A stretch of 64,000 nucleotides of DNA from positions 5,820,552-5,884,551 of the forward strand of contig OX419342.1 in NCBI GenBank assembly GCA_948470475.1, written 5' to 3'. The position numbers and the translations under genes were made by a program. Below, one piece after another: positions 1 to 64,000 of the stretch (position 1 is the stretch's first letter; each line of letters starts with the position of its first letter). The DNA comes from Galaxea fascicularis (Eukaryota > Cnidaria > Anthozoa > Scleractinia > Euphylliidae). Under the pieces are notes generated by a model. The model was not told where the DNA came from. It was given only the letters and a program-made list of their open reading frames with translations, and did no database searches.

Positions 1-915
1 TTTTGGAAATGTTTGATGTTCTGCCGTAAAATCGTTCATAACTTCATTTCAAGAGTTAAGAAAAGGGACAAAGAGTTGATCTTGAGAAGGTATATAAAAG
101 GGGTACCTTTGAAAGGTAAGTGGTTGGGCCACAGGGAGGAGCCTACCCATACCAAACTATGTTGAGTACACCCCCAAACCCTCGGGGTGTACTTTATGGT
201 AAGTGCCACACAAAAACTGTAACAAGTTTTGAAATGGAGTAAACACTCTTTTCTACCACTCCTAAAGACACTCATTTCTATATGTATCAAAGATAACAGA
301 TCGACTGATCCTCAGGCAGCAATATGAAATGTTACCACTTGATTGATGCTCCCCCCTGGAGGGGGGGCAGGGGGGTACTTCCAGAAAAATCAGGAGGGGG
401 TGTGTGGCACGCTTCCTGAAACCCTTACCCTATTTCAGACCAAAATCTGTGATTTTCCCATACCCTTTTTCAGACCTGATCAAAAATTTGACACCCTTTT
501 CACACCTGGGGCCCATTTCTCGAAACTCCCAGTCACTTAATGGGCCCTCAAACCATATTTTGAACTCAAAATCTCAATAAAAGTCAAGGCTGTACTCTAA
601 GAATAGTAGCTGGGCATCCACACCCTCTAAACCCTTGGAATCCATGGCACCCAGCATATAAGTTTAGTGCAAAAACTAATACTTCGTCATCATCCAAAGG
701 CAAAAGTAAGTTGCCAGGGGTGACCGGATGCTGCTTAAGAGCACAGCCCTGAAAGTGGGGTGTGTTCTGACCTCTAATGAAGTCCATTCATTGTTTCTTT
801 AGCTGATAACTTTACTGTATAATTTTCAAAACTTTTGAAACTCCCATCTGAAATGGAAAATAAAACTGCTTAACGAGCTCAGTAATTACTGGGAGCTTCA
901 AAAAACAGCCCCTGG
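1..915. other. Gene-free repeat-derived flank
   Basis: I see no supportable gene here. The stretch 342-545 holds C- and G-rich blocks around repeated phrases such as CCCTATTTCAGACC, and the same phrase returns near 1095, so it looks like degraded repeat sequence. The phrase GGCCCATTTCTCGAAACTCC near 512 matches the end of an inverted-repeat element found twice in introns further right. The short open frames on both strands are low-complexity and have no domain I recognise. Confidence 0.5.
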
Positions 916-1084
916 CAGGAGCGGATCCAGGATTTTGAAATGGGGGGTGAATTTTTGTAATAATGTAATAGAACCAAAGCCTGGTTGAGGTGTTTGAGGG
1001 ATAAGAAAAAAAAAAGGGGGCTCAGAAAAAGGGGGCTGGGGGTGAAAATTCACCCATTTCACCTCCCCTGGATCCGCACCTGCC
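916..1084. mobile_element. MITE-like inverted repeat element (GCGGATCCAGG ends)
   Basis: The left arm, GCAGGAGCGGATCCAGG followed by a GGGGGGTGAATTTT block, is mirrored at the right by AAAATTCACCC, CCTCCCCTGGATCCGC and ACCTGCC. The arms are long relative to the roughly 170-bp total and there is no coding frame, which is typical of a non-autonomous DNA transposon. I could not assign target-site duplications. Confidence 0.7.
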
Positions 1085-1325
1085 TAGGCCCTTAAATCAA
1101 TACCCTATTTCAGACCTGCCTTATAATCAGTTCCCTAGGTCGGACCAATGTTAAAGGCACTGTTTATATGTTTTTAAAAAGTTTTGAGCTAAAAATTCCA
1201 CACTATAAAGCAGGTTGCATAATGTGCCATTATAAAAATAATACAGAATACATGCCTAATATACTATATACAGAAACAATAGGCCATTTCCGAGTTCGTC
1301 TGCCTCCTCTTCAAAGCAAGTCTAA

Positions 1326-1577
1326 TGCACCTATCAATGTTTAGACGGAAAGGGGGGGGGTATGGGCAAAGGTGCGTCATTTGAGTTTTCTTGCAATTTT
1401 TTGGTCAAATTCCCGACCCTTGGGACTGGAAATAGTTTAACAATCCTTTATAATATTTGAACTTTAATTAGTACAAGTGGTCAAATTCCCCAGAGAGGGG
1501 ACAACAGAAGTGTTCAAATGCCGCATCTTTGCCCGTACCCCCCCCCCCCCCTCTCCGTCTAAACATTGATAGGTGCA
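1326..1577. mobile_element. Inner MITE inserted in the outer element
   Basis: The terminal inverted repeats are at least 24 bp and look perfect: the element starts TGCACCTATCAATG and ends CATTGATAGGTGCA. Homopolymer G and C tracts follow just inside each arm, and then a second paired block (GGCAAAGGTGCG versus CGCATCTTTGCC). The length is about 252 bp. It lies exactly at the inner edge of the outer element's left arm, so it inserted after that element was in place. Confidence 0.8.
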
Positions 1578-1639
1578 GAAGTGCGAAGTTTTTGTTATGA
1601 AAATTAGTTTTCATTCATATTTAAAGTAGAACTAATTAC

Positions 1640-1712
1640 TATTCGCCTTGCGAGGCGATAAGGAAAATATCAAACATGTCTGATACTTTTTTATCGCCTC
1701 GCGAGGCGAATT
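1640..1712. repeat. GCGAGGCGA hairpin
   Basis: ATTCGCCTTGCGAGGCGATA pairs with TATCGCCTCGCGAGGCGAAT across a spacer of about 33 bp. It forms the internal hairpin of the surrounding mobile element and could fold stably in single-stranded form. I infer no other function. Confidence 0.7.
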
Positions 1713-2177
1713 TCTCACCGAAAGTTTGTCGCACACGTGAGGAAACGGCTGAGCTAACTGCCTCGTGAGGAATTTTGCTCAGCTCTTTCCACACGTGTGC
1801 GGCGGGCTTTAGACTCGCTTTGAAGAGGAGGCAGACATGAACTCGGAAATGGACTATTCAAAACTAGTGTGCACAAACCATACCCTATTATGGTAAAAAT
1901 TGATAAACTATTTCCAACCAAAACACCTAAAAACCCATCACCTTTGGTGTCGCACATGTGTCCCCAATAAGTTGTGTTAAGTTGTGGTATAGCAAAGGAA
2001 ATAAACCTTTGTTTAACACACAGAAGCTCTTGAATTCCAGACTGATTGCAGATAGAACCATGACGACACTGGCACTGCGTGTGGCATGTCGTTTGCGGAC
2101 TGTGGAAAATTCCCACTGGTGCGTGACGGTCACCATCATGCTGAAATCACGTGCTCTAGTGCATGATTGTAATCTCT

Positions 2178-2223
2178 GTCCCCTCCCCTCCCCTCCCCTC
2201 CCCTCTCCCCCCGCCCCCGCCCC
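2178..2223 (+). repeat. CCCCT simple repeat and C-rich tract
   Basis: Repeats of CCCCT are followed by a CCCCGCCCCCG-type tract. It is a low-complexity sequence about 350 bp upstream of the first D-glutamate cyclase-like start codon. It could be G4-forming on the minus strand. Confidence 0.7.
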
Positions 2224-2258
2224 CTCAAAAAAACAGAGAAAGAAAAATCGTAGTTCTG

Positions 2259-2436
2259 TATACTAGAAGTCGGAGTTTCGTGCGCGCGTCGGGATAAAAA
2301 GAAGCACATAATTTTCTTCTTTTGTCATGCAAAATACTTTCACAAATTCGCATTCAAAAACCTTTGTATTTTAAATATATTCTTGATTTTATCCCGACGC
2401 GCGCAAGTGTCTTTTGAAACTCCGACTTCTCGTATA
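2259..2436. mobile_element. MITE directly upstream of the first cyclase-like gene
   Basis: The left arm reads TATACTAGAAGTCGGAGTTT and then CGCGCGTCGGGATAAAA. The right arm is the reverse complement (TTTTATCCCGACGCGCG ... AAACTCCGACTTCT ... CGTATA). The element ends about 140 bp before the ATG at 2579, so it lies in the promoter or 5' UTR of that gene. No coding frame is present. Confidence 0.75.
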
Positions 2437-2578
2437 TTATTCACTTCTTTTCACGGGAAAGCGAGAAGGTATTAACATAATCAAAACCCCACAGGGACAC
2501 AAAGAACACAAGTGGCCGGAGCAGGAGTAGCGTGACGTACGCAGAGTTCTGAAGAAGCTGCTCGTTTCTTCGATCGAC

Positions 2579-5500
2579 ATGTCATTAAAGCAGGGGAATC
2601 AAGTGAGCTCCTGGAATCCTTCGAAAGCAAGATATGAATTTCGAACGAATCCACAGTTGGAGGGAGTAGGCACCGTGGGGTTCTGCATGGACCATCTGCA
2701 AGCGAATATGGCGATGCTTCCCTCTGCTTTGGCGGACGATTTTGAAAAGTTCTGTGAGCTTAACAATGCTGCATGCCCTATACTGTACAGAAGTAACATT
2801 GGCGAAGTTTCTGCTGGACCTCTGGCTCCGGACTCTGATATAAGGTACCTATAATGCTATTTGGCAACAGCTGAGCGGACAGTCTTAACTGTCTCTCCAG
2901 CGTAACTCGCAGTTCTTGCCGGCATGCAGGCAGGCAAACTGCACGTAGATGGTTCTGTTTTGAGACGGCGAGTTGCTTGGCGAGTGTTTCACGCCTATTT
3001 ACATGTATTAATTATACAGATTACACAACAAAAAGATCGGTGCCCGCCGTGGCATAATTAGTAGTAGACATTTTTGATCTCCTACTCTATGTTACGTTTT
3101 TTTCACTAAAATGCTCGTGCTACACAAAAGCGCCATAAAATGCTCAGGTAACAGCGGATAACGTTCATTGTTTTACAAATGCTAACGTTCCCAGCACAAA
3201 CTAGTACTTGTGAGGGACATTCTTTGGTGCTGATCGAAAGAATCGCGGCCTCTGGGGACGAGAATGTGGGCTCACGGTTTTGTTTTCATTTATTCCTCAT
3301 TGAAAGGGAAGACCGCTGGCCAGCACTGTCTCGAAATTGCATTTAGCCACATACCAACTTGAAATTAATGGCATTAATCACTTTGTTGTTTTAACGGCGA
3401 TAAAGTGTTTGTCAACTCGCATTATTATATCTCTCAGTCAGTACGCGCGCTGTGATTGGTCAATTTTGCGGGCCGTATTTTACTGAATTTGAAAGTGTCC
3501 TTTCCCGCGCGCCCGCGATTAACCTCAGAGATATAATAAACATGTTCTTGGTCCGTACTGTAAGTTACGGACTTTTTTCCCCATTAATTTATGGGCCGCG
3601 CGTAGGAGGCTAGCCGAGTCCGGGAATCGAACCCACTGTGCCAAACCTGCTCCCCTGATTTGTTTTTAACCACTGTTTCAGAACTGACCTCACAAGGTAC
3701 TGTGTAAATAAAAACGGGGTTATCACGGAGGAACCTGGCGACCTGACTGCATATCCATGGCATGATATGGTATCCTTCTACATTGGATGCAGCTTCTCGT
3801 TCGAGAAAAAAATGCTTGCTGCTGGAATTCCTCTCAGGCATGTTTCTGAAAAACGCTGTGTGGCAATGTTTCCAACCAACATTCAGTGTGTTCCAGTTGG
3901 GCCATTTGCATCTCCTCTAGTCGTTTCAATGCGGCCGATTCCTAAAGATGTAGTTGAAAAAGCGCTCGTTATTTCAGCTGGTTACGAGGCACTGCACGGA
4001 GCTCCCATACATATCGGAGATCCATCTGTGATTGGGATAGAAGATCTCTACAACTCAGACCTTTGTGAGCCTTCTGACATTGGGGATCTTATACCCGTGT
4101 TTTGGGCTTGCGGTAGATCGACCTCGGTTGCGGTTAGAGCAGCAAGTAAGAGTGATACTATTTTTTATAGAGCGGTTTTCGTTTGCTTTGGCTTTGCTTT
4201 ACCGTTTCTCTGCCGTGATTGGTTGACAAAACTCGCGCCACCTTCTCCGCAGCAACCAATAACAATCGCGAGATCCACGCGCGTATTTTACCACGCTTAG
4301 CGCCAGTCGCATGTAATTACTTTAAATTCTGATAGGTTAACTGAGATGTTTGCATCTTTTTCAATTGGTCAGAGTAATTGCTTTGGTATTGGTTTCTACT
4401 AACCCACGCACAATACAATCCGTAAAAATCCCTTAGCAACAACGCTAAGTCTAAAGTTAAGTTAGTCCCCCCTTAATAATGACTTTTTCTTCTTTGTAAT
4501 AGAGCTACCAGTATTCTTCTGCCATTATCCAGGATCAGTATTCATATGTGACCCAACCGTCGATGACTACTTTAAAATTCATAAACCAGAACATGGTGAT
4601 GAGCAACCCAAGCTGGTCGTTCTTTCTGAACAACCTTATCTTGCGTCAGTCTGTTCTGCCAGCGCAATGAAAACAATAGATAACCTCGGAAAAATAGTAT
4701 TGGCATCTTCTAGCAGCACTGATGGAACAGAGGATCGGGTTGTTAACAATTTCCTAAAGATATCATTAAGGCTGTCCCACGCTCCTTCTGTCATTATAGC
4801 CTTTCTCTGTGGGAAAGAAAGCTTTTTGACAGACAATTCAACATCACAGTGTCTCCAAGCAGCAGTGATTCTGATCAAAGCTCTTCGAGCTTTAAACAAG
4901 AAAATAACCATTGTTACTCAAGAGAGATCACATCTTCTTCAAGAGAGCATAACAGCTAGTGCAGCCCGAAGAGGTGTCTCGACTGATGGCGTTCGTGTTA
5001 TTGAATGGGATGAGGGTTGTGATATCAAAGAAAGGTTGTTTCAAGATGAAATTAATCACAGACTGGATGCAGTGATAGGTTTGGAAGATAAGAACAGCAC
5101 CGAAGAACCCGAGCTGATGGAATCATTATTCCAACAAGGTTTGTTACTAATGTGTTGCTGAGGGTGTTCCTGATTAGGGAATCCTGATCCAGATCTTCGG
5201 ATTTCCCGCAACCGAACACAAGATCTGAAAACAGATTTCGCCTCGGATTTTGTTAACAAAACAAAAATTCCCCGACTTGATTAGTTACTGCACAATGGAA
5301 AATGTCAAAATAAAATCAAAAGGCTACATAGTGGGTGCGACCACTGTTATGTGTACACCCTCGTTAAATAAAGGCGTTACGTACTTACTGATGTATTCGC
5401 ACAAGTAAGAGTGTGCAAAATCTCTCCATACACGAAAACGTCTGTTCAGAAATTGAAAAGAGAACGCTACCACAACAAATGGCAAACCAGATAGATTTTC

Positions 5501-6873
5501 CGACATCCATTTCTGGCCAGACGAGATCTGTGATTGGAGAACGAAACAATACCGCTAGCCATGATAACAAAAGAAGCTACAAGTCATAGGGACCAATGAA
5601 AATATAGATCTGGAAGAGCCACAGGATTACTCATGAGATTTCTGAAGCATAAGTCGTACTCTTCGTTTAGTAAAATACTTTCATGAGCTATAAACCGAAA
5701 AACCGAGCTGGAAACGTAAGCGACCGCGACCACCGTTTTAGAAATAACTGTTTAAAATTTTCTATTGTTTTTAACCTTCCTTTGGCGACCGCTTGACGCA
5801 TAATCTGCTGTTCGACTGTAGTTGGCTTGTTTTGCTACCAACAGTTTTCAGACATAACGTACATACAAGCTAACTTTCATTTCACTAACAAAAGGGGCGT
5901 TTACACGACAGAGCAAAAATGGCACGGATCCGACAAAAACTGGAACGGTTCCAACGGTTTTTGCAAAAAAAACTTTTATCCGTTCCGCAACGGATCCATA
6001 GACGCCTATGTACCCGACACGGAACGGATAAAAGTTCACTGTTTCTTTGCAAAAACTATTGGAACCGTTCCAGTTTTTGTCGGCGGATCCGTGCCATTTT
6101 TGCTCTGTCGTGTAAACTCCCCTAAAGTGTGCTTTGTTTTCTTTTGTCTTGTCTTTTGCTAGTGGAGAGTAAAAGTGGTATTGTGTCCATAAAGATCACT
6201 ACCAACAAACACAAGGTGTTCGCAGAAGAAACCTGTTCAGTGGACAGCCACATAATGACCGCTAGTTCGTTGGAGACAGCTGGGCATGGTCTTACTGCAG
6301 CCTTGTATGTGCTGAACAGGTGTCCAATTCATTCCAGATATGTAAGGCGTGGCACTGGCGAGAGACGGCTATGCGAAGTCGAGCAGTTTGTGATGAATTC
6401 AGTTGAGGTGAGTCTTGTTGAGGTCAGAGTTGATGAGCCAGATTTCTCTGTAGCTTAGAAAATCACATTGTCCAGATTTGGCGCAACGAACACCAACCAA
6501 CATAAGCAGAAAGCTACAGATTACAGAGCTTTCACAAAAGTCGTGCAAAACTGCTGTCGCTGTGACTTAACGATACTCAGACACGGATTAAAGGAGCGTT
6601 TTTTTTGTCCGGCTTTGTTTAGCCATTTGATTTTAGGATGATCGAACAGTTTCCTTTTTAAATATAAAACAACTCTTACAGGTAGCCAGTACCTTGGGTC
6701 TAAAGTTTATGTGTGCTAGAGACAGGCCCTGTGATGTTGGTTAATAACAGGTTAATACTGCTGTTTGTTGAATAATGTTGAGAAACAAGCGTTGTTTCAG
6801 TCTTATTCATCTTTCATTTTAGGATGCAACAAGGACACAGATTCTCCAAATCATTGGAGATTATTGCTGGTAA
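2579..6873 (+). CDS. DGLUCY: D-glutamate cyclase-like protein, copy 1 (five exons)
   Basis: Exons: 2579-2844, 3682-4145, 4503-5138, 6163-6407 and 6823-6873. All introns are GT-AG, the phases are 2,1,1,0, and the product is about 553 residues ending DYCW-stop. Exons 1-2 encode a YcsI/DUF1445 domain, recognisable by YEFRTNPQLEG, LQANMAMLPSALADDFEKFC, SFYIGCSFSFE, PVGPFASPLVVSMRPIPKD, GAPIHIGDP and IPVFWACG. Exons 3-5 follow the DUF4392-like half (LSHAPSVIIAFL, AVILIKALRAL, KITIVTQ, AALYVLNRCPIHSRY). In animals this family is the mitochondrial enzyme that converts D-glutamate to 5-oxo-D-proline. I see no clear targeting peptide, so an upstream exon may be missed. The GDGGNE-type motif and the ERAGR-like segment that I recall from the C-terminal domain are absent, so catalysis by that half is doubtful. 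Repeats occupy several introns. A close paralogue follows downstream. Identity is confident; activity is not. Confidence 0.87.
3421..3540. mobile_element. Short MITE in intron 1 of copy 1
   Basis: The ends mirror each other: ATTATTATATCTCTCAG at the left and CTCAGAGATATAATAAA at the right. GC-rich phrases containing GCGCGC lie inside. It is about 120 bp, non-coding, and sits about 140 bp before exon 2 of the first cyclase-like gene. Confidence 0.6.
4166..4404. mobile_element. CCAAT-rich palindromic MITE, copy 1 of 9
   Basis: This member of the dominant family in the window contains GAGCGGTTTTC at one end, TTTGCTTTGGCTTTGC, GTGATTGGTTGACAAAACTC, AGCAACCAATAACAATCGCG, GTAATTACTTTAAATTCTGA and TTGGTCAGAGTAATTGC. 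It fills about two thirds of the 357-bp intron 2 of the first cyclase-like gene and starts 20 bp after the splice donor. Confidence 0.75.
5893..6123. mobile_element. MITE in intron 3 of copy 1
   Basis: The long near-perfect inverted repeats start AGGGGCGTTTACACGACAG at the left and end CTGTCGTGTAAACTCCCCT at the right, continuing inward through GGCACGGATCCG and AACTGGAACGGTTCCAA. Almost the whole 231 bp is palindromic. It ends only 39 bp before exon 4, so the branch point and polypyrimidine tract of that intron lie in the small gap or inside the element. Confidence 0.85.
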
Positions 6874-8880
6874 AAGCATCAGCTGTGGGCATCAGCTGTT
6901 GGCTTGCAATTTTGTGTACTGACTTATTGAAATAAGCTGGAGACCGTCTAGAAAGCTCCACACAAGCGATCGGAAAAGGTGGAAAGAACTTGCTTCCGTG
7001 TTACGTGCTACTGGACATTTGCAAACAAAATTAACATACTTTTTAAAGCTTCTTATATATTGGATTATTTAGGAAGTGTTCAGTTCAAAGAACTAGCTAT
7101 AAGGTTGACATATATGTGTATGTATACCTCTTGCAAAGGCATGTAAGTTGTTTGAAATGTTAAAATTCTGTTTGGCAGAATTCTTCGATGGATTTAATAT
7201 TTAATTAATGTAAAATTCAGCTCTTCTAAGCCCAATGGGCGCCATTATTTATTAGTCCATTGGTTCGTTGAGGCTGAAACAAATTTTGTTGTAGAATCGG
7301 AAATTACGTCTTTTACAAGCTACGGGGAGGAAATGAGAATTGCGGCCCGCCGAACTCACTCTGTACATTCAGGTATATCTCCTCTGATTCAGTTCATAAT
7401 TGTCTAGTCTTCATCGTCAATAGCGGTTTATTTTCACGTGACTTACGGTGTGTACTCGACCACCAAATTGACGTCCCAGTGAGAGCCAAACAAATGGAAA
7501 CTTGGAGTGGTTTGCAGAGGCCAAAGAGAGTGATCTACAGTATTTGTCAATAAAAATTACGTTTTTTTTTGTCGTGATGGTTTGTGCTACCGTGGTTCTA
7601 CGACATACGCCTTGCATGTTAACTCGAGAATCACAATGTGGTGATTAACGTAACATTACATCTAATGCGGACTGATTTTTCTGAAGTGCAAAAAAGGTTT
7701 AGTTGGTTTGCTGTGTCAAAACGCGCACAGTGTTTTCGGCGAGAAGAGCAAGCGGCAAACATGAGTGAGCCGAGCAAGGCTTGAGAAATTAAAGGAAGCA
7801 GGGTGTGCGCATGCGCTTCCGACTATTCACTTTGTTCTGCGCGCTTGTTGATACCACCACCCCAGTATGGAGTCCATCTGAACTAATTTATTGGCACGCT
7901 AGACTAACTGCTAAGATGGTCCGTTTATATTTAAACCTAATTAATTCTTCCTCGGTATATTTCAATCGACTTTGCCCTACAGACCAATTAACTGACCCAG
8001 AACATAGAAACAAAAAACATGTTTTCGAAGGTTTCATCACGGATATCACGAGATATCACGGGTGACCCAGCTTGTTATAAGAGTTTCGAGTATGGGAAAT
8101 AAAACCTAGAATAAATAAATACATAAATAAATAGTCTGAAACTGAGAAAATTCATCGATAAATAATGCCAGAGTACCTGGTGTTGTTTTCTGACTTTGTA
8201 CGAAGTTTCAGCGTGGTTTGAGTGGTAGACTATCATGATCTAAAAATCAAGAAAAACAGCAGTTAACATTGTTAAGACTTAATCGATGAATTTTACCAGT
8301 TTGAGGCTATTTAATTAATCTTAGGTTGATTTCCAATACAAATTCTTATATTATGCTTGGGCCACTTGTGACGTTTCGTGACGTCCATGTTTAATGTTTC
8401 ACCAATGAAGACTTTTGCGTTCGAAAACCAGTAGTTAGTTGCACTTTTGTACGCGAGCACATGTTTAATGTTCATCGCTGTTTCTCCCTCTTGTTATATT
8501 CAAGTGGGTAGGTTAGGGGAGAACGAATATTATTTGGTGGGGAGGAGTGTGGGGAATAGGATTTGCCTGTGCGTGACATCTTGTTTTTCATAATTGATGT
8601 CACGCACGCCATAAAGTCACATGAGTGGTCATGAGTTTGTCATTTGTTTACATTGCGGTTGTTTTTAGTTTTTTTTTTTTTTTTAAGAAGAAAACGTAGA
8701 TAAATCATGTCCTCTAAACAAAGTGACCCTCCATACTGGAAAGTTTGTATTCCATACGACGAAGTTTAGCATAAATCTCAGAAAAGTTTTCTCGCCACGC
8801 CGGTCGTCATAAATTCAGCGGTATTACTCAAGACATGTTCGTGGGCTCCCTTGGCACTCCCTTAGGCATATTTTTATTTC
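6874..8880. other. Intergenic region between the two cyclase-like genes
   Basis: This stretch should hold the 3' UTR of copy 1 and the promoter of copy 2. It is AT-rich with weak short frames on both strands that show no recognisable domain or conserved splice context. An A-rich run of AATA/AAATA units at about 8100-8130 resembles the tail of a retroposed sequence. I see no RNA gene and no convincing regulatory element. Confidence 0.5.
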
Positions 8881-8911
8881 AAAATGTTTCGGATTACATG
8901 TAACGCCACGC

Positions 8912-8960
8912 CAACATACGCCAAGTGCGCCAGGCGTTGGCGTAAATCGCCTGGCGCTAC
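8912..8960. repeat. GC-rich hairpin beside the copy 2 start
   Basis: GCGCCAGGCG and CGCCTGGCGC are perfect reverse complements around a short loop, flanked by further ACGCCA/TGGCGT pairs. It is about 45 bp upstream of the preferred ATG of the second cyclase-like gene (9004) in otherwise AT-rich sequence. It may be a 5' UTR or promoter structure, or a repeat remnant. Confidence 0.55.
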
Positions 8961-9003
8961 GCCAAAGTTCTTCGGCTTCGGCGTGACATACATGTTTTCC
9001 AGT

Positions 9004-12000
9004 ATGGTTGACCCTTTTGGCTCATGGAAACCGTCGAAAGCTAGAAGTGAGTTCCGAACAAATCCATCATTGGAGGGCAAATCAAGTTCCGGATACTGTA
9101 TGGGTTACCTTCAGGCGAATTTAGCAATCCTCCCTTCTGCCTTGGCGGACGATTTCGAACGGTTCTGTGAATTAAACAAAGCTCCGTGTCCATTGTTGTA
9201 CAGAAGTGGAATTGGGGAACTGTCTGCAGGAAACCTGGCCCCAAACTCCGATATCACGTATGAGATTTCTCGATCCAATATATATAAGCTTGCATTTATT
9301 TAACACAACTGCTTGAAGGGCCATTCCATTTAATATCCACACACCCCCTCCCCCCCCCCTATGGATGAGGTCACCAAGAATTTACCCCCTAAGAAAAAAA
9401 AGATCAGAGTGCCGACACAATACCCCCCCCCCCCGCTCAGAAATAAGCCAAATTTTGTACTTCCCCTCAGAAAAAATCACAAGATCAAAGGATGCCGACT
9501 GGCTCACCCCCTCAGAAATGACTTTGCCCACCCCCTTCAGAAAATGTCATCCAAAGGGGGGGTGTGTGGGTATTAAATGGAATGGCCCAAAACAAAGGTC
9601 ACTTTGAGGCACAAATCTTGCATATCTTGTATTTGCATGTGAATAGTGTATATATTAAATATTGTTACTTGTCACACTCTTCAAACGGTGCCACTACAAG
9701 AAGGCAACCATCTTTAAATAAAAACAAATTTCTATTTCTTTTTAATCTACTTGATTAGTATAAAGTTGCAGTAGAGCGATGGGCTTACCACCTGTCCCTA
9801 AGAGCCTCTGTTGGATCACAGAAACCTCCTAGGAAAACCTCCTTGGAGGCCCTGTGTGCCATTTACCATGGAGAGGAATACACACAAGTTGCAGTAAGAT
9901 GCCACTTGTTGTTCGCTAATTTACAGAAGAAAGAAAAAAAAATAAAATTGCTCTCCCAGGTATTTTACCCCTTTTGTAAACAAACTGAGCCCTATGCGAT
10001 GGTTTGTTTTTTCTCAAATTTCACTTTCAGAACTGATCTCCAAATGTACTGTGCATATGAAAATGGAATTATCACAAATAGGCTTGCCAACTTGAAGCCA
10101 TATCCCATGGATGACCATGTGTCCTTCTATATAGGATGCAGCTTCTCGTTTGAAGAAGCAATGATAAAAGCTGGAATTGAACTCCAAAATGTCACCAAAA
10201 ACCGCAACGTATCTATGTTTACCACAAACATACCATGTGTTTCTGTCGGCCCATTTGCCTGTCCTATGGTTGTCTCAATGCGGCCAATCCCCAAAGATCT
10301 AGTTGAGACTGCTGTTGTCGTTACAGCTGCCTATGATGCAGTGCATGGAGCACCAATACACATTGGGGATCCAACCATGATAGGAATAGAGGATATTTAC
10401 AAAACCGAGTTTGGCGAGCCCTCTGACATATTTGGAGATCTTATACCCATGTTTTGGGCTTGTGGTGTGACGTCATCACTAGCAGTCAGATCTGCAAGTA
10501 AGTGCCATTTATGTAAAGGTAACACTTAACACTGCAAAGTGCTATATTAGCATTGTTATAGCTTCACAAGGGAGTGGACTGGTTTAGACCAGGGTAATTA
10601 GGCAGTGGTCATGAAGTTGAGGGACAATACATATATTTCTTATCAAGATTTGTATATGCTCAAACATACAATATTATTGTGCAGCATGTAGAAATCTCCA
10701 GGATTTGAACAAGTTTTTGGAAAATCCTTGACAATGGTAGAAGATACTGGAAAATCGTGAAAATCAAAAGTTTCTTGAAAGACATTTAGGGAGGATTCAG
10801 ATGGGAAGATCCAACATCTGACAAACAGTTAATGTGCATTTTTGGTTCCAGGAAAAACTTTCTGAGGTCTGGAAAATTCCTGGAAATTTGTATCTGAAAA
10901 AGGATACATTTATCTGCTTTTCTTGTTGTGCTGTACTGACTGGTGTTCAGGATGATGAGAAAGGACAATGTGTATAGTGGAACCCCGTCTTACGGTCACC
11001 TTGTTAATGCCCATACATTTTCTACAAGAAAACCCTGTGGGGCCTCCTCGTTAATACGGCCAGATTTTTATGGCCTGTTGGTGACCGTATTGCGGGGGGG
11101 TCCACTGTAGTTCCAGAAAATATCCATATCCCCCTCCCCACAGAAGGTCATTGGAAATTCCAAGGGGGAGGGGGTGGTAAAAGCAAAAGTTTTTACAGAA
11201 AGGTATGGAGCTAAATTGGAATTTCCAGAGGGGTGGGGGGGGGGTCAAATTATTCAAAAACCTTGATGGGTGAGGTCAGTATAGATCTTTTCCTGAACCA
11301 CACAATACCATAAAGTGTTTTCGCATTTGATTCCTGCTAAATTATGCCATTTTTCAAACTCCATTTTTACAGAACCACCGTTATCCTTTAGCCATTCTCC
11401 TGGCTCAATGTTCATCTGTGACACTACTGTGGATGAGTACTTTGATGTTCATAAACCAGAACATGGTGATGAACAAGCAAGGCTAGTCGTTCTTACAGAG
11501 CAACCTTATCTTGCATCAGTCATCTCTGCCAGTGCAATTAAAAAAGTAGGTGAGCTTGCAAATATGGCATGGGAGTCTAACAACAAAGCTAAAGGATCAG
11601 ATAATAGTGTGTTGGTTGCTAATGATCTTTTGAAGATAGCAGTGAGGCTATCTCATGCCCCGTCAGTTGTGATATGCTTTCTTAATGAGGAAGACAGTCT
11701 TTCATCTGATGCACCAGCATCAGATTGTATCCAAGGAGCAGTGGCTCTCATCAAAGCTCTTCAAACATTGGATAAGAAAATAACCATTGTTACTCAGGGC
11801 AATGCACAGCTACTTAAAGATAGCATAACAGCAAGGGCTGCCAAGGGACAAGCTGATGGTGTTAATGTTGTAGAGTGGGACGAGGGTTGTGATATGAAAG
11901 ACAGGCTGTATCAAGGCAAAATCAGTCACAGGCTTGATGCAATGATTGCTCTACAAGTGGCTTCAAATACTGAGAATGGCAAAATTAAAGGAGGTCCAGT

Positions 12001-13349
12001 GGAGAGATTGTATCAAGAAGGTAGGTATCCATGAAACACACTGAAAGTGACAATAAGAAAGCAAGAGGCACACTAACACCAGCTGTGTGGTTCATGTGAT
12101 GTTATGTTTTCTGGAAAAGTGTGGTATTGTGCGAAAAAGTCCCAGGAGTCAACAGATTAATGTATAATCTGTCAAGATGACAAAATCAGCTTTCTCACTA
12201 CACTCCGTTAAAGCTTGATGAAATGTTGCTTTCATGGTGAATATAATTTGCTATTTCATTTTTGCTCAGTCTATAAAGGTGAAGCAAATTTTGTGATTTG
12301 TTCTCAGCCCCCTTGTTCTTCCTTGCTTCAATAAACTGAGCAATATTTATGTTCTGCATGCATTACATTTACGACAGTTAAAAGCACAAAAAGTGGAATT
12401 GTCACCATAAAGGTCACTACCAGCAAACACAGTGATTCATTGGATGACACCAGTTCACTCGACAGCCACACAATGACCACAAACTCATTGAAGATGGCTG
12501 GTTGTGCTCTCTCCATGGCCCTGTATGTCCTCAGCAATTGTCCAATACACTCCAGATATACAAGGCGTGGTATTGGAAAAAGACAACACTTTCAAGTGGG
12601 ACAGTTTATTTTGAATGAAGGTAGTGAGGTAAGACCTTCATAAAAATATGATCATGCCAAAATTATGATTTTGGTCATACATTGTGGATATACCGGTTCA
12701 TGTGTAGCTAGTCCTGTTCAAGTACTCCCTCTTACCATGCCCTGCTACACATAAGTCCTCAGGTGGTGGATGCAAGGAGAAATGGGTGTGGTTTAGAGGT
12801 TAGCTTTTCTGACTTTTGAACCAACTTTGGACTGTTTTGGACTAACATGCAAAGTTACTTGTCCTTTATAAGGCGTGGTAATTTGGGAAAAGACAGTCAT
12901 TTTGAATAAAACAGTTTGTTTGTTGTGTGTAGACAATAAAACGTGCTTTTTAATACCTAAAATCATGGCCAAAATTTGCCACCCTTAGAAGCATTTTCAG
13001 ATTTTGAGATGATGGTTACAGTAAGTTTGGTTCCACTCATGCACTGTCATGTGCATGGGGGTCACATTAAGATAGAGAGAACAAAAGGAGATACTGGTAA
13101 TCTGATGAGAAAATGCAGAAGTTGCTCATATCAATTCATCAAAGGAAAGGGGAATTAGGGTTGTGGGTGTTGAAATGCTTTTTGCTGGTTCAGTATTCAG
13201 CAACATATTACCATGTTTAATAGCTATCGCAGACTTGTTAATACTGATTTTCTACCATTGCGAATAGCCATGTTGATTAATGTCCACTTTTTCTTTATTT
13301 GCAGGGAGACACATGCAGTCGAATGTTTGAAAGAGTCGTGGAAAATTGA
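9004..13349 (+). CDS. DGLUCY: D-glutamate cyclase-like protein, copy 2 (five exons)
   Basis: Exons: 9004-9257, 10031-10497, 11373-12020, 12378-12628 and 13305-13349. Phases are 2,1,1,0, identical to copy 1, and the product is about 554 residues. I start at MVDPFGSWKPSKARSEFRT because it aligns with the first residues of copy 1. An ATG at 8992 is possible, and the longer open frame from 8884 runs through a GC-rich hairpin and is unlikely to be coding. The YcsI/DUF1445 half is well kept (GYLQANLAILPSALADDFE, SFYIGCSFSFEEA, VGPFACPMVVSMRPIPKD, APIHIGDP, IPMFWACG). The C-terminal half keeps YLASVISASAIKKVGELA, LSHAPSVVICFL, KKITIVTQ and ALYVLSNCPIHSRYTRR but, like copy 1, lacks the GDGGNE-type motif and ends early (VVEN-stop). 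The shared losses indicate that they predate the duplication. Expected role: D-glutamate metabolism in mitochondria, or a derived non-catalytic role. Confidence 0.87.
9318..9588. mobile_element. MITE in intron 1 of copy 2
   Basis: The terminal inverted repeat is GGGCCATTCCATTTAATA at the left and TATTAAATGGAATGGCCC at the right, followed inward by CCACACACCCCC/GGGGGTGTGTGG. The interior has degenerate repeats of CCCTCAGAAA. It is about 271 bp, non-coding, and begins about 60 bp after the exon 1 splice donor of the second cyclase-like gene. Confidence 0.85.
10973..11109. mobile_element. pogo/mariner-like MITE in intron 2 of copy 2
   Basis: The ends AGTGGAACCCCG and GGGGGGGTCCACTG are inverted, as are the following ACGGTCACC/GGTGACCGT blocks. 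Both ends are flanked by TA, the duplication expected for Tc1/mariner/pogo insertions. The interior has no frame. Just to its right (11112-11250) is another purine/pyrimidine-rich stretch with partial inverted symmetry. Confidence 0.65.
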
Positions 13350-13686
13350 GACCAATGTGAATCTTGGATTTAAATTAAACTATTACATTCATTCATTACA
13401 AGAGTAAAATGCCAAACATGCATACCCCTCTACGGAAGGTTTTTTAGTTTGAGAAACGGACATTAGTTGCTGTTCAAGGCTGGCTGTCTTGGTTGCGCTG
13501 GAAAAAAAGTAGCCCTTTACTCAGCTATCGCCACGATTTCATGTAGTTCGTAAACTCCGAGTGGGTGCCTCGTCGGCCAATGCACACTAACAACTTGTAC
13601 ATGTATATGGCACGCCACATGTTCACGGCATTCCGCAAACACGGATTGTTTTTTGTTTGTTTTTCACTAATACCCAGTGAGTGTCT

Positions 13687-13692
13687 AATAAA
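13687..13692 (+). promoter_or_regulatory. Candidate polyadenylation signal
   Basis: AATAAA lies about 340 bp downstream of the stop codon of the second cyclase-like gene, in the sense orientation. The assignment is positional only. Confidence 0.35.
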
Positions 13693-14907
13693 ACAGTAAA
13701 ATTGTAGTATTCTGAGAAGCTTATTTTTTTTTCAATCGTATAAACCCTGAGTAACGTACAGGTGTAAGTTCTCAAGTGATGAACGAATGGAGCTTGAGGG
13801 CATTTTGCCAACTTGCTGACAACAATGTTGCGCGAAATGAGAGTAAAGACTTGTTACATGATTTATCAAAACGGCGAGATCGACGGACAAAACCAGCTCT
13901 CTCTTCCAATCTCCGCCTTTTCTGCGTCATTTCCCCGTTCTCCCCCTTTTTCGCTCTGTAATTAATTAAATCACAAAGCAAACTGTGGTTACTTCCGTCT
14001 TTTATTAACAAAATTACGATCACGTTCAAATCTAATTATATAAATTACTATGAGGACGACAGCTATCGTATTAAATATCTCTATAAATAAAACGTTCTGA
14101 ATATTTTCAAACAAGTAAATTTTATCGTGCTTTTTTAGTTTCGTTTTTTTTTTTTTTTTCATCGAATTCGATTTATCTAATTACACATTACGTACTCGTT
14201 CTGCAGTGTAAAGTTCCAGTTGTTTCTTGCATGGAAAATAATGTAATATTCAGTACAATTTTGTATCGTTCATTGCCTAGAAAATATTCATGTAGTTTTA
14301 ACTCTGGACAAGGGACTTAAATAAACATCGGAGGGTACTTTGATTACAAGGTCAACAGCTTCTCCTATTTACATCTTGTTATCAGATTTACGAATAAACG
14401 TGGTAACGCTCTTTCTCAGTCAAACACAATTCTAATTTAGCTATATACAAGCATTCCTTCGAAGTTAAACAAAACCACCTGCAAAAAGTTACTGTTAAAC
14501 ACGAATTTTAACTCAAAAACCAATCACGCGACTTTAGTTTTATATAATTGGTTCATATACTTCCTGGGGATAAACACAAAATCTTCAATGATTTTAACCC
14601 TTTCATCTTAAATGTCAGCTCTCGCATATTTCATGTTACATGTATGGAAAATTTGTATAAACGTGAACTCAACTGATCCCTAGTGTTCATTTCCTGTATT
14701 CTCGTGCCGTGTGTTATTGGCGATCTAGTAATGGAGTGAGGAGAAGTTATATGGTGATCACTATTGGATGCAAAGGGTTAAAGTCCTTTCAAGCAGTGCG
14801 AATACATTTTTCTTTACTAACTGACGTTACAATGTAAAGTTAGCAAGACGAGTTATCAAACCACTTATACAATCCTCAGGAGTTGAAGTAGCGATATAGT
14901 ATCACTC

Positions 14908-15125
14908 TAAAGGTGGATTTCCACTGTCGCGTAATTCTTACGTGCGTATGGACGTAAACTTTAACTGGCTTTACGTGCGTAAATAAAATAGAGACGATAT
15001 ATGAAAGCTCGCGCGTAAACGTAAAAGTTGAGCGAGGTTCTCTATTTTATTTACGCATGTAAAGCCAGTTAAAGTTTACGTCCGTACGTGCGTAAAAATT
15101 ACGCGACAGTGGAAATCCACCTTTA
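14908..15125. mobile_element. MITE with TA target duplication
   Basis: The element runs AAGGTGGATTTCCACTGTCG to CGACAGTGGAAATCCACCTT. A TA dinucleotide flanks each side (14908-14909 and 15124-15125), as for Tc1/mariner-type insertions. The arms continue inward (TTACGTGCGTA, GTAAACTTTAACTGGCTTTA) over most of the 214 bp. Good preservation suggests a recent insertion. Confidence 0.85.
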
Positions 15126-15158
15126 CCTTGGTAACGGAATACTCTATCCAAAAATGTA

Positions 15159-15237
15159 GCCTGCGAATACAGCCGCCTCTCAACGCTCTCGGCCCCCGAG
15201 GGACGTGATGAGAGGCGGCTGTATTCGCAGGCTACCA
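15159..15237. mobile_element. Palindromic hairpin element (TAGCCTGCGAATACAG)
   Basis: TAGCCTGCGAATACAGCCGC followed by CTCTC pairs with GAGAG followed by GCGGCTGTATTCGCAGGCTA. The loop of about 20 bp contains GCCCCCGAGGG. It is about 79 bp, non-coding, and likely a minimal MITE or foldback element. A comparable element with a related GCCTGCG core lies at 61832-61975. Confidence 0.75.
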
Positions 15238-15843
15238 AAAATGGTGCTTCAATCGTCTTTTTCACTCACACATAACAACAGGGCCAGACTTAACAATAGT
15301 TATGCACTGGCAACTGGCAACTTTGGCCTTTGTTTCGGCAAATGCATGAAAAACAGACTTCCTCCGCTCAGTTAAACTGATTATCACTTATCTTTTGACG
15401 TGCACAACTAAATACAAGGGCCAAAGGTTGTAAATTACAATTTCAACCCCAACAAAACTGACCCCAAAACGAAACGGGTTTCCACCTCAATTGAATTGGC
15501 TATTCCAGCTTTCTATTAGCTGTTATATTACCAAAAATGCTGTAAATCAACGGATTAACTAGGAAAAAGCGAACAGTGTTCCAGATAAGAGGGGAATCTC
15601 GGGCCTAAAACCCCCGGAGGGATCTGCTTCATGACCTGTCAAATTTATAGACACTTATAATGGTTTGGTGGGAAATTGAGAAGTTGACCCATTGGAATTC
15701 TTTGTTGGCACCCAACCTTACAAACGTATCTAGAACCCTGAACAAGTAGAGTTGGTATCAATAAATATAAACGCTAATTTTTAAACAGAACATTGAGAAT
15801 GACTAGGCTACTCCAATCCGAGCTCACCCGCAAACGTTACTCA

Positions 15844-18384
15844 TCAAACACATCCGTACTCATACCAAACTGAAGACTTCTTCCCTTCTGTGTCGTTTGG
15901 CCCCACTGATCTCGCCCGTGACCTCTCCTCAGCGGTTGACCTTCGACCTGAAGCTGTGGAGCCAGTTTCCGACGAAGCGGGCGAATCCACGAATATTTCT
16001 TTCTCTTTGCCCGCTTTCTTCGCTTTGTTACGCACTTTCCTCAGAGCCGGCGAACAATCTCGGCTTTGTTGTGACGACACAGAGCACGCGTCATCATCAT
16101 CATCTTCACCGGCATGCGCCTGCGATGTACGTGGTGGAGACTGTTGTTCTATTTCAAGGCTGCGCGCGCGCACACCAGAAACGGCCTGCTTCGAGGTGTC
16201 TGGAACTATCGCTGCGGTAACTCGCAATTTAGTCTTGTTCCTGTTCTCGTCTCTCTGTTCGCTTAAAGACGGTTTCAGTTCCACCGGATTGGAGAATGCA
16301 CCGTTCCGCGACCTTGAGGTGTTGCCGTGACGCGGAGTTGAAGTATCTGCGCTAGAAGCATTGCGTGACGCTGAACCTGAAGAGGGCGGAGTTGGGACAC
16401 TGTTGGACAACGGAGTGTACGATTGAGACGTTTGATCACGAGGTGTTGCTGCTAAATCACGTGACGGTGGCGTGTTTGATGACGACATCACGTGTTCATC
16501 TCCACGTTTATCTCGAACTACTGCGTAAACCGTGGAAGAGCTAACATCCAGTCGGTTTCCAAGAGAAACAGCCGAGACCGAACTCGGCTTTACTTCCGTG
16601 GGGTCGACATACAATGAGGTTCCCACTCCTGAAGTGACCCCCGGAAGAGGTTCACTTCTAGCTACATTTCCAGAAGTGACGTAATGAGCTGTTACCGGAA
16701 CACTTTGTCGGGGAAAAGATGATGCTACAAAGAGTGTTCCTTGGCGCTGGGAAGCTCTAAGTCCATCATTTCTGTCGGCGCTAAAGCTCCTCACGTGAAC
16801 TTGACCCGTTTGAGCATTGTCCAGTCTGGGAGCGTCCTTCCCCTGAATTACCCGTAGACCACTATTCCTATCACCACTAAGGCTTCTTTCCCGTGAATGG
16901 GCCGGACCCATTTGCCTACTGTCACGAACTGGGCCCTCTTTGGTGTGAGGACCATCATTTCTATTTCCACTGGAGCTCCTTTCTCGTATGTGTTGAGCAT
17001 TATTCCGAGAGGGCTCTGAGCCCACTCTGAGTCCACTATTTCTATCACCACTCAAACTTCTCCCCCGTGAATGGACAGAGGCCGTATGTCTGCTTTCAAG
17101 AGGACCATCATTTTTGTTTCCACTAGAGCTCCTCTCTCTTGTGTGCTGAACGTTATTCCGAGAGGGCTCCGTGCTCTCTTCAGTAAAGCTCTCTCGGGGA
17201 GTGGATGAAGTGGGTTGATCGTGTCTTTCATCGGTAGCACTGCGTTGTCTCTCCTGACTAACAGGGGTCGACTCGGAAACATCCTCATTCAACCGTTGAG
17301 ATTGAACACTACTTACCACGTCTCCCACGGGAATTCTCTTCCACTGATCGTCCTGAGAAGACAATGAAACCATAGCCGTAGACCGCGACAGAGTGGCACT
17401 GGCAGTATTAGTATTCGCTGAAGACACAATCTGCACTGAAACTTTAGGTATGGATGGATCCAGGGCTCGTTCTCGCACGGGCACAGTATCTAGATTATGG
17501 CCGTAGTAGCTCGGAATGCTTGCCCGCCGCGAGCTGCTTGGAGGTGAAAATGTGTTTGTATTCTCCTTCCTGCTCAGAACAGGAGAATGTTTAGGGCTCC
17601 GGACAGTTGGTCTCTCGTCGATCTTTCTTGCAAGAATAGGAGACGAGCGAGGACTGGCTGACCTCCTCGAAGAGGTCGGCGACGGAGGCGAGGGTGGCAG
17701 AGTATCCGTGGAGATCGGGTACTCCTTTTTTGGTGGGACTGGGGAAATGTTTGGGCTGCTTTGCGCCCAAAGAGGCTTCCTTAACCCCCTTGGAGAAGCC
17801 TTGGGACTAACGTGCTTCATCAGTCCTTGTGTTTTGGTTCTTGGCAGTGTTCCACTCATGTCGCCATCGCCTGATAATGCATCACCGGGCGTAAGAGTCG
17901 ACTGGTTGCTGGACACTTTGTCTAACGAATCCATGCTCCGCGGCCGCCCTAGCCGACCGGGCGACCAGTCATTTTCGGTGTATATTGCGGAGCGAACTTG
18001 CCGCTTTCGGAAAGCTGAAACATCGTGCGTGGTGGAGCGGTCGCGCCGGGAATCTACGTCGTCACGTCGCAACAGGACTGGCGTGCTGACGTACGGTGAT
18101 ATGACTCCGTCTCTCTGGCGCCTGAGGATGACATCCGACTGAGCACTAATCAGACTTGAATTTAACAAACTTTTTGTAGCCGGCCTAGAGTCCCCGGATG
18201 TGGAACTTTCCCGTGACCCTTCGCTTCCGGTTTCTTCTCGTCTGTTGATGGGTGTGGCCACGAGCGTAGCCCCATCTTGGCTGAATACCGAGTTACTCGT
18301 TTCAAACTCTTCAAGGTAGGGGGTTTGGTCCATTCTAAGGAGTTGCACATTGTTACCCTTGCCTCTAGGACTTTCTTCTTTTTT
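15844..18384 (-). CDS. CCDC88C: Daple-like exon 57: serine-rich tail with PDZ ligand
   Basis: One exon of 2541 nt encodes the last 846 residues. The acceptor at 18385 gives phase 0 after exon 56 and the sequence continues KKEESPRGKGNN. The tail is disordered by composition: rich in Ser, Pro, Arg and Asp, with many SP and RxxS sites (SPRSSPILARK, SPKHSPVLSRK, RRASIPSYYG). Internal repeats lie at 16780-17180. Near the end are a short Asp run and a basic stretch (RKVRNKAKKAGKEKE), then VWYEYGCV-stop with the Daple PDZ ligand (YGCV codons at 15847-15858). The G-protein-activating motif of vertebrate Girdin/Daple is not obvious to me. Long open frames on the opposite strand are shadows of this biased composition. 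Confidence 0.88.
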   Translation of the reverse strand, partial: KKEESPRGKGNNVQLLRMDQTPYLEEFETSNSVFSQDGATLVATPINRREETGSEGSRESSTSGDSRPATKSLLNSSLISAQSDVILRRQRDGVISPYVSTPVLLRRDDVDSRRDRSTTHDVSAFRKRQVRSAIYTENDWSPGRLGRPRSMDSLDKVSSNQSTLTPGDALSGDGDMSGTLPRTKTQGLMKHVSPKASPRGLRKPLWAQSSPNISPVPPKKEYPISTDTLPPSPPSPTSSRRSASPRSSPILARKIDERPTVRSPKHSPVLSRKENTNTFSPPSSSRRASIPSYYGHNLDTVPVRERALDPSIPKVSVQIVSSANTNTASATLSRSTAMVSLSSQDDQWKRIPVGDVVSSVQSQRLNEDVSESTPVSQERQRSATDERHDQPTSSTPRESFTEESTEPSRNNVQHTRERSSSGNKNDGPLESRHTASVHSRGRSLSGDRNSGLRVGSEPSRNNAQHIRERSSSGNRNDGPHTKEGPVRDSRQMGPAHSRERSLSGDRNSGLRVIQGKDAPRLDNAQTGQVHVRSFSADRNDGLRASQRQGTLFVASSFPRQSVPVTAHYVTSGNVARSEPLPGVTSGVGTSLYVDPTEVKPSSVSAVSLGNRLDVSSSTVYAVVRDKRGDEHVMSSSNTPPSRDLAATPRDQTSQSYTPLSNSVPTPPSSGSASRNASSADTSTPRHGNTSRSRNGAFSNPVELKPSLSEQRDENRNKTKLRVTAAIVPDTSKQAVSGVRARSLEIEQQSPPRTSQAHAGEDDDDDACSVSSQQSRDCSPALRKVRNKAKKAGKEKEIFVDSPASSETGSTASGRRSTAEERSRARSVGPNDTEGKKSSVWYEYGCV

Positions 18385-21300
18385 CTGCAGAGAGGACAAA
18401 TGTCAAAATGCTGTTAATCCATAATTTTTAGTTTGGGGACAGAAGAAGGTCGAAGACTTAGGCCTTTGTGCAACCATTTTCTGAAGAGGGAAGCAGAGAA
18501 CCTCTACGTGCCAAGCTTGGGTACACGATGGAAAAGTATTCCGACCCATTTAACCACATTTACTGAAGATGTTCCTTACCTTTTTCAATCCAGCCTTTCT
18601 CATCACTCTTGCTAGGAAGTTTGGTTTCCTGTAAGAATGACATGCGAACTGTTCTCAGTACGTGATAAAACAAGGATACTAAGCGAAGGCTACTACTAAG
18701 CCTAGTTATTAAAACCTGGCGCCACGCGTACAAACTATAAAAGAGGTCGAAGTTTGCTCTGCGTCCAGGGATTTCTTTCAAGTAAACATCCGAATCTTTA
18801 CTATCCTGAGTGGAAAGAGCCTCTCGTGAGAATTAACAACGTTACGGGGGGAGGGGGGAGGGGGGGGGTAGTTGCTGTTATAAGACACAAGTGACTCCAA
18901 GTGACTGAGATATGTGGTTTCAACCAGCCAACAAGCCTAACTTCTGTTCGCAATTAAAGACAGCGACCGACCTAAAGGGTACATAGGAGCTCTGCTAAAA
19001 TGGACCTCAGTGATTTCAAGGTCATACAGGTCCAGTCCAGTGTAAAGTGTGCCTTACTTCTTAGGTTTGACTACACTCTCTGCTAACGCCTTATTCGCCA
19101 GATCAACTTGCTCCTCAAGTCGTTCTTTTTGACGCTGTAGGGCATAAATACGATCCCTGCGAATGGAAAAAAAATGAAAATTAGGACTCGGCAGGGTACC
19201 CATGATATGAACTCACTGCGGAGTGCTCTGTCATCCCGAAATTTTGGTTTCCCAAATCACTCTTATTCTAAGATCAACTCAGGAATATAAAACAAAGTTT
19301 ACACTCAATAACACTCTTACAGTCTCTGTTTCATTCACATTGCAACAGAAAATAATTTCGAACACTTGCTTCTCATCCTTTTAAGTCTCTTCTTTAACAA
19401 GAGTACCTAAAGAGGCTTCCACTGATACTCACGAGAAAGCTCTTTCATCGTCCATAAACTGATCTTTATCTTCCAACGATTTCACCAGAAGATCTTGATT
19501 CTGGCAACAAAAAACAGTGATTAGTCTATGTAAGAAACTGAACAAAATTTGTACTCCTCGGATCAATTGAAGTGTTCCCTGAATCGTTCACAAAAGACAG
19601 GCTGTTGCCACCAATCTTTTTTTTTTTTTTTTGTGAACGATAACAATACCAATTCAATACCCATAAAGTAGGTTTTGCATCTCAAAACTCCGGAAACATT
19701 GCGGGCCCAAAACGCCATCTTCAAGTCAAATATCTATCGGTTGGAACAAGATTTTTCAGCAAAAATCCATGTTCATGTCAGGGCTTAAAGGATTAATTGA
19801 CTGTTTTGTGTTTAATTTTGAATTTGGGCTCCCCGGGAACAAAAAGGAGTGAAACTCATCCACCTCACTGAGCGATAACACAAACATACCTTATCTCTAC
19901 ATGTGTTCTACATAAGAACATAAGGAGACGGATTCACGTTTCACCTGTTCTACAAGTTTGTTGACTTGTTCCACAAGCGCCTTGTTTTCCTCTTCAAGGG
20001 TAGCATTCAGCTGACTAAGCATCTGTTGACCAGAACAACGAACCAGTGCTAAAGCAACCATGTTTTTAGAGTCCAGTCACGAAAAGACGACCGCAAGCAC
20101 TCGATGAAAGCATCACAATATAAAGTCGAAAACATGCCAAAGATGCCATGAACGAAAAAATACGCTACTGTTTCCAAAAGTACACACTTGAAAAAATACG
20201 CGAATTACCGAGGGCAAGGAATGATGGAAACCGGTGCCAAGCGCGAGAAAATGTGGTACTGTTAACAAGGGCGGATAGAGATGCAAACCAGTACCAAGAG
20301 CTGGAAAGAATGTAACTGTCACGGTGGTCATAGTGGGAAAAGACGCAAGCACAGAAGGCATATATCTTATCTAAGCCTCAATAGCCTTGGCTTAATAGTG
20401 GGTATAGACAGCAAGTCGTGGACCGATTACAAACTTCAGTACACATTAAGACAGATTTTAACCTTCCGATACGAAAGACAGACGCAAACTCTTTCCTTAC
20501 CTCACATCTGTGTCCCATCTTGGACGCAGCGATATCCACTTGATGATAGTAATCCCGGACATCATTCATATCGCTTTGTAGCGCCGCATAGTCTGCTCTC
20601 GAGTTCTGCAGCTCATTCTTCACGGACTCGTTTTCGATCTCCAGCTGGGCGTTTCTTGCCGACATTCCTTCTTTCTGAGCCGTGACCGTGACGTTCTGAA
20701 AACCAAAGAATACCGCGTGATTAAACGCTGTATAACGAAAGTAATGCCGTTGCAACTAACGGTTCAGTAAAGACAAGAGTCTTCCTCAGCCTGGAAACAA
20801 TCTTAACTCCACCTAAATTTGGAACGAAAGTCCAAAACAAGGGAACAGTAAGGTGTCTAACACCGGTTTCCAGTAGTGTTACTCTGATGGATCATTACTA
20901 TCTATCTTTATGTGTTGTTACTTTCACAGTGGTATCAAACAAATGCCCAAGCACTGGTGAACAAGTTATAAAAACATTCTTATATGTGGTAACCATAGCA
21001 ACACTATAAGTGCCATAGCGACGTATAACGATCGGTTGTAATGATCCATCAAAAGTATAAGTGATGGTAAGAGCTGGAATAGAGTCGGTGCTAATCGGCT
21101 CAGACATGACCCGTTTTTGACCGGTCAAATTTGAACAATCTTTAATTCTCGCAATAGTGACCCCATGGCCGAATAACATGTCCGACAATTCAAGGATTTG
21201 TCCGTTCGGTCAATACCCAATTCTGACCGGACATTGTCCGTTGACCGGTCGTTATTTCTAGCCTCCGCGTGGTGACCTAATCGGCTTGACCGATACATTT

Positions 21301-23063
21301 AAAACCATCCTCAGTTGTAATGTAGCTTTTGTAATACCGAATACCAGTGGACTCTATGACACAAATATCGGCACTAATCACCTGTTTCTCCAGCATTCTT
21401 ATTTCCTCGTGGAGTTCTGCCACTCGTTTATCTGCGATGGCCAACATCTCTAGAGTATTCTGTCCAGACCTGTCACAGAGAAGAATTCTTAAAATTTCAA
21501 TGAATCAACTAAGACCCCTGCAAGCAAGCCCTCGCGAAAGATTTATTTCCGGCACGAGCGGCGTGCGAAACGAGCCGCGAGAGGACCGGGGGCGGTGGAT
21601 TAGCACAAGTGTCGCCAGTTACTCCATCTGTCGACCTGCCCAATATTTCATCTCCTCATGAATTGAGACGTCTGTGGAGTGACGTAAACAGTCATTTGCT
21701 GCGTTACCCGCATAGAATTAAGATACCTGCACGTGCAAGTTGCCACGCGACTGTGCAGACAAAACATACAACCTAAGTCCGCCTCATATTTATGGCGTAC
21801 CTTGTGTTGTCTGCTGGTTTGAATATTATGGTCTGGGAGGAGCTGCCTTTCTGTTTTTGAGCCTTCTCCTTTTCAGCTTTCTTGTCGTAGGACTCGAGCA
21901 TCTGTAAGTAGAGATAAAATGTAATGTAAAACCCAAGCACATAATCACAGAAACCGTGTCTGAAGAGCCGGATCGTTTAATACTTGATACTGGAAATGGT
22001 TTCTGTAAACAGAAAGGCCTTTGTTTTTGTCTTAAAAATTTGGTCAATCAATCAAATTCACTTGAAACATGAGAAGTTTCATAACTTCGTTTCATAGCAT
22101 CGTTTTCTTGCTGTTGAAGGATCTTTCAACAACGCGACCTGACTAGAAAGAAGTAAAGTTCCTTCTTTCTTACCTCTGTTAGCTTTTGCTGTTCTTTAGA
22201 AGAGGCCTCCAACCTGAGAGAAGTACAATGCGATGAGACCAGTCAAAACATAAACTTATAACTGTTCATTAGATGTCACTCATTCTCTCATTTTTGTTTT
22301 TACAACAGACCAACCTTTGTTCAAGTGTTTTTAATTTGTCGTCCTTCAGCTCAGCCGCATGTGTCATCTTGTTATTTTGATGGACAGCCTCCTCCAGCCT
22401 CGTTTTCAGACTGCGAACCTGGTCTTCTTTATGCTCCAGCGAGCGAGTTAGTTTGTTAGCCTGGGCAGTGACTTCCTCTAATCTGTGCGAAAAGGGGAAA
22501 GTTCAAGCAAAACCTTAATTCACAAACGAAACAAGAGAAGACTGTTTTACTCGATACCCAAACACGCAAAAGTGGTTATAAAAATTAAACGAGACGCAGC
22601 TGAATTTTTTCTTATGTTGGAATCGTTCATGAGTGTTGATAGAGTGGTTTTCAATTTGAGTGTCTTAAAACCAACAAAGTAATTACTCTGACCAATCGCA
22701 ACACGTGCAAACAGCGCAGTGAGCCAATAAGAATGCAAAGCCAGTACATGTTAGTGGCGCAAAGCGCGAGAAAATACGCACGTTCAAGCCGCGATTAAAG
22801 TCGCGATTGGTTTTGGTTTTGCTTCTCATTGGTTGAAAAAGTGCCGCGAGTTTTGCTGGCCAATCAGAGACCGAAGTAAAGCGAAACCAAAACAAACGTA
22901 ATTTACTTTCCGCACTCAATAGGAAACCACTTTATTTAGAGAGGGAGGTCAGACGTAGAGACGAAGGGCTAATGCTCGAAACGTCAGCTTTTAGAGTCCC
23001 TGTACGGTGGTCAATTTACATTTATCAACTCTGTTGATAATACCAAATTTTTGTGACCACTTC

Positions 23064-23099
<36 letters not shown>

Positions 23100-26000
23100 C
23101 CCCCTTTATCTTTTCATAACTTACTTTGCTTCGATGGCCATATTTTCGCTCTCCTGCTGCTGTAAATTCTGAGATAACAGACCAATTTTGCTGTCTTTCT
23201 GCTTTAGAGCCAAGCTGAGTGACTGGCTGTTGTCATCTCGACTCACTTCCATTTCAGCCACACTAAAGGTTAAGAGAAAAAAATAACAGAAAGTAAATGC
23301 GAGTTGCAGTGCTGACACTAGGTTTTAGATCCTGGGCCCCTCAGCTTCAAAATGTCAGGGGCTCAGGCGCGCGTTTCTCGAAACTGCCGAAACTTTTCGG
23401 GCCTATTTCGGGTGCCACAATTTTCTACATATATTAAAAACGAAGACGTTTCCAGGCATGAAATTTCGCAACAAATTTCCCGTTTCGTATCTTGAAATCA
23501 TTGTAAAAGACCAGCTTTTTAGAATAAGCGGATCGCAGTTTTAGAAATAGCTTTTCGGACCCGAAAAGTCTTCGGGACTTTCGGGAAACGGGCCCCTCGC
23601 CCTGTGTTTGGGCGCCCTACCAACTTTTTATGCGTATACACGCACGATTTGTGTGTAAACGCGAACACTGCATGGCGAGTTGTACATGTTTAAACTGTGT
23701 TCACGCAATTTCAACGACAGAGGGTTTGTAGCTAGGGATGAAATATTTTTCTAATACCGTTTCTCCAAGCCCTCGATCTTCACTTCTTTCTGTGTAAGAT
23801 TGTGGTTCAGTCTCCTGTTTTGGCTTTCTTTTTCTTCCAGCCTGCAAGCGAGAAAATACAGCATCGGCATATTTCTTCCAAGTACGTTACGAAACAAGGT
23901 GTCGAGGAAAGTGAATATGAGTGTGAATGTATGAAACCACAAATTAATTAATTAAAATGTAAGTGATCATGGCAGTTGTGACTGAACGCTGCTCGAGCAG
24001 TAATGAAAATAAACTTAAGCCTGAAAAAAATCAGGCTTGTGCCGGAACGTGAAAAAAACGAAAACAACATATTTCAGATTTGCAAAAGGTGTCAATGCCG
24101 TTGATCAATATCACGTAGCGTAATCTTCTCACTGGTCACCAATAGTTGAGGGAATTTGTATCTTTGATGATCAGTTTCTCTATTCTCATGACCTGCATCT
24201 TTAATCAACTTGTAATATCGCAAGGAGAATTTAACATTGATAGTTACTGCAAGTTGAAAGTGTTCTTGGCATATTACCTGGTCTCCAGGCTCAACACAGT
24301 CTGTTCCATTTCCTTTTTGGCCTTTTCTAACTTATCGACCTGCCCAAAGGTGCTTGACAGATCCTTCACCCTGATGAAGAGTAAAAAGAAAAAAGCCCTT
24401 AACTATTCAAGTTGTACCACACAAAACTACAGTCTAATGCCTGTTGTTTTCATGCCCCTTGAGCAAAAGTCCATTATTGCGTGGTATACATGCATCGCTT
24501 TAAATTTGTAACTAGAATCCTGTGACTTTTGCAACGAGACAGAATAATTTCGTAAACCTCAGTTCACATAGTCTCTCTCTAAGCTTCTTCACCACTGAGG
24601 TTTTCTTTCTGCTTTAACTTTCTTTTTCCATTCATAATTTGTCTGATTGCCTTCCGTACAGTGAGCAAGTTTTAAAACTGGGCGATATTACACGATCGTA
24701 GTGGATTTTTATCAAAGCAGGAGGATTGCAAGTCATACTTCTGTTCCATTTCTGCTATTTTGATGTCTTTTTCTTGCAATGAGCTATTGAGCTTGGAATC
24801 TGCTGATGCGGCGTTTCTCAAGTTGTCCAAACTGCAAAGAAGAAGAAAAAATAGCACCGACGCATTGTGAACAACTTCAACTTTTTTTCCTTATGGAGAA
24901 TGAAGCCATCATTTAGCTTGCAGTTCTATCATGCACCTTTCAAACTATCTTCATTACAAAAAAAAAAAAATCCGGGTGTGGCTCCTTATTCGTACCTCCA
25001 TCCACTTCTGACACCTTAAACTGTCAAACGAATCCTTTTTAGGTGAATGTGAATAAATAAAATGATATATTTGAACTGTGGTTTAAAGAAAAAACGATTT
25101 TTGAAAGCAGTCCTTTTAAACTTGTTTCAGTGTAAGATGAGATAGAATACGTCCACTGACTAACCGTTTTTGTAGCTCTGAGAGCTTGTCGTCTTTGCCT
25201 TCCAAGCTGGTTTCGAGTTCTTTCACCCTGGTCTTGTACTCTGCTAATCTTTCAGTTTTTGTTTCAAGCGACTTTTCCAACTCCTCTTCCCTGAAATGCA
25301 AAATTAAAAGTCAAATATTAAAAACGCATGAATCACTGCAAGACTCTCCAGAATCAAGTGACAAGCAAAGGTAACGCCATCTTGTAGCAAGTCTCACGCA
25401 ACAGAAACATCTTGTTATCAGAAAAGAGCATGTCTGTAACATGGCTTTTCACGACCTCAACTTGATACTGAGGCAAGGACATCACGAAAATGTGGTGGTG
25501 AATCACACAAGGGTGTCTCACAGCAAAGTTGAAAACGTCAGTGATACTGTCACAGTTGTACGACATCAACACATGCAATTCACGACAAATCTAGCTATAT
25601 ATAAGCTTGATGCAAAGTTAAGCCCGCCAGAGAATTTCACGAAACAGTGCCATACTACTACACAACGAATCACATACGATCTGCTTAACTTATTTCAGTT
25701 TTTTTTTTTTGGTACCTTGACTCGTTAGCTTGAAGTGTTTTCTCCAAAGTGCGAATGCTCTCTTCTTTCTTACGCACCGACTGGTCGAGTTTGTTATTTA
25801 GATTGAGCGTCTCATCAAGTCTGTGGAAAAGAAGGTTTTGTGTTGCAGCCATTGACAATTACATTATAAATATGTGGGAAGTTTGCGTTTGTATTTTAAC
25901 CCAGAAGGCAACATTTCCCGAAAAGAGGTATGGGTGGTTCAAGCATGGGGGGAGGGAGGGGGACGGGGGGAGGGGGTGTGGGGGAGAGGGGAGTGGAGTT

Positions 26001-29000
26001 AAGCAGTTGTGTGAACAAGGAAGAATTGATGTTGTTTTATCTCAAGTCTAAAGTAACGCATTACCTTTTTTGAAGAGTGTCGATTTTGTCGTCTTTAGCA
26101 TTTACATCAGCTTGCTGGCTTGCAACTTGACTTTCCAAATTCTCAAGTCTGAAGAACAAGTAAAGGAAAGAGAAACGATAAACGACACTCTCAGAACACT
26201 TAAGGTAGATATGATCTCGCTTTTTACCATAAAGCTAGCATCGACTTAGTTTAAAATTCTGTTGAAAGGCATACACGGGCTGATGATTTCTGCGGAAGAC
26301 ACTAGGATGGACAAGAAATGCAAACAATTCTTTGACGTATTAGATGCAGATAAAGGTTGGTTGTAATTAGTATTGTAAGTGTTTCTCGACTTACTTGCTT
26401 TCTAAGTTCTCTATTCTAGCATCTTTAGTCTTCATTATGTGGTTGAGTTTCTTTATTTCACGGGTGCCTTCTTGAGCCTCAATAAGCCTAAATGACGAAA
26501 CAAAACAATAAAAATTTAGGGAATCAAGAAAATAGCCTGTATTAACAACCAGCATAGAACATAAAGGAGCTAATGAATGAACCCTGAGGTGTAATCATTG
26601 AAATAAAAGCAGCATTTTTCTGTGGTGTTGTTATGATCTTGTATTAGGTATAGTTCTGGCTTCTGAGATGAAATTGGAAAATGTATCTCTGCAATGAAAG
26701 CTACTGAGCATTACTAAACTATACAGGGTTGTCAAGGGCCGGGGGTTGGGGATTTTCCCGTCGTATTTTGAGGTATATCCCCGGCTACTTTGATATAAAA
26801 CCAGCATGTTGACTTCACTTCAGCAACTCAAAACCCCGGCTATTTTTCGCATATCCCCATCTACTTCAAAAATTAGTGACAGCCCTGCTGTGGCACTGTT
26901 TTTGTGCGGGCACAAGATGGTTCTAACTTTTGAACTGGTCATTCAGATGAAAGCTACCGAGCAATACTTTCCTGTGGTGCTGTTTAGCGTAATTTAAAAG
27001 GTGGTTCTAACTTCTAACTACGTCTGGATTAAATATGAATATTTCGTCTGACTTACTTAGCTTGCAGCTCGGCTATAGTCATCTCTTTTTCCCCAACTGT
27101 CATGTCCAGCTTTCTGTACCTACTGACAGTACCTTCCAATCTGAAGCAAGTGCGGAACAAGTCAAATCATTTTTAAAAGCAGAATTAAAAAGTGGGAGAA
27201 ACTTTCAATATGCCACGAGTACCAATCTTACTTTGTTTGCAAGTCGTGGATTTTAACCTCTCTTTCCTCCACATACTCTTCCAACCTATTGATCAAGGGT
27301 AAATAAACTGCCATTAAATCTCTTGTACCTGGTTAGGTTTAGGTGAGGGGTAGGTGCCAGTTGACCAGATACTGACATTAATCCAATCAGTTATTGAGCA
27401 ACAGTGGACCTACCCTTCCCCTAACCCAACAGTAGCACTAACTTATTAACTTATTTTAAATTGTTAGGTTTGGGGAGGGGTAGGTGCCAGTTGGCCAGAT
27501 ACTGACATTAATCCAATCAGTTATTGAGCAATATCGGCCCTCGGTCTTTTTGGTACGGACCTCGCTACGCTCTGTCCGTACTGTCAATACCTCGGGCCGA
27601 TATTCTCCCAGTATGGCCCTCGCGCTTGGTCAATAAGATATCTTTATTTTTGTCCTGGCGGACGGTCCATGCATTCACTCTTATTTTAACCTCTCTACAA
27701 CGGTCACCTCTCCAAAACGGCAATGGCCACTAAAGCGCTTCCCGCCTGCCAAACTAACCTCTCCACAACGGCCAGATAATCAAGGACAGTGTATTCAAAA
27801 GCTCCATTTTTCAATTTAATAGATCTTGTTGACTGAGGGAACGAATTCACAAATGAGCTACTCGAGGTACCTGACGAGGCGACGAAGACATCATTGCCGA
27901 GGAAGACGAAGCTGATGCAAATTGATGAACTTACTTTTACCTTGTTTTGTTTTGTTAACATTCTTCTTCTAAACATTTTTTTTGGTTTCTGTTTTATTGA
28001 TGTGTTTTGATCGTATTTATATGCTACAATCAGCATCTTTTTTTTTTTTCAATAAAAATGTCCTCACCCCCAAAACAAACAGGTGTCATATTACACCCCT
28101 CCCCGGCTCCCTATAACGGCCACCCTCCTCTGTCCCCAAGGCAGCCGTTATAGAGAGGTTTAACTGTATAAAATTTATAAAGGCTTAATCGGAGGCCTTA
28201 AAAACTTACCTGGAACCCTGAAGATACGTGTTAAACGCTATCATCACGGAGGGTTAAGGGTAAGGGGAAAACAGAAATTGAGAACAAAGGAGGAACGACA
28301 AGATACTCGGAAAAAAGCAAAACGAATGCATGCTACGACTGGAGGGAGCCTTTGATTCTCCGAGGAAAAACGTTAAACACCCTACTCATTCACATAGTCT
28401 CAGAGGGTGATGTAAGGGGGGGGGGGCTTTTGGTGAGCAAAATGATTGTAGGATCAGTGAAACGTACCAATAGAAGTTACATTTCTCTTCTGCACCTGCT
28501 GCGCCTAACCTCACCCAGCACAGCGGATCCCTCCAAAGACGTGATCGAGCCTCAGCAAAGAGGCTAAATACCTGTTCAAAGTTTGTTTGTTTGCCCTTGG
28601 AAAAATCGCAATTGATATTCTAGGAGCACGTGGCGGACGAAAAGAGATGTCTACGCACGTTGAATGTCAGCAAAACATTAACACCAAAAAAGCCGATAAC
28701 GTTAGCAAGCTTACGCTGTTTCGAGCACTGGTCACCTTGACCTTTTTACCATATTTTACAAATCCGGGTTTTTACAATACATTTTTCCTTCCCTGAATAT
28801 TTCAAGATGGCGAGAGTCAACTATAAACCCATTTCACCCAGCTGCGCCTTCAGACGTTTACACATCCAAAATAAATTTAACAAGCGCTCAACTTACAAGT
28901 TTTACACTAATCACGTAGAACTCACTGAAATGATAAAAAGAAAAATTCAGGAAAGCTAAGTGGAGCGTAGACGACGGTTTCAATATAGAAAGCCGGATTA

Positions 29001-32000
29001 AGTCAATAACATCAAGCTGTTTATTTTACGATTAGTTGTTACGAAAAAAAATGTTAGGTTTGTTAGAATAGTTATTAACTTAGTTTTTATATAAGCGGCC
29101 ATAGATTAGAAAAGAGTGTGGTTCTTACTGTATTAGACAAAGCCCTGAATGTTTAGATTGGCATTGTTGTTGGCTAAGCAAAGATTGAAAGCCGTTGCTT
29201 TAGACAGGAGCGTATTGTTTGCAGCGATGGTTGACTTACTTCGTTCTTCGCCTTTCCAAGTCTATAATCTTATCTTCCCTTCTTTTAACGCTGTTTTGCC
29301 GCTGCACCCGTTTACTGGTTTGCTCCTCCAAGCTGCAAATAAACTTGATAAGTCAAATTTCCCGACTGCTGCCATCAAGACAGCGGATAGGCTGCTATAC
29401 AAAATACACTTCCCAGAGGTAGATGCATGAATCACAATGTCAGAATTTAGTGGTCTTTCTCAGTAGCACCGCAGACAAACGATGATAAATTGAAAACTCC
29501 AGAAGCCTTAATTTTCTTCAATAGTCATAGCTGAGTAAGTTACGATAACAACAGACCGCCTGTCTTGCGAAAGATTGACATAGTAATTTGCGAACCGAGA
29601 TGGACATACTTGTTTTCGCTTTTGCGCAACTAGTGTTGAAATAACATGCTGAAATTTATGGTTAGCGCCAGAACTTTGGCAAAAGCATCCTACTGACAGA
29701 GGCAGCATAAATTATGGCCAAAATCGCCCGAGCGAACTTCACCAACACGAGGAGCGATATGCCACGGGTAACATGCATAAATGTGTTAGGGAAAAAATTC
29801 AACTCCAAACTAAAGATAAAATAACTTGTTTCCAGGATTATTGCACTCGGAAACAATAACAATAGAGGTATAAGCTACTTAGTTGACTTCAAATTCGCAA
29901 TGTTAACAGCCGAACACAGGCCTGTACATTTATTAGCTTACAAAATGAACGATTGTGGTTAGAGTTCTTAAATTATTTTTTATCTCCCTATTTAAGGCAC
30001 TTTAATTAATCATGGAGTTGTTAATAAATTATACATTGATTAAACTATTAACAGATTAGTTACTTAGAGCCTTCTGGGTTAGCAGAAGCAAGGTATTTTA
30101 GTATTCAAACTATCTACCTGACTTCATAGAGAAAAAAGTTTTGTCAGAAACGTCTGTTTTTCTGATCTTACAGAGCATGTCGCAAACACAAATACGGACT
30201 AAATACTCTGGCCAATCACAAGAGGCTTAAACAGTGCACGAACCAATCAGAATACGCCATATTCGTATTCTCGGTATTGAACTGGATCTAGAATGAAGTG
30301 GAGGCTCTTGCGTTCAAAACCGAGAATACGAATATGGCCTATTTAAAGCAAGTAAATGAGTCGGCGCCAAGCGCGGGAAAATGCATGCAGGTAGGTCACG
30401 ATTGGTGTCGGGTTTTCATTGGTTGATAAAGTGGCGCGAGTTTTGCAAACCAATCACCGAGCAAAGTACAGCAAACCCAAAGCAAACGAGAATACCTCGC
30501 TCTAATGCACAATCAACAACGCGCAGATAGTTCCCTCTCTAGAATGCATCGACACAGGGACGGCTTTCATGATAGCATTTAAAACTGAACGTACCTCTTT
30601 TCCAGGATCTTGATTCGCTCTTCATTTCTCAGTTTCTCCTCTCTGCGTTCTTTCTCTTTGTTATCAAGTTCATCTTGCAGTTCACCGACCCTGTTAACAG
30701 TCACACAACAAGCAGACATTCAATCTATCTTTCAAAACCTTTATCGCCAACAAATTTTCAATTTGTAGTATTAAATATAAAGCTAACCTGGATTCTAAGC
30801 TTTCAATTTTCTCCTCTTTGCTCTTAACAGTCTGACTAAGTTTGGTGTTGATGTTAACAGCATCTTCCACTTCGTCAAGCCTGGAAAGAATGTTGGTAAG
30901 AAATGTTGGTAAACCACCAAAGGGGAGGGTCGCGGGGAACACGGTAGGGATTCCTGTGCATCACTGTTAACTACGCAACCGTGCCTCCAACCATACACCT
31001 TTTCCCTTGCGTACTGATTTAACTACACACGTCCAAGCTATAAATGCGAGTTTGTCAACACTAAAACATCGTGGAGATAGCTGGCAAGGAAAGAAACTAC
31101 TTCACCGTTGACAAATTCCTCCACTACAAGTTGTAATTCCCAAAATAAGTTTCTCGTCGATCTAGTTTCCTATGGAAAGGCACTTACGACATAATGAGTA
31201 CATATTTAGAACGGTTTTCAATTTCGAAAGTAAATTGAGTTTGCTTTGGTTTTGCATTTCTTCGCTCTGTGATTGGCCAGCAAAACTCGCGTCACTTTTT
31301 CAACCAATGAGAAGCAAAATCAAAACCAATCACGACTTGCACGCGCGCATTTTCCCGCGCTTGTCCCCAGCTACATGAAATTGCTTCGCATTCTGATTGG
31401 TTCTTTGGACTGTTTGCGCCTGTTGTGATTGGTCAGAGTAATTACTCCATTGAAGACCACTCTAATCCCACACCGCACACACACATACACCTGTTGAATT
31501 TCTAGATGGTTTCTAGATGGCTGAGTTACCTTTCTTGAAGTCTATTTATCTTGTTGTCCTTCTGCTTGACATACTCTGTGAGCTTACTGTTTCGCGAAGT
31601 CAGTTCTTCAAATTCGTCCAACCTAAATGACACATTAAGCGTAAAACCAAACATGCCAATTCAACGTAATTTTGGATAAAATTGTATTTCATCTCGTCTA
31701 GCAGTTCGTCTCGAAATGCAAAACAATTCTGAACAAATGGCGGCATCGATCTCGGATACAAACATGACTGTCTCAAAACAAAAATTAAAAATAATGTTCT
31801 ACTTTTGAGGACTATTACACCACTAGTGCACAGAAAAAAGTATCAGCTATTTTCGGATGCCAGAACGGAATAGGATCAGGGCATGGGAAAACTGGCAAAA
31901 ACCCTCATGGTCTTCACATTCGTAATGGCAAAAACTGAGTAAAGATTACAAGTTTAAGAAATCACATAACATGTTCTTCTCGGTGCTCTACAAATAACAT

Positions 32001-35000
32001 GATTGCCCTGGGACCTCTTTATCTCATGCAGGTTTGACTACGAAGCTATAACGTTCTCTTCACAAGGCTTCTGCAATAGTATGCTTACAAAATGGTGCAG
32101 CAACTGACATGATGCGTTCTTACTTATTTTCCAGAGTTTTGATCTTCTCGTCTTTGAGCTGAACAGTCTGGTTCAGCTTTTTGGTCTCGGACACCAGCTC
32201 ATCTAAAGTTGCGACGCTAGGAAATTCAAAATAAAGACGGCATTACTACCATAATTTGTTGCTGCATGTTAAACACAAAAAGTATGATAAGTGACGGGTG
32301 AGTGTAGTCCTGAGAACTGGACCGTTTGTGGTGAAGTTGATTGACGTTTTGACAGCCTAAGCGGAAGTCATCATCAGAGTCAAGTGATTTGTGTAACGTC
32401 AGTAGATGGTACAAATACTCTGATCATTGATCTGATTGGCAAACAAAGTCGTGATCTCATTGGTTGTCTGTCGGTTGAACCGTCATGTGATTGACTGTGA
32501 AGACATGTAAAATGGCAAACCTTTCTTCCAAAGTAGTTATCTTCTGTTCCTTTATCTTCAGACTGTGCATCAGTTTGTGATTGCCAGCTTGCGCATCCTC
32601 CAACCTGTTGCAAACAAAATCAGTTATCAGTTACCTTTGCTATTTGTGAGCGGAGACGGACTGTACTTTTTGTTCAACAGATTTATTGGTACCAATTAAA
32701 AGTAAAGTAAATTAAAAAAGTAAAAATCAAAAGTTTTACAAAGTTTGGTGAACAAAAGAGAAATCGAACCAAATCAATATCAGAGGGTAAACATTAGCGG
32801 ATCAGTCAGATTGACTATACATTCACAATGTTGATACACAAATTAATGGCACAAGAAGAATAAAAAATAGCAATCACGAAAAAGAGGATGCGTTACCTGC
32901 TCTCCAGTTCAGCAAGCTTCTCTTCTCTTTCCTGAATTATCTGATTCATTGAAGAAACCTTTTCATCCTTTTGTTTCAGATTCTGCTGTAAAAGATGCGC
33001 TGACCCTAACGACTCTTCAAGCTCTAGGACTCTGAAAATAGAAAAAAAACAAACAATAACGAAAGACCCGGAAAGTGAAAAAAACACTGACCAAAAACTT
33101 ACGGTGACGCAAGTTAGACTGCGTTGATTGGAAGCTGTATCGATTTACGACCCTATTAGCCAACGCACGTTGACGGAATTCAATTTCTATTAGCAACGAG
33201 AGTTTCCTTGCAAACACAGACATTTTCCACCGTTTGAGCACTAAAAGAAATTCAACACTGAAAACAAGAATTCCTTTTCATATTCAGCATTAACACAATT
33301 GTGAACATACTTGTTTTCAAGCGATCTTATTTTTCCATTTTTCTGTTCAATGCTGAGCTGCTGCCTTTGGTTGTCGCTCGACATTTCTTCCAGTCTGTGG
33401 ATTCAAGAAGAATTTTGCTTTTACAAAAACAGTCCGCCAAAGCAAAGTCTTATAAAACGTGGGGCAAAAAATGTGACTTACTTTGTCTCCAAATCCAAGA
33501 CTTTCTTCGTTTTATGATCCAAACTTTGGCTCAATCTGTTCTTCTCAGAAGTCACACTTCCAATGTCTTCGACCCTGTAAAACATGAAACGACAAATTAG
33601 CTAGCTTTTCGCTCCATCCTTGGATCTTTTCTGACTAATTGCGGGTACAACTGCTCTCTTACTGCGTTTCAAGGTCTGTAATTTTCTCCTCTTTGATTTT
33701 CAAACTCTGCTGGAGTTTGGTGTTCGCGAGTGTGGCATCCTCCAACCTGAGAACAAAACAAACAGCACTTAAGTTTAAACTCTTCAATTCCCAGTATCAA
33801 CATGCATATTCGCCTTACAGTTCTCTCATATTTCGTATGTTTTATGTAGAGAGAATTTGTATAAACAACTCAACTGATTCCTGGTGATCATTTCCGGTAT
33901 TCTCAAACCCAGTATCACTGAAGAACTGGTGATGTGGTAATGAATAACGCTCAACCCCCCCCTTTTTTTCTTGATTTTTTGGGGCACCCCCCCCCTCACC
34001 CTCCAATCCCATAAAAATGTATAGGTCCTAAAATGAAACGAAAACTGCCCCCTAGCTTGACTGACACTGTAGGAAAAACTCCACTTTAGGTAAACCAGCA
34101 GAAAATAAACAAAAGCTTCATTCAGTGGACAGGACACCGAGATTAAAGACTGGATAGGTTCAGCTGAGGCAAAAGGAAGAGCTCATACAATCAAATTGAA
34201 TTTTACGGCTCAAGTAACACATGAGCAAGCTTAACTGGCATTATTCTCTTTATTGTAGTGACACAGTACACTGCACCTGCTTTCCAGTTCAATAATTCTG
34301 TTGTCTTTTCCTTCCGCATTCCTTTTCATCTCCGTGATTCGATCATCTCTCTGCACTGTACTTGTAGTTTCCACCTCAGCAAGACTACATGCCAAGACAA
34401 AGTAATCAGTAAAGCTGGCAGCCTCATGATGACAAAACTCAACCGCAAATTCTACTCCTCAACTTCCTAAAAGAACCAATTCTTTTAGGGAACTTGGAAT
34501 TGTTTCTCCTTAAGTTCTTTCTCGAACTTGAACTAACGTATTTCACTTTGACAGTGAAAATAAAATGACGCAAAATTTAAATTCTTTCGTGAGCTCGTTT
34601 CTACTGATATCACACTGATAGTCTAAATATTTGTAATAGTCGTTGTGCAGCCAATGAATAGTTAAACTCACAAGCTGCCTCTTTAGGCCTCTTCTGCGTC
34701 TTCTTCACTAGAGACCCAGACGCCTGATCCCTCACGAACATGCCAGTAAAAAATCCCCAATTTAAAATCACATAACGACATTCAGTAACGCAAACATACC
34801 TGCTTTCCAGTGCTTCAATCTTCATATCCTTCAGTTTCACTACATGTTCAAGCTTTTTAGTCTCCACCTTTGATTCTTCCAACCTGTCACAAAGATATGA
34901 CATTCGTAGCTAGCATTCTACATCAGTTCAAGCAATCCAAACACAAATCCGATGCATTCTGATAAACGATAGGAATGCAATCTAAATGTGCAATCCACAA

Positions 35001-38000
35001 TGCAATCCCAAAGCAGCACAAATGCAATCCCATATCGAGTCTGAGTGCAACATACCTGCTTTCCAAGTCTTGTAGCAGTTTGTCCTTTTCATCAAAGCTT
35101 TTGTTCAACGTTTCTATCTTTTCTTCTTTTTCCCTTACAACTTGCTTGATTTTCTCGCTTTCGTCCAGAGCTTCGGTGAGTTCTTCTATCCTGAAAATAG
35201 TCAGAACTTTGAACTGAATTTCAGGATAATCAGCGATTTGGATATCCGAATTAGTGTTTATGCATTTTGTAAAGCTCTTAGGGAATCAAAATTTGCTAGC
35301 AATTCAGTAACAGAGGTAGACAAAATGGAGGATTCATTTCTAACTTTATGAATTTATCACAATAATTCTAAAATCAGCATAATTAAGAAACAGAGGATGG
35401 TCTTTGAGTTTCAATTTTCAGTCACTTGCTTTCACATTTGTTAAACAAGGTCTACACAAGTATGTGCCAATGGCATGAAGAGGGAATAAGCCTAATTGGT
35501 AGAGATGAACCTTAAGTTTTCTTAAATTATTGCAGAGGACACAACGGTGTCATTTCATTAATTACCTAATTACCTTCTTTCTAAGTTTCTGTTTTCTTTC
35601 TCCTTGTCTTTGAGGTTCTTGTTAAGAGCTTCTGAACTCTCGTCAAGAGATAACATTAACTCCTCGACTCTACAAAAGAAGAAAAGTATATTCGTGTGCG
35701 TTGGACATAGAACAAAAGATACCCAACAAGGCTAGGCGTAGCTGGCCACAATTATCCTTCATCCAACGAGGGACAGTGAAATTATTTTGTTTTCGTTAAA
35801 AAAAAAACATTAAGAAATGTCCCTAGGCCTTGCTGACTTGAATTTACGAGAATGACCAGAGAAGCTCCAATGGCCTGGAATTCTCGGGTGAGATGAACGT
35901 GAGCATTATCGACCTGTTTCATCGTTTACCTTCCAAGAACTGATTAACATGTAACTTCTCCTCATAAGTTCAATATTCTATTACGCGAGCAGGTGATGAG
36001 AATTAACAAATTTATCATTTGGAGGGTCCTTTTTTGATATAACACCAAATTCTCTAAACAAGGTAATATGTGGCAGACTGAAGGCAGAATTGCTAATCAT
36101 ATCTTGGGAGTTAATATTAATACTTAATCGGGTTTCGAACTATCCGCTCATCTACAAACCTTTTCTGTAGAGACTGGACTTTCTGTTCTTTGAATTTCAA
36201 CTCTTCTGAGAGTCTGTCATTGTCGTCTCTAATTTTCTCGAGACTGGGGAAACGAAAAACGTTAAACAATTATGTTAATAGTCCGGCATAAATTGCACGA
36301 ACAAAATGCATCTATATGAAGGAACCGCCTTGTGCAGTCAGAAACCAGAGCGGCCGGGACATAAATAGTCCGTGCTGGCTCGTGGAAATAAAATTCAAGG
36401 AGTATTCAAGAGGTGCTCAGGCACCAAAAACTGAGTTCTGAAGGAATATTCAACGCAAGTTTACTTTGTCTCGCATCGTCCCCGATTATAAAATCTGCGC
36501 TCAATCCTTGAATTACTTTGATATAATCCTGCGGTATCATTTCTCATCCGAACAAAAATTCAAGGAGTTTTCATTATTCTCAAGCACTTTTAGCAGAACT
36601 GAATCCTTCTTTTCAAGGGCTTTTCAAGTGCCCTTGAAATCTAAAATTAAATTCCAAGGATTTCAAGGACTTCAAGGAGTAACACGAACCCTGGCATACC
36701 CTCAAGGGATACCAAGCTGTGACCTTGTTAAGCCAGAAAAAGTCATTTATTTTTGGGGGGGGGGGGGGAAACACGCGGGCACGCGAGGAATTAACCCCTA
36801 AGAGAAACGCGAAAACTACTCGTAGTCTAGACTTCTGTCGGGGAATGATTTTAATCTGAACACTTTTATGTTTGTGGCACTTCACTTAAACTTAACTTAT
36901 TTGCGTCATGTTGGTCGCGTCGACTACAAGTCCAGTTTCGAGTTTCGAGTTCACCAAGACTGCTGAATAAATATTCTAAGGACGACAAAAATGCTAAGAA
37001 TTTGTCTCCAGTCTGATCAAATGATCGAATTTTCATTCAAACGCTGTCAAAAGTAAAAGTCCCACTACTTAAAAATGCTTGTGCGTTATACCATCGCATT
37101 AACATACGTTTCAAAGCCTTTCAATAGTTCAGTTACGTAGTACTTTACAGCCACGTGAAGGCCTTCATCTTACCCGTTTTTCAGTTCGTGTAATTCTTTC
37201 TCCTTCTTCCTAAGATTCTCGTCTGTTCTGTTCTTCTGATTTACTGTTTCTTCAACTCTTTAAGATAACAAAGCCAAGAAAAATTAAGTTATAAAACAAG
37301 ATGTCTATGAACAAGAAACCCATGGGGCTTGTGTTACTACGCTTCCCAGTTGAGCGCGACACCACGCAAGTTTCACACAATGTTTTGACGTCAAAACTTT
37401 GCGAGGAACCTTGCGTGGTGTCGCGCTTAACTGGGAAGCGCAGTATCACACGTGAAGCCTTCGGATGTTTGTCGTAATTGAGGACGTAACAAGAGTCAAA
37501 AGGATGAATGGTCTCTTGCATTTGCCAAGCTACGTAACTAATCTTAATATCAGCACGTATATTCTCCAAACTGTACTCCATACAATTTCTATGGCGATGA
37601 TAGGGAGAATTTGTAGAACGATCGAGACCTTTGCTATTTGTTGATCACTTCCTTTTTTCTCACAACCTTTATGTTTGATTAAGGAGTGTTACTGTAAGGA
37701 GAAATAAAGTATTGGTCACCTGATTTCAAGTTCGTTTATTTCATCCTCTTTCCTTCTCAGGTGTTCTTCCGATTTTTTATTTTGAGATAAGAAATCTTCG
37801 ATTCTGAAAATAAAACAAAAAAGTCATACTGAGTGCGTCGGTTTAAAGGGACATCACCCATAGCTTTTGTCGTAGCTTAAGCCTTGAGGCATAATGGGCA
37901 GAGCTCTTATTAAGGGCAGAAGATTATCTTCAGATATTTTGAGTTGGATCCACCCCCAACTACTCTGATACAAAAAACCGTTACAGCTCTGAACGTCTCA

Positions 38001-40578
38001 GTTTATGAAGAACCATTTGCTATAAAAAATAAACGGGCTTCATCATCAGTAAACAAGAAAGCGAAGAGTACCCAAAACTGAAAATTATACTCACTTGTTC
38101 TCCAGCTCGGTGTTTGCTTTTCTTTGTTTTCTCAAAACTTCTTCCGCTTGGCTCTGTTCTTCTGTTGCCTCCGCTAGTCTGCCGGTTCAAACACGAATGA
38201 GTGAAGTTACAACACTCTTATAACTGTAACGACTTTTAGTGTATTTTCACATTTTCATAACACCAAGCATTCAGCGAGAACAATCGCAGTTATCAAAGAA
38301 TGAGGAAATTGTTAACGCTCTCCAAATGTGTTCATGGTATACTCCATAAATATCCCTACCACTTACCGTTTTTCCAAAGTCTGTAACCGTCTGTCTTTGG
38401 CCTCAAGGTTTTCTTTCAATTCCCCGATGGTTTCTTCCCGATCTTTGACCTTCTGATTTATCTTTGCAATAGCGTCTTCCTTCTCTTTTACGAGCTCGTT
38501 TAATTCACTGATTTCTTTCTTTCTCTCCCGCACTTCTAAGTTCAAATCCGCAAGCTTCTCCTCCTTCGACTGGGCGGCCTTCGTTAGCTCTGCAATATTT
38601 TCGTCTTTGGCCTCTGCTTGCTTTGCCAGGTTAGTAATTTCTTGCTCGTTTTCCTTCGCTCGTTGATAAAGTTCCATAACATTGGACTCCCTTTCCTCTG
38701 CGAGCCGGCTGAGTTCTGTTATTTTCTCCTGTTTCAGCTCAGCGTCTTGGCTCAACTCCGTGATTTTTGCTTTTTTTTCTTTCAGCTCCTCCACCATACA
38801 ACCTAGATCGTGCATCTTTTCCTCGGAGAGTTGGAAATGACTGAAGAAAAACATGAACAAGTCATAGTTAAATTGAATTTCTCCGGACCACAAATCTGAA
38901 TGGAGCAAGAAGTATTCTTCATATCGCGCCGCCGTTCCGCCTCAACAAATGGATGCTTGTTCATCACAACATACCCACACGAAGTGACTGAGAGTATTAC
39001 TACTCACCCCTGGATGGGATGCTTTTATATCACAGCCGGGATACCCAGAGGGACGTGGCTGGGGGAATACTACTCCACCCTTGCTTGAATGCAGTGACTA
39101 GGACTAAAGTATTGCTACTCCCTCTGGATAAACCACAGGAAACCCAACATGGCATGACACAGAGTACTGTGATTCCTCCCAGGATGGAATGCTTATCCAT
39201 CACAGAATTCTCAACATGAAGTGATAGAATTACTATGTACTTATATCTCGTTACAATATTAACAGGAAAACATATGATTATAAATCAGAATACAAGAACA
39301 AGTTGAAGCCTAACCCCACTACCCCTAGCTGATTGACAAAAACTTACAGCAAGCTCTGTTCTTCAATCTGCGCTATTTCTTCTCCCTTCTCTCTCAGCTC
39401 TCCCGACAAGTTAAGCACGTTATCCGCAGAGGTTTGCAGTTCCTCATTCTGTTTCTTCACGATGGCTCGTAATTTGTTCAAGTCGTTATCTTGTTGTAGT
39501 CCCTTTGCCTTCAGTTTGGCCACATCCTGGGCGAAACCAGAACAAAACACGAGAAATATTCACTTGATTATCAAAAATACAGCAGTTTTCAATAGAGCGT
39601 CAAAAGTAATTCGCGTTTACTTTGGGTTTACTTTACTTTGTTCTGGGATTGATTGATAAAACTGGATTCGTACCACCCAACTAAAAGCAAAATTGGACGT
39701 ACTCTTTAAAACAGACAGGCGGCCTCGTACCTCAGTTAGATTGTACACTGTATTCTTCCCTTCCATGGCGGTCTTTTGCAGTTGCTCATTTTCAGCTTCC
39801 AATTCAATGATTCTCTGACTTGAGTGCTTAAGCTCTTCAATCGTTTTCCTCAGCTGCTGGTTTTCTCTCTGCATCCGAAGAACTTCAATGGAGCTGGAAA
39901 AAAGCATCCCCAGCAGAGATTAATTATATTTCTTTCCCTATCTCTCTAGGCCCAGTTATTCAAAAGCCTGCGAGCGTCACTCGTTAAGTATACTTAAGAA
40001 AAGAACTTAGATCAAAGTAAATAAAAATTCCAGTCACGACTTACCAAGTTCACAATAACCCAGGATTACCTGCTATTTAAAAACTCAGTTATTCCACAAG
40101 TGCACGTTAGTTATGAGATGACAGGGAGCCGACGAGGCGTGTTGCGCTGAGTTCGCTACTATCATCTCACACCTTTCAAGCGCGAGTGGAATAATTGTTT
40201 TTCTTTTAAAAAACACCCACAACTTCTGATAGATGAATCTTCCCACTTTATTGTAGAACATGGTTTGCTCACATACTATGATGCTTAAGCCAATCAAAAC
40301 TCTAGAATTGCATTATCCAGTGACCTAGCTTTTATAAAGAACAATTACACCACAACAGAACATACGTGTGTCGAAAATGTTATGTGCTCAGAAGCCATTT
40401 TGCCCTCAACCCTATCTTCTTCTACAGCTGCAGACGAGAGAAAAACACACCGAGAGAAAAACGAGGATATTTCTCAATTTGCAGTTGATGATAACTAACC
40501 TGGATTCACTGAATTCACTTGCAAACGTTGAGGAGCCTGGAAAAGAATGCGTTGATAACGATGACGATAATGCTATTG

Positions 40579-40620
<42 letters not shown>

Positions 40621-41048
40621 GAGCGGTTTTCAATTAAGCGTCGAAAGTAATTCGCGTTTACTTTGGTTTTGTTTTACTTCGCTCTGTGATTGGTTGAAAA
40701 AACTCGAGCCACTTTCTTAGCCAATGAGAAGCAAGGTTGTATGTACGTAATTACTTCAAATTCTGATTGGTTCAGTGAGCTGTCTTTTTCTCTTGTGATT
40801 GGTCAGGCTTTGGTTTTAGTTTTACGACACTCAGTTGAAAACCGCTTTAATGACAATGATAATTATGATGATGACGATAATTACTTCCTCATAAGTGAAT
40901 GGACATCCAAGTGATGTGCCATGTTAAAAACCCAGGAAGCTCTAGATTGGCAAAACAAGCACTGAACTATTGCGCCACGAGGATGCCTGGTTCACATATG
41001 ACGACAGTCCATACTACAATAGCACACTGCAGAACTGGCGACATTTCA

Positions 41049-41093
<45 letters not shown>

Positions 41094-44000
41094 TTTATAT
41101 AAGTCTCAAATTGTTCTAGCTGAACACGAGTGCTCTACTAATTGGGGAGACTGTAAATCAAAAAAACTCTAAATTAAATCGAATGTTGATTTAATCACAT
41201 CGTGTCCTTCACCCTGATGGGGAAGGACACGATGTGTCTTGAAACTCTCTACCCCCACCCAGCCCGGGTAATGGTGCCACCTGAGTGCAGCAAAATACGA
41301 TCAGACGACTAAAGAAAAAACGACGAAGCAAATGAACGTGCAGTAAATTGTACCTGGAGACTTCTTTCCTCTCAGTGCGTCAAGTTCTGTTGTCAGTGAG
41401 GCAGCCTCCGCCATACTAGAAATAAACAAATACAGCATGCGATTATATGAGAGCGGTTTTCTGCCAAAAAGGCAAAACTATATAACTTGTTAAAGGCACT
41501 CCTGTACACTACATCGTTTACTTTAGCGGCTCCTCTGGCGGGTAAAACACAAAGAAAAGCGTTTCCTCGTCCTACATGCAAGTATTTCACTATTACAGAC
41601 ACTACAGTGTTCCAGATAACTTTCAGAGTCCGGGGATCATGGAAGATCTTTTAGAGGTCTGGGAGCCAGCTTTCTCGGGATTTTGACCCGAGAGCCCGCT
41701 GTTATCTAGAAAACTGTATAGCAGTACCTGTTTTGCTTGTCTACGATCAACTGCGCATTCTCCTCCATCACTTCCTTGAGCTTCAGTTGGTCAAACTGTC
41801 TTTCCTCTGCCAGATGATGAATATGGGATTTCAACTTTTTATTCTCTTCCTCCAGTATTTCTGAAAAAAAAAAGACAGAATGTCAGAGAAAAAGACCAGT
41901 AAAGCTAAATTTGCAGCATATAACTATTTGTTACAGTTTTTACACAAAACCACGAAGCAAACATTTGTTACCAACCGACTTTTGTTTGCCGTTTGTCTCT
42001 TTATTTGCCTGGTTTCGAATGTCGCCTTTCTTTTAGGATATCATTACCACCATAAAAACTATATCGTGTAAACGGTTATTAAACATTAAATTTTGTCAAT
42101 AATTTACAAAATCGTAACTTAAAACATTTTTTTCAAAACAACTTTCAAACTTTACTCACCAATTCTTTCTTCCTTGGAGTTGAGACCGATAAGCTGCTCT
42201 TCCAACACAACTCTTGTTTCGTAAAGTAGTTCGTTTTGTTCTTTCAGTTCCTGGAAAAATCCAACGTTAAAACTAACGCAATTGCATTCTCTTCAGTGAT
42301 TACTGAGTTCTTCAAATAATGCGCAGTGTTATTAGATAGAACTTTCTAAGAATGGATAATGGTTTCTCAAATCACATCTAATGTACCGTTGTGTTAGTGT
42401 TCCTCTGATTGGCTGGTACATGGACAACTTCAACAATGTAAATCCTCATTTTTGGTTTACATGGACTTGTAAGTTTTGAAATGCCAATGACAGAATTGTT
42501 GGGGAGCAAACCCGCAACCTTCTTCCATAATTGTCACATTCTGTACTCCTTCTTGTCTCAATAAGCCAGCACCCAACAAAGAAGCAATAACACTGAGGTA
42601 CAATTTCGCCGTAGTTTTTCAAAAACATTTTTTGACTGCAGCTTACCTCAGCTCTCTTCTTGTAGTAATCCAAATCCCTTAGCTTTTCTTTAAATCTGTG
42701 GTTATCAGCCTCAAGCCTGTCAACTTTGTCCGTCTAAAATACGTCAAAATATGTTCGTTTCTATTATTTTTCTTTATTTATTTATTATTTATTCCGTTTC
42801 TTCCTAACGCAACAAAGGGATTGAAATGGAAATGAAAGCAAAAAGTACGTTGGAATCATTTTGCCCTTCTAGGAAAGACTGTTTTAGTTTGCATAATTAT
42901 TCTTATATTCGTATTGGAGTCATAATTAATAATCATCGTTTGCTTTGGTTTTGCTTTATGATTAGTTGACAAGACGCGCATTCACTTTCTCAACCAATGA
43001 GACGCATGAAAAGCAAAACCAATCATGACTTGCACCCGTACATCTTCCCGCGTTTGGCGCCGGTTACAGGTAACTGCTACGACTTGTTATTGGTTAATTG
43101 GCTGGAGTATTTGCCTTGGTTTTGGTTTTATGACAGCTTTTTTTTTAATACTTTTAAATGGTTTTACGACATCTGCTCCATAAAAAATAATCTTGGTCAG
43201 AACGGTTTTCAGTTCATTGTCGAAAGTAATTCGCGTTTGCTTAGCTTTGTTTTATTTCGCTCTTTGATTGGTTGGCAAAACTCGCGCCACTTTCTTAGCC
43301 AATGAGAAGCAAAACCAAAACCAGTCGCAAGTTGCACGCGCGCATTTCCCGCGCTTGGCGCCGGTTGCATATTACTTCAACTTCTGATTGGTTCTCTAAG
43401 CTGACTTCGTCTCCTATGGTCGGAGTAATTGCCTTGATTTTCGTTTGACGACACCTGGGACCCGTTTCTCGAAAGTCCCGTAAACTTTTCGAGCCCGAAA
43501 AGCCATTTCAAAAACAGCGATCCGCTTATTCTAAAAACCTGGCCTTTTACATTTTGAAGAATTTCGTTCTTGAAAACTTCTTAGTTTCAGAGATACTTGG
43601 GAAATTATAGCTTGGGAAATTAAAAGCTTCGGGAGTTTCGAGGAACAGGCCCCTGCTCTGAACACTACTCCACAGCGTAAAGCCTACATGTATCCAAAAC
43701 AACAAATGTGTAGTATATACAAGCTATCAATCACAGAATCTATCATTCAATATAAAATAAAATAAAATTTACAATCAAGCACAACGAATATACGAAACCC
43801 TCTCATACCTTGGCCTTCAAAGCATCAATCTCATCTCTGTACGCTTTGACCCAACGAGCATCTTGAGATAAACTTTTGTTCTAAACATTCAAGAAAAGGA
43901 CAAGATGTGATTTGGTAAGCCGCGTAACTTGGCTTACCATTACAGATGAATTCTAGACGGGATTCTACTGCTATGTTAGCTAGTGGCAAATGAATAATGC

Positions 44001-47000
44001 AAGTCTAAATGCTATTGGTGAGCATGAAGTACGAAGGCTGGAGCAAGTTACAAAATAATATTGAACGGACCCAAAATTGATGATTCATCTCAAAACTCTA
44101 GTTACACTGTACCTCCTGCCTAAGTGTCTCCAGACTCTTTTTGCTGGCTAACAGCTCATCTCGCAACTCTGCAAGGGCCACATTCTTTTCTTCTCTGAAA
44201 TAAAAAGAAACGAAACAAACAAATTATATTTACTTAGAACATGATTCTGCATGATTATTAAACGTTAAGCGCTGGCTAAACGAGACAACAATGTTGCGGC
44301 AACAATTTAAGCTCGCGCATGTTTCACGATGTTTCGCCGTTTAGCTTCTCGAGGAAACATTGTTCCGTCAACAAAAAATGTTTGTAAGGGAGTTAAGAAA
44401 CACTTTTTGTGGTGCAAAACATCTAAAAAGGCCTGGCTTAATAATTTGCCAGAATCTCCGAAAACTGTTAGACTAGCGCAATAATTAGAGCTAAGCCATA
44501 CATTATACTAAGGGATCCGTGAGCTAATCTTACATTTCTTCTGTCAAGAGTCTTATTTTCTCCTTGTTAGCATGATCAGATGGTTTATCTTTGTTGTGAC
44601 TCATAGCTGGACTCAGTGGCGGAGAAAATGCACGACGATTCTTGATCTAGAAACAAAACAAATCAGATAAACAGTAGTTATCAGCGCACTGCCAAATTGA
44701 ATCTATTTGTTTAAATTATTATGTTAACGGAAGATGTACTGTTATGAACACTACTTGAGCTGTACACGGCCAGCATAGCAGTTTTTTAAGTGTGGGGGTC
44801 GCTCCCGCCTCTTCAATTATCAACTGAGGAGAGAGGCACTAAAAAATAACTAAAACGCATATAACTCAGTTTAATTCATAAGACTTATCCCGTCAAGCTT
44901 AGGATTAAAACGGACCATTCATAAATTTGGATGTTTTCCGAGAGGTCCGCCGACCACTATTATCCCGTGAAAGTACTTTTCAGTTTTGGAAATAATTATA
45001 TTTTACAAAATTTATTATTTGTTCCACAAAAAGTGGGGGGCGGGGGGTCCCCCGGCCCCTACCCCTGCGCGGTCCCTGCAGCAGCGAAGATAAAGTCGGA
45101 AAAAAAAATCCGGATTGTGCGGGAGTCAAACCCATGACCTCTGTGATACCTGTGCAGTACTCTACCAACTGAGCTAACAAGCCAACTGAGAGCTGGTCAT
45201 TTTGTGGGTTCGTAATAAGCCCATCCCCAAGTAGTATTCATAACTTATCCCTCACTCTGCAGTTCAAATATATGATTTCATATATTCACATTCACCTATA
45301 AAGGCAACTATGTGAAACCTCACCTCTTTGTCTTGAAGTAAAGCGTCCCTTTCATATGACAAATGAGATATCATCTGAAGGAACGTAAACAAACAGGGAT
45401 TTAGACTTAAAAATAGTGATATCGTAATTATTAAAACACCTAATTTAGTTAATTCAAACTCGGGCACAACTTTGCCTAATACAAGTGAGAGGATTAATGT
45501 GGGGTAAAACCAAAGAAGAGGTCAATGAAAGAAAAATATTATGTATTGGCGTCACTATCTCGTTTTTTTAATTGGCTACAAACAGGCAGCTAATTTCTGC
45601 TGGCACTTCATATCTTAATTAAATAGGTTTTGCACATGCGGACTTGATGTCATACCTACAGGCAACAGGTGTAGAAGTGACATCATTTTGCAGATCGTAA
45701 TTTTACACACGTAAGAAAAGCATTTGTTCTGCAGAGATTTTCATGACGTCTTACAGAAGCTTTTCCAAACTGGGCCTGAGTTCAGTCAAAATTTTAATTT
45801 TAAGTTTTTAAATATATGATTGTGTTGGAGTCTATGGGGGATAGTCTTTCAGAGTGTGTAAGAAAAATAAAAAAAGTCACAGAGATTTGGATGAATTACA
45901 AATTGTCTATTGGTTTGTTGGGTTATCTTGCCTACATTTAACTAGTGGAAATTTCGGAAAAATTATTGTAAGAAATACTGAAAAAGAAACTCTTTAGAGG
46001 CTAATAATAGTTTTTCACTTACTCCAATACAGTTGTCTCTGTCTTCAACAAGTTGTGTCAGGTGATAAAACATGCTTTCTGTATAGAGCAACAATTGGCT
46101 GCAAAATTAATCAAAGTTAGAATTATTTAGTATGAACATGCATCCTATCAACCATTTGCTTTCCCTTGTAAAACAAATCAAAAACACCTGGAAAGTATGG
46201 GAAGTATGCAAAAGGGTTATGCATAATTATATTAAACAACCATTACAACCACTGTATACAGTGCTTGTGCTTGTAATCCTACTGAACAGAATATACTGCA
46301 GCTTGAAGAACTTAAAAGTGAATATGATTCTGAGTATGACTACATTACTCGTGGAAACATTATACGGTCCAAAGCTAATTGGTATGAAAAAGGAGAAAAA
46401 AATAACAAATACTTTTTGGGTCTTGAAAAAAAAAATAAATAAATAAAAAATACTGCAGTCTAACTCAAAGAGTTAATTCAACAAGTCAATTTCAGTGTTT
46501 GCACTGATGAATCCAAATGATGGTCCATTTACTTGGAGTCTGTCTCCTGGAGTTCTACGAATTTCTTGTATAAGAAAATGTTTGGTTTCACCTGTATTTT
46601 GGCCCCAGGACATAGCCACTTTAAATGATTAAACACTACTCACTCTGCAGTGTATTCAGCCAAATCATTTGGACGGAATGCCAGCACATTGTCTGGATTA
46701 TCTGTGATCTGTTGGATATACTCCACCAATGATTTCTGGACATCCACATCCATTTCTGTGATTCTCTGAATAAAGTGCTCCTTATTGTCGCACTGAAAGA
46801 TTCAAGATTCAGACAGACAGACAGCCTAATAAATATTAGCAAATTTGGGTACAGGAGACACGGTATAATTATATCTGTTAGATTTAATTTCAATGGACAC
46901 CTTTCTGGTTTACCCAGTGGACCACTCACTCAATCAAATGATAAACCAGACACCATTAAAAAGGTCAGTTATGATTGTTTCACAACCTCTCAGGCCTTCA

Positions 47001-47770
47001 AGCCCTAATCAGTTTATTCAAATGACTTCAACAGGGCTTGAACCCGTGGCCTTGCAATCCCGGTGCGATGCTCTATCAACTGAGCTATGAAGCCACTGAT
47101 GTTGGGAGCAGGTCAATTTGGGGTTCATATGTTCCTGTGAAAGATATGTAAGTGAATGGTGCATATGAAAGAAATCATAATTATGTGAACTGCGGATATG
47201 AATATTTTTTCAGGCTTCCTTATACAATTGTAAAAATTGCGATCATAACTGCAACAATTATTCTTCATTTGATTTCATATCCGCAGTTCACATATGATTT
47301 CTTTCATATGCACCATTCACTTACATATCTTTCACGGGAACATATGAACCCAAAACTGACCTGCTCCCAATGTCAGTGGCTTCATAGCTCAGTTGATAGA
47401 GCATCGAGCATCAGACTGGAATCACAAGGTCTGAACTTTTTTCAGGCTTCTTTACGCAATTGTAAAAATTGCCATCATAACTGTGATGATCATTCTTCAT
47501 TTGATTCCATATCCGCAGTTCACATATGATTTCTTTCATATACACCATTCAATCAGTTTATTACTGACCTGCACGGCACATCCCAGCATTAATAGAAGGA
47601 TTTTGTTCAATTCTTCTGCTGCTTCATCTGCAGAATTGACATAAAAATATGAGAATCTGCTGTAGATTATGTGTGCTCCTGGTTCATTCACTTCAGTGGT
47701 AATGATAGTGACAAAAAAATTATTTTCATCATAACTTATAATCAAAATAATGATGATAATGATTATGACA

Positions 47771-47805
<35 letters not shown>

Positions 47806-50800
47806 AATGACGATGACAATGATGGTAACGACAATCATGCAGCCACTGCTGCTGCTACTGCTGCTTCTACTGACAATGAAATGATTAACTTGAACAGGCT
47901 CCTGACTTGAAGGATTGGTTGAGTGGAAAGAGGAGAGGATTCATTTGATTTCAAGAATTCATATTTTTTATGTGGTTTAAATTTGGAAAGAGTATAAATG
48001 CATGCATCGATGTGTTACTGAAAAAGGCACTTTTAAAAATATTAGTGCTGCATTTGACATTGGAATTCATTGTAAGCTTTAAGGTAAAACAGAAGATCCA
48101 ATGCAAAGAGCAGTACAACATTTTGCTGACTTCATTAACAGTTACATAAATTTTAACTGTGTCAAATTGTGCACTAACAGAGTATGCACCTGGAGAAGAA
48201 AACGTTTTCAAATGCTGATAAATCATATAGTATGCCAAGATCTTCATTTGTTTACTCACCACTTTGGGGATCTCTGGCTATTGTAACAACATCTGGAATT
48301 CTTAGCAAAACTTGTTGTTGTAGTTTCTCCTAGAGGACAACAAGCATATCAATTTTCATCATACTGTACGGCTGTTGACACATCCGGCGTCTACATGCAC
48401 AACATCGTACAGCACAGACTGTGGAGTGGGGCATGGGGGGAAGACAGGGAAGCAGGTTTAAATCTTGACTAAATCACAAGGCCTGTTATCACTGTTAAAC
48501 ATTAACAACTGATCATTAGATAGCCTGTTTCCTGCACCTGTTTCCTGCACCTGTATATTGTACTCATTGGTATCTCTTAACATGAGAAATGATTCCAAAC
48601 CATACAAGCCAAAGTTAAGATCTGGTGCCCCTCTATTAACTATGGTGCCATCAAGAGGATCACTTGAAAATGAGAGAGAAGCACCCCTCCCCGACACATC
48701 TGTACATATATTCTCTACTGATGATAGCTAATGAGGCCATTTAACTTATATCAAATTTGTAATTTGTGGAAATTCAAACTTTAGTAAGAGAGACTTCAGT
48801 TCTTGATACAGATGAGGATTTAGAGTGAGCTTTATGATTAATGATCAATGATTAAACACAATGTAGAGGTCAAGTCTAATGTACACGCACCATACAGTCA
48901 AGAAACAATGTTCATCAGTGGCATTGAAAATCACATTGTTTCAACCATTCCAGCAAAACAGCATACTAAATACAGAGCCATGCTGGCCCTTAGCCAGGAT
49001 TTTGAATGCAAGAGTGCATCAGACCACCATCGGCAGACCGCTCAGTCTATAATACACTGTAGGTGGGACCAGGAGGTGGACCTTTGCAGCCCGTTTGGGG
49101 GTTCAGACACACCCATCATATCCCCCCCCCTTCCCTATGGGCCTGCCATAGGGTTTCACTGTATTGGTGTACGTATGTGCACCGGCACATCATTATGTTT
49201 GTGCAGCTACAGTGTCCTATACAGTACATTCAGGAAACAATATACATCAGTGGCTCTAAGAAGTTCAATTTAATGACCATTTAAGTTAAAGAGGGCACTC
49301 AGTAAAGTGCCACATAATAAAGTTCCACAGAAGATGTAAGTTTCACTACAGAAGAGAAGAAATCATCGCAGAGAGTTTACTTTACTTGCTGTTCCCAGTT
49401 ACCTTGCAACTGTTTGTTCATTTAAATAAATTCTCTTTAGTGCATATTAATCACACTCCATGTACACTTATTCAAAAAATACAAAATACAGGATGAATCA
49501 TTAAACAAAATATCATGTTTGACTCTTTAACTCCTTAAAATATTCTGCTTGTTTACTCTATTCAATATTTTCATCCACAAGTAATTTCCCAAATGATGCA
49601 TGAAATCACAAAAATTATCCACTATGTGCAAAACACAGCGATGCAAACTGCTACCTACAGGAGACCTTTTCATCACACACATCAGGGAGTACCCATTACT
49701 GTCTTTCAAAACTGCTGGAATAAGGGTATAATGCCAATTATTATTAAGACTGAAAATATTACTTCTAACAACTCTGCAGTAGTTGAATGAATTAATTAAG
49801 TGAAAACTTCATGAATACAATCATTAATGTTGTTAGCAGACCCAGAATATATCCATATCTCTGAAAATTATGAGGTGGTGGGAGGAATGGCATCATGTTT
49901 GACGCTAACTTGGATTCCAAACAAGGGCAGCGGGATAATACAAATGATGTGGGACAATATATTACTATTAAGTACCTATACTCGTATTAACAGTTTCTGA
50001 TGTTCTGGCATAATATACTAGTCTTTCTCAACATTGGCATGCTGTTCTTCTAAGATGCAAGTCAAAAAGCAGGAAAGCTATTCTATAAGGCATATTTTAG
50101 TAATCCATTGTTTTATACCATTTGCAGTTTGCAATGTTGACTTTCTCGTAGAAAGATGAGATTCTATAACACTTTATTCCCACACAAACAATATTAATAG
50201 AAAACAGCTCAAGGGTGTAAGGCGCAATTAACTATATTGTGGAAGAAAAGGTCATAAGAGTTTTTGTCTTCGACAATTATGTTGTTTACATGGCCATTGA
50301 ACTGCAACAAATGACCAAACTTTCCCTGATTGTTTAAGTGGAGATATTAACTGAAGAGGCTAAAAGGACAACAAATTACTGTAGATTGAAATGTGATTTG
50401 TGTTTTTAACAAAGCAAGCAGTTTCAAATTCAGGCTATGTTTAGTAGTCGAAAGTAAAGACTCTCAAAGAAAGATATACCCGTACAGTTAGTTGAATAAA
50501 CATTTTTGGCCATAAAAATATCAAGAATCTTCTTCCATTAGACACTGGACCATGAAAGCATGTTGTTAATCATTCTTTGACCTTCTAGCAGCTTTTTTCA
50601 AGGTAGAATTCAACTTTGCTACTGTTGTTTGGTTGTTTATTTGTTTTTGTGGCAAGTCAAGAACAAATTTTTTTCTCAAAAATTAATCTTCCCAATGTAA
50701 GTTAACAGCTCATTTATAACAGTATACTAGCTTGAGTTTGGTACACTTTTTAGTTCCTTTATAGGTGTCTGATCGACTAAGTACTTAAATTCAAACACAA

Positions 50801-53800
50801 AAAAAGTCACAACACTACACTAAGTACCAATAATCTCCTAACAATGATTTAATGACTTTCAAAATAATCCAAAATGATTGTAATCAGTATACTGACACGG
50901 TCTTCCACTGGGGTTGCTCAAATGTGAATCACTGTTAAATCAACACTTTTTTAAGACAACTACTCAAATATTTCATCTTTATCGTTATTTGTATTTTGTG
51001 GTAAAAGAAATAAATATGAAATATGGAAGACTATGTGGCATAGAATAATAGGGGTAGCGAATGGTAAAATCCGACTTGCTGAGATGCCGAGACCAAAGAT
51101 GCGAGACTTCAAGACCAAAATAAATGAACTATAAACAAGATTTCAAGACTCTTTGCAAAGGCTGTTGATATTTCGAGATAGGATGAAAAGTTTACGAGAC
51201 CCAATATTTTAGAGGTACCATTTGCCACCCCTAGTAATATGTTATTGCAGTCCTTGTGTTGCTTAATTATTGTCCAAACAGAATTCTTTTCTTTGAAAGG
51301 AAAGTTCCACCATTGAACCTGTACTCACAGATACCCACTTAAGAAAGAAGCTGATGAAAAAAAACAACTTTTTATCCAGCTGGGAGTTATATGTTATGCC
51401 TTCAACATACCTTTAAAAGCATTGTCATCATCATTGTCATTAAAACACTATTATTAATATTATTGATGGAAACATGAATTTGGCACTAATCCTGAACGCT
51501 AACATTTCAACAAAAAGGTACATCTACACGACGACAACACTGCAGAAAAATAATCCCCAATTGTTTTTCTGTTTCAGAGCAACAAGCTAAACATTCTAAA
51601 TCTTCAATTTTCAAAGTATTCACAAGAATTGACAGCAATCACGATGAAGGCAACATGGGGTTGTCAATAACTGAATGTTGTCAAACAAAACCAATGCAAC
51701 TACTGTAACCACTGACAAGCAACACAGAGAGCTCAGTGAACCAATCAGAAGTTGAAGTCATTACATACAACCAGCGTCAAGCCTGAACAAATGCATGCAT
51801 GGAACTCATGATTGGTTTTAGTTTGGTCTCTCAATGGCTGAGAAAGTGCCATGAGTTTTGTCAACCAATCACAGAGCAACTGAAAAGAAAAGCAACTGAA
51901 AACCACTATGATAATGATAATCATAACAACAATAATATTGTTTAAAACAACATACTGTACTATACATTCATCGCATACATCATTTTCAAAAGAGCCTTGT
52001 GCAAAAATATTATTATTTTAAAAACTACAAAATAAATAGGTAAGAAAGATATATAAAGGATATTACATGGCAACAACAACAACAACAACAACCTTTATTT
52101 ATGTGTCAAATCTAAAATAGCAGTTATACAACCACTAACTGGGGACACTAAATAGTACCTAAAATTTTTTAAGAAATTTAAAAATAAAACAATATATATG
52201 TACAATTTAAAATCTAACCTAAGTCTTACATAAAAGGCAGTTTTCACATTTACTATCAGTCAATTTAGAAACAAGGTCTATTCTACGTATGTTACATTTA
52301 AAAGATGATATGGATGTCAGTTCTCTTACATTTCTTGGTACAATTGCCCATATTTTGGGTCCCATATATCTAAGCGAATGTTTTCCAAAAGTAACAGTAT
52401 TAAATCTAGGTATACCAAAATCATTATTACGCAGTGTGTACTTAAGTTGTGGAATTTGAAAAAGGCTACATATGTAATTAGGAGATAAATTGTTCTTTAC
52501 CTTATACATAAGAATGGCTATATCCTGTAGTCTTCTGTTCTGCAGTGTACTTAGGTTAGCCATGTCTAATAATTTATCATAACTACTCCCCTTATCACAG
52601 TAAACTGCCCTAAGTGCCCTTTCTTGAATACGTTCCAATTTTCTAGTATCACTCGCCCTACAAAAATGCCAGACAAGATGGCTGTATGTTAAATAAGGAA
52701 GAATGGCTGCCTTAAACAACTTCAGCTTGGTGTCTGTTGGTATCATATTCCTGAGCCTCATCAGGACTCCAACACGCTGGCTACTCCTCTTACAAATGTT
52801 AGCAATATGTTCATCAAATTGAAGCCTATTGTCTATATATACCCCAAGAAGTTTTAAACACTTGGTAGATTTAACTTCATTGTCATCAATTATAATACTA
52901 TCCATATCATTATTTTTATTCCCAAGTGTCATTGTCTGATACTTGTCATAGTTCCCTTTTAAGAAATTCGATCTATACCATCTGGAGGCTAATTCGGCAC
53001 TTGCTATTAACTTATCATACACTTCAGTAACATTACTGCCTGCAGCATGGAACTGGTGGTCGTCTGCATACATATTGATATTAGAATTAGAATTTACACT
53101 GTATGTCAGATCATTTTGGAACATGTTCCATATCAATGGTCCAAATGCGGAGCCCTGGGGACATCCCCTTGACCCCCTCTCCCACTCACTCACTGTGGAT
53201 CCCAACTTCACCCTATTGTACCGATCAGTGAAGTAGGAGTCCAACAATTTTAGACTGTTACCCCGAATACCATAAGCCTTTAATTTAGCAAGTGTGAGTG
53301 GATAGTAGAGGGAATCAAAGGCTTTACTCATGTCCGTAGAAAGAACACCTACCACTTTATGTTCATCTAAAGATATCTTCCAATTCTCTGTCATAGCCAG
53401 TAGAGCTGTTTCGCAGCTATGATTTTTCCTGTAGGCTGTCAGTTTATCACATAATTTATCATTGAAACTATAATTAAGCTGTTTACTAAGTAACTGTTCA
53501 AAAATCTTATTTATAGTAACTTGTACAGTTATGGGCCTATAGTTCTCTTTCTCATGGGGGTCCTCTTTCTTAAATACTGGTGTCCACTCTCCTTTCTTCC
53601 ACACCGCAGGCCACTCACCTAATGTTATACATGAATTGTATAGTGCTGTCAGAGGCCCTGATAGTTCTCTAGCACCCAGCTTAAATGCTTTGGGGGGGAC
53701 TCCATCCCAACCAGTACTCTTTCTGGGGTTAATACTTTCCAGTGCGGTCTCCACCTCAAGTATCTCCAGATTCCGAAACTGGAAGTCTTGATGGCCTATC

Positions 53801-56800
53801 ATATTCTCTGTGATATTCCGAACACTTGAATGAGTCACAAAGGAAGAGTCAGTTATGCTTTCTGTGTCACCAATTCCATCAGCAATGGTAGAAAAATAGT
53901 GACATAGATGATTTGCAATCTTACTTTGATCATGACTTATCGCTCCTTCAATGTTTAAGCTCAACTCATTAGTGGTACCCTTATTCCTCTTTTCACTCAA
54001 GAAGGGCATAAATGTTTTATAGAACTCACCAGGCTTACATTTCAATTTAGTAGTTTGATCTTTCCAATACTCCCTTATCGCCTTTCTCCTGAGTCTAGTG
54101 GCCTCGTTTCTTGCTTTACGTTTAGCCTCCCAATTCTCTCTGTTTTGCACCTTCAGATATTTCTTTGCTGCTCTTCTCTTAGCCCTAATGGCTTTTTTCC
54201 ATTCGTTTGTCATATAAGGGACATCTTGAGTCCTCACTCTCATTTTCTTTTCCGCCGCGCGGGGATGTGAATTTTATCTTCGAGTGCTGAAAGTATCTCT
54301 CACGAGTGAGCAAAGCGAACAAGTGAGAGATATGTTCAGCACTAGAAGATAAAATTTGTATCCCCAAGCGGCCATGTAATGATCTGTTTATTATATAGAT
54401 ACTGATGAAATTCCCACAAAAAACACAACTTTTTTTATTCATTTTCGAAATAGCAAAATAGTGCAATTAAAGTGGTCACCTATCACAAAATGCCTGTCAC
54501 AAAAATGTTATGAAACTCGGATATAAAGTTATAAAGGAGAAATAAAGACATTGATACTTATATTTTCCGTTCCAAAAATTGGCTAATCATGTTATTAACC
54601 ATGGCTACACCAACATCCTCACACGTGAAAGATAAAAATAGTATCTTCACTGCGTGCAATGAAGATATGATTTTTTAGTAAAAGGAAAAATCCTGGTTTT
54701 TCATCAGTATCTATATAATAAAATGGGATATAAAAGCTAACAAAGGAAGAAGTACAACTGTACTAGGAAGAGAGTTTGCACTACTGTATACAATTTAAAG
54801 TATTGCCAAAATACAATAAATAAATATTTATTTAAGAAATATTAAGAAACTACAGAAATACATCCTGATAATGCACTGTAATGATACAGAGGCTAAAAAC
54901 CACATACCAAAGAGACATTACTGTAACACTATTATCGCATTTCTCATTTTTTAGTATTAAAAATTTATTGTATACCAATGATTATAACAGTATTCTAGCA
55001 GTAGGACCATGAAATAGTAATGTCATAATAGAAACTCAGAATAAAAAGAGCAGTTTCACAAACCTGCTAAAGCAATGCACAGAAAAGGTTAATTTAAACA
55101 TAGTTAGTGTATTTCATGAGGAAGCCGTCCTCACTTATATTTATTATTACTGCCTTGAGGGAATATCTTCAAATGCATATATATAGTATTCTGTTGATTT
55201 TAGAGACATGATAAAATATTCGTATTTATTTTAAAAATTGAATAGAAAGCTGGATAAAAATGTATCCAGAATGTTTTGAAATGTTTAAAGTTAATTCTAA
55301 TTGGGCTGCAAATCGACTAAACCTAAACATAATTTGGCAAAGCTAGATGTAGTTCAATTGATTTTTTTTTTCACATAATTTTTCCTAGTATGTCCTTATG
55401 CCTCCACCTCATTAAAATATCAGCTGTCACTTCCTCTTAAAAAGAGTAGCAATGCACAATACACAAAGTCAAATAGAAAGCTACTATTTGCTGACACATG
55501 GCAAAGTGAGAAAAAATTTGCATATATAAGACCCAACCTACCATTAATCATCAGTACCCCAGTGAAAAATTTCTAGAATAACACTATTCCATTTTTTCAT
55601 AGTATACAAAACATTGAGACCAGTGTAGAAGATAATCCAAGAAAAATGCATTTATTCAAAATATAAATGCAGAGTTTTCATTTTGCACTTCAAAAAAAAA
55701 TTAAGCTCAGCTAGTGTTTACATCTACACACGTGAATCCCCCAAAATATTGCTGGTATTTAATTTCGTTTTCTTTTCTCTACTTTTCAGATAAGATCTTA
55801 ATTCACGGTGCGTATAAATGTCACTGAAGATCATTTTTAATTCATGAAATTGACAAGGTCGATAGCACGACGACAATATGGCATGAGAAAAATTCGTCCG
55901 ATTTTCATTTAATCTTCACCCGTCTGTCATTACCGCAAGAAAATGAAACGATATACTGTTTCCATAATTTATCTTAAAGAATTAAAGATACAAAAAGCAT
56001 ACCAGCGAGAAAATAAAAGTTTTTTAACACAATTTGAGCTTCTGCATTAGGGAGGGCTGCGCATTTGACACGATCTGACGAATTAGCATGTTTTATAAAT
56101 CTTAATACATTATGATTTTTATGCAGCGGACAAAAGCAATAAACATTCGCGACAGAAGAAAAACGCAATCAGATCTCATTTTGTCCTCACGACATTACAG
56201 ACAAAACGAGACAATGAAAGGAGTGCTTGCTACAGGTCTCTAACCAGTACATATCCACTCCTCTGCGCAGCAATCGATATCTTCGACCGCATACACACGA
56301 ACTTTGTAAAAAACTTATGTTTAAGCTTACGGATTAAAATTTCCGTCTCGCATCTCGGGTCTTGACCTTAGTTCTTAAATCTTCAGACATGAAAGCCGAG
56401 AAATTATCACTACACGCAACAGGCAAGCTGACAAGCTCAATCTAAAACGACAATTTATTTGAGGACAAATAAACAGCCTTTCCAAAGGACTTCACCACTG
56501 AAAACTAGCACTTGCTTGTTCCGTTTATTCCCTCTGCAGTCATAGAAAGATTTTGTTTCTTACGGTGCATTTTTACGCTTACCTGGTAATAACGTTTCAA
56601 GTGCTTAACGAGCGTTTCCAAATTCTGCATCCTCAAATTTACGTCTCCGTAAACATTTTGATGGATACGAGTTAAAGTGAAGTAAGTTGGATCTCTGCGA
56701 ACAAGAAAGAAATAAATCTTAAGGCTTCAGTTGATTCCTTCTCAAAGCAAAATTCCTCAAGAAGTAGAAGTAAACTTGGTATAGTGAAAAACACTGAGAA

Positions 56801-57193
56801 ATTTGCCTCCTGTGGTGGTACATGTAGTGTACTCAAGCAAGGTGGAGTTTTAGCTGAATCGACGCGCAGTTTTGCTGGAGAACACAAAACTGTGAAGTGT
56901 TGAAATACTCACATATCCATCATAATTTCGTTAAGAAAGACGCCATCCGCCAAATCTGTTATGGATTCGATCAAAGCACTCGTCTTGAAAGTATTATTAG
57001 CCTAAAATTACGAGAAAAATTCAGTTAGGAAAAACGGATACCTACGACGGCAAAAGTAGTTTGAGGTTGGCTACACTTCATCAACACTGTTTGCAAACAT
57101 TGATCGCACAAAAAACACAACGCGGTCCAATTTAGGTGAAAATCTTACCCAGACAACAAGTGGACTGTGAAGAAATCCTTCTGCAGTAGCCAT
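15844..57193 (-). CDS. CCDC88C: Daple/Girdin-family HOOK and coiled-coil scaffold protein (57 exons)
   Basis: I reconstructed 57 coding exons on the minus strand. Every junction has GT-AG signals and compatible phase, and the total is 8232 nt, about 2743 residues, from MATAEGFLHSPLVVW to VWYEYGCV-stop. The order is an N-terminal HOOK domain (exons 1-6), a long coiled coil (exons 7-56) and a serine-rich tail (exon 57). Close family signatures are GVFLNEIMM, MQNLETLVKHLKRYYQ, LLLMLGCAVQ and RQKERLEEQV. The C-terminal GCV is the PDZ ligand by which Daple binds Dishevelled; Girdin lacks it, hence the Daple call. Cnidarians may have a single pro-orthologue of CCDC88A/B/C. Expected role: cytoplasmic scaffold linking microtubules, membranes and Wnt/planar-polarity signalling. 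The rod is longer than I recall for vertebrates (about 2028 residues in human Daple) because of a modular exon array. Exon blocks are given separately. A non-coding 5' exon may exist. Confidence 0.9.
16780..17180 (-). repeat. Internal protein repeats with basophilic kinase motifs
   Basis: Within exon 57 the peptides RERSSSGN, NDGP, HSRGRSLSGDRNSGLRV and EPSRNN recur with spacings of about 50-58 residues, giving two full copies and one degraded copy (VRSFSADRNDGLRA). The paired DNA phrases are seen at 16859/17033 and 16950/17103. The RxRSxS pattern suits basophilic kinases and 14-3-3 proteins; that use is inference. Confidence 0.75.
18580..21901 (-). CDS. CCDC88C: Daple-like exons 50-56: distal coiled coil and basic segment
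   Basis: Exons: 21801-21901, 21382-21469, 20501-20695, 19945-20022, 19433-19500, 19058-19156 and 18580-18628. After the array the sequence returns to normal family coiled coil: ARNAQLEIENESVKNELQ, MLSQLNATLEEENKALVEQV, NQDLLVKSLEDKDQ and ALQRQKERLEEQV. Exon 56, only 49 nt, encodes KPNFLARVMRKAGLKK, equivalent to the basic motif that ends the coiled coil in vertebrate Girdin/Daple. It also resolves the phase between exons 55 and 57. The distal end is therefore conserved while the middle has expanded. Confidence 0.86.
22174..38178 (-). CDS. CCDC88C: Daple-like exons 20-49: modular coiled-coil exon array
   Basis: Left-right limits in transcript order: 38095-38178, 37720-37803, 37174-37257, 36160-36243, 35574-35669, 35056-35190, 34800-34883, 34277-34384, 33663-33746, 33482-33574, 33311-33394, 32897-33031, 32521-32604, 32124-32216, 31530-31622, 30788-30880, 30595-30690, 29240-29332, 27232-27285, 27057-27140, 26395-26487, 26065-26148, 25716-25820, 25165-25290, 24739-24831, 24278-24370, 23758-23841, 23125-23262, 22315-22482 and 22174-22213. 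Exons 20-48 all begin with the last base of a codon and end with the first two (phase 2-2), and together they encode about 943 residues. Most read (R/K)LEE...N.KL..SL..KEEKI..LE.(R/K). Eleven are 84 nt, eight are 93 nt, and one is 168 nt, exactly two modules. This is the central rod of the scaffold. Confidence 0.87.
22641..22935. mobile_element. CCAAT-rich palindromic MITE, copy 2 of 9
   Basis: It runs from AGAGTGGTTTTCAATTTGAG to AGGAAACCACTTT and contains TTACTCTGACCAATCGC, GAAAATACGCACG, AGTCGCGATTGGTTTTGG and GGCCAATCAGAGACCG. It lies between exons 48 and 47 of the Daple-like gene and is followed directly by a different repeat. Confidence 0.75.
22940..23098 (+). mobile_element. Hammerhead-like repeat (Penelope-type relic?)
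   Basis: The sequence GACGAAGGGCTAATGCTCG then AAACGTCAGC resembles the catalytic core of a minimal hammerhead ribozyme (stem II GGGC/GCTC, GAAA, then CGTC). It is followed by a TACGGTGGTCAATTTAC block, TATCAACTCTGTTGATAA and CCACCGACGCAGCACCACAG. A related copy lies at 62786-63030. Penelope-like retroelements are known to carry hammerhead motifs in their terminal repeats. Here the CTGA turn is changed, so it is probably inactive. Confidence 0.45.
23367..23597. mobile_element. MITE with CGTTTCTCGAAA ends, copy 1
   Basis: GCGCGTTTCTCGAAACTGCC at the left mirrors GGACTTTCGGGAAACGGGCC at the right, with TTTTCGGGCC and GACCCGAAAAG further in. A second copy lies at 43456-43653 and a fragment near 512. 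It is intronic in the Daple-like gene and non-coding. Confidence 0.7.
25945..25995 (+). repeat. G-rich intronic tract
   Basis: Successive runs of 3-6 G (GGGGGGAGGGAGGGGGACGG and on) with one- or two-base spacers satisfy a G-quadruplex pattern on the plus strand, which is the non-transcript strand of the surrounding gene. It lies in the intron between exons 42 and 41. Confidence 0.6.
27329..27531. repeat. Direct duplication of about 70 bp
   Basis: Two copies share AGGGGTAGGTGCCAGTTG, CCAGATACTGACATTAATCC and AATCAGTTATTGAGCAA. They begin near 27329 and 27463 and are separated by about 65 bp. The right copy abuts a GC-rich repeat containing GGTACGGACCTCGCTACGC. The block is intronic and non-coding. 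Confidence 0.75.
27681..28168. mobile_element. pogo/Tigger-like non-autonomous element
   Basis: The left end TTAACCTCTCTACAACGGTC and the right end GCCGTTATAGAGAGGTTTAA are inverted, and further AACGGCCA-type blocks lie inside each end. The right end reads ACTG followed by TA, as in pogo-type transposons. The interior open frame (27704-28036, minus) shows no transposase motif. Confidence 0.6.
30190..30500. mobile_element. CCAAT-rich palindromic MITE, copy 3 of 9, with nested palindrome
   Basis: Family landmarks include CTCTGGCCAATCACAAGAGG, ACGAACCAATCAGAATACG, GGCGCCAAGCGCGGGAAAAT and AACCAATCACCGAGCAAAG. The copy is split by an 84-bp palindrome at 30256-30339. Confidence 0.7.
30256..30339. 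mobile_element. Palindrome inserted inside the MITE
   Basis: GCCATATTCGTATTCTCGGT pairs with ACCGAGAATACGAATATGGC around a spacer of about 43 bp. Family sequence continues on both sides, so this appears to be a secondary insertion. Confidence 0.65.
31207..31466. mobile_element. CCAAT-rich palindromic MITE, copy 4 of 9
   Basis: It starts near ACGGTTTTCAATTTCGAAAG and continues TTTGCTTTGGTTTTGC, GTGATTGGCCAGCAAAACTC, TTTTCAACCAATGAGAAGC and TTGTGATTGGTCAGAGTAAT, ending near GAAGACCACTCT. It is intronic, between exons 35 and 34. Confidence 0.75.
37329..37447. mobile_element. Foldback element (CGCTTCCCAGTT arms)
   Basis: CTACGCTTCCCAGTTGAGCG then CGACACCACGCAAG pairs with CTTGCGTGGTGTCG then CGCTTAACTGGGAAGCGCAG. 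The loop is about 40 bp. It is non-coding and lies in the intron just upstream of exon 22. Confidence 0.8.
38367..39893 (-). CDS. CCDC88C: Daple-like exons 17-19: coiled coil with 14-residue repeats
   Basis: Exons: 39731-39893, 39348-39526 and 38367-38840. Exons 17-18 carry ordinary family coiled coil (VLRMQRENQQLRKTIEELK, IIELEAENEQLQK). Exon 19, 474 nt, encodes about 158 residues. Its last 133 or so (38367-38766) are uninterrupted 14-residue repeats: KITELSQDAELKQE, KITELSRLAEERES, EITNLAKQAEAKDE, NIAELTKAAQSKEE, EISELNELVKEKED, TIGELKENLEAKDR and others. The core is a hydrophobic pair in (I/V)xxL followed by KE/KD-rich positions. It directly precedes the 28-residue exon array and shares its KEEKI..L phrase. 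Confidence 0.85.
39593..39670. mobile_element. Truncated CCAAT-rich MITE, copy 5 of 9
   Basis: Only one end of the family is present: AATAGAGCGTCAAAAGTAAT, TCGCGTTTACTTTGGGTTTAC and GGGATTGATTGATAAAACTG. It lies in the intron between exons 17 and 18. Confidence 0.6.
40500..45374 (-). CDS. CCDC88C: Daple-like exons 8-16: linker and proximal coiled coil
   Basis: Exons: 45324-45374, 44534-44646, 44113-44194, 43809-43880, 42647-42733, 42160-42250, 41728-41860, 41354-41415 and 40500-40536. The linker FSPPLSPAMSHNKDKPSD (exon 9) corresponds to the proline/serine linker that follows the HOOK domain in the family. Exons 11-12 (RWVKAYRDEIDALKAK, TDKVDRLEADNHRFKEKL, LDYYKKRAE) match the conserved region that reads YRDELDALREK and RVDKLE in vertebrates. 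Exons 15-16 (SMAEAASLTTELDALRGKK, GSSTFASEFSES) are short and less helical and probably form a hinge. Coordinates were derived from splice signals. Confidence 0.83.
40579..40851. mobile_element. AAT microsatellite plus CCAAT-rich MITE, copy 6 of 9
   Basis: An (AAT)n tract at 40579-40620 runs straight into AGAGCGGTTTTCAATTAAGC. The MITE continues GTGATTGGTTGAAAAAACTC, TTAGCCAATGAGAAGC and TTGTGATTGGTCAGGC, ending GTTGAAAACCGCTTT. It is shortened relative to the other copies. The tract may have served as the insertion site. Confidence 0.72.
41049..41240 (-). mobile_element. LINE 3' end fragment with AAT tail
   Basis: An (AAT)n tract (41049-41091) is followed by AACTTTATATAAGTCTCAAA and CTAATTGGGGAGACTGTAAA. 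The same order, (CAA)n, ACCTTTATTTATGTGTCAAA and CTAACTGGGGACACTAAA, forms the 3' end of the LINE at 52071. I read this as a severely 5'-truncated copy of a related element on the minus strand. A hairpin with arms CACATCGTGTCCTTC/GAAGGACACGATGTG follows at 41198-41240. Confidence 0.6.
42935..43150. mobile_element. CCAAT-rich palindromic MITE, copy 7 of 9
   Basis: It carries GTTTGCTTTGGTTTTGC, ACTTTCTCAACCAATGAGAC, AAAACCAATCATGACTTGC, TCTTCCCGCGTTTGGCGCCG and TTGCCTTGGTTTTGG. It is less complete than copy 8, which lies immediately to its right. Confidence 0.7.
43198..43455. mobile_element. CCAAT-rich palindromic MITE, copy 8 of 9
   Basis: This is a fairly complete member: AGAACGGTTTTCAGTTCATT, TCGCGTTTGCTTAGC, TTTGATTGGTTGGCAAAACT, TTCTTAGCCAATGAGAAGC, CGCATTTCCCGCGCTTGGCG and TTCTGATTGGTTCTCTAAGC. 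It abuts another inverted-repeat element on its right. Confidence 0.75.
43456..43653. mobile_element. MITE with CGTTTCTCGAAA ends, copy 2
   Basis: GGGACCCGTTTCTCGAAAGT at the left mirrors GGGAGTTTCGAGGAACAGGC at the right. It shares AGCGATCCGCTTATTCTAAA (in reverse) with the copy at 23367-23597. It is intronic and non-coding. Confidence 0.7.
45104..45190 (-). mobile_element. tRNA-derived SINE head
   Basis: On the minus strand the sequence reads TTAGCTCAGTTGGTAGAG (box A region) and later GGTTTGACTCCCGCACAA (box B region), spaced as in a tRNA gene. There is no clean acceptor stem and it lies in an intron of the Daple-like gene, so I read it as a SINE rather than a functional tRNA. Confidence 0.6.
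46023..57193 (-). CDS. CCDC88C: Daple-like exons 1-7: HOOK domain and first coiled coil
   Basis: Exons in transcript order: 57149-57193, 56913-57001, 56583-56694, 48260-48329, 47569-47627, 46644-46792 and 46023-46098. Exons 1-6 (about residues 1-175) form the HOOK domain: FLHSPLVVW, ITDLADGVFLNEIMMD, LRMQNLETLVKHLKRYYQ, EKLQQQVLLRIPDVV, AAEELNKILLLMLGCAVQ, then EHFIQRITEMD and LVEYIQQITDNPDNVL. In this family the domain binds microtubules or dynein-adaptor partners. Exon 7 (LLLYTESMFYHLTQLVEDRD) starts the coiled coil. Intron 3 (48330-56582) is by far the largest and houses a LINE. The start ATG gives a good family N terminus and has no open upstream extension. Confidence 0.88.
47014..47546. 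mobile_element. Two tRNA-derived SINEs in head-to-head arrangement
   Basis: The left copy is on the minus strand (tRNA-like part 47030-47100: GGCTTCATAGCTCAGTTGAT and GGGTTCAAGCCC). The right copy is on the plus strand from about 47378 (GGCTTCATAGCTCAGTTGAT). Arms of about 140 bp (47065-47205 and 47270-47412) are near-perfect reverse complements and include CATATCCGCAGTTCACATAT and GAACATATGAACCC. The tail motif TTTTTTCAGGCTTC with CAATTGTAAAAATTGC occurs twice. The pair is intronic, between exons 5 and 6. Confidence 0.75.
47748..47835 (+). repeat. GATGAC-type microsatellite
   Basis: Repeats of GATGAC and GATGAT/GACAAT variants make an aspartate-like open frame on the plus strand and an isoleucine/valine-rich one on the minus strand. 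Neither is a gene. The tract lies in the intron just upstream of exon 5 of the Daple-like gene. Confidence 0.85.
51670..51912. mobile_element. CCAAT-rich palindromic MITE, copy 9 of 9
   Basis: It carries AAACAAAACCAATGC, AGTGAACCAATCAGAAGTTG, CATGATTGGTTTTAGTTTGG, TTTTGTCAACCAATCACAG and GAAAACCACTAT. It is more diverged than the other copies and lies in intron 3 close to the LINE. Confidence 0.65.
52071..54254 (-). mobile_element. 5'-truncated non-LTR retrotransposon with open RT frame
   Basis: A 674-residue open frame (52219-54243, minus) encodes a LINE reverse transcriptase. It opens in the connector upstream of the RT domain (EWKKAIRAKRRAAKKYLK), then has NYRPITVQVTINKIFEQLL, MSKAFDSL, GCPQGSAFGPLIWNMF and the catalytic box MYADD, followed by LLGVYIDNRLQF and a thumb region. 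The endonuclease half is missing, so the copy is truncated at its 5' side. The 3' end is a GTT/CAA repeat tail. It lies in intron 3 of the Daple-like gene, in the same orientation. The organisation suggests a CR1/L2/jockey-type element. The frame has no stop, so the insertion is fairly young. Confidence 0.85.
54255..54373. repeat. Palindromic element at the LINE 5' edge
   Basis: CGGGGATGTGAATTTTATCT and GAGTGCTGAA pair with TTCAGCACT and AGATAAAATTTGTATCCCC, with inner arms TATCTCTCAC/GTGAGAGATA. It abuts the truncated end of the LINE and is followed by a separate MITE. Confidence 0.65.
54388..54721. mobile_element. MITE with 21-bp perfect terminal repeats
   Basis: TTATTATATAGATACTGATG at 54388 and CATCAGTATCTATATAATAA ending at 54721 are exact reverse complements. 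The interior includes a subterminal hairpin around GAAGATA/TATCTTC. It is non-coding and lies in intron 3. Confidence 0.75.
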
Positions 57194-60100
57194 GCTTTCA
57201 AGTAACGTTCAAACGGCAAACGATTCTTTGAGAAGTAACGGTGATTTACTCTCAACCAGCCGTGAACAATCGCGACTACATCGAATGTTCAGACAAGCCG
57301 AGCGATCAAAATATCACTTTACTGATCGCAAAACCCTTCGTTTAGAAATATCGTTTCTCTCGCGAACTCCAAAGATATTCTGCAAACACTTTTAAAGATA
57401 TCCCTCGAGACGAACCATGACAAATTTGTGCCTATCTTTCTAACTTTCATAAAACATTCAATTTCATGTTAGCGCGCCAGAGACCGAACAACGCAGCGTT
57501 CTCCCCGCTGGGGTATAGTTAACTGTTTTACTTTGTCACCCCCTTGTCACTTTTTGACGGAAGTTACTTCCTGTAAGTTTCCTTCTGTTTTTCCTGTGTA
57601 ATTACATTACCAACAATTTTTATTTCATTCTTAGTTCTTAACTTTTCAATTATAGGTAATTTGCGCTTAATGGAAGAAGCATTCTCTTATCCCCTAGTCC
57701 TCCCTGCTGGGGAGCTCTTGAGCCCAATTATGCAGAACACTGTTTGCGTTACAGTTCGCTTTTGATTGGCAGGCGATACAGATGCGTATTCAAATATTGT
57801 TCTCATGTACAAGCAAATTTCTTGCTTCCAACAAAAACAATATTAGGTCCTTGTTTGTATCAAAATAGCCACGGTTACTGATTGTTTAAGCTAATTCAGG
57901 AAACCGGTAAGAGCTCATCACATTCCGAAGTGATGAAGTAATATGACTCCCACTAGGTCAAGCAGTTTGCCTCATTTCCTTCCTTCTGTTTACATTTTGC
58001 GAACTGCATTGTAATATTCGATTGCAATAAAAGTATTTTCATTCAGATCATTTTCTAATAATTACCTTTTTTGTATACGGCTTTTGACAGAGCAAGTTAC
58101 AAAATTGAAATCAAATGGATTAAAGGGCGGGGTTTATATGGAATCGTACTAACAACCGGTTGAATCCATTGATCAAGTTTATAAATCACGACGAACGGAA
58201 AGAAGTTAAACTATCGAAATATTGCAATCAACTTAATCTAGGAAAGATTGATTTTATTCTTTAATCACGGCGATATCGAGATAAATTACATTTAGCCGCT
58301 GCCAAACAAATATAATTAGTAAGCCACTCCGATCTCTCGTCTTGTGGTGTATTCCAAAAGACTTTCGTTGCACCGAACTACTGTATGCAGCTGTGTAGGG
58401 TGAGTTAAGACACGTCTTTTAATAGGGTGCACTTCAAAACGTGTGAGACAGTTACCATAATTGTCGGGGCAGAAGGTATTTAAAACACTTGAAAATTTGC
58501 CAGCGTTAAAACGGCAGGGCCCGATATAATTGAATATTAACTGTCAATATTTCGGTCTATGTCCAAATGAATGGAAAATGTAATGTGCTTGGAAAGAAAT
58601 AAACGATCGTACGTGACTTTCTACGCAAAAGGTTGAATATAACTTCAGTGAATCTTCAGCGGTGTTTAACATGTCTGAACGGCACTTAATTCTCAGTTTT
58701 ATGTCCAATTGCTGTGGAACTGGCTCAAAACAAAATTGTTTCCAAAAGAATCCGGAACAGAGATTGGGCGTGGTAGGCCGCTTTCATCGGAAATCTGATG
58801 CAAGGTGGTAACGTCTGTTACCTGTTATGGACCTGGTTTGAACTATGTTCCTTCTGTCAAACATCATCCCCTAAATTGCATAAGCACTGTGGATAAATTT
58901 GTTTATTTAGGAGTTAATTGACACTCTAGGAAAAAAGTCAACATACACACAGCGAAGATCATGAGGCCGGCATATATTGCAAAAATGGCGAGGAGAAGCA
59001 TATCCTAGGAGACCGGAGATACCTCTCCCGCCCGTATTAAAAACTTTCGAAAGTTCCGATCTTCGTCCATTTCTGACTATCTGCACCTGGTCTCCGAGGA
59101 TGAGAAAAGCATTGCCAATTTCCCAGACGTCTGGGCGGACACAGGAAATGTGTTTTGCACAAAAGAAACTAGTTTTGTATTTCACACACTTTTTAAATAA
59201 AAAGTCGGCACAAATTATTTCCGCTCCACTTTCTTTCAAAAAGTATAACTTGCAAGAACACTATTTTTCGGTGCCCACACACCCTTGACTTATCTTCCGA
59301 AATAATACACTCTATCAAAACAGCATTACAGTTAGCTATCGTAAGTTTGAGCAGAGGAATGAAAAAGCTTTGTAAGTAAGCCCAATCCCACTTGTCCTTG
59401 GCCGTACCAAGCATAAACTTGTTACATATTTTCCTCTCTTAAATTGCTATAGTTTGATCATATTACCAGTATTAAGAATCTTCAGGTAGTTTTGAATTGT
59501 AGTAGCAAAAATTGCCTGGTTTGTAACACCTGCATCACGTCAACCTCCAACGTCGATGGCCATAAATTCACCAAAACCCTCGAATGACAGACTTTTATCT
59601 CGTTCTTTGTCCGTTTGTTTCCGTTTTTCGTGCTATTGAGATACGGAGCCGATAATGCCCTGAGGATACTGTAACAGCGTGATGATGGAATAAGTGAATT
59701 AAATTTAAAATTCGCAACGTCACCGGAACATGAATACGAGGTAAAAAAAATAAAGAACTTTGCAAAGATTTGAATAATCATACACCAATATAAAAAAATT
59801 CGCTATAATCTTCCTTAAGTGGATTGTTACACATATCAAGGCTCCTGGAAATGTGATATGTTAATTTGTTCTTAGCGGAAAAAATGTGGAAATTATTCAG
59901 TTACTTCAGAGGGGTTAATAGAGGGCAGCTCTTCATTTCACTTCCACGTCAGTTGTGGCCGCTAATATTAGCTGAATAGGTCTGTACTTTGGGTGTGGTT
60001 CCTTAAAAAAGGGGGGAGGTCACAATAAGAAACGTTCGCTGCTAGCTATTTGCGTATGTGTGTTGAGTTAATTCAGTTTGCCCTCTATTCTGAACATCAA

Positions 60101-60871
60101 CAGTGGAAAGAGTGTTTCATAAGCGAAACTAAGCTTTTTCATAAGCCGGCGCCGAAAGCAAAATTGCATTTCCGGTGTTGTGTGTTCTAGAAACTTGCTT
60201 GATTGAACCCGCCAATAGAGGGCCAGATTCGCGACTAAAAAAGCACTCTCCGACGAACTTAGTTTTAAAAATGCGACTGTGATTTGTCAGTTGCGAAAAA
60301 ACCAGCAACTCACCAACTTCTGACTGAAACATGTTGCTTGAATCTCACGAGCAATTTTTCCGCTCAAATACTATTAAAATGTTTTCTTTTTTCAGGGTTA
60401 AAACTGACTAAGGCTGTTTAAAAACTTTATAGCACTTACGCTGTTTTTAAGCTGTAACAAGTGAGTGTTTGGGGAAGCTGCAATCGAAATGATGCCCATA
60501 AATATTGACAAACCCAACCACAAAACAACAAAATGTGACTGATCTTGTTACTGGGGGCTTCATATGTTGTGATTTTCCTTCCTGTGGAAACCAGAAAATT
60601 AAAACGGAGCTTTCATCGTAGGCAGAAATTTAAACTTGCAGCACCACGAACAGATTATCCCGCCTTAGAGACAACTTGTCTGAAACCGTAATTCGACTAA
60701 ATATGTATATGTTGATATTTTGTGTGATAATGAGGGACAAGACCGCCAAGCTTGACGCCATATCGGAACAATTTCCGATACCTCTGTTACTGGAAGCCAC
60801 AACGGGGATAGCTAGCAATTAACTACCCATGAGCTGAGGTGTTTCTCTTTTCTTTAAAAGTTGCACAAGTG
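57194..60871. other. Upstream flank of the Daple-like gene
   Basis: The 5' UTR and promoter of the minus-strand gene should be just right of 57193. I see no clear TATA box, CpG-rich block or divergent partner gene. The frames on both strands at 58907-59288 overlap one another, carry no recognisable domain and lack convincing splice partners. The rest is AT-rich unique-looking sequence. Confidence 0.45.
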
Positions 60872-61244
60872 AGGCCCTGTTGGATTTAGGGATAAGGGAT
60901 AACTGGCAAAATAATTTTAGGGATAAGGGATAACTGACTAAATAATTTTAGGGATAAGGGTTAACTAAGACAGTTTTAGGGAAAACAAAAACTAGCTTTG
61001 ACTTCTCAATTATCAAACGTTTGGTCACTTTTGCCAAGGATTTGCGTTACCGGCGACCGGTAACGAACAGTAACGGGTCACTTATCAGTCCAACTTTAAG
61101 CAAGATGCATGGGTCAGACGTCAAATTCCATAGATAAGTGGTTTTGGGGATAACAGTCTCGGTAATTTTAGGCATAAGGGATAACTGCCCCCGGAATTTT
61201 AGGGATAAGAGATGACTAAACCCCCCCCCTAACAGGGCCTCACA
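60872..61244. mobile_element. MITE with internal TTTTAGGGATAAGGG repeats
   Basis: TGAGGCCCTGTTGG at the left mirrors CTAACAGGGCCTCA at the right. Inside, the unit TTTTAGGGATAAGGGATAAC recurs about three times in tandem at the left end, and two diverged units lie at the right end on the same strand. About 150 bp of other sequence separates the two groups. Confidence 0.65.
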
Positions 61245-61831
61245 TGTCGAAGGCCTTCGACCTGAAATTTGATGGTACGAAAGTCTAAAGGACCATTGTA
61301 GATTTAGCAAAATGGTAAGTGTTGACCGTACGTACACCCTTTAAAGAATGTTTCTCGTGAATTTGACGTGGCTGTCGCCGACATAATAACTGAATCTTTA
61401 TAATTATAACCCAGTCATGATACAGAAAAAGTCATTAACAAGGGTGCGTCTCCGTACAGGATTGTCCCAACACCGGACGGATTAAAGAGCGAGTTCTTGA
61501 TATAAGATTACTTTAACTGCTGATTGGCATCCGTATTGATCGTTACAATATAAAGTGGTGGCAGAAGGTTCTAGTGGGACACAACCGGCGCACCTCACTG
61601 CAGAGAGAATATTCACATCGCTGTCAATCCAGACCCTCTGGAACTTAAATCTCACAAGTGCAAAGGTTACCGAAGAATTAGGCTTGATGACAGGCTACCC
61701 AGCAAGTTAGTTAAAGTGGGCTGATCCCAACATGACCCGTGATTAATTACTGGTGAAGCAAACCGGGGAACAAAACGAAGCTGTTCCTCACTTTATCTGT
61801 AGTGTGGTAGCAGTTTGAGTGTTGCTGGCTG

Positions 61832-61975
61832 GTTGCCTGCGTAGCAAGCGTTCCCTTCTTTCCCCTCCCCCACCCCCCTCCCTCGTCTTTTTTGCTCTCG
61901 CCCCATTTTCCGCGCGTCCTGAATGCGAAAACTCCTTCTCGCGGCCCGTAGGGGAACGCTTGCTACGCAGGCAAC
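61832..61975. mobile_element. Foldback element (TGCGTAGCAAGCG arms)
   Basis: GTTGCCTGCGTAGCAAGCGT then TCCC pairs with GGGA then ACGCTTGCTACGCAGGCAAC. The loop of about 95 bp is rich in C and T. It is non-coding, and the open frames on both strands are by-products of the symmetry. Confidence 0.78.
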
Positions 61976-62386
61976 TGGCTGGCGAAATCTGGATTGGTGT
62001 GAGAAATTTTGTGTCTCCTTTCCCCCCCCCCTCCCCCCCACTGAAGGCGTGATTGGAGGCCTTTTGTCACGCCCATATAGGGTTACGACATATGGAATTG
62101 TCTTGTTTGTTGTTGTGCAGGCTGCCCAATTTGCACCTGGCTGGGAAACCAACCAATTTTATCTAGCTGGCTGGGAAATATCTTGTGTGTCTTGCTGGCA
62201 AAAAGAAACAGATATTTTTTTCCCAGCAATATTAAAAAACACCTGAAAATGCCTGAATAACATTTAGTTTTATTAACTGGGGTATAATAATACATTTTTC
62301 AACAAATTGGTCGTTTTGTGCCCCTGAAGCAAAGCTCTGGCGGACTTTTTTTCTAATTTGGCCTACAAGTTTTGTGACTTGAATAG

Positions 62387-62685
62387 TTTACACTTTAAGG
62401 TTGGTACACACGAGGGGACTAGTCCTTGCGACTTGTCCCTGTAACAAGTCACGAGGACAAGTCCCATCGTGTGAACTAGCAATTTTTGACAAAAAATCTA
62501 ATCGCAGGGACCAAATTTTGGCCCCTGCGACTTGTCCCAGGAATTCAAACTGGTTTGATTTTGTGGGAATAGTCTCTGCGACGCACACACGATGGGGCAA
62601 GTCCATGCGACCAGTCCCTTCGTGAAAACTCTTCAAGGGACTGGTCGCAGGGACTAGTCCCATCGTGCGTGCCGACCTTTACACT
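62387..62685. mobile_element. MITE with possible 8-bp target duplication
   Basis: GGTTGGTACACACGA then GGGGACTAGTCC at the left mirrors GGACTAGTCCC, then TCGTGCGTGCCGACC at the right. The octamer TTTACACT occurs directly at both outer edges (62387-62394 and 62678-62685), which would fit a hAT-type insertion. Repeated GCGACTTGTCC/GGACAAGT phrases give further internal pairing. Confidence 0.7.
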
Positions 62686-62785
62686 CTTAACTGAGGTTCG
62701 TTATGAAGTGTCTTACTGGATTTGGAGATAACTGAGCTTTCTTAAAATGAATAAAGGGGGTGGTTTTTAAAGAAACTCGTGTCGT

Positions 62786-63030
62786 GCGTCGGGGGAGGAG
62801 TTGTACACAAGACTTTGGTTTTATCAACAGAGTTGATCCCTGAATGTAAATTGACCACCGTACAGCCGGATCCTAAAAGACTGACGTTTCGAGCGTTAGC
62901 TCTTCGGAAAGCGTTAGCTCTTCGGAAAGTTCGTCTGACGAAGGGCTAACGCTCCAAAAGTCAGCTTTTAGAATCCCTGTACGGTGGTATATTTACACTA
63001 TCAACTCTTTTGATAAAACTTATTTCTTAA
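62786..63030. mobile_element. Inverted hammerhead-like repeats (second copy)
   Basis: TTTATCAACAGAGTTGAT, GACCACCGTACAG and GACTGACGTTTCGAGCG on the left are mirrored by CGCTCCAAAAGTCAGC, CTGTACGGTGG and ATCAACTCTTTTGATAAA on the right. The phrase GCGTTAGCTCTTCGGAAA is duplicated in the centre. It is related to 22940-23098. The right half holds CTGACGAAGGGCTAACGCTC but has CAAAA in place of GAAA, so the ribozyme core is broken. Confidence 0.5.
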
Positions 63031-64000
63031 AATAAGCTGCCTTGTTCTATTTTTGCTATCGTAACAGCTGTTGCTTGGAAGCCGATGAGAAACTAAACTT
63101 TAGTCATACGTCGAAAAGATGTTAAAGCTTGACCTCGATAAGAAGTTTTGATTTCAACAGGGCACTCCAAAGCCAAAGAAACTGTTGTGAGCCTCTTTAC
63201 AGTCTTTAATTAAGTCTTTCCGCGAAACAAAGAGGTGCATGTTGTTGAGTGCATGTTAATCTTCGCGAACGTTGCTATACCAGGGTATAGCACATGTAAG
63301 ATAGAGACTGACCATGCAACGAAGACTCTACACCAGCTGAGAGCATTCAAGGGGGGTGTTACTAGAACAAGGGTGTCAAGCCGGCTTCATGCCCTTCATT
63401 TATAATCAGAGATCTTCCTTGTATTAAGGTTACAGACTTTCCAGTACAACTAGACCTGTGCCTAGTAAGCAAATATCACAATCTTTCTGTTCATTTATTA
63501 TAAATTTGCTATATGTTTATTTATTTTCATAAAGCTTTCAATGATAGGTTACTGTCACACTAATCGATTGTATTCAGTTCAAAGAAACCCGGGCATGCGT
63601 TTCTCTAATAGTTCCATGTTTCAACACTCGCGACATGAAAGTCTCCGTCGCGTGTAGAGGCTCAGTCCTATTGAGGCATGCGCAGTGACCTATTATTTTA
63701 GTGTCCTGCAAATAATCAGAATAATACTCCATATCGTGACCTCAGGCTAAAGCTTAAATCTCTAGTTATCTTCAATGAATTTAGCTTTAAGATAACATCT
63801 GCATCTACTTGTAGTTTTAGAAAAGATGATTTTGTATATATTTGAGTTAATCTCACATTTGCAAGTATTTCTAGTTTATACTCTTATACGTTTAATCCCT
63901 AGTTTTTAGTTTCTCATCGGTCATCAGTTAGCCACAAATTAAACGACCCCGCAGGGTCGTGTAGCTTTAATAAATGTAAAAAATAAAGGTTAAAAGTTAT
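63031..64000. other. Right-hand flank without a supported gene
   Basis: The sequence is AT-rich. Near the end AATAAA-type words (63970-63990) and a small hairpin (GACCCCGCAGGGTC) could mark the 3' end of a neighbouring transcript, but no coding frame in the window supports that. Confidence 0.35.

Follow-up and report, generated by a model that had tools for sequence, protein, structure and literature searches.

The window, a stretch of 64,000 nucleotides from Galaxea fascicularis, carries on its minus strand a complete CCDC88 (Daple/Girdin-type) gene in whose rod one coiled-coil module is used 29 times, in 29 consecutive phase 2-2 exons (Table 1). As judged from the encoded proteins compared here, this array is phylum-wide in Cnidaria, old and largely frozen. 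We favour, tentatively and with slightly more doubt than belief, that it serves cnidarians as a fixed-length spacer rod, in which exon E18 is predicted to be an optional hinge, included or skipped by splicing.

Table 1. Features of the CCDC88 gene, in positions of the window.
Feature	Position	Strand	Basis or remark
CCDC88 gene, complete	15844..57193	-	57 coding exons, 2743 aa
Exons 1-3, first HOOK part	57193-57149, 57001-56913, 56694-56583	-	tblastn with Oculina N terminus
Exons 4-6, remaining HOOK domain	48329-48260, 47627-47569, 46792-46644	-	PF19047 match
E00, 474-nt phase 2-2 exon just before array	38840-38367	-	nine 14-residue repeats and a partial one
E01, 84 nt	38095..38178	-	both exon models
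E02, 84 nt	37720..37803	-	both exon models
E03, 84 nt	37174..37257	-	both exon models
E04, 84 nt	36160..36243	-	both exon models
E05, 96 nt	35574..35669	-	both exon models
E06, 135 nt	35056..35190	-	both exon models
E07, 84 nt	34800..34883	-	both exon models
E08, 108 nt	34277..34384	-	sole residue count outside 0/3/4 modulo 7; weak coil stretch
E09, 84 nt	33663..33746	-	both exon models
E10, 93 nt	33482..33574	-	both exon models
E11, 84 nt	33311..33394	-	both exon models
E12, 135 nt	32897..33031	-	both exon models
E13, 84 nt	32521..32604	-	both exon models
E14, 93 nt	32124..32216	-	both exon models
E15, 93 nt	31530..31622	-	bilaterian single stretch aligns here
E16, 93 nt	30788..30880	-	both exon models
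E17, 96 nt	30595..30690	-	charged core, weak coil, similar to E18
E18, 93 nt	29240..29332	-	likely cassette exon; basic core, RxxS site
E19, 54 nt	27232..27285	-	both exon models
E20, 84 nt	27057..27140	-	both exon models
E21, 93 nt	26395..26487	-	both exon models
E22, 84 nt	26065..26148	-	both exon models
E23, 105 nt	25716..25820	-	most conserved module, 48-94% identity to nine orthologues
E24, 126 nt	25165..25290	-	both exon models
E25, 93 nt	24739..24831	-	both exon models
E26, 93 nt	24278..24370	-	without counterpart in Actinia X2 model
E27, 84 nt	23758..23841	-	both exon models
E28, 138 nt	23125..23262	-	both exon models
E29, 168 nt	22315..22482	-	two modules in a single exon
Family coiled coil after array	22213-22174 to 19156-19058	-	C-side anchor profile
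Last exon, long tail	15844..18384	-	PDZ-binding motif WYEYGCV at end; GBA-like pattern not found

The joined exons read from the ATG at 57193 to a stop ending at 15844 with no internal stop. All 56 introns are GT-AG, and 31 consecutive ones are of phase 2, the remaining 25 comprising 14 of phase 0, 3 of phase 1 and 8 of phase 2. The array (38178 to 22315) was obtained as a homology-free exon chain from splice-site and coiled-coil composition scores over the region 44700-18900, with lowered thresholds, a stricter run having missed five of its exons; a second, hand-checked model has an identical exon count and span. The two models agree with the sequence-only reading of this DNA in finding eleven exons of 84 nt and eight of 93 nt; two each measure 96 and 135 nt and one each 54, 105, 108, 126, 138 and 168 nt, for a total coding length of 2829 nt (943 aa). 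Independent support comes from the protein models of Oculina and Montipora, which share 28 of the 29 modules, each of unchanged length, at a mean identity of 83% and 81%, respectively. Tandem Repeats Finder did not detect the array in the window DNA because the modules are too diverged at that level. No Pfam profile names it: on a 569-aa piece PF05622 (HOOK coiled coil) reaches 38.6 bits over part of the array against a cut-off of 35, and on the Oculina orthologue it stays under the cut-off. No report of the array was found among titles and abstract openings in the literature searched.

Judged by its HOOK domain, flanking coil segments, EYGCV end and best database matches, the gene is a member of the CCDC88 (Daple/Girdin) family, as had been proposed. 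From exon 4 onwards the PF19047 HOOK_N profile scores 42.2 bits, above its cut-off of 23.5, and the Oculina orthologue reaches 77.8 bits. PF19047 is carried by 20 of the 21 best-matching proteins, 14 of which are named Daple, girdin or CCDC88 and seven of which are uncharacterised, hypothetical or unnamed. The protein ends in VWYEYGCV, and the PDZ-binding motif EYGCV is described as kept across invertebrates (PMC8042451). Conserved family coiled coil does lie on both sides of the array, as earlier claimed: anchor profiles A and B, built from ten cnidarian-type proteins, matched all 231 non-cnidarian proteins retrieved, and the C-side profile 241/241 proteins tested. The GBA motif (TLEEFL or TLQQFL type) is absent from 10/10 cnidarian-type tails with both strict and relaxed patterns, the relaxed one matching human girdin and 218 of the 231 non-cnidarian proteins; on this pattern evidence the gene was not assigned to the GBA/GEM-motif G-protein activators. 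Searching the coral's own genome with HOOK_N returned one match, on another contig, which gives no count of CCDC88 paralogues because the split HOOK exons of the present gene are not listed.

The modules share the core pattern L-x-N-L-L-K-I-L. Their residue counts are 0, 3 or 4 modulo 7 in 28/29 cases (0 in 14; binomial P 8e-10 if residue classes are equally likely), so that frame and, roughly, heptad register survive the duplication or loss of a module. Paralogous modules are on average 23% identical and adjacent pairs no more alike than distant ones, on which ground recent duplication or gene conversion was rejected. E09 and E13 are 68% identical. Just outside the array as first delimited, E00 is also a phase 2-2 exon and holds a 14-residue version of the repeat (lag-14 score 1.59 against a shuffle mean of 0.69 and maximum of 1.21 in 1000 shuffles); it spans 158 aa in the window, Oculina and Montipora, with 81 aligned in Actinia.

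In the encoded protein, the array modules are kept in all nine cnidarian-type orthologues retrieved from corals, anemone, jellyfish and hydroids, namely Oculina, Montipora, Actinia, Rhopilema, Clytia and Hydra together with P0004, P0005 and P0023, the last three counted as medusozoan-type by similarity only. Eight of these were rows of the query alignment and only Hydra was newly retrieved, retrieval comprising the best 120 of 892 proteins in one search and the best 120 of 904 in another. Cross-species statements concern the encoded protein, and serial exon duplication as such is inferred from the window gene alone because exon boundaries were read nowhere else; since the protein database collapses isoforms >90% identical, splice variety may be hidden. 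Missing among the nine are only E18 (three anthozoans), E26 (Actinia) and about half of E01-E02 (Hydra). The stretch E07-E29 totals 754 residues in the window, Rhopilema and P0023, 753 in P0005, 752 in P0004, 750 in Clytia and 741 in Hydra, with 723 in Oculina and Montipora, which are without E18 (754 minus 31), and 690 in Actinia, which is without E18 and E26; hence six of the ten cnidarian-type proteins fall within 750-754.

This constancy has its limits. E03-E06 have other lengths in anthozoan than in medusozoan-type proteins, and Clytia and P0005 are 3 residues short in E20-E23. From E23 to the C-side anchor three proteins count 342 residues and three others 304, 362 and 363. Nor does the rod have one fixed overall length, because Actinia is without one module beyond E18 and E00 of stony corals is longer by 77 residues. 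In a rank test, a module's own counterpart was the best match for 9/29 (11/29 in reverse), and E02, E03, E05, E11, E22 and E25-E27, ranking 11th or worse in one direction, are unsupported; the last place of E18 is an artefact of right-aligning a 31-residue exon with 28-residue ones. One-to-one orthology is therefore firm only for parts of the array, given the differences in E03-E06, the loss in Hydra and the 9/29 support. The lineage-specific expansion first proposed thus stands as regards the lengthening of the rod, but not as regards the lineage: being common to nine orthologues and of near-constant length over most of its extent, the array is not expanding in this coral but is of old origin and for the most part frozen.

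Between shared anchors the rod measures 1160-1326 residues in 10/10 cnidarian-type proteins, 1326 in the window, against a median of 827 and a maximum of 877 in the 231 non-cnidarian proteins, which are mostly vertebrate and amphioxus isoforms, not independent of one another, and include a few unnamed ones; four of the 231 have shorter anchor distances (473, 478, 478 and 727). The several hundred extra residues anticipated from the DNA are thus borne out. As the net gain is ~499 residues and the array holds 943 aa, the latter is not a simple insert, and part of it stands where the bilaterian central rod does. A module profile, trained on 28 window modules (E19 being too short) and tried on an author-chosen 17 of the 231 non-cnidarian and five of the nine cnidarian-type proteins, gave 17-25 matches in the five cnidarian rods versus 0-5 in the 17 bilaterian ones. 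The motif K[ED].K[IVLM]..LE occurs 2-7 times in the ten cnidarian-type rods, once in 203 of the 231 others and never in the remaining 28. A stricter form, K[ED][ED]K[IVL]..LE[ASN][RQK][LVI], occurs 0-2 times per cnidarian rod versus 0-1 in others and was rejected as a separator, being hardly commoner in cnidarians. The human stretch quoted in the sequence-only reading, LKKSLEIKEEKIAALEAR, is correct, human girdin isoform X2 (P0223) carrying it at residue 964, and in a joint alignment the bilaterian single stretch falls on E15 in 9/9 proteins.

That single motif, at the place of E15 in the nine aligned, together with up to five degenerate module-like segments in non-cnidarian rods, some well over shuffles (oyster 19.5 against a threshold of 8.5), is what would be left if the array were ancestral to Cnidaria and Bilateria and had been lost or eroded on the bilaterian stem instead of gained in Cnidaria. 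We regard this as rather unlikely. One loss is no simpler than one gain, and in the 231 proteins the motif never occurs twice and no rod exceeds 877 residues, so that the bilaterian array which would have spoken against an expansion did not turn up; the comparison covers the cnidarian-type proteins and these 231, sponge, placozoan and ctenophore proteins not being among those listed.

Concerning E18, it is likely a conserved cassette exon. Its flanking introns, of 1262 and 1954 nt, are the longest of the array. Three anthozoan X2 models (Oculina, Montipora and Actinia) are without it; the window has it, as do six medusozoan-type proteins, to which it is 39-42% identical. The alignment-free distance between an E16 and an E20 motif, both of which were matched in five of the ten proteins, takes two values: 107 (window, Clytia, P0005) and 76 (Oculina, Actinia). 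The difference equals the length of E18. Three of its core residues are basic, and it has an RxxS site; the basic core recurs in 7/7 proteins having E18, and the motif [KQ]RQxS[IVL]xRR[ED] is found in 7/10 cnidarian-type and 0/231 other proteins. It should be noted that the core of E17, which is always included, is as charged as that of E18 (mean 3.3 vs 3.0), that the coil of E08 is nearly as weak as that of E18 in the window, and that the weakness of the E18 region lies at the 0.3rd percentile in the window and at the 9th-17th in four medusozoan-type proteins checked.

Under the spacer explanation, serial exon duplication would have produced the array ahead of the divergence of the cnidarians sampled, only copies keeping frame and approximate heptad register being retained. 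The protein would be a dimeric rod, to which the array adds ~74 nm (499 residues at a coiled-coil rise of 0.1485 nm per residue) between the HOOK and PDZ-binding ends. The PDZ-binding end would lie at junction or polarity proteins, and the HOOK end is predicted to engage dynein/dynactin, as human Daple does. Human Daple and Girdin are reported to co-immunoprecipitate dynein and dynactin, dynein activation by Daple being described there as not conclusive (PMC5533585). Selection would then have kept rod length; inclusion of E18 would weaken the rod locally, giving a phosphorylation-sensitive hinge (basic core, RxxS), and its skipping would stiffen the rod and shorten it by ~4.6 nm. A length constraint is not a ruler function, since indels are disfavoured in any obligate dimeric coil. 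We hold as doubtful the bolder proposal of a phylum-wide Daple ruler, whose 29 modules would have been put together on the cnidarian stem following heptad arithmetic and been frozen within a few residues for more than half a billion years, with an ancient cassette as the splice and phosphorylation hinge that sets the reach from dynein to junctional polarity complexes.

The structural constraint seen in the lengths modulo 7 would by itself be enough to explain why modules are retained, and the array may then be a relic of an early chance duplication, kept since loss disturbs the dimer register, its extra length having no specific role. The 23% mean identity of module pairs, with neighbours not closer, indicates that duplication stopped long ago, as a relic would have it; yet 14 of the 29 modules could be removed with no change of register and only E18, E26 and part of E01-E02 are missing, while E07-E29 still measures 750-754 residues in six of ten proteins, which makes the relic fairly improbable. 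These few losses also tell against a splice-tuned rod, in which symmetrical exons would be skipped in different sets to give many lengths and a titin-like spring: the phase 2-2 symmetry of all 29 exons would permit it and the X2 models without E18 or E26 fit it, yet nothing further is missing among the nine orthologues, in a database where collapsed isoforms may hide variety, and its probability is low. Transcripts omitting most modules, proposed as a counter-sign, did not appear, two contigs of ~7.4 kb encoding the full-length protein with its modules.

Similarly improbable is an assembly or docking platform, whose repeated surface, and not its length, would matter by binding a repeated partner or packing into bundles. 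Lysine occupies core position 19 in 22/28 window modules, and a charge periodicity of ~33 residues is the top peak in the arrays of the window (power 11.2), Oculina (13.0), Actinia (13.0) and Rhopilema (6.9). The window value is barely above the maximum of 20 shuffles (9.2), however, the Rhopilema peak lies below it, the periodicity ranks second in Clytia, and a weak peak at 31-32.5 residues is first or second in 3/4 bilaterians; the periodicity does not serve as main evidence here. Finally, the exon model was drawn from DNA sequence, not RNA, and the exons might be chance open stretches between splice-like sites. The 2743-aa open frame, the 28 modules at identical lengths in the Oculina and Montipora models and the resemblance of E18 to its medusozoan-type counterparts contradict such an artefact, whose probability is negligible.

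The array offers a clear natural example of repeated exons having lengthened a coiled-coil rod while obeying two arithmetic rules together, exon lengths being a multiple of 3 nt and residue counts 0/3/4 modulo 7. Most of its length has then been kept nearly residue for residue throughout a phylum at ~30% identity. It would let the question of selection on rod length itself be tested directly (in Nematostella, Hydra or Clytia), sets cnidarians apart from bilaterians by a discrete difference in a Wnt/polarity scaffold, and singles out E18 as a specific candidate regulatory exon.

Compared with known systems, the protein shares with the CCDC88 family (Girdin/GIV, Daple, Gipie and invertebrate CCDC88) the HOOK domain, the long coil conserved on both sides and the EYGCV-type end, and differs in its 29-module array, a rod ~500 residues longer between anchors where 203 of 231 non-cnidarian rods have one motif, and a tail without a GBA-like pattern. 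The Hook-type dynein adaptors HOOK1-3 share its N-terminal domain family (structures of Hook 3 and Hook 1; PF19047), but their rods are much shorter, and we know of no comparable exon array in them. Titin PEVK consists of 28-residue modules, many of them one per exon, and forms a disordered spring with heavy alternative splicing; the likeness lies in a long row of short symmetrical exons, each a unit of near 28 residues, whose number could set length, whereas the window array is a coiled coil of nearly fixed content in the protein models. As in arrays built by exon duplication, with symmetrical exons of a length tied to a structural period, 29/29 exons here are phase 2-2 and 28/29 keep to the modulo 7 rule. 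Fibrillar collagen has arrays of 54-nt exons, a triple helix and a Gly-X-Y period, and in both systems the structural period sets exon length, so that duplication keeps frame and fold; the arithmetic differs, being in the window one of heptads with 3- and 4-residue offsets.

The window holds a complete gene of 57 exons encoding 2743 amino acids, with GT-AG borders at all 56 introns and the three 5' exons placed using the Oculina N terminus as query. As judged from its sequence, the gene is a CCDC88 of the Daple/Girdin type, because it shows a HOOK_N profile match (42.2 bits vs a cut-off of 23.5), CCDC88-type names on 14 of 21 matching proteins and a C terminus reading WYEYGCV; its nearest proteins belong to two stony corals, Oculina patagonica (82% identity) and Montipora foliosa (81%). 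A homology-free exon chain and the hand-checked model concur on 29 consecutive exons (E01 to E29, numbered 5' to 3' along the gene), all of phase 2-2, with 84 nt in 11 and 93 nt in 8, which encode residues 715-1657. An unbroken run of 31 phase 2 introns extends from intron 18 to intron 48; the remaining 25 are of phase 0 (14), phase 1 (3) and phase 2 (8).

Right-alignment of 28 of the 29 modules gave core (a/d) positions 2, 5, 9, 12, 16, 19, 23 and 26, which read L-x-N-L-L-K-I-L. Positions 2, 12, 16, 23 and 26 are hydrophobic in 23, 20, 23, 25 and 26 of the 28 modules, respectively, Asn is the most frequent residue at position 9 (9/28) and Lys occupies position 19 in 22/28. Autocorrelation of the array peaks at 28 and 31 residues. 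Divided by 7, the module lengths leave a remainder of 0 for 14 exons, 3 for 10, 4 for 4 and 1 for a single exon, and offsets of 3 and 4 residues are the stammers and stutters that coiled coils tolerate; hence, exon size preserves the reading frame and, approximately, the heptad register. Directly before the array, the 474-nt phase 2-2 exon E00 harbors nine tandem 14-residue (two-heptad) repeats, intronless, and is 158 aa long in the window, Oculina and Montipora vs 81 aa in Actinia, a second lengthening of the same rod, apparently specific to corals.

Nine orthologues were retrieved, namely Oculina, Montipora, Actinia, Rhopilema, Clytia, Hydra and three proteins assigned as medusozoan-type by similarity (P0004, P0005 and P0023). 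In these and the window protein the central coiled coil, or rod, measures 1160-1326 residues from anchor to anchor, vs a median of 827 and a maximum of 877 in 231 non-cnidarian CCDC88 proteins, all of which matched both anchor profiles. A profile trained on the window modules matches 17-25 times in five cnidarian-type rods. In 17 bilaterian rods it matches 0-5 times (median 2), and shuffles of two cnidarian rods that preserve the register give 0.4-0.5 matches on average. The ten cnidarian-type rods contain K[ED].K[IVLM]..LE in 2-7 copies each; of the 231 others, 203 have one copy of this motif and 28 have none. The single copy mostly lies a fixed distance away from the N-side anchor and, in nine jointly aligned proteins, falls at E15. 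A longer, stricter motif fails to discriminate (0-2 in cnidarians vs 0-1 in other proteins). From the profile and motif counts, bilaterian rods contain one clear unit and a few degenerate ones. Since the 943 array residues yield a net rod gain of only ~499, the array occupies in part space that other coil fills in bilaterians. A precomputed Pfam entry, PF28422, is found on P0001-P0004, P0023, P0026 and P0190, which include several cnidarian-type and one sea urchin CCDC88; direct Pfam scans of the window and Oculina proteins did not recover it.

Aligned to the window, 14 modules (E07, E09 to E17, E21, E23, E27 and E29) have the same length in all ten proteins, most others deviate in few, and in E03-E06 the anthozoan lengths depart from the medusozoan-type ones. 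E07-E29 adds up to 754 residues in the window as well as in Rhopilema and P0023, to 753 in P0005, 752 in P0004, 750 in Clytia and 741 in Hydra, with a mean module identity to the window of 28-32% in the three named medusozoans. Anthozoan and medusozoan-type modules score on average 1.22 in order vs 0.60-0.79 with the order shifted by one, two or three modules, a single module being the best match in only 9/29 cases (11/29 in the other direction). Adjacent modules are no more similar to each other than remote ones, which, together with the kept order and most lengths, suggests that duplication was mostly over before the sampled cnidarians diverged. The contigs that encode P0005 (2274 aa) and P0023 (2235 aa) are no longer than 7313 and 7429 bases, respectively; as full proteins fit in 7.4 kb or less vs a gene span of 41 kb in the window, we infer that these contigs are transcripts with the whole array spliced in. 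The Actinia protein P0003, an X2 model, is without E26, its frame intact, either through exon loss or as another skipped exon.

The Oculina, Montipora and Actinia models, all of them designated isoform X2, lack E18. Six orthologues (Rhopilema, Clytia, Hydra, P0004, P0005 and P0023) have a counterpart that is 39-42% identical to the window exon; from E16 to E20 the distance is 107 for the window and also for Clytia and P0005 vs 76 for Oculina and Actinia. The motif [KQ]RQxS[IVL]xRR[ED] is present in the window and the six E18-bearing orthologues and in 0/231 non-cnidarian proteins. These data point to a cassette exon included in some transcripts, because a non-coding remnant would lose its open frame, its splice sites and such conservation. 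E18 is flanked by the longest array introns (1262 and 1954 nt), has three of its core positions filled by basic residues in 7/7 proteins (the runner-up module averages 1.8) and carries an R-x-x-S serine, which we take to be a basophilic kinase motif. Its predicted coil is among the weakest of the rod in the window (0.3rd percentile) and moderately weak in four medusozoan-type proteins (9th-17th percentile); the adjoining E17 is also weak, as is E08 in the window. E18 and E19 sum to 49 residues both in the window (31+18) and in the six medusozoan-type proteins (28+21), as if their boundary had moved by three residues with the seven heptads kept.

The tandem D-glutamate cyclase copies and the CCDC88 gene are arranged tail to tail, an adjacency that may be shared and very ancient, since human DGLUCY is near CCDC88C on chromosome 14. 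The reverse transcriptase frame is likely a retroelement, and the tRNA-like matches are possibly tRNA-derived repeats.

Coordinates of the CCDC88 gene, selected exons and other features in the window
Feature	Position	Strand	Remark
CCDC88 gene, ATG to end of stop	57193-15844	-	
Exon E00	38840-38367	-	
Array E01-E29	38178-22315	-	
E18	29332-29240	-	
E19	27285-27232	-	
E26	24370-24278	-	
D-glutamate cyclase domain copy 1	3659-4297, likely on to 5158	+	PF07286, 153.8 bits
D-glutamate cyclase domain copy 2	9759-10526, likely on to 12031	+	PF07286, 178.5 bits
684-aa open frame with reverse transcriptase domain	52222-54273	-	PF00078, 80.3 bits; CCDC88 intron 3, same strand as gene
tRNA-like Rfam match, in intron	47023-47094	-	47.2 bits
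tRNA-like Rfam match, in intron	45111-45183	-	35.3 bits

Concerning the CCDC88 tails, invertebrate members are said in two papers to be without the GBA motif (PMC8042451, PMC10943482). GBA-like sequence, such as NEMMTLEEFLNEAN and SEMVSLEQFLDESN, close to vertebrate SEMVTLEEFLEES, is present in 8/8 mollusc proteins checked (P0009, P0010, P0011, P0019, P0020, P0022, P0024 and P0027), in 2/2 from amphioxus (P0134, P0135) and in the one from a hemichordate (acorn worm, P0186), and absent from the tails of the 10/10 cnidarian-type proteins and one sea urchin protein checked. Given the mollusc, amphioxus and hemichordate tails, the motif may have originated in early Bilateria.

The cnidarian protein is predicted to form a long dimeric rod, HOOK domain at one end and PDZ-binding motif at the other. 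In humans, dynein and dynactin co-immunoprecipitate with Daple as well as with Girdin, their activation being described as not conclusive (PMC5533585), and the PDZ-binding motif, according to PMC8042451, binds the PDZ domains of Dvl and ParD3 and brings the long Girdin isoform to junctions. The array would then fix a longer reach between both ends, E18 serving as an optional hinge. That the array is a fixed-length spacer with E18 as its predicted optional hinge is a tentative proposal, for which belief and doubt are nearly balanced. As far as our literature search shows, a symmetrical-exon array that encodes heptad coiled coil in a polarity scaffold and is kept phylum-wide is new. In kind such arrays are known, as titin PEVK and collagen also bind symmetrical exons to a structural period, which here is that of the heptad coiled coil.
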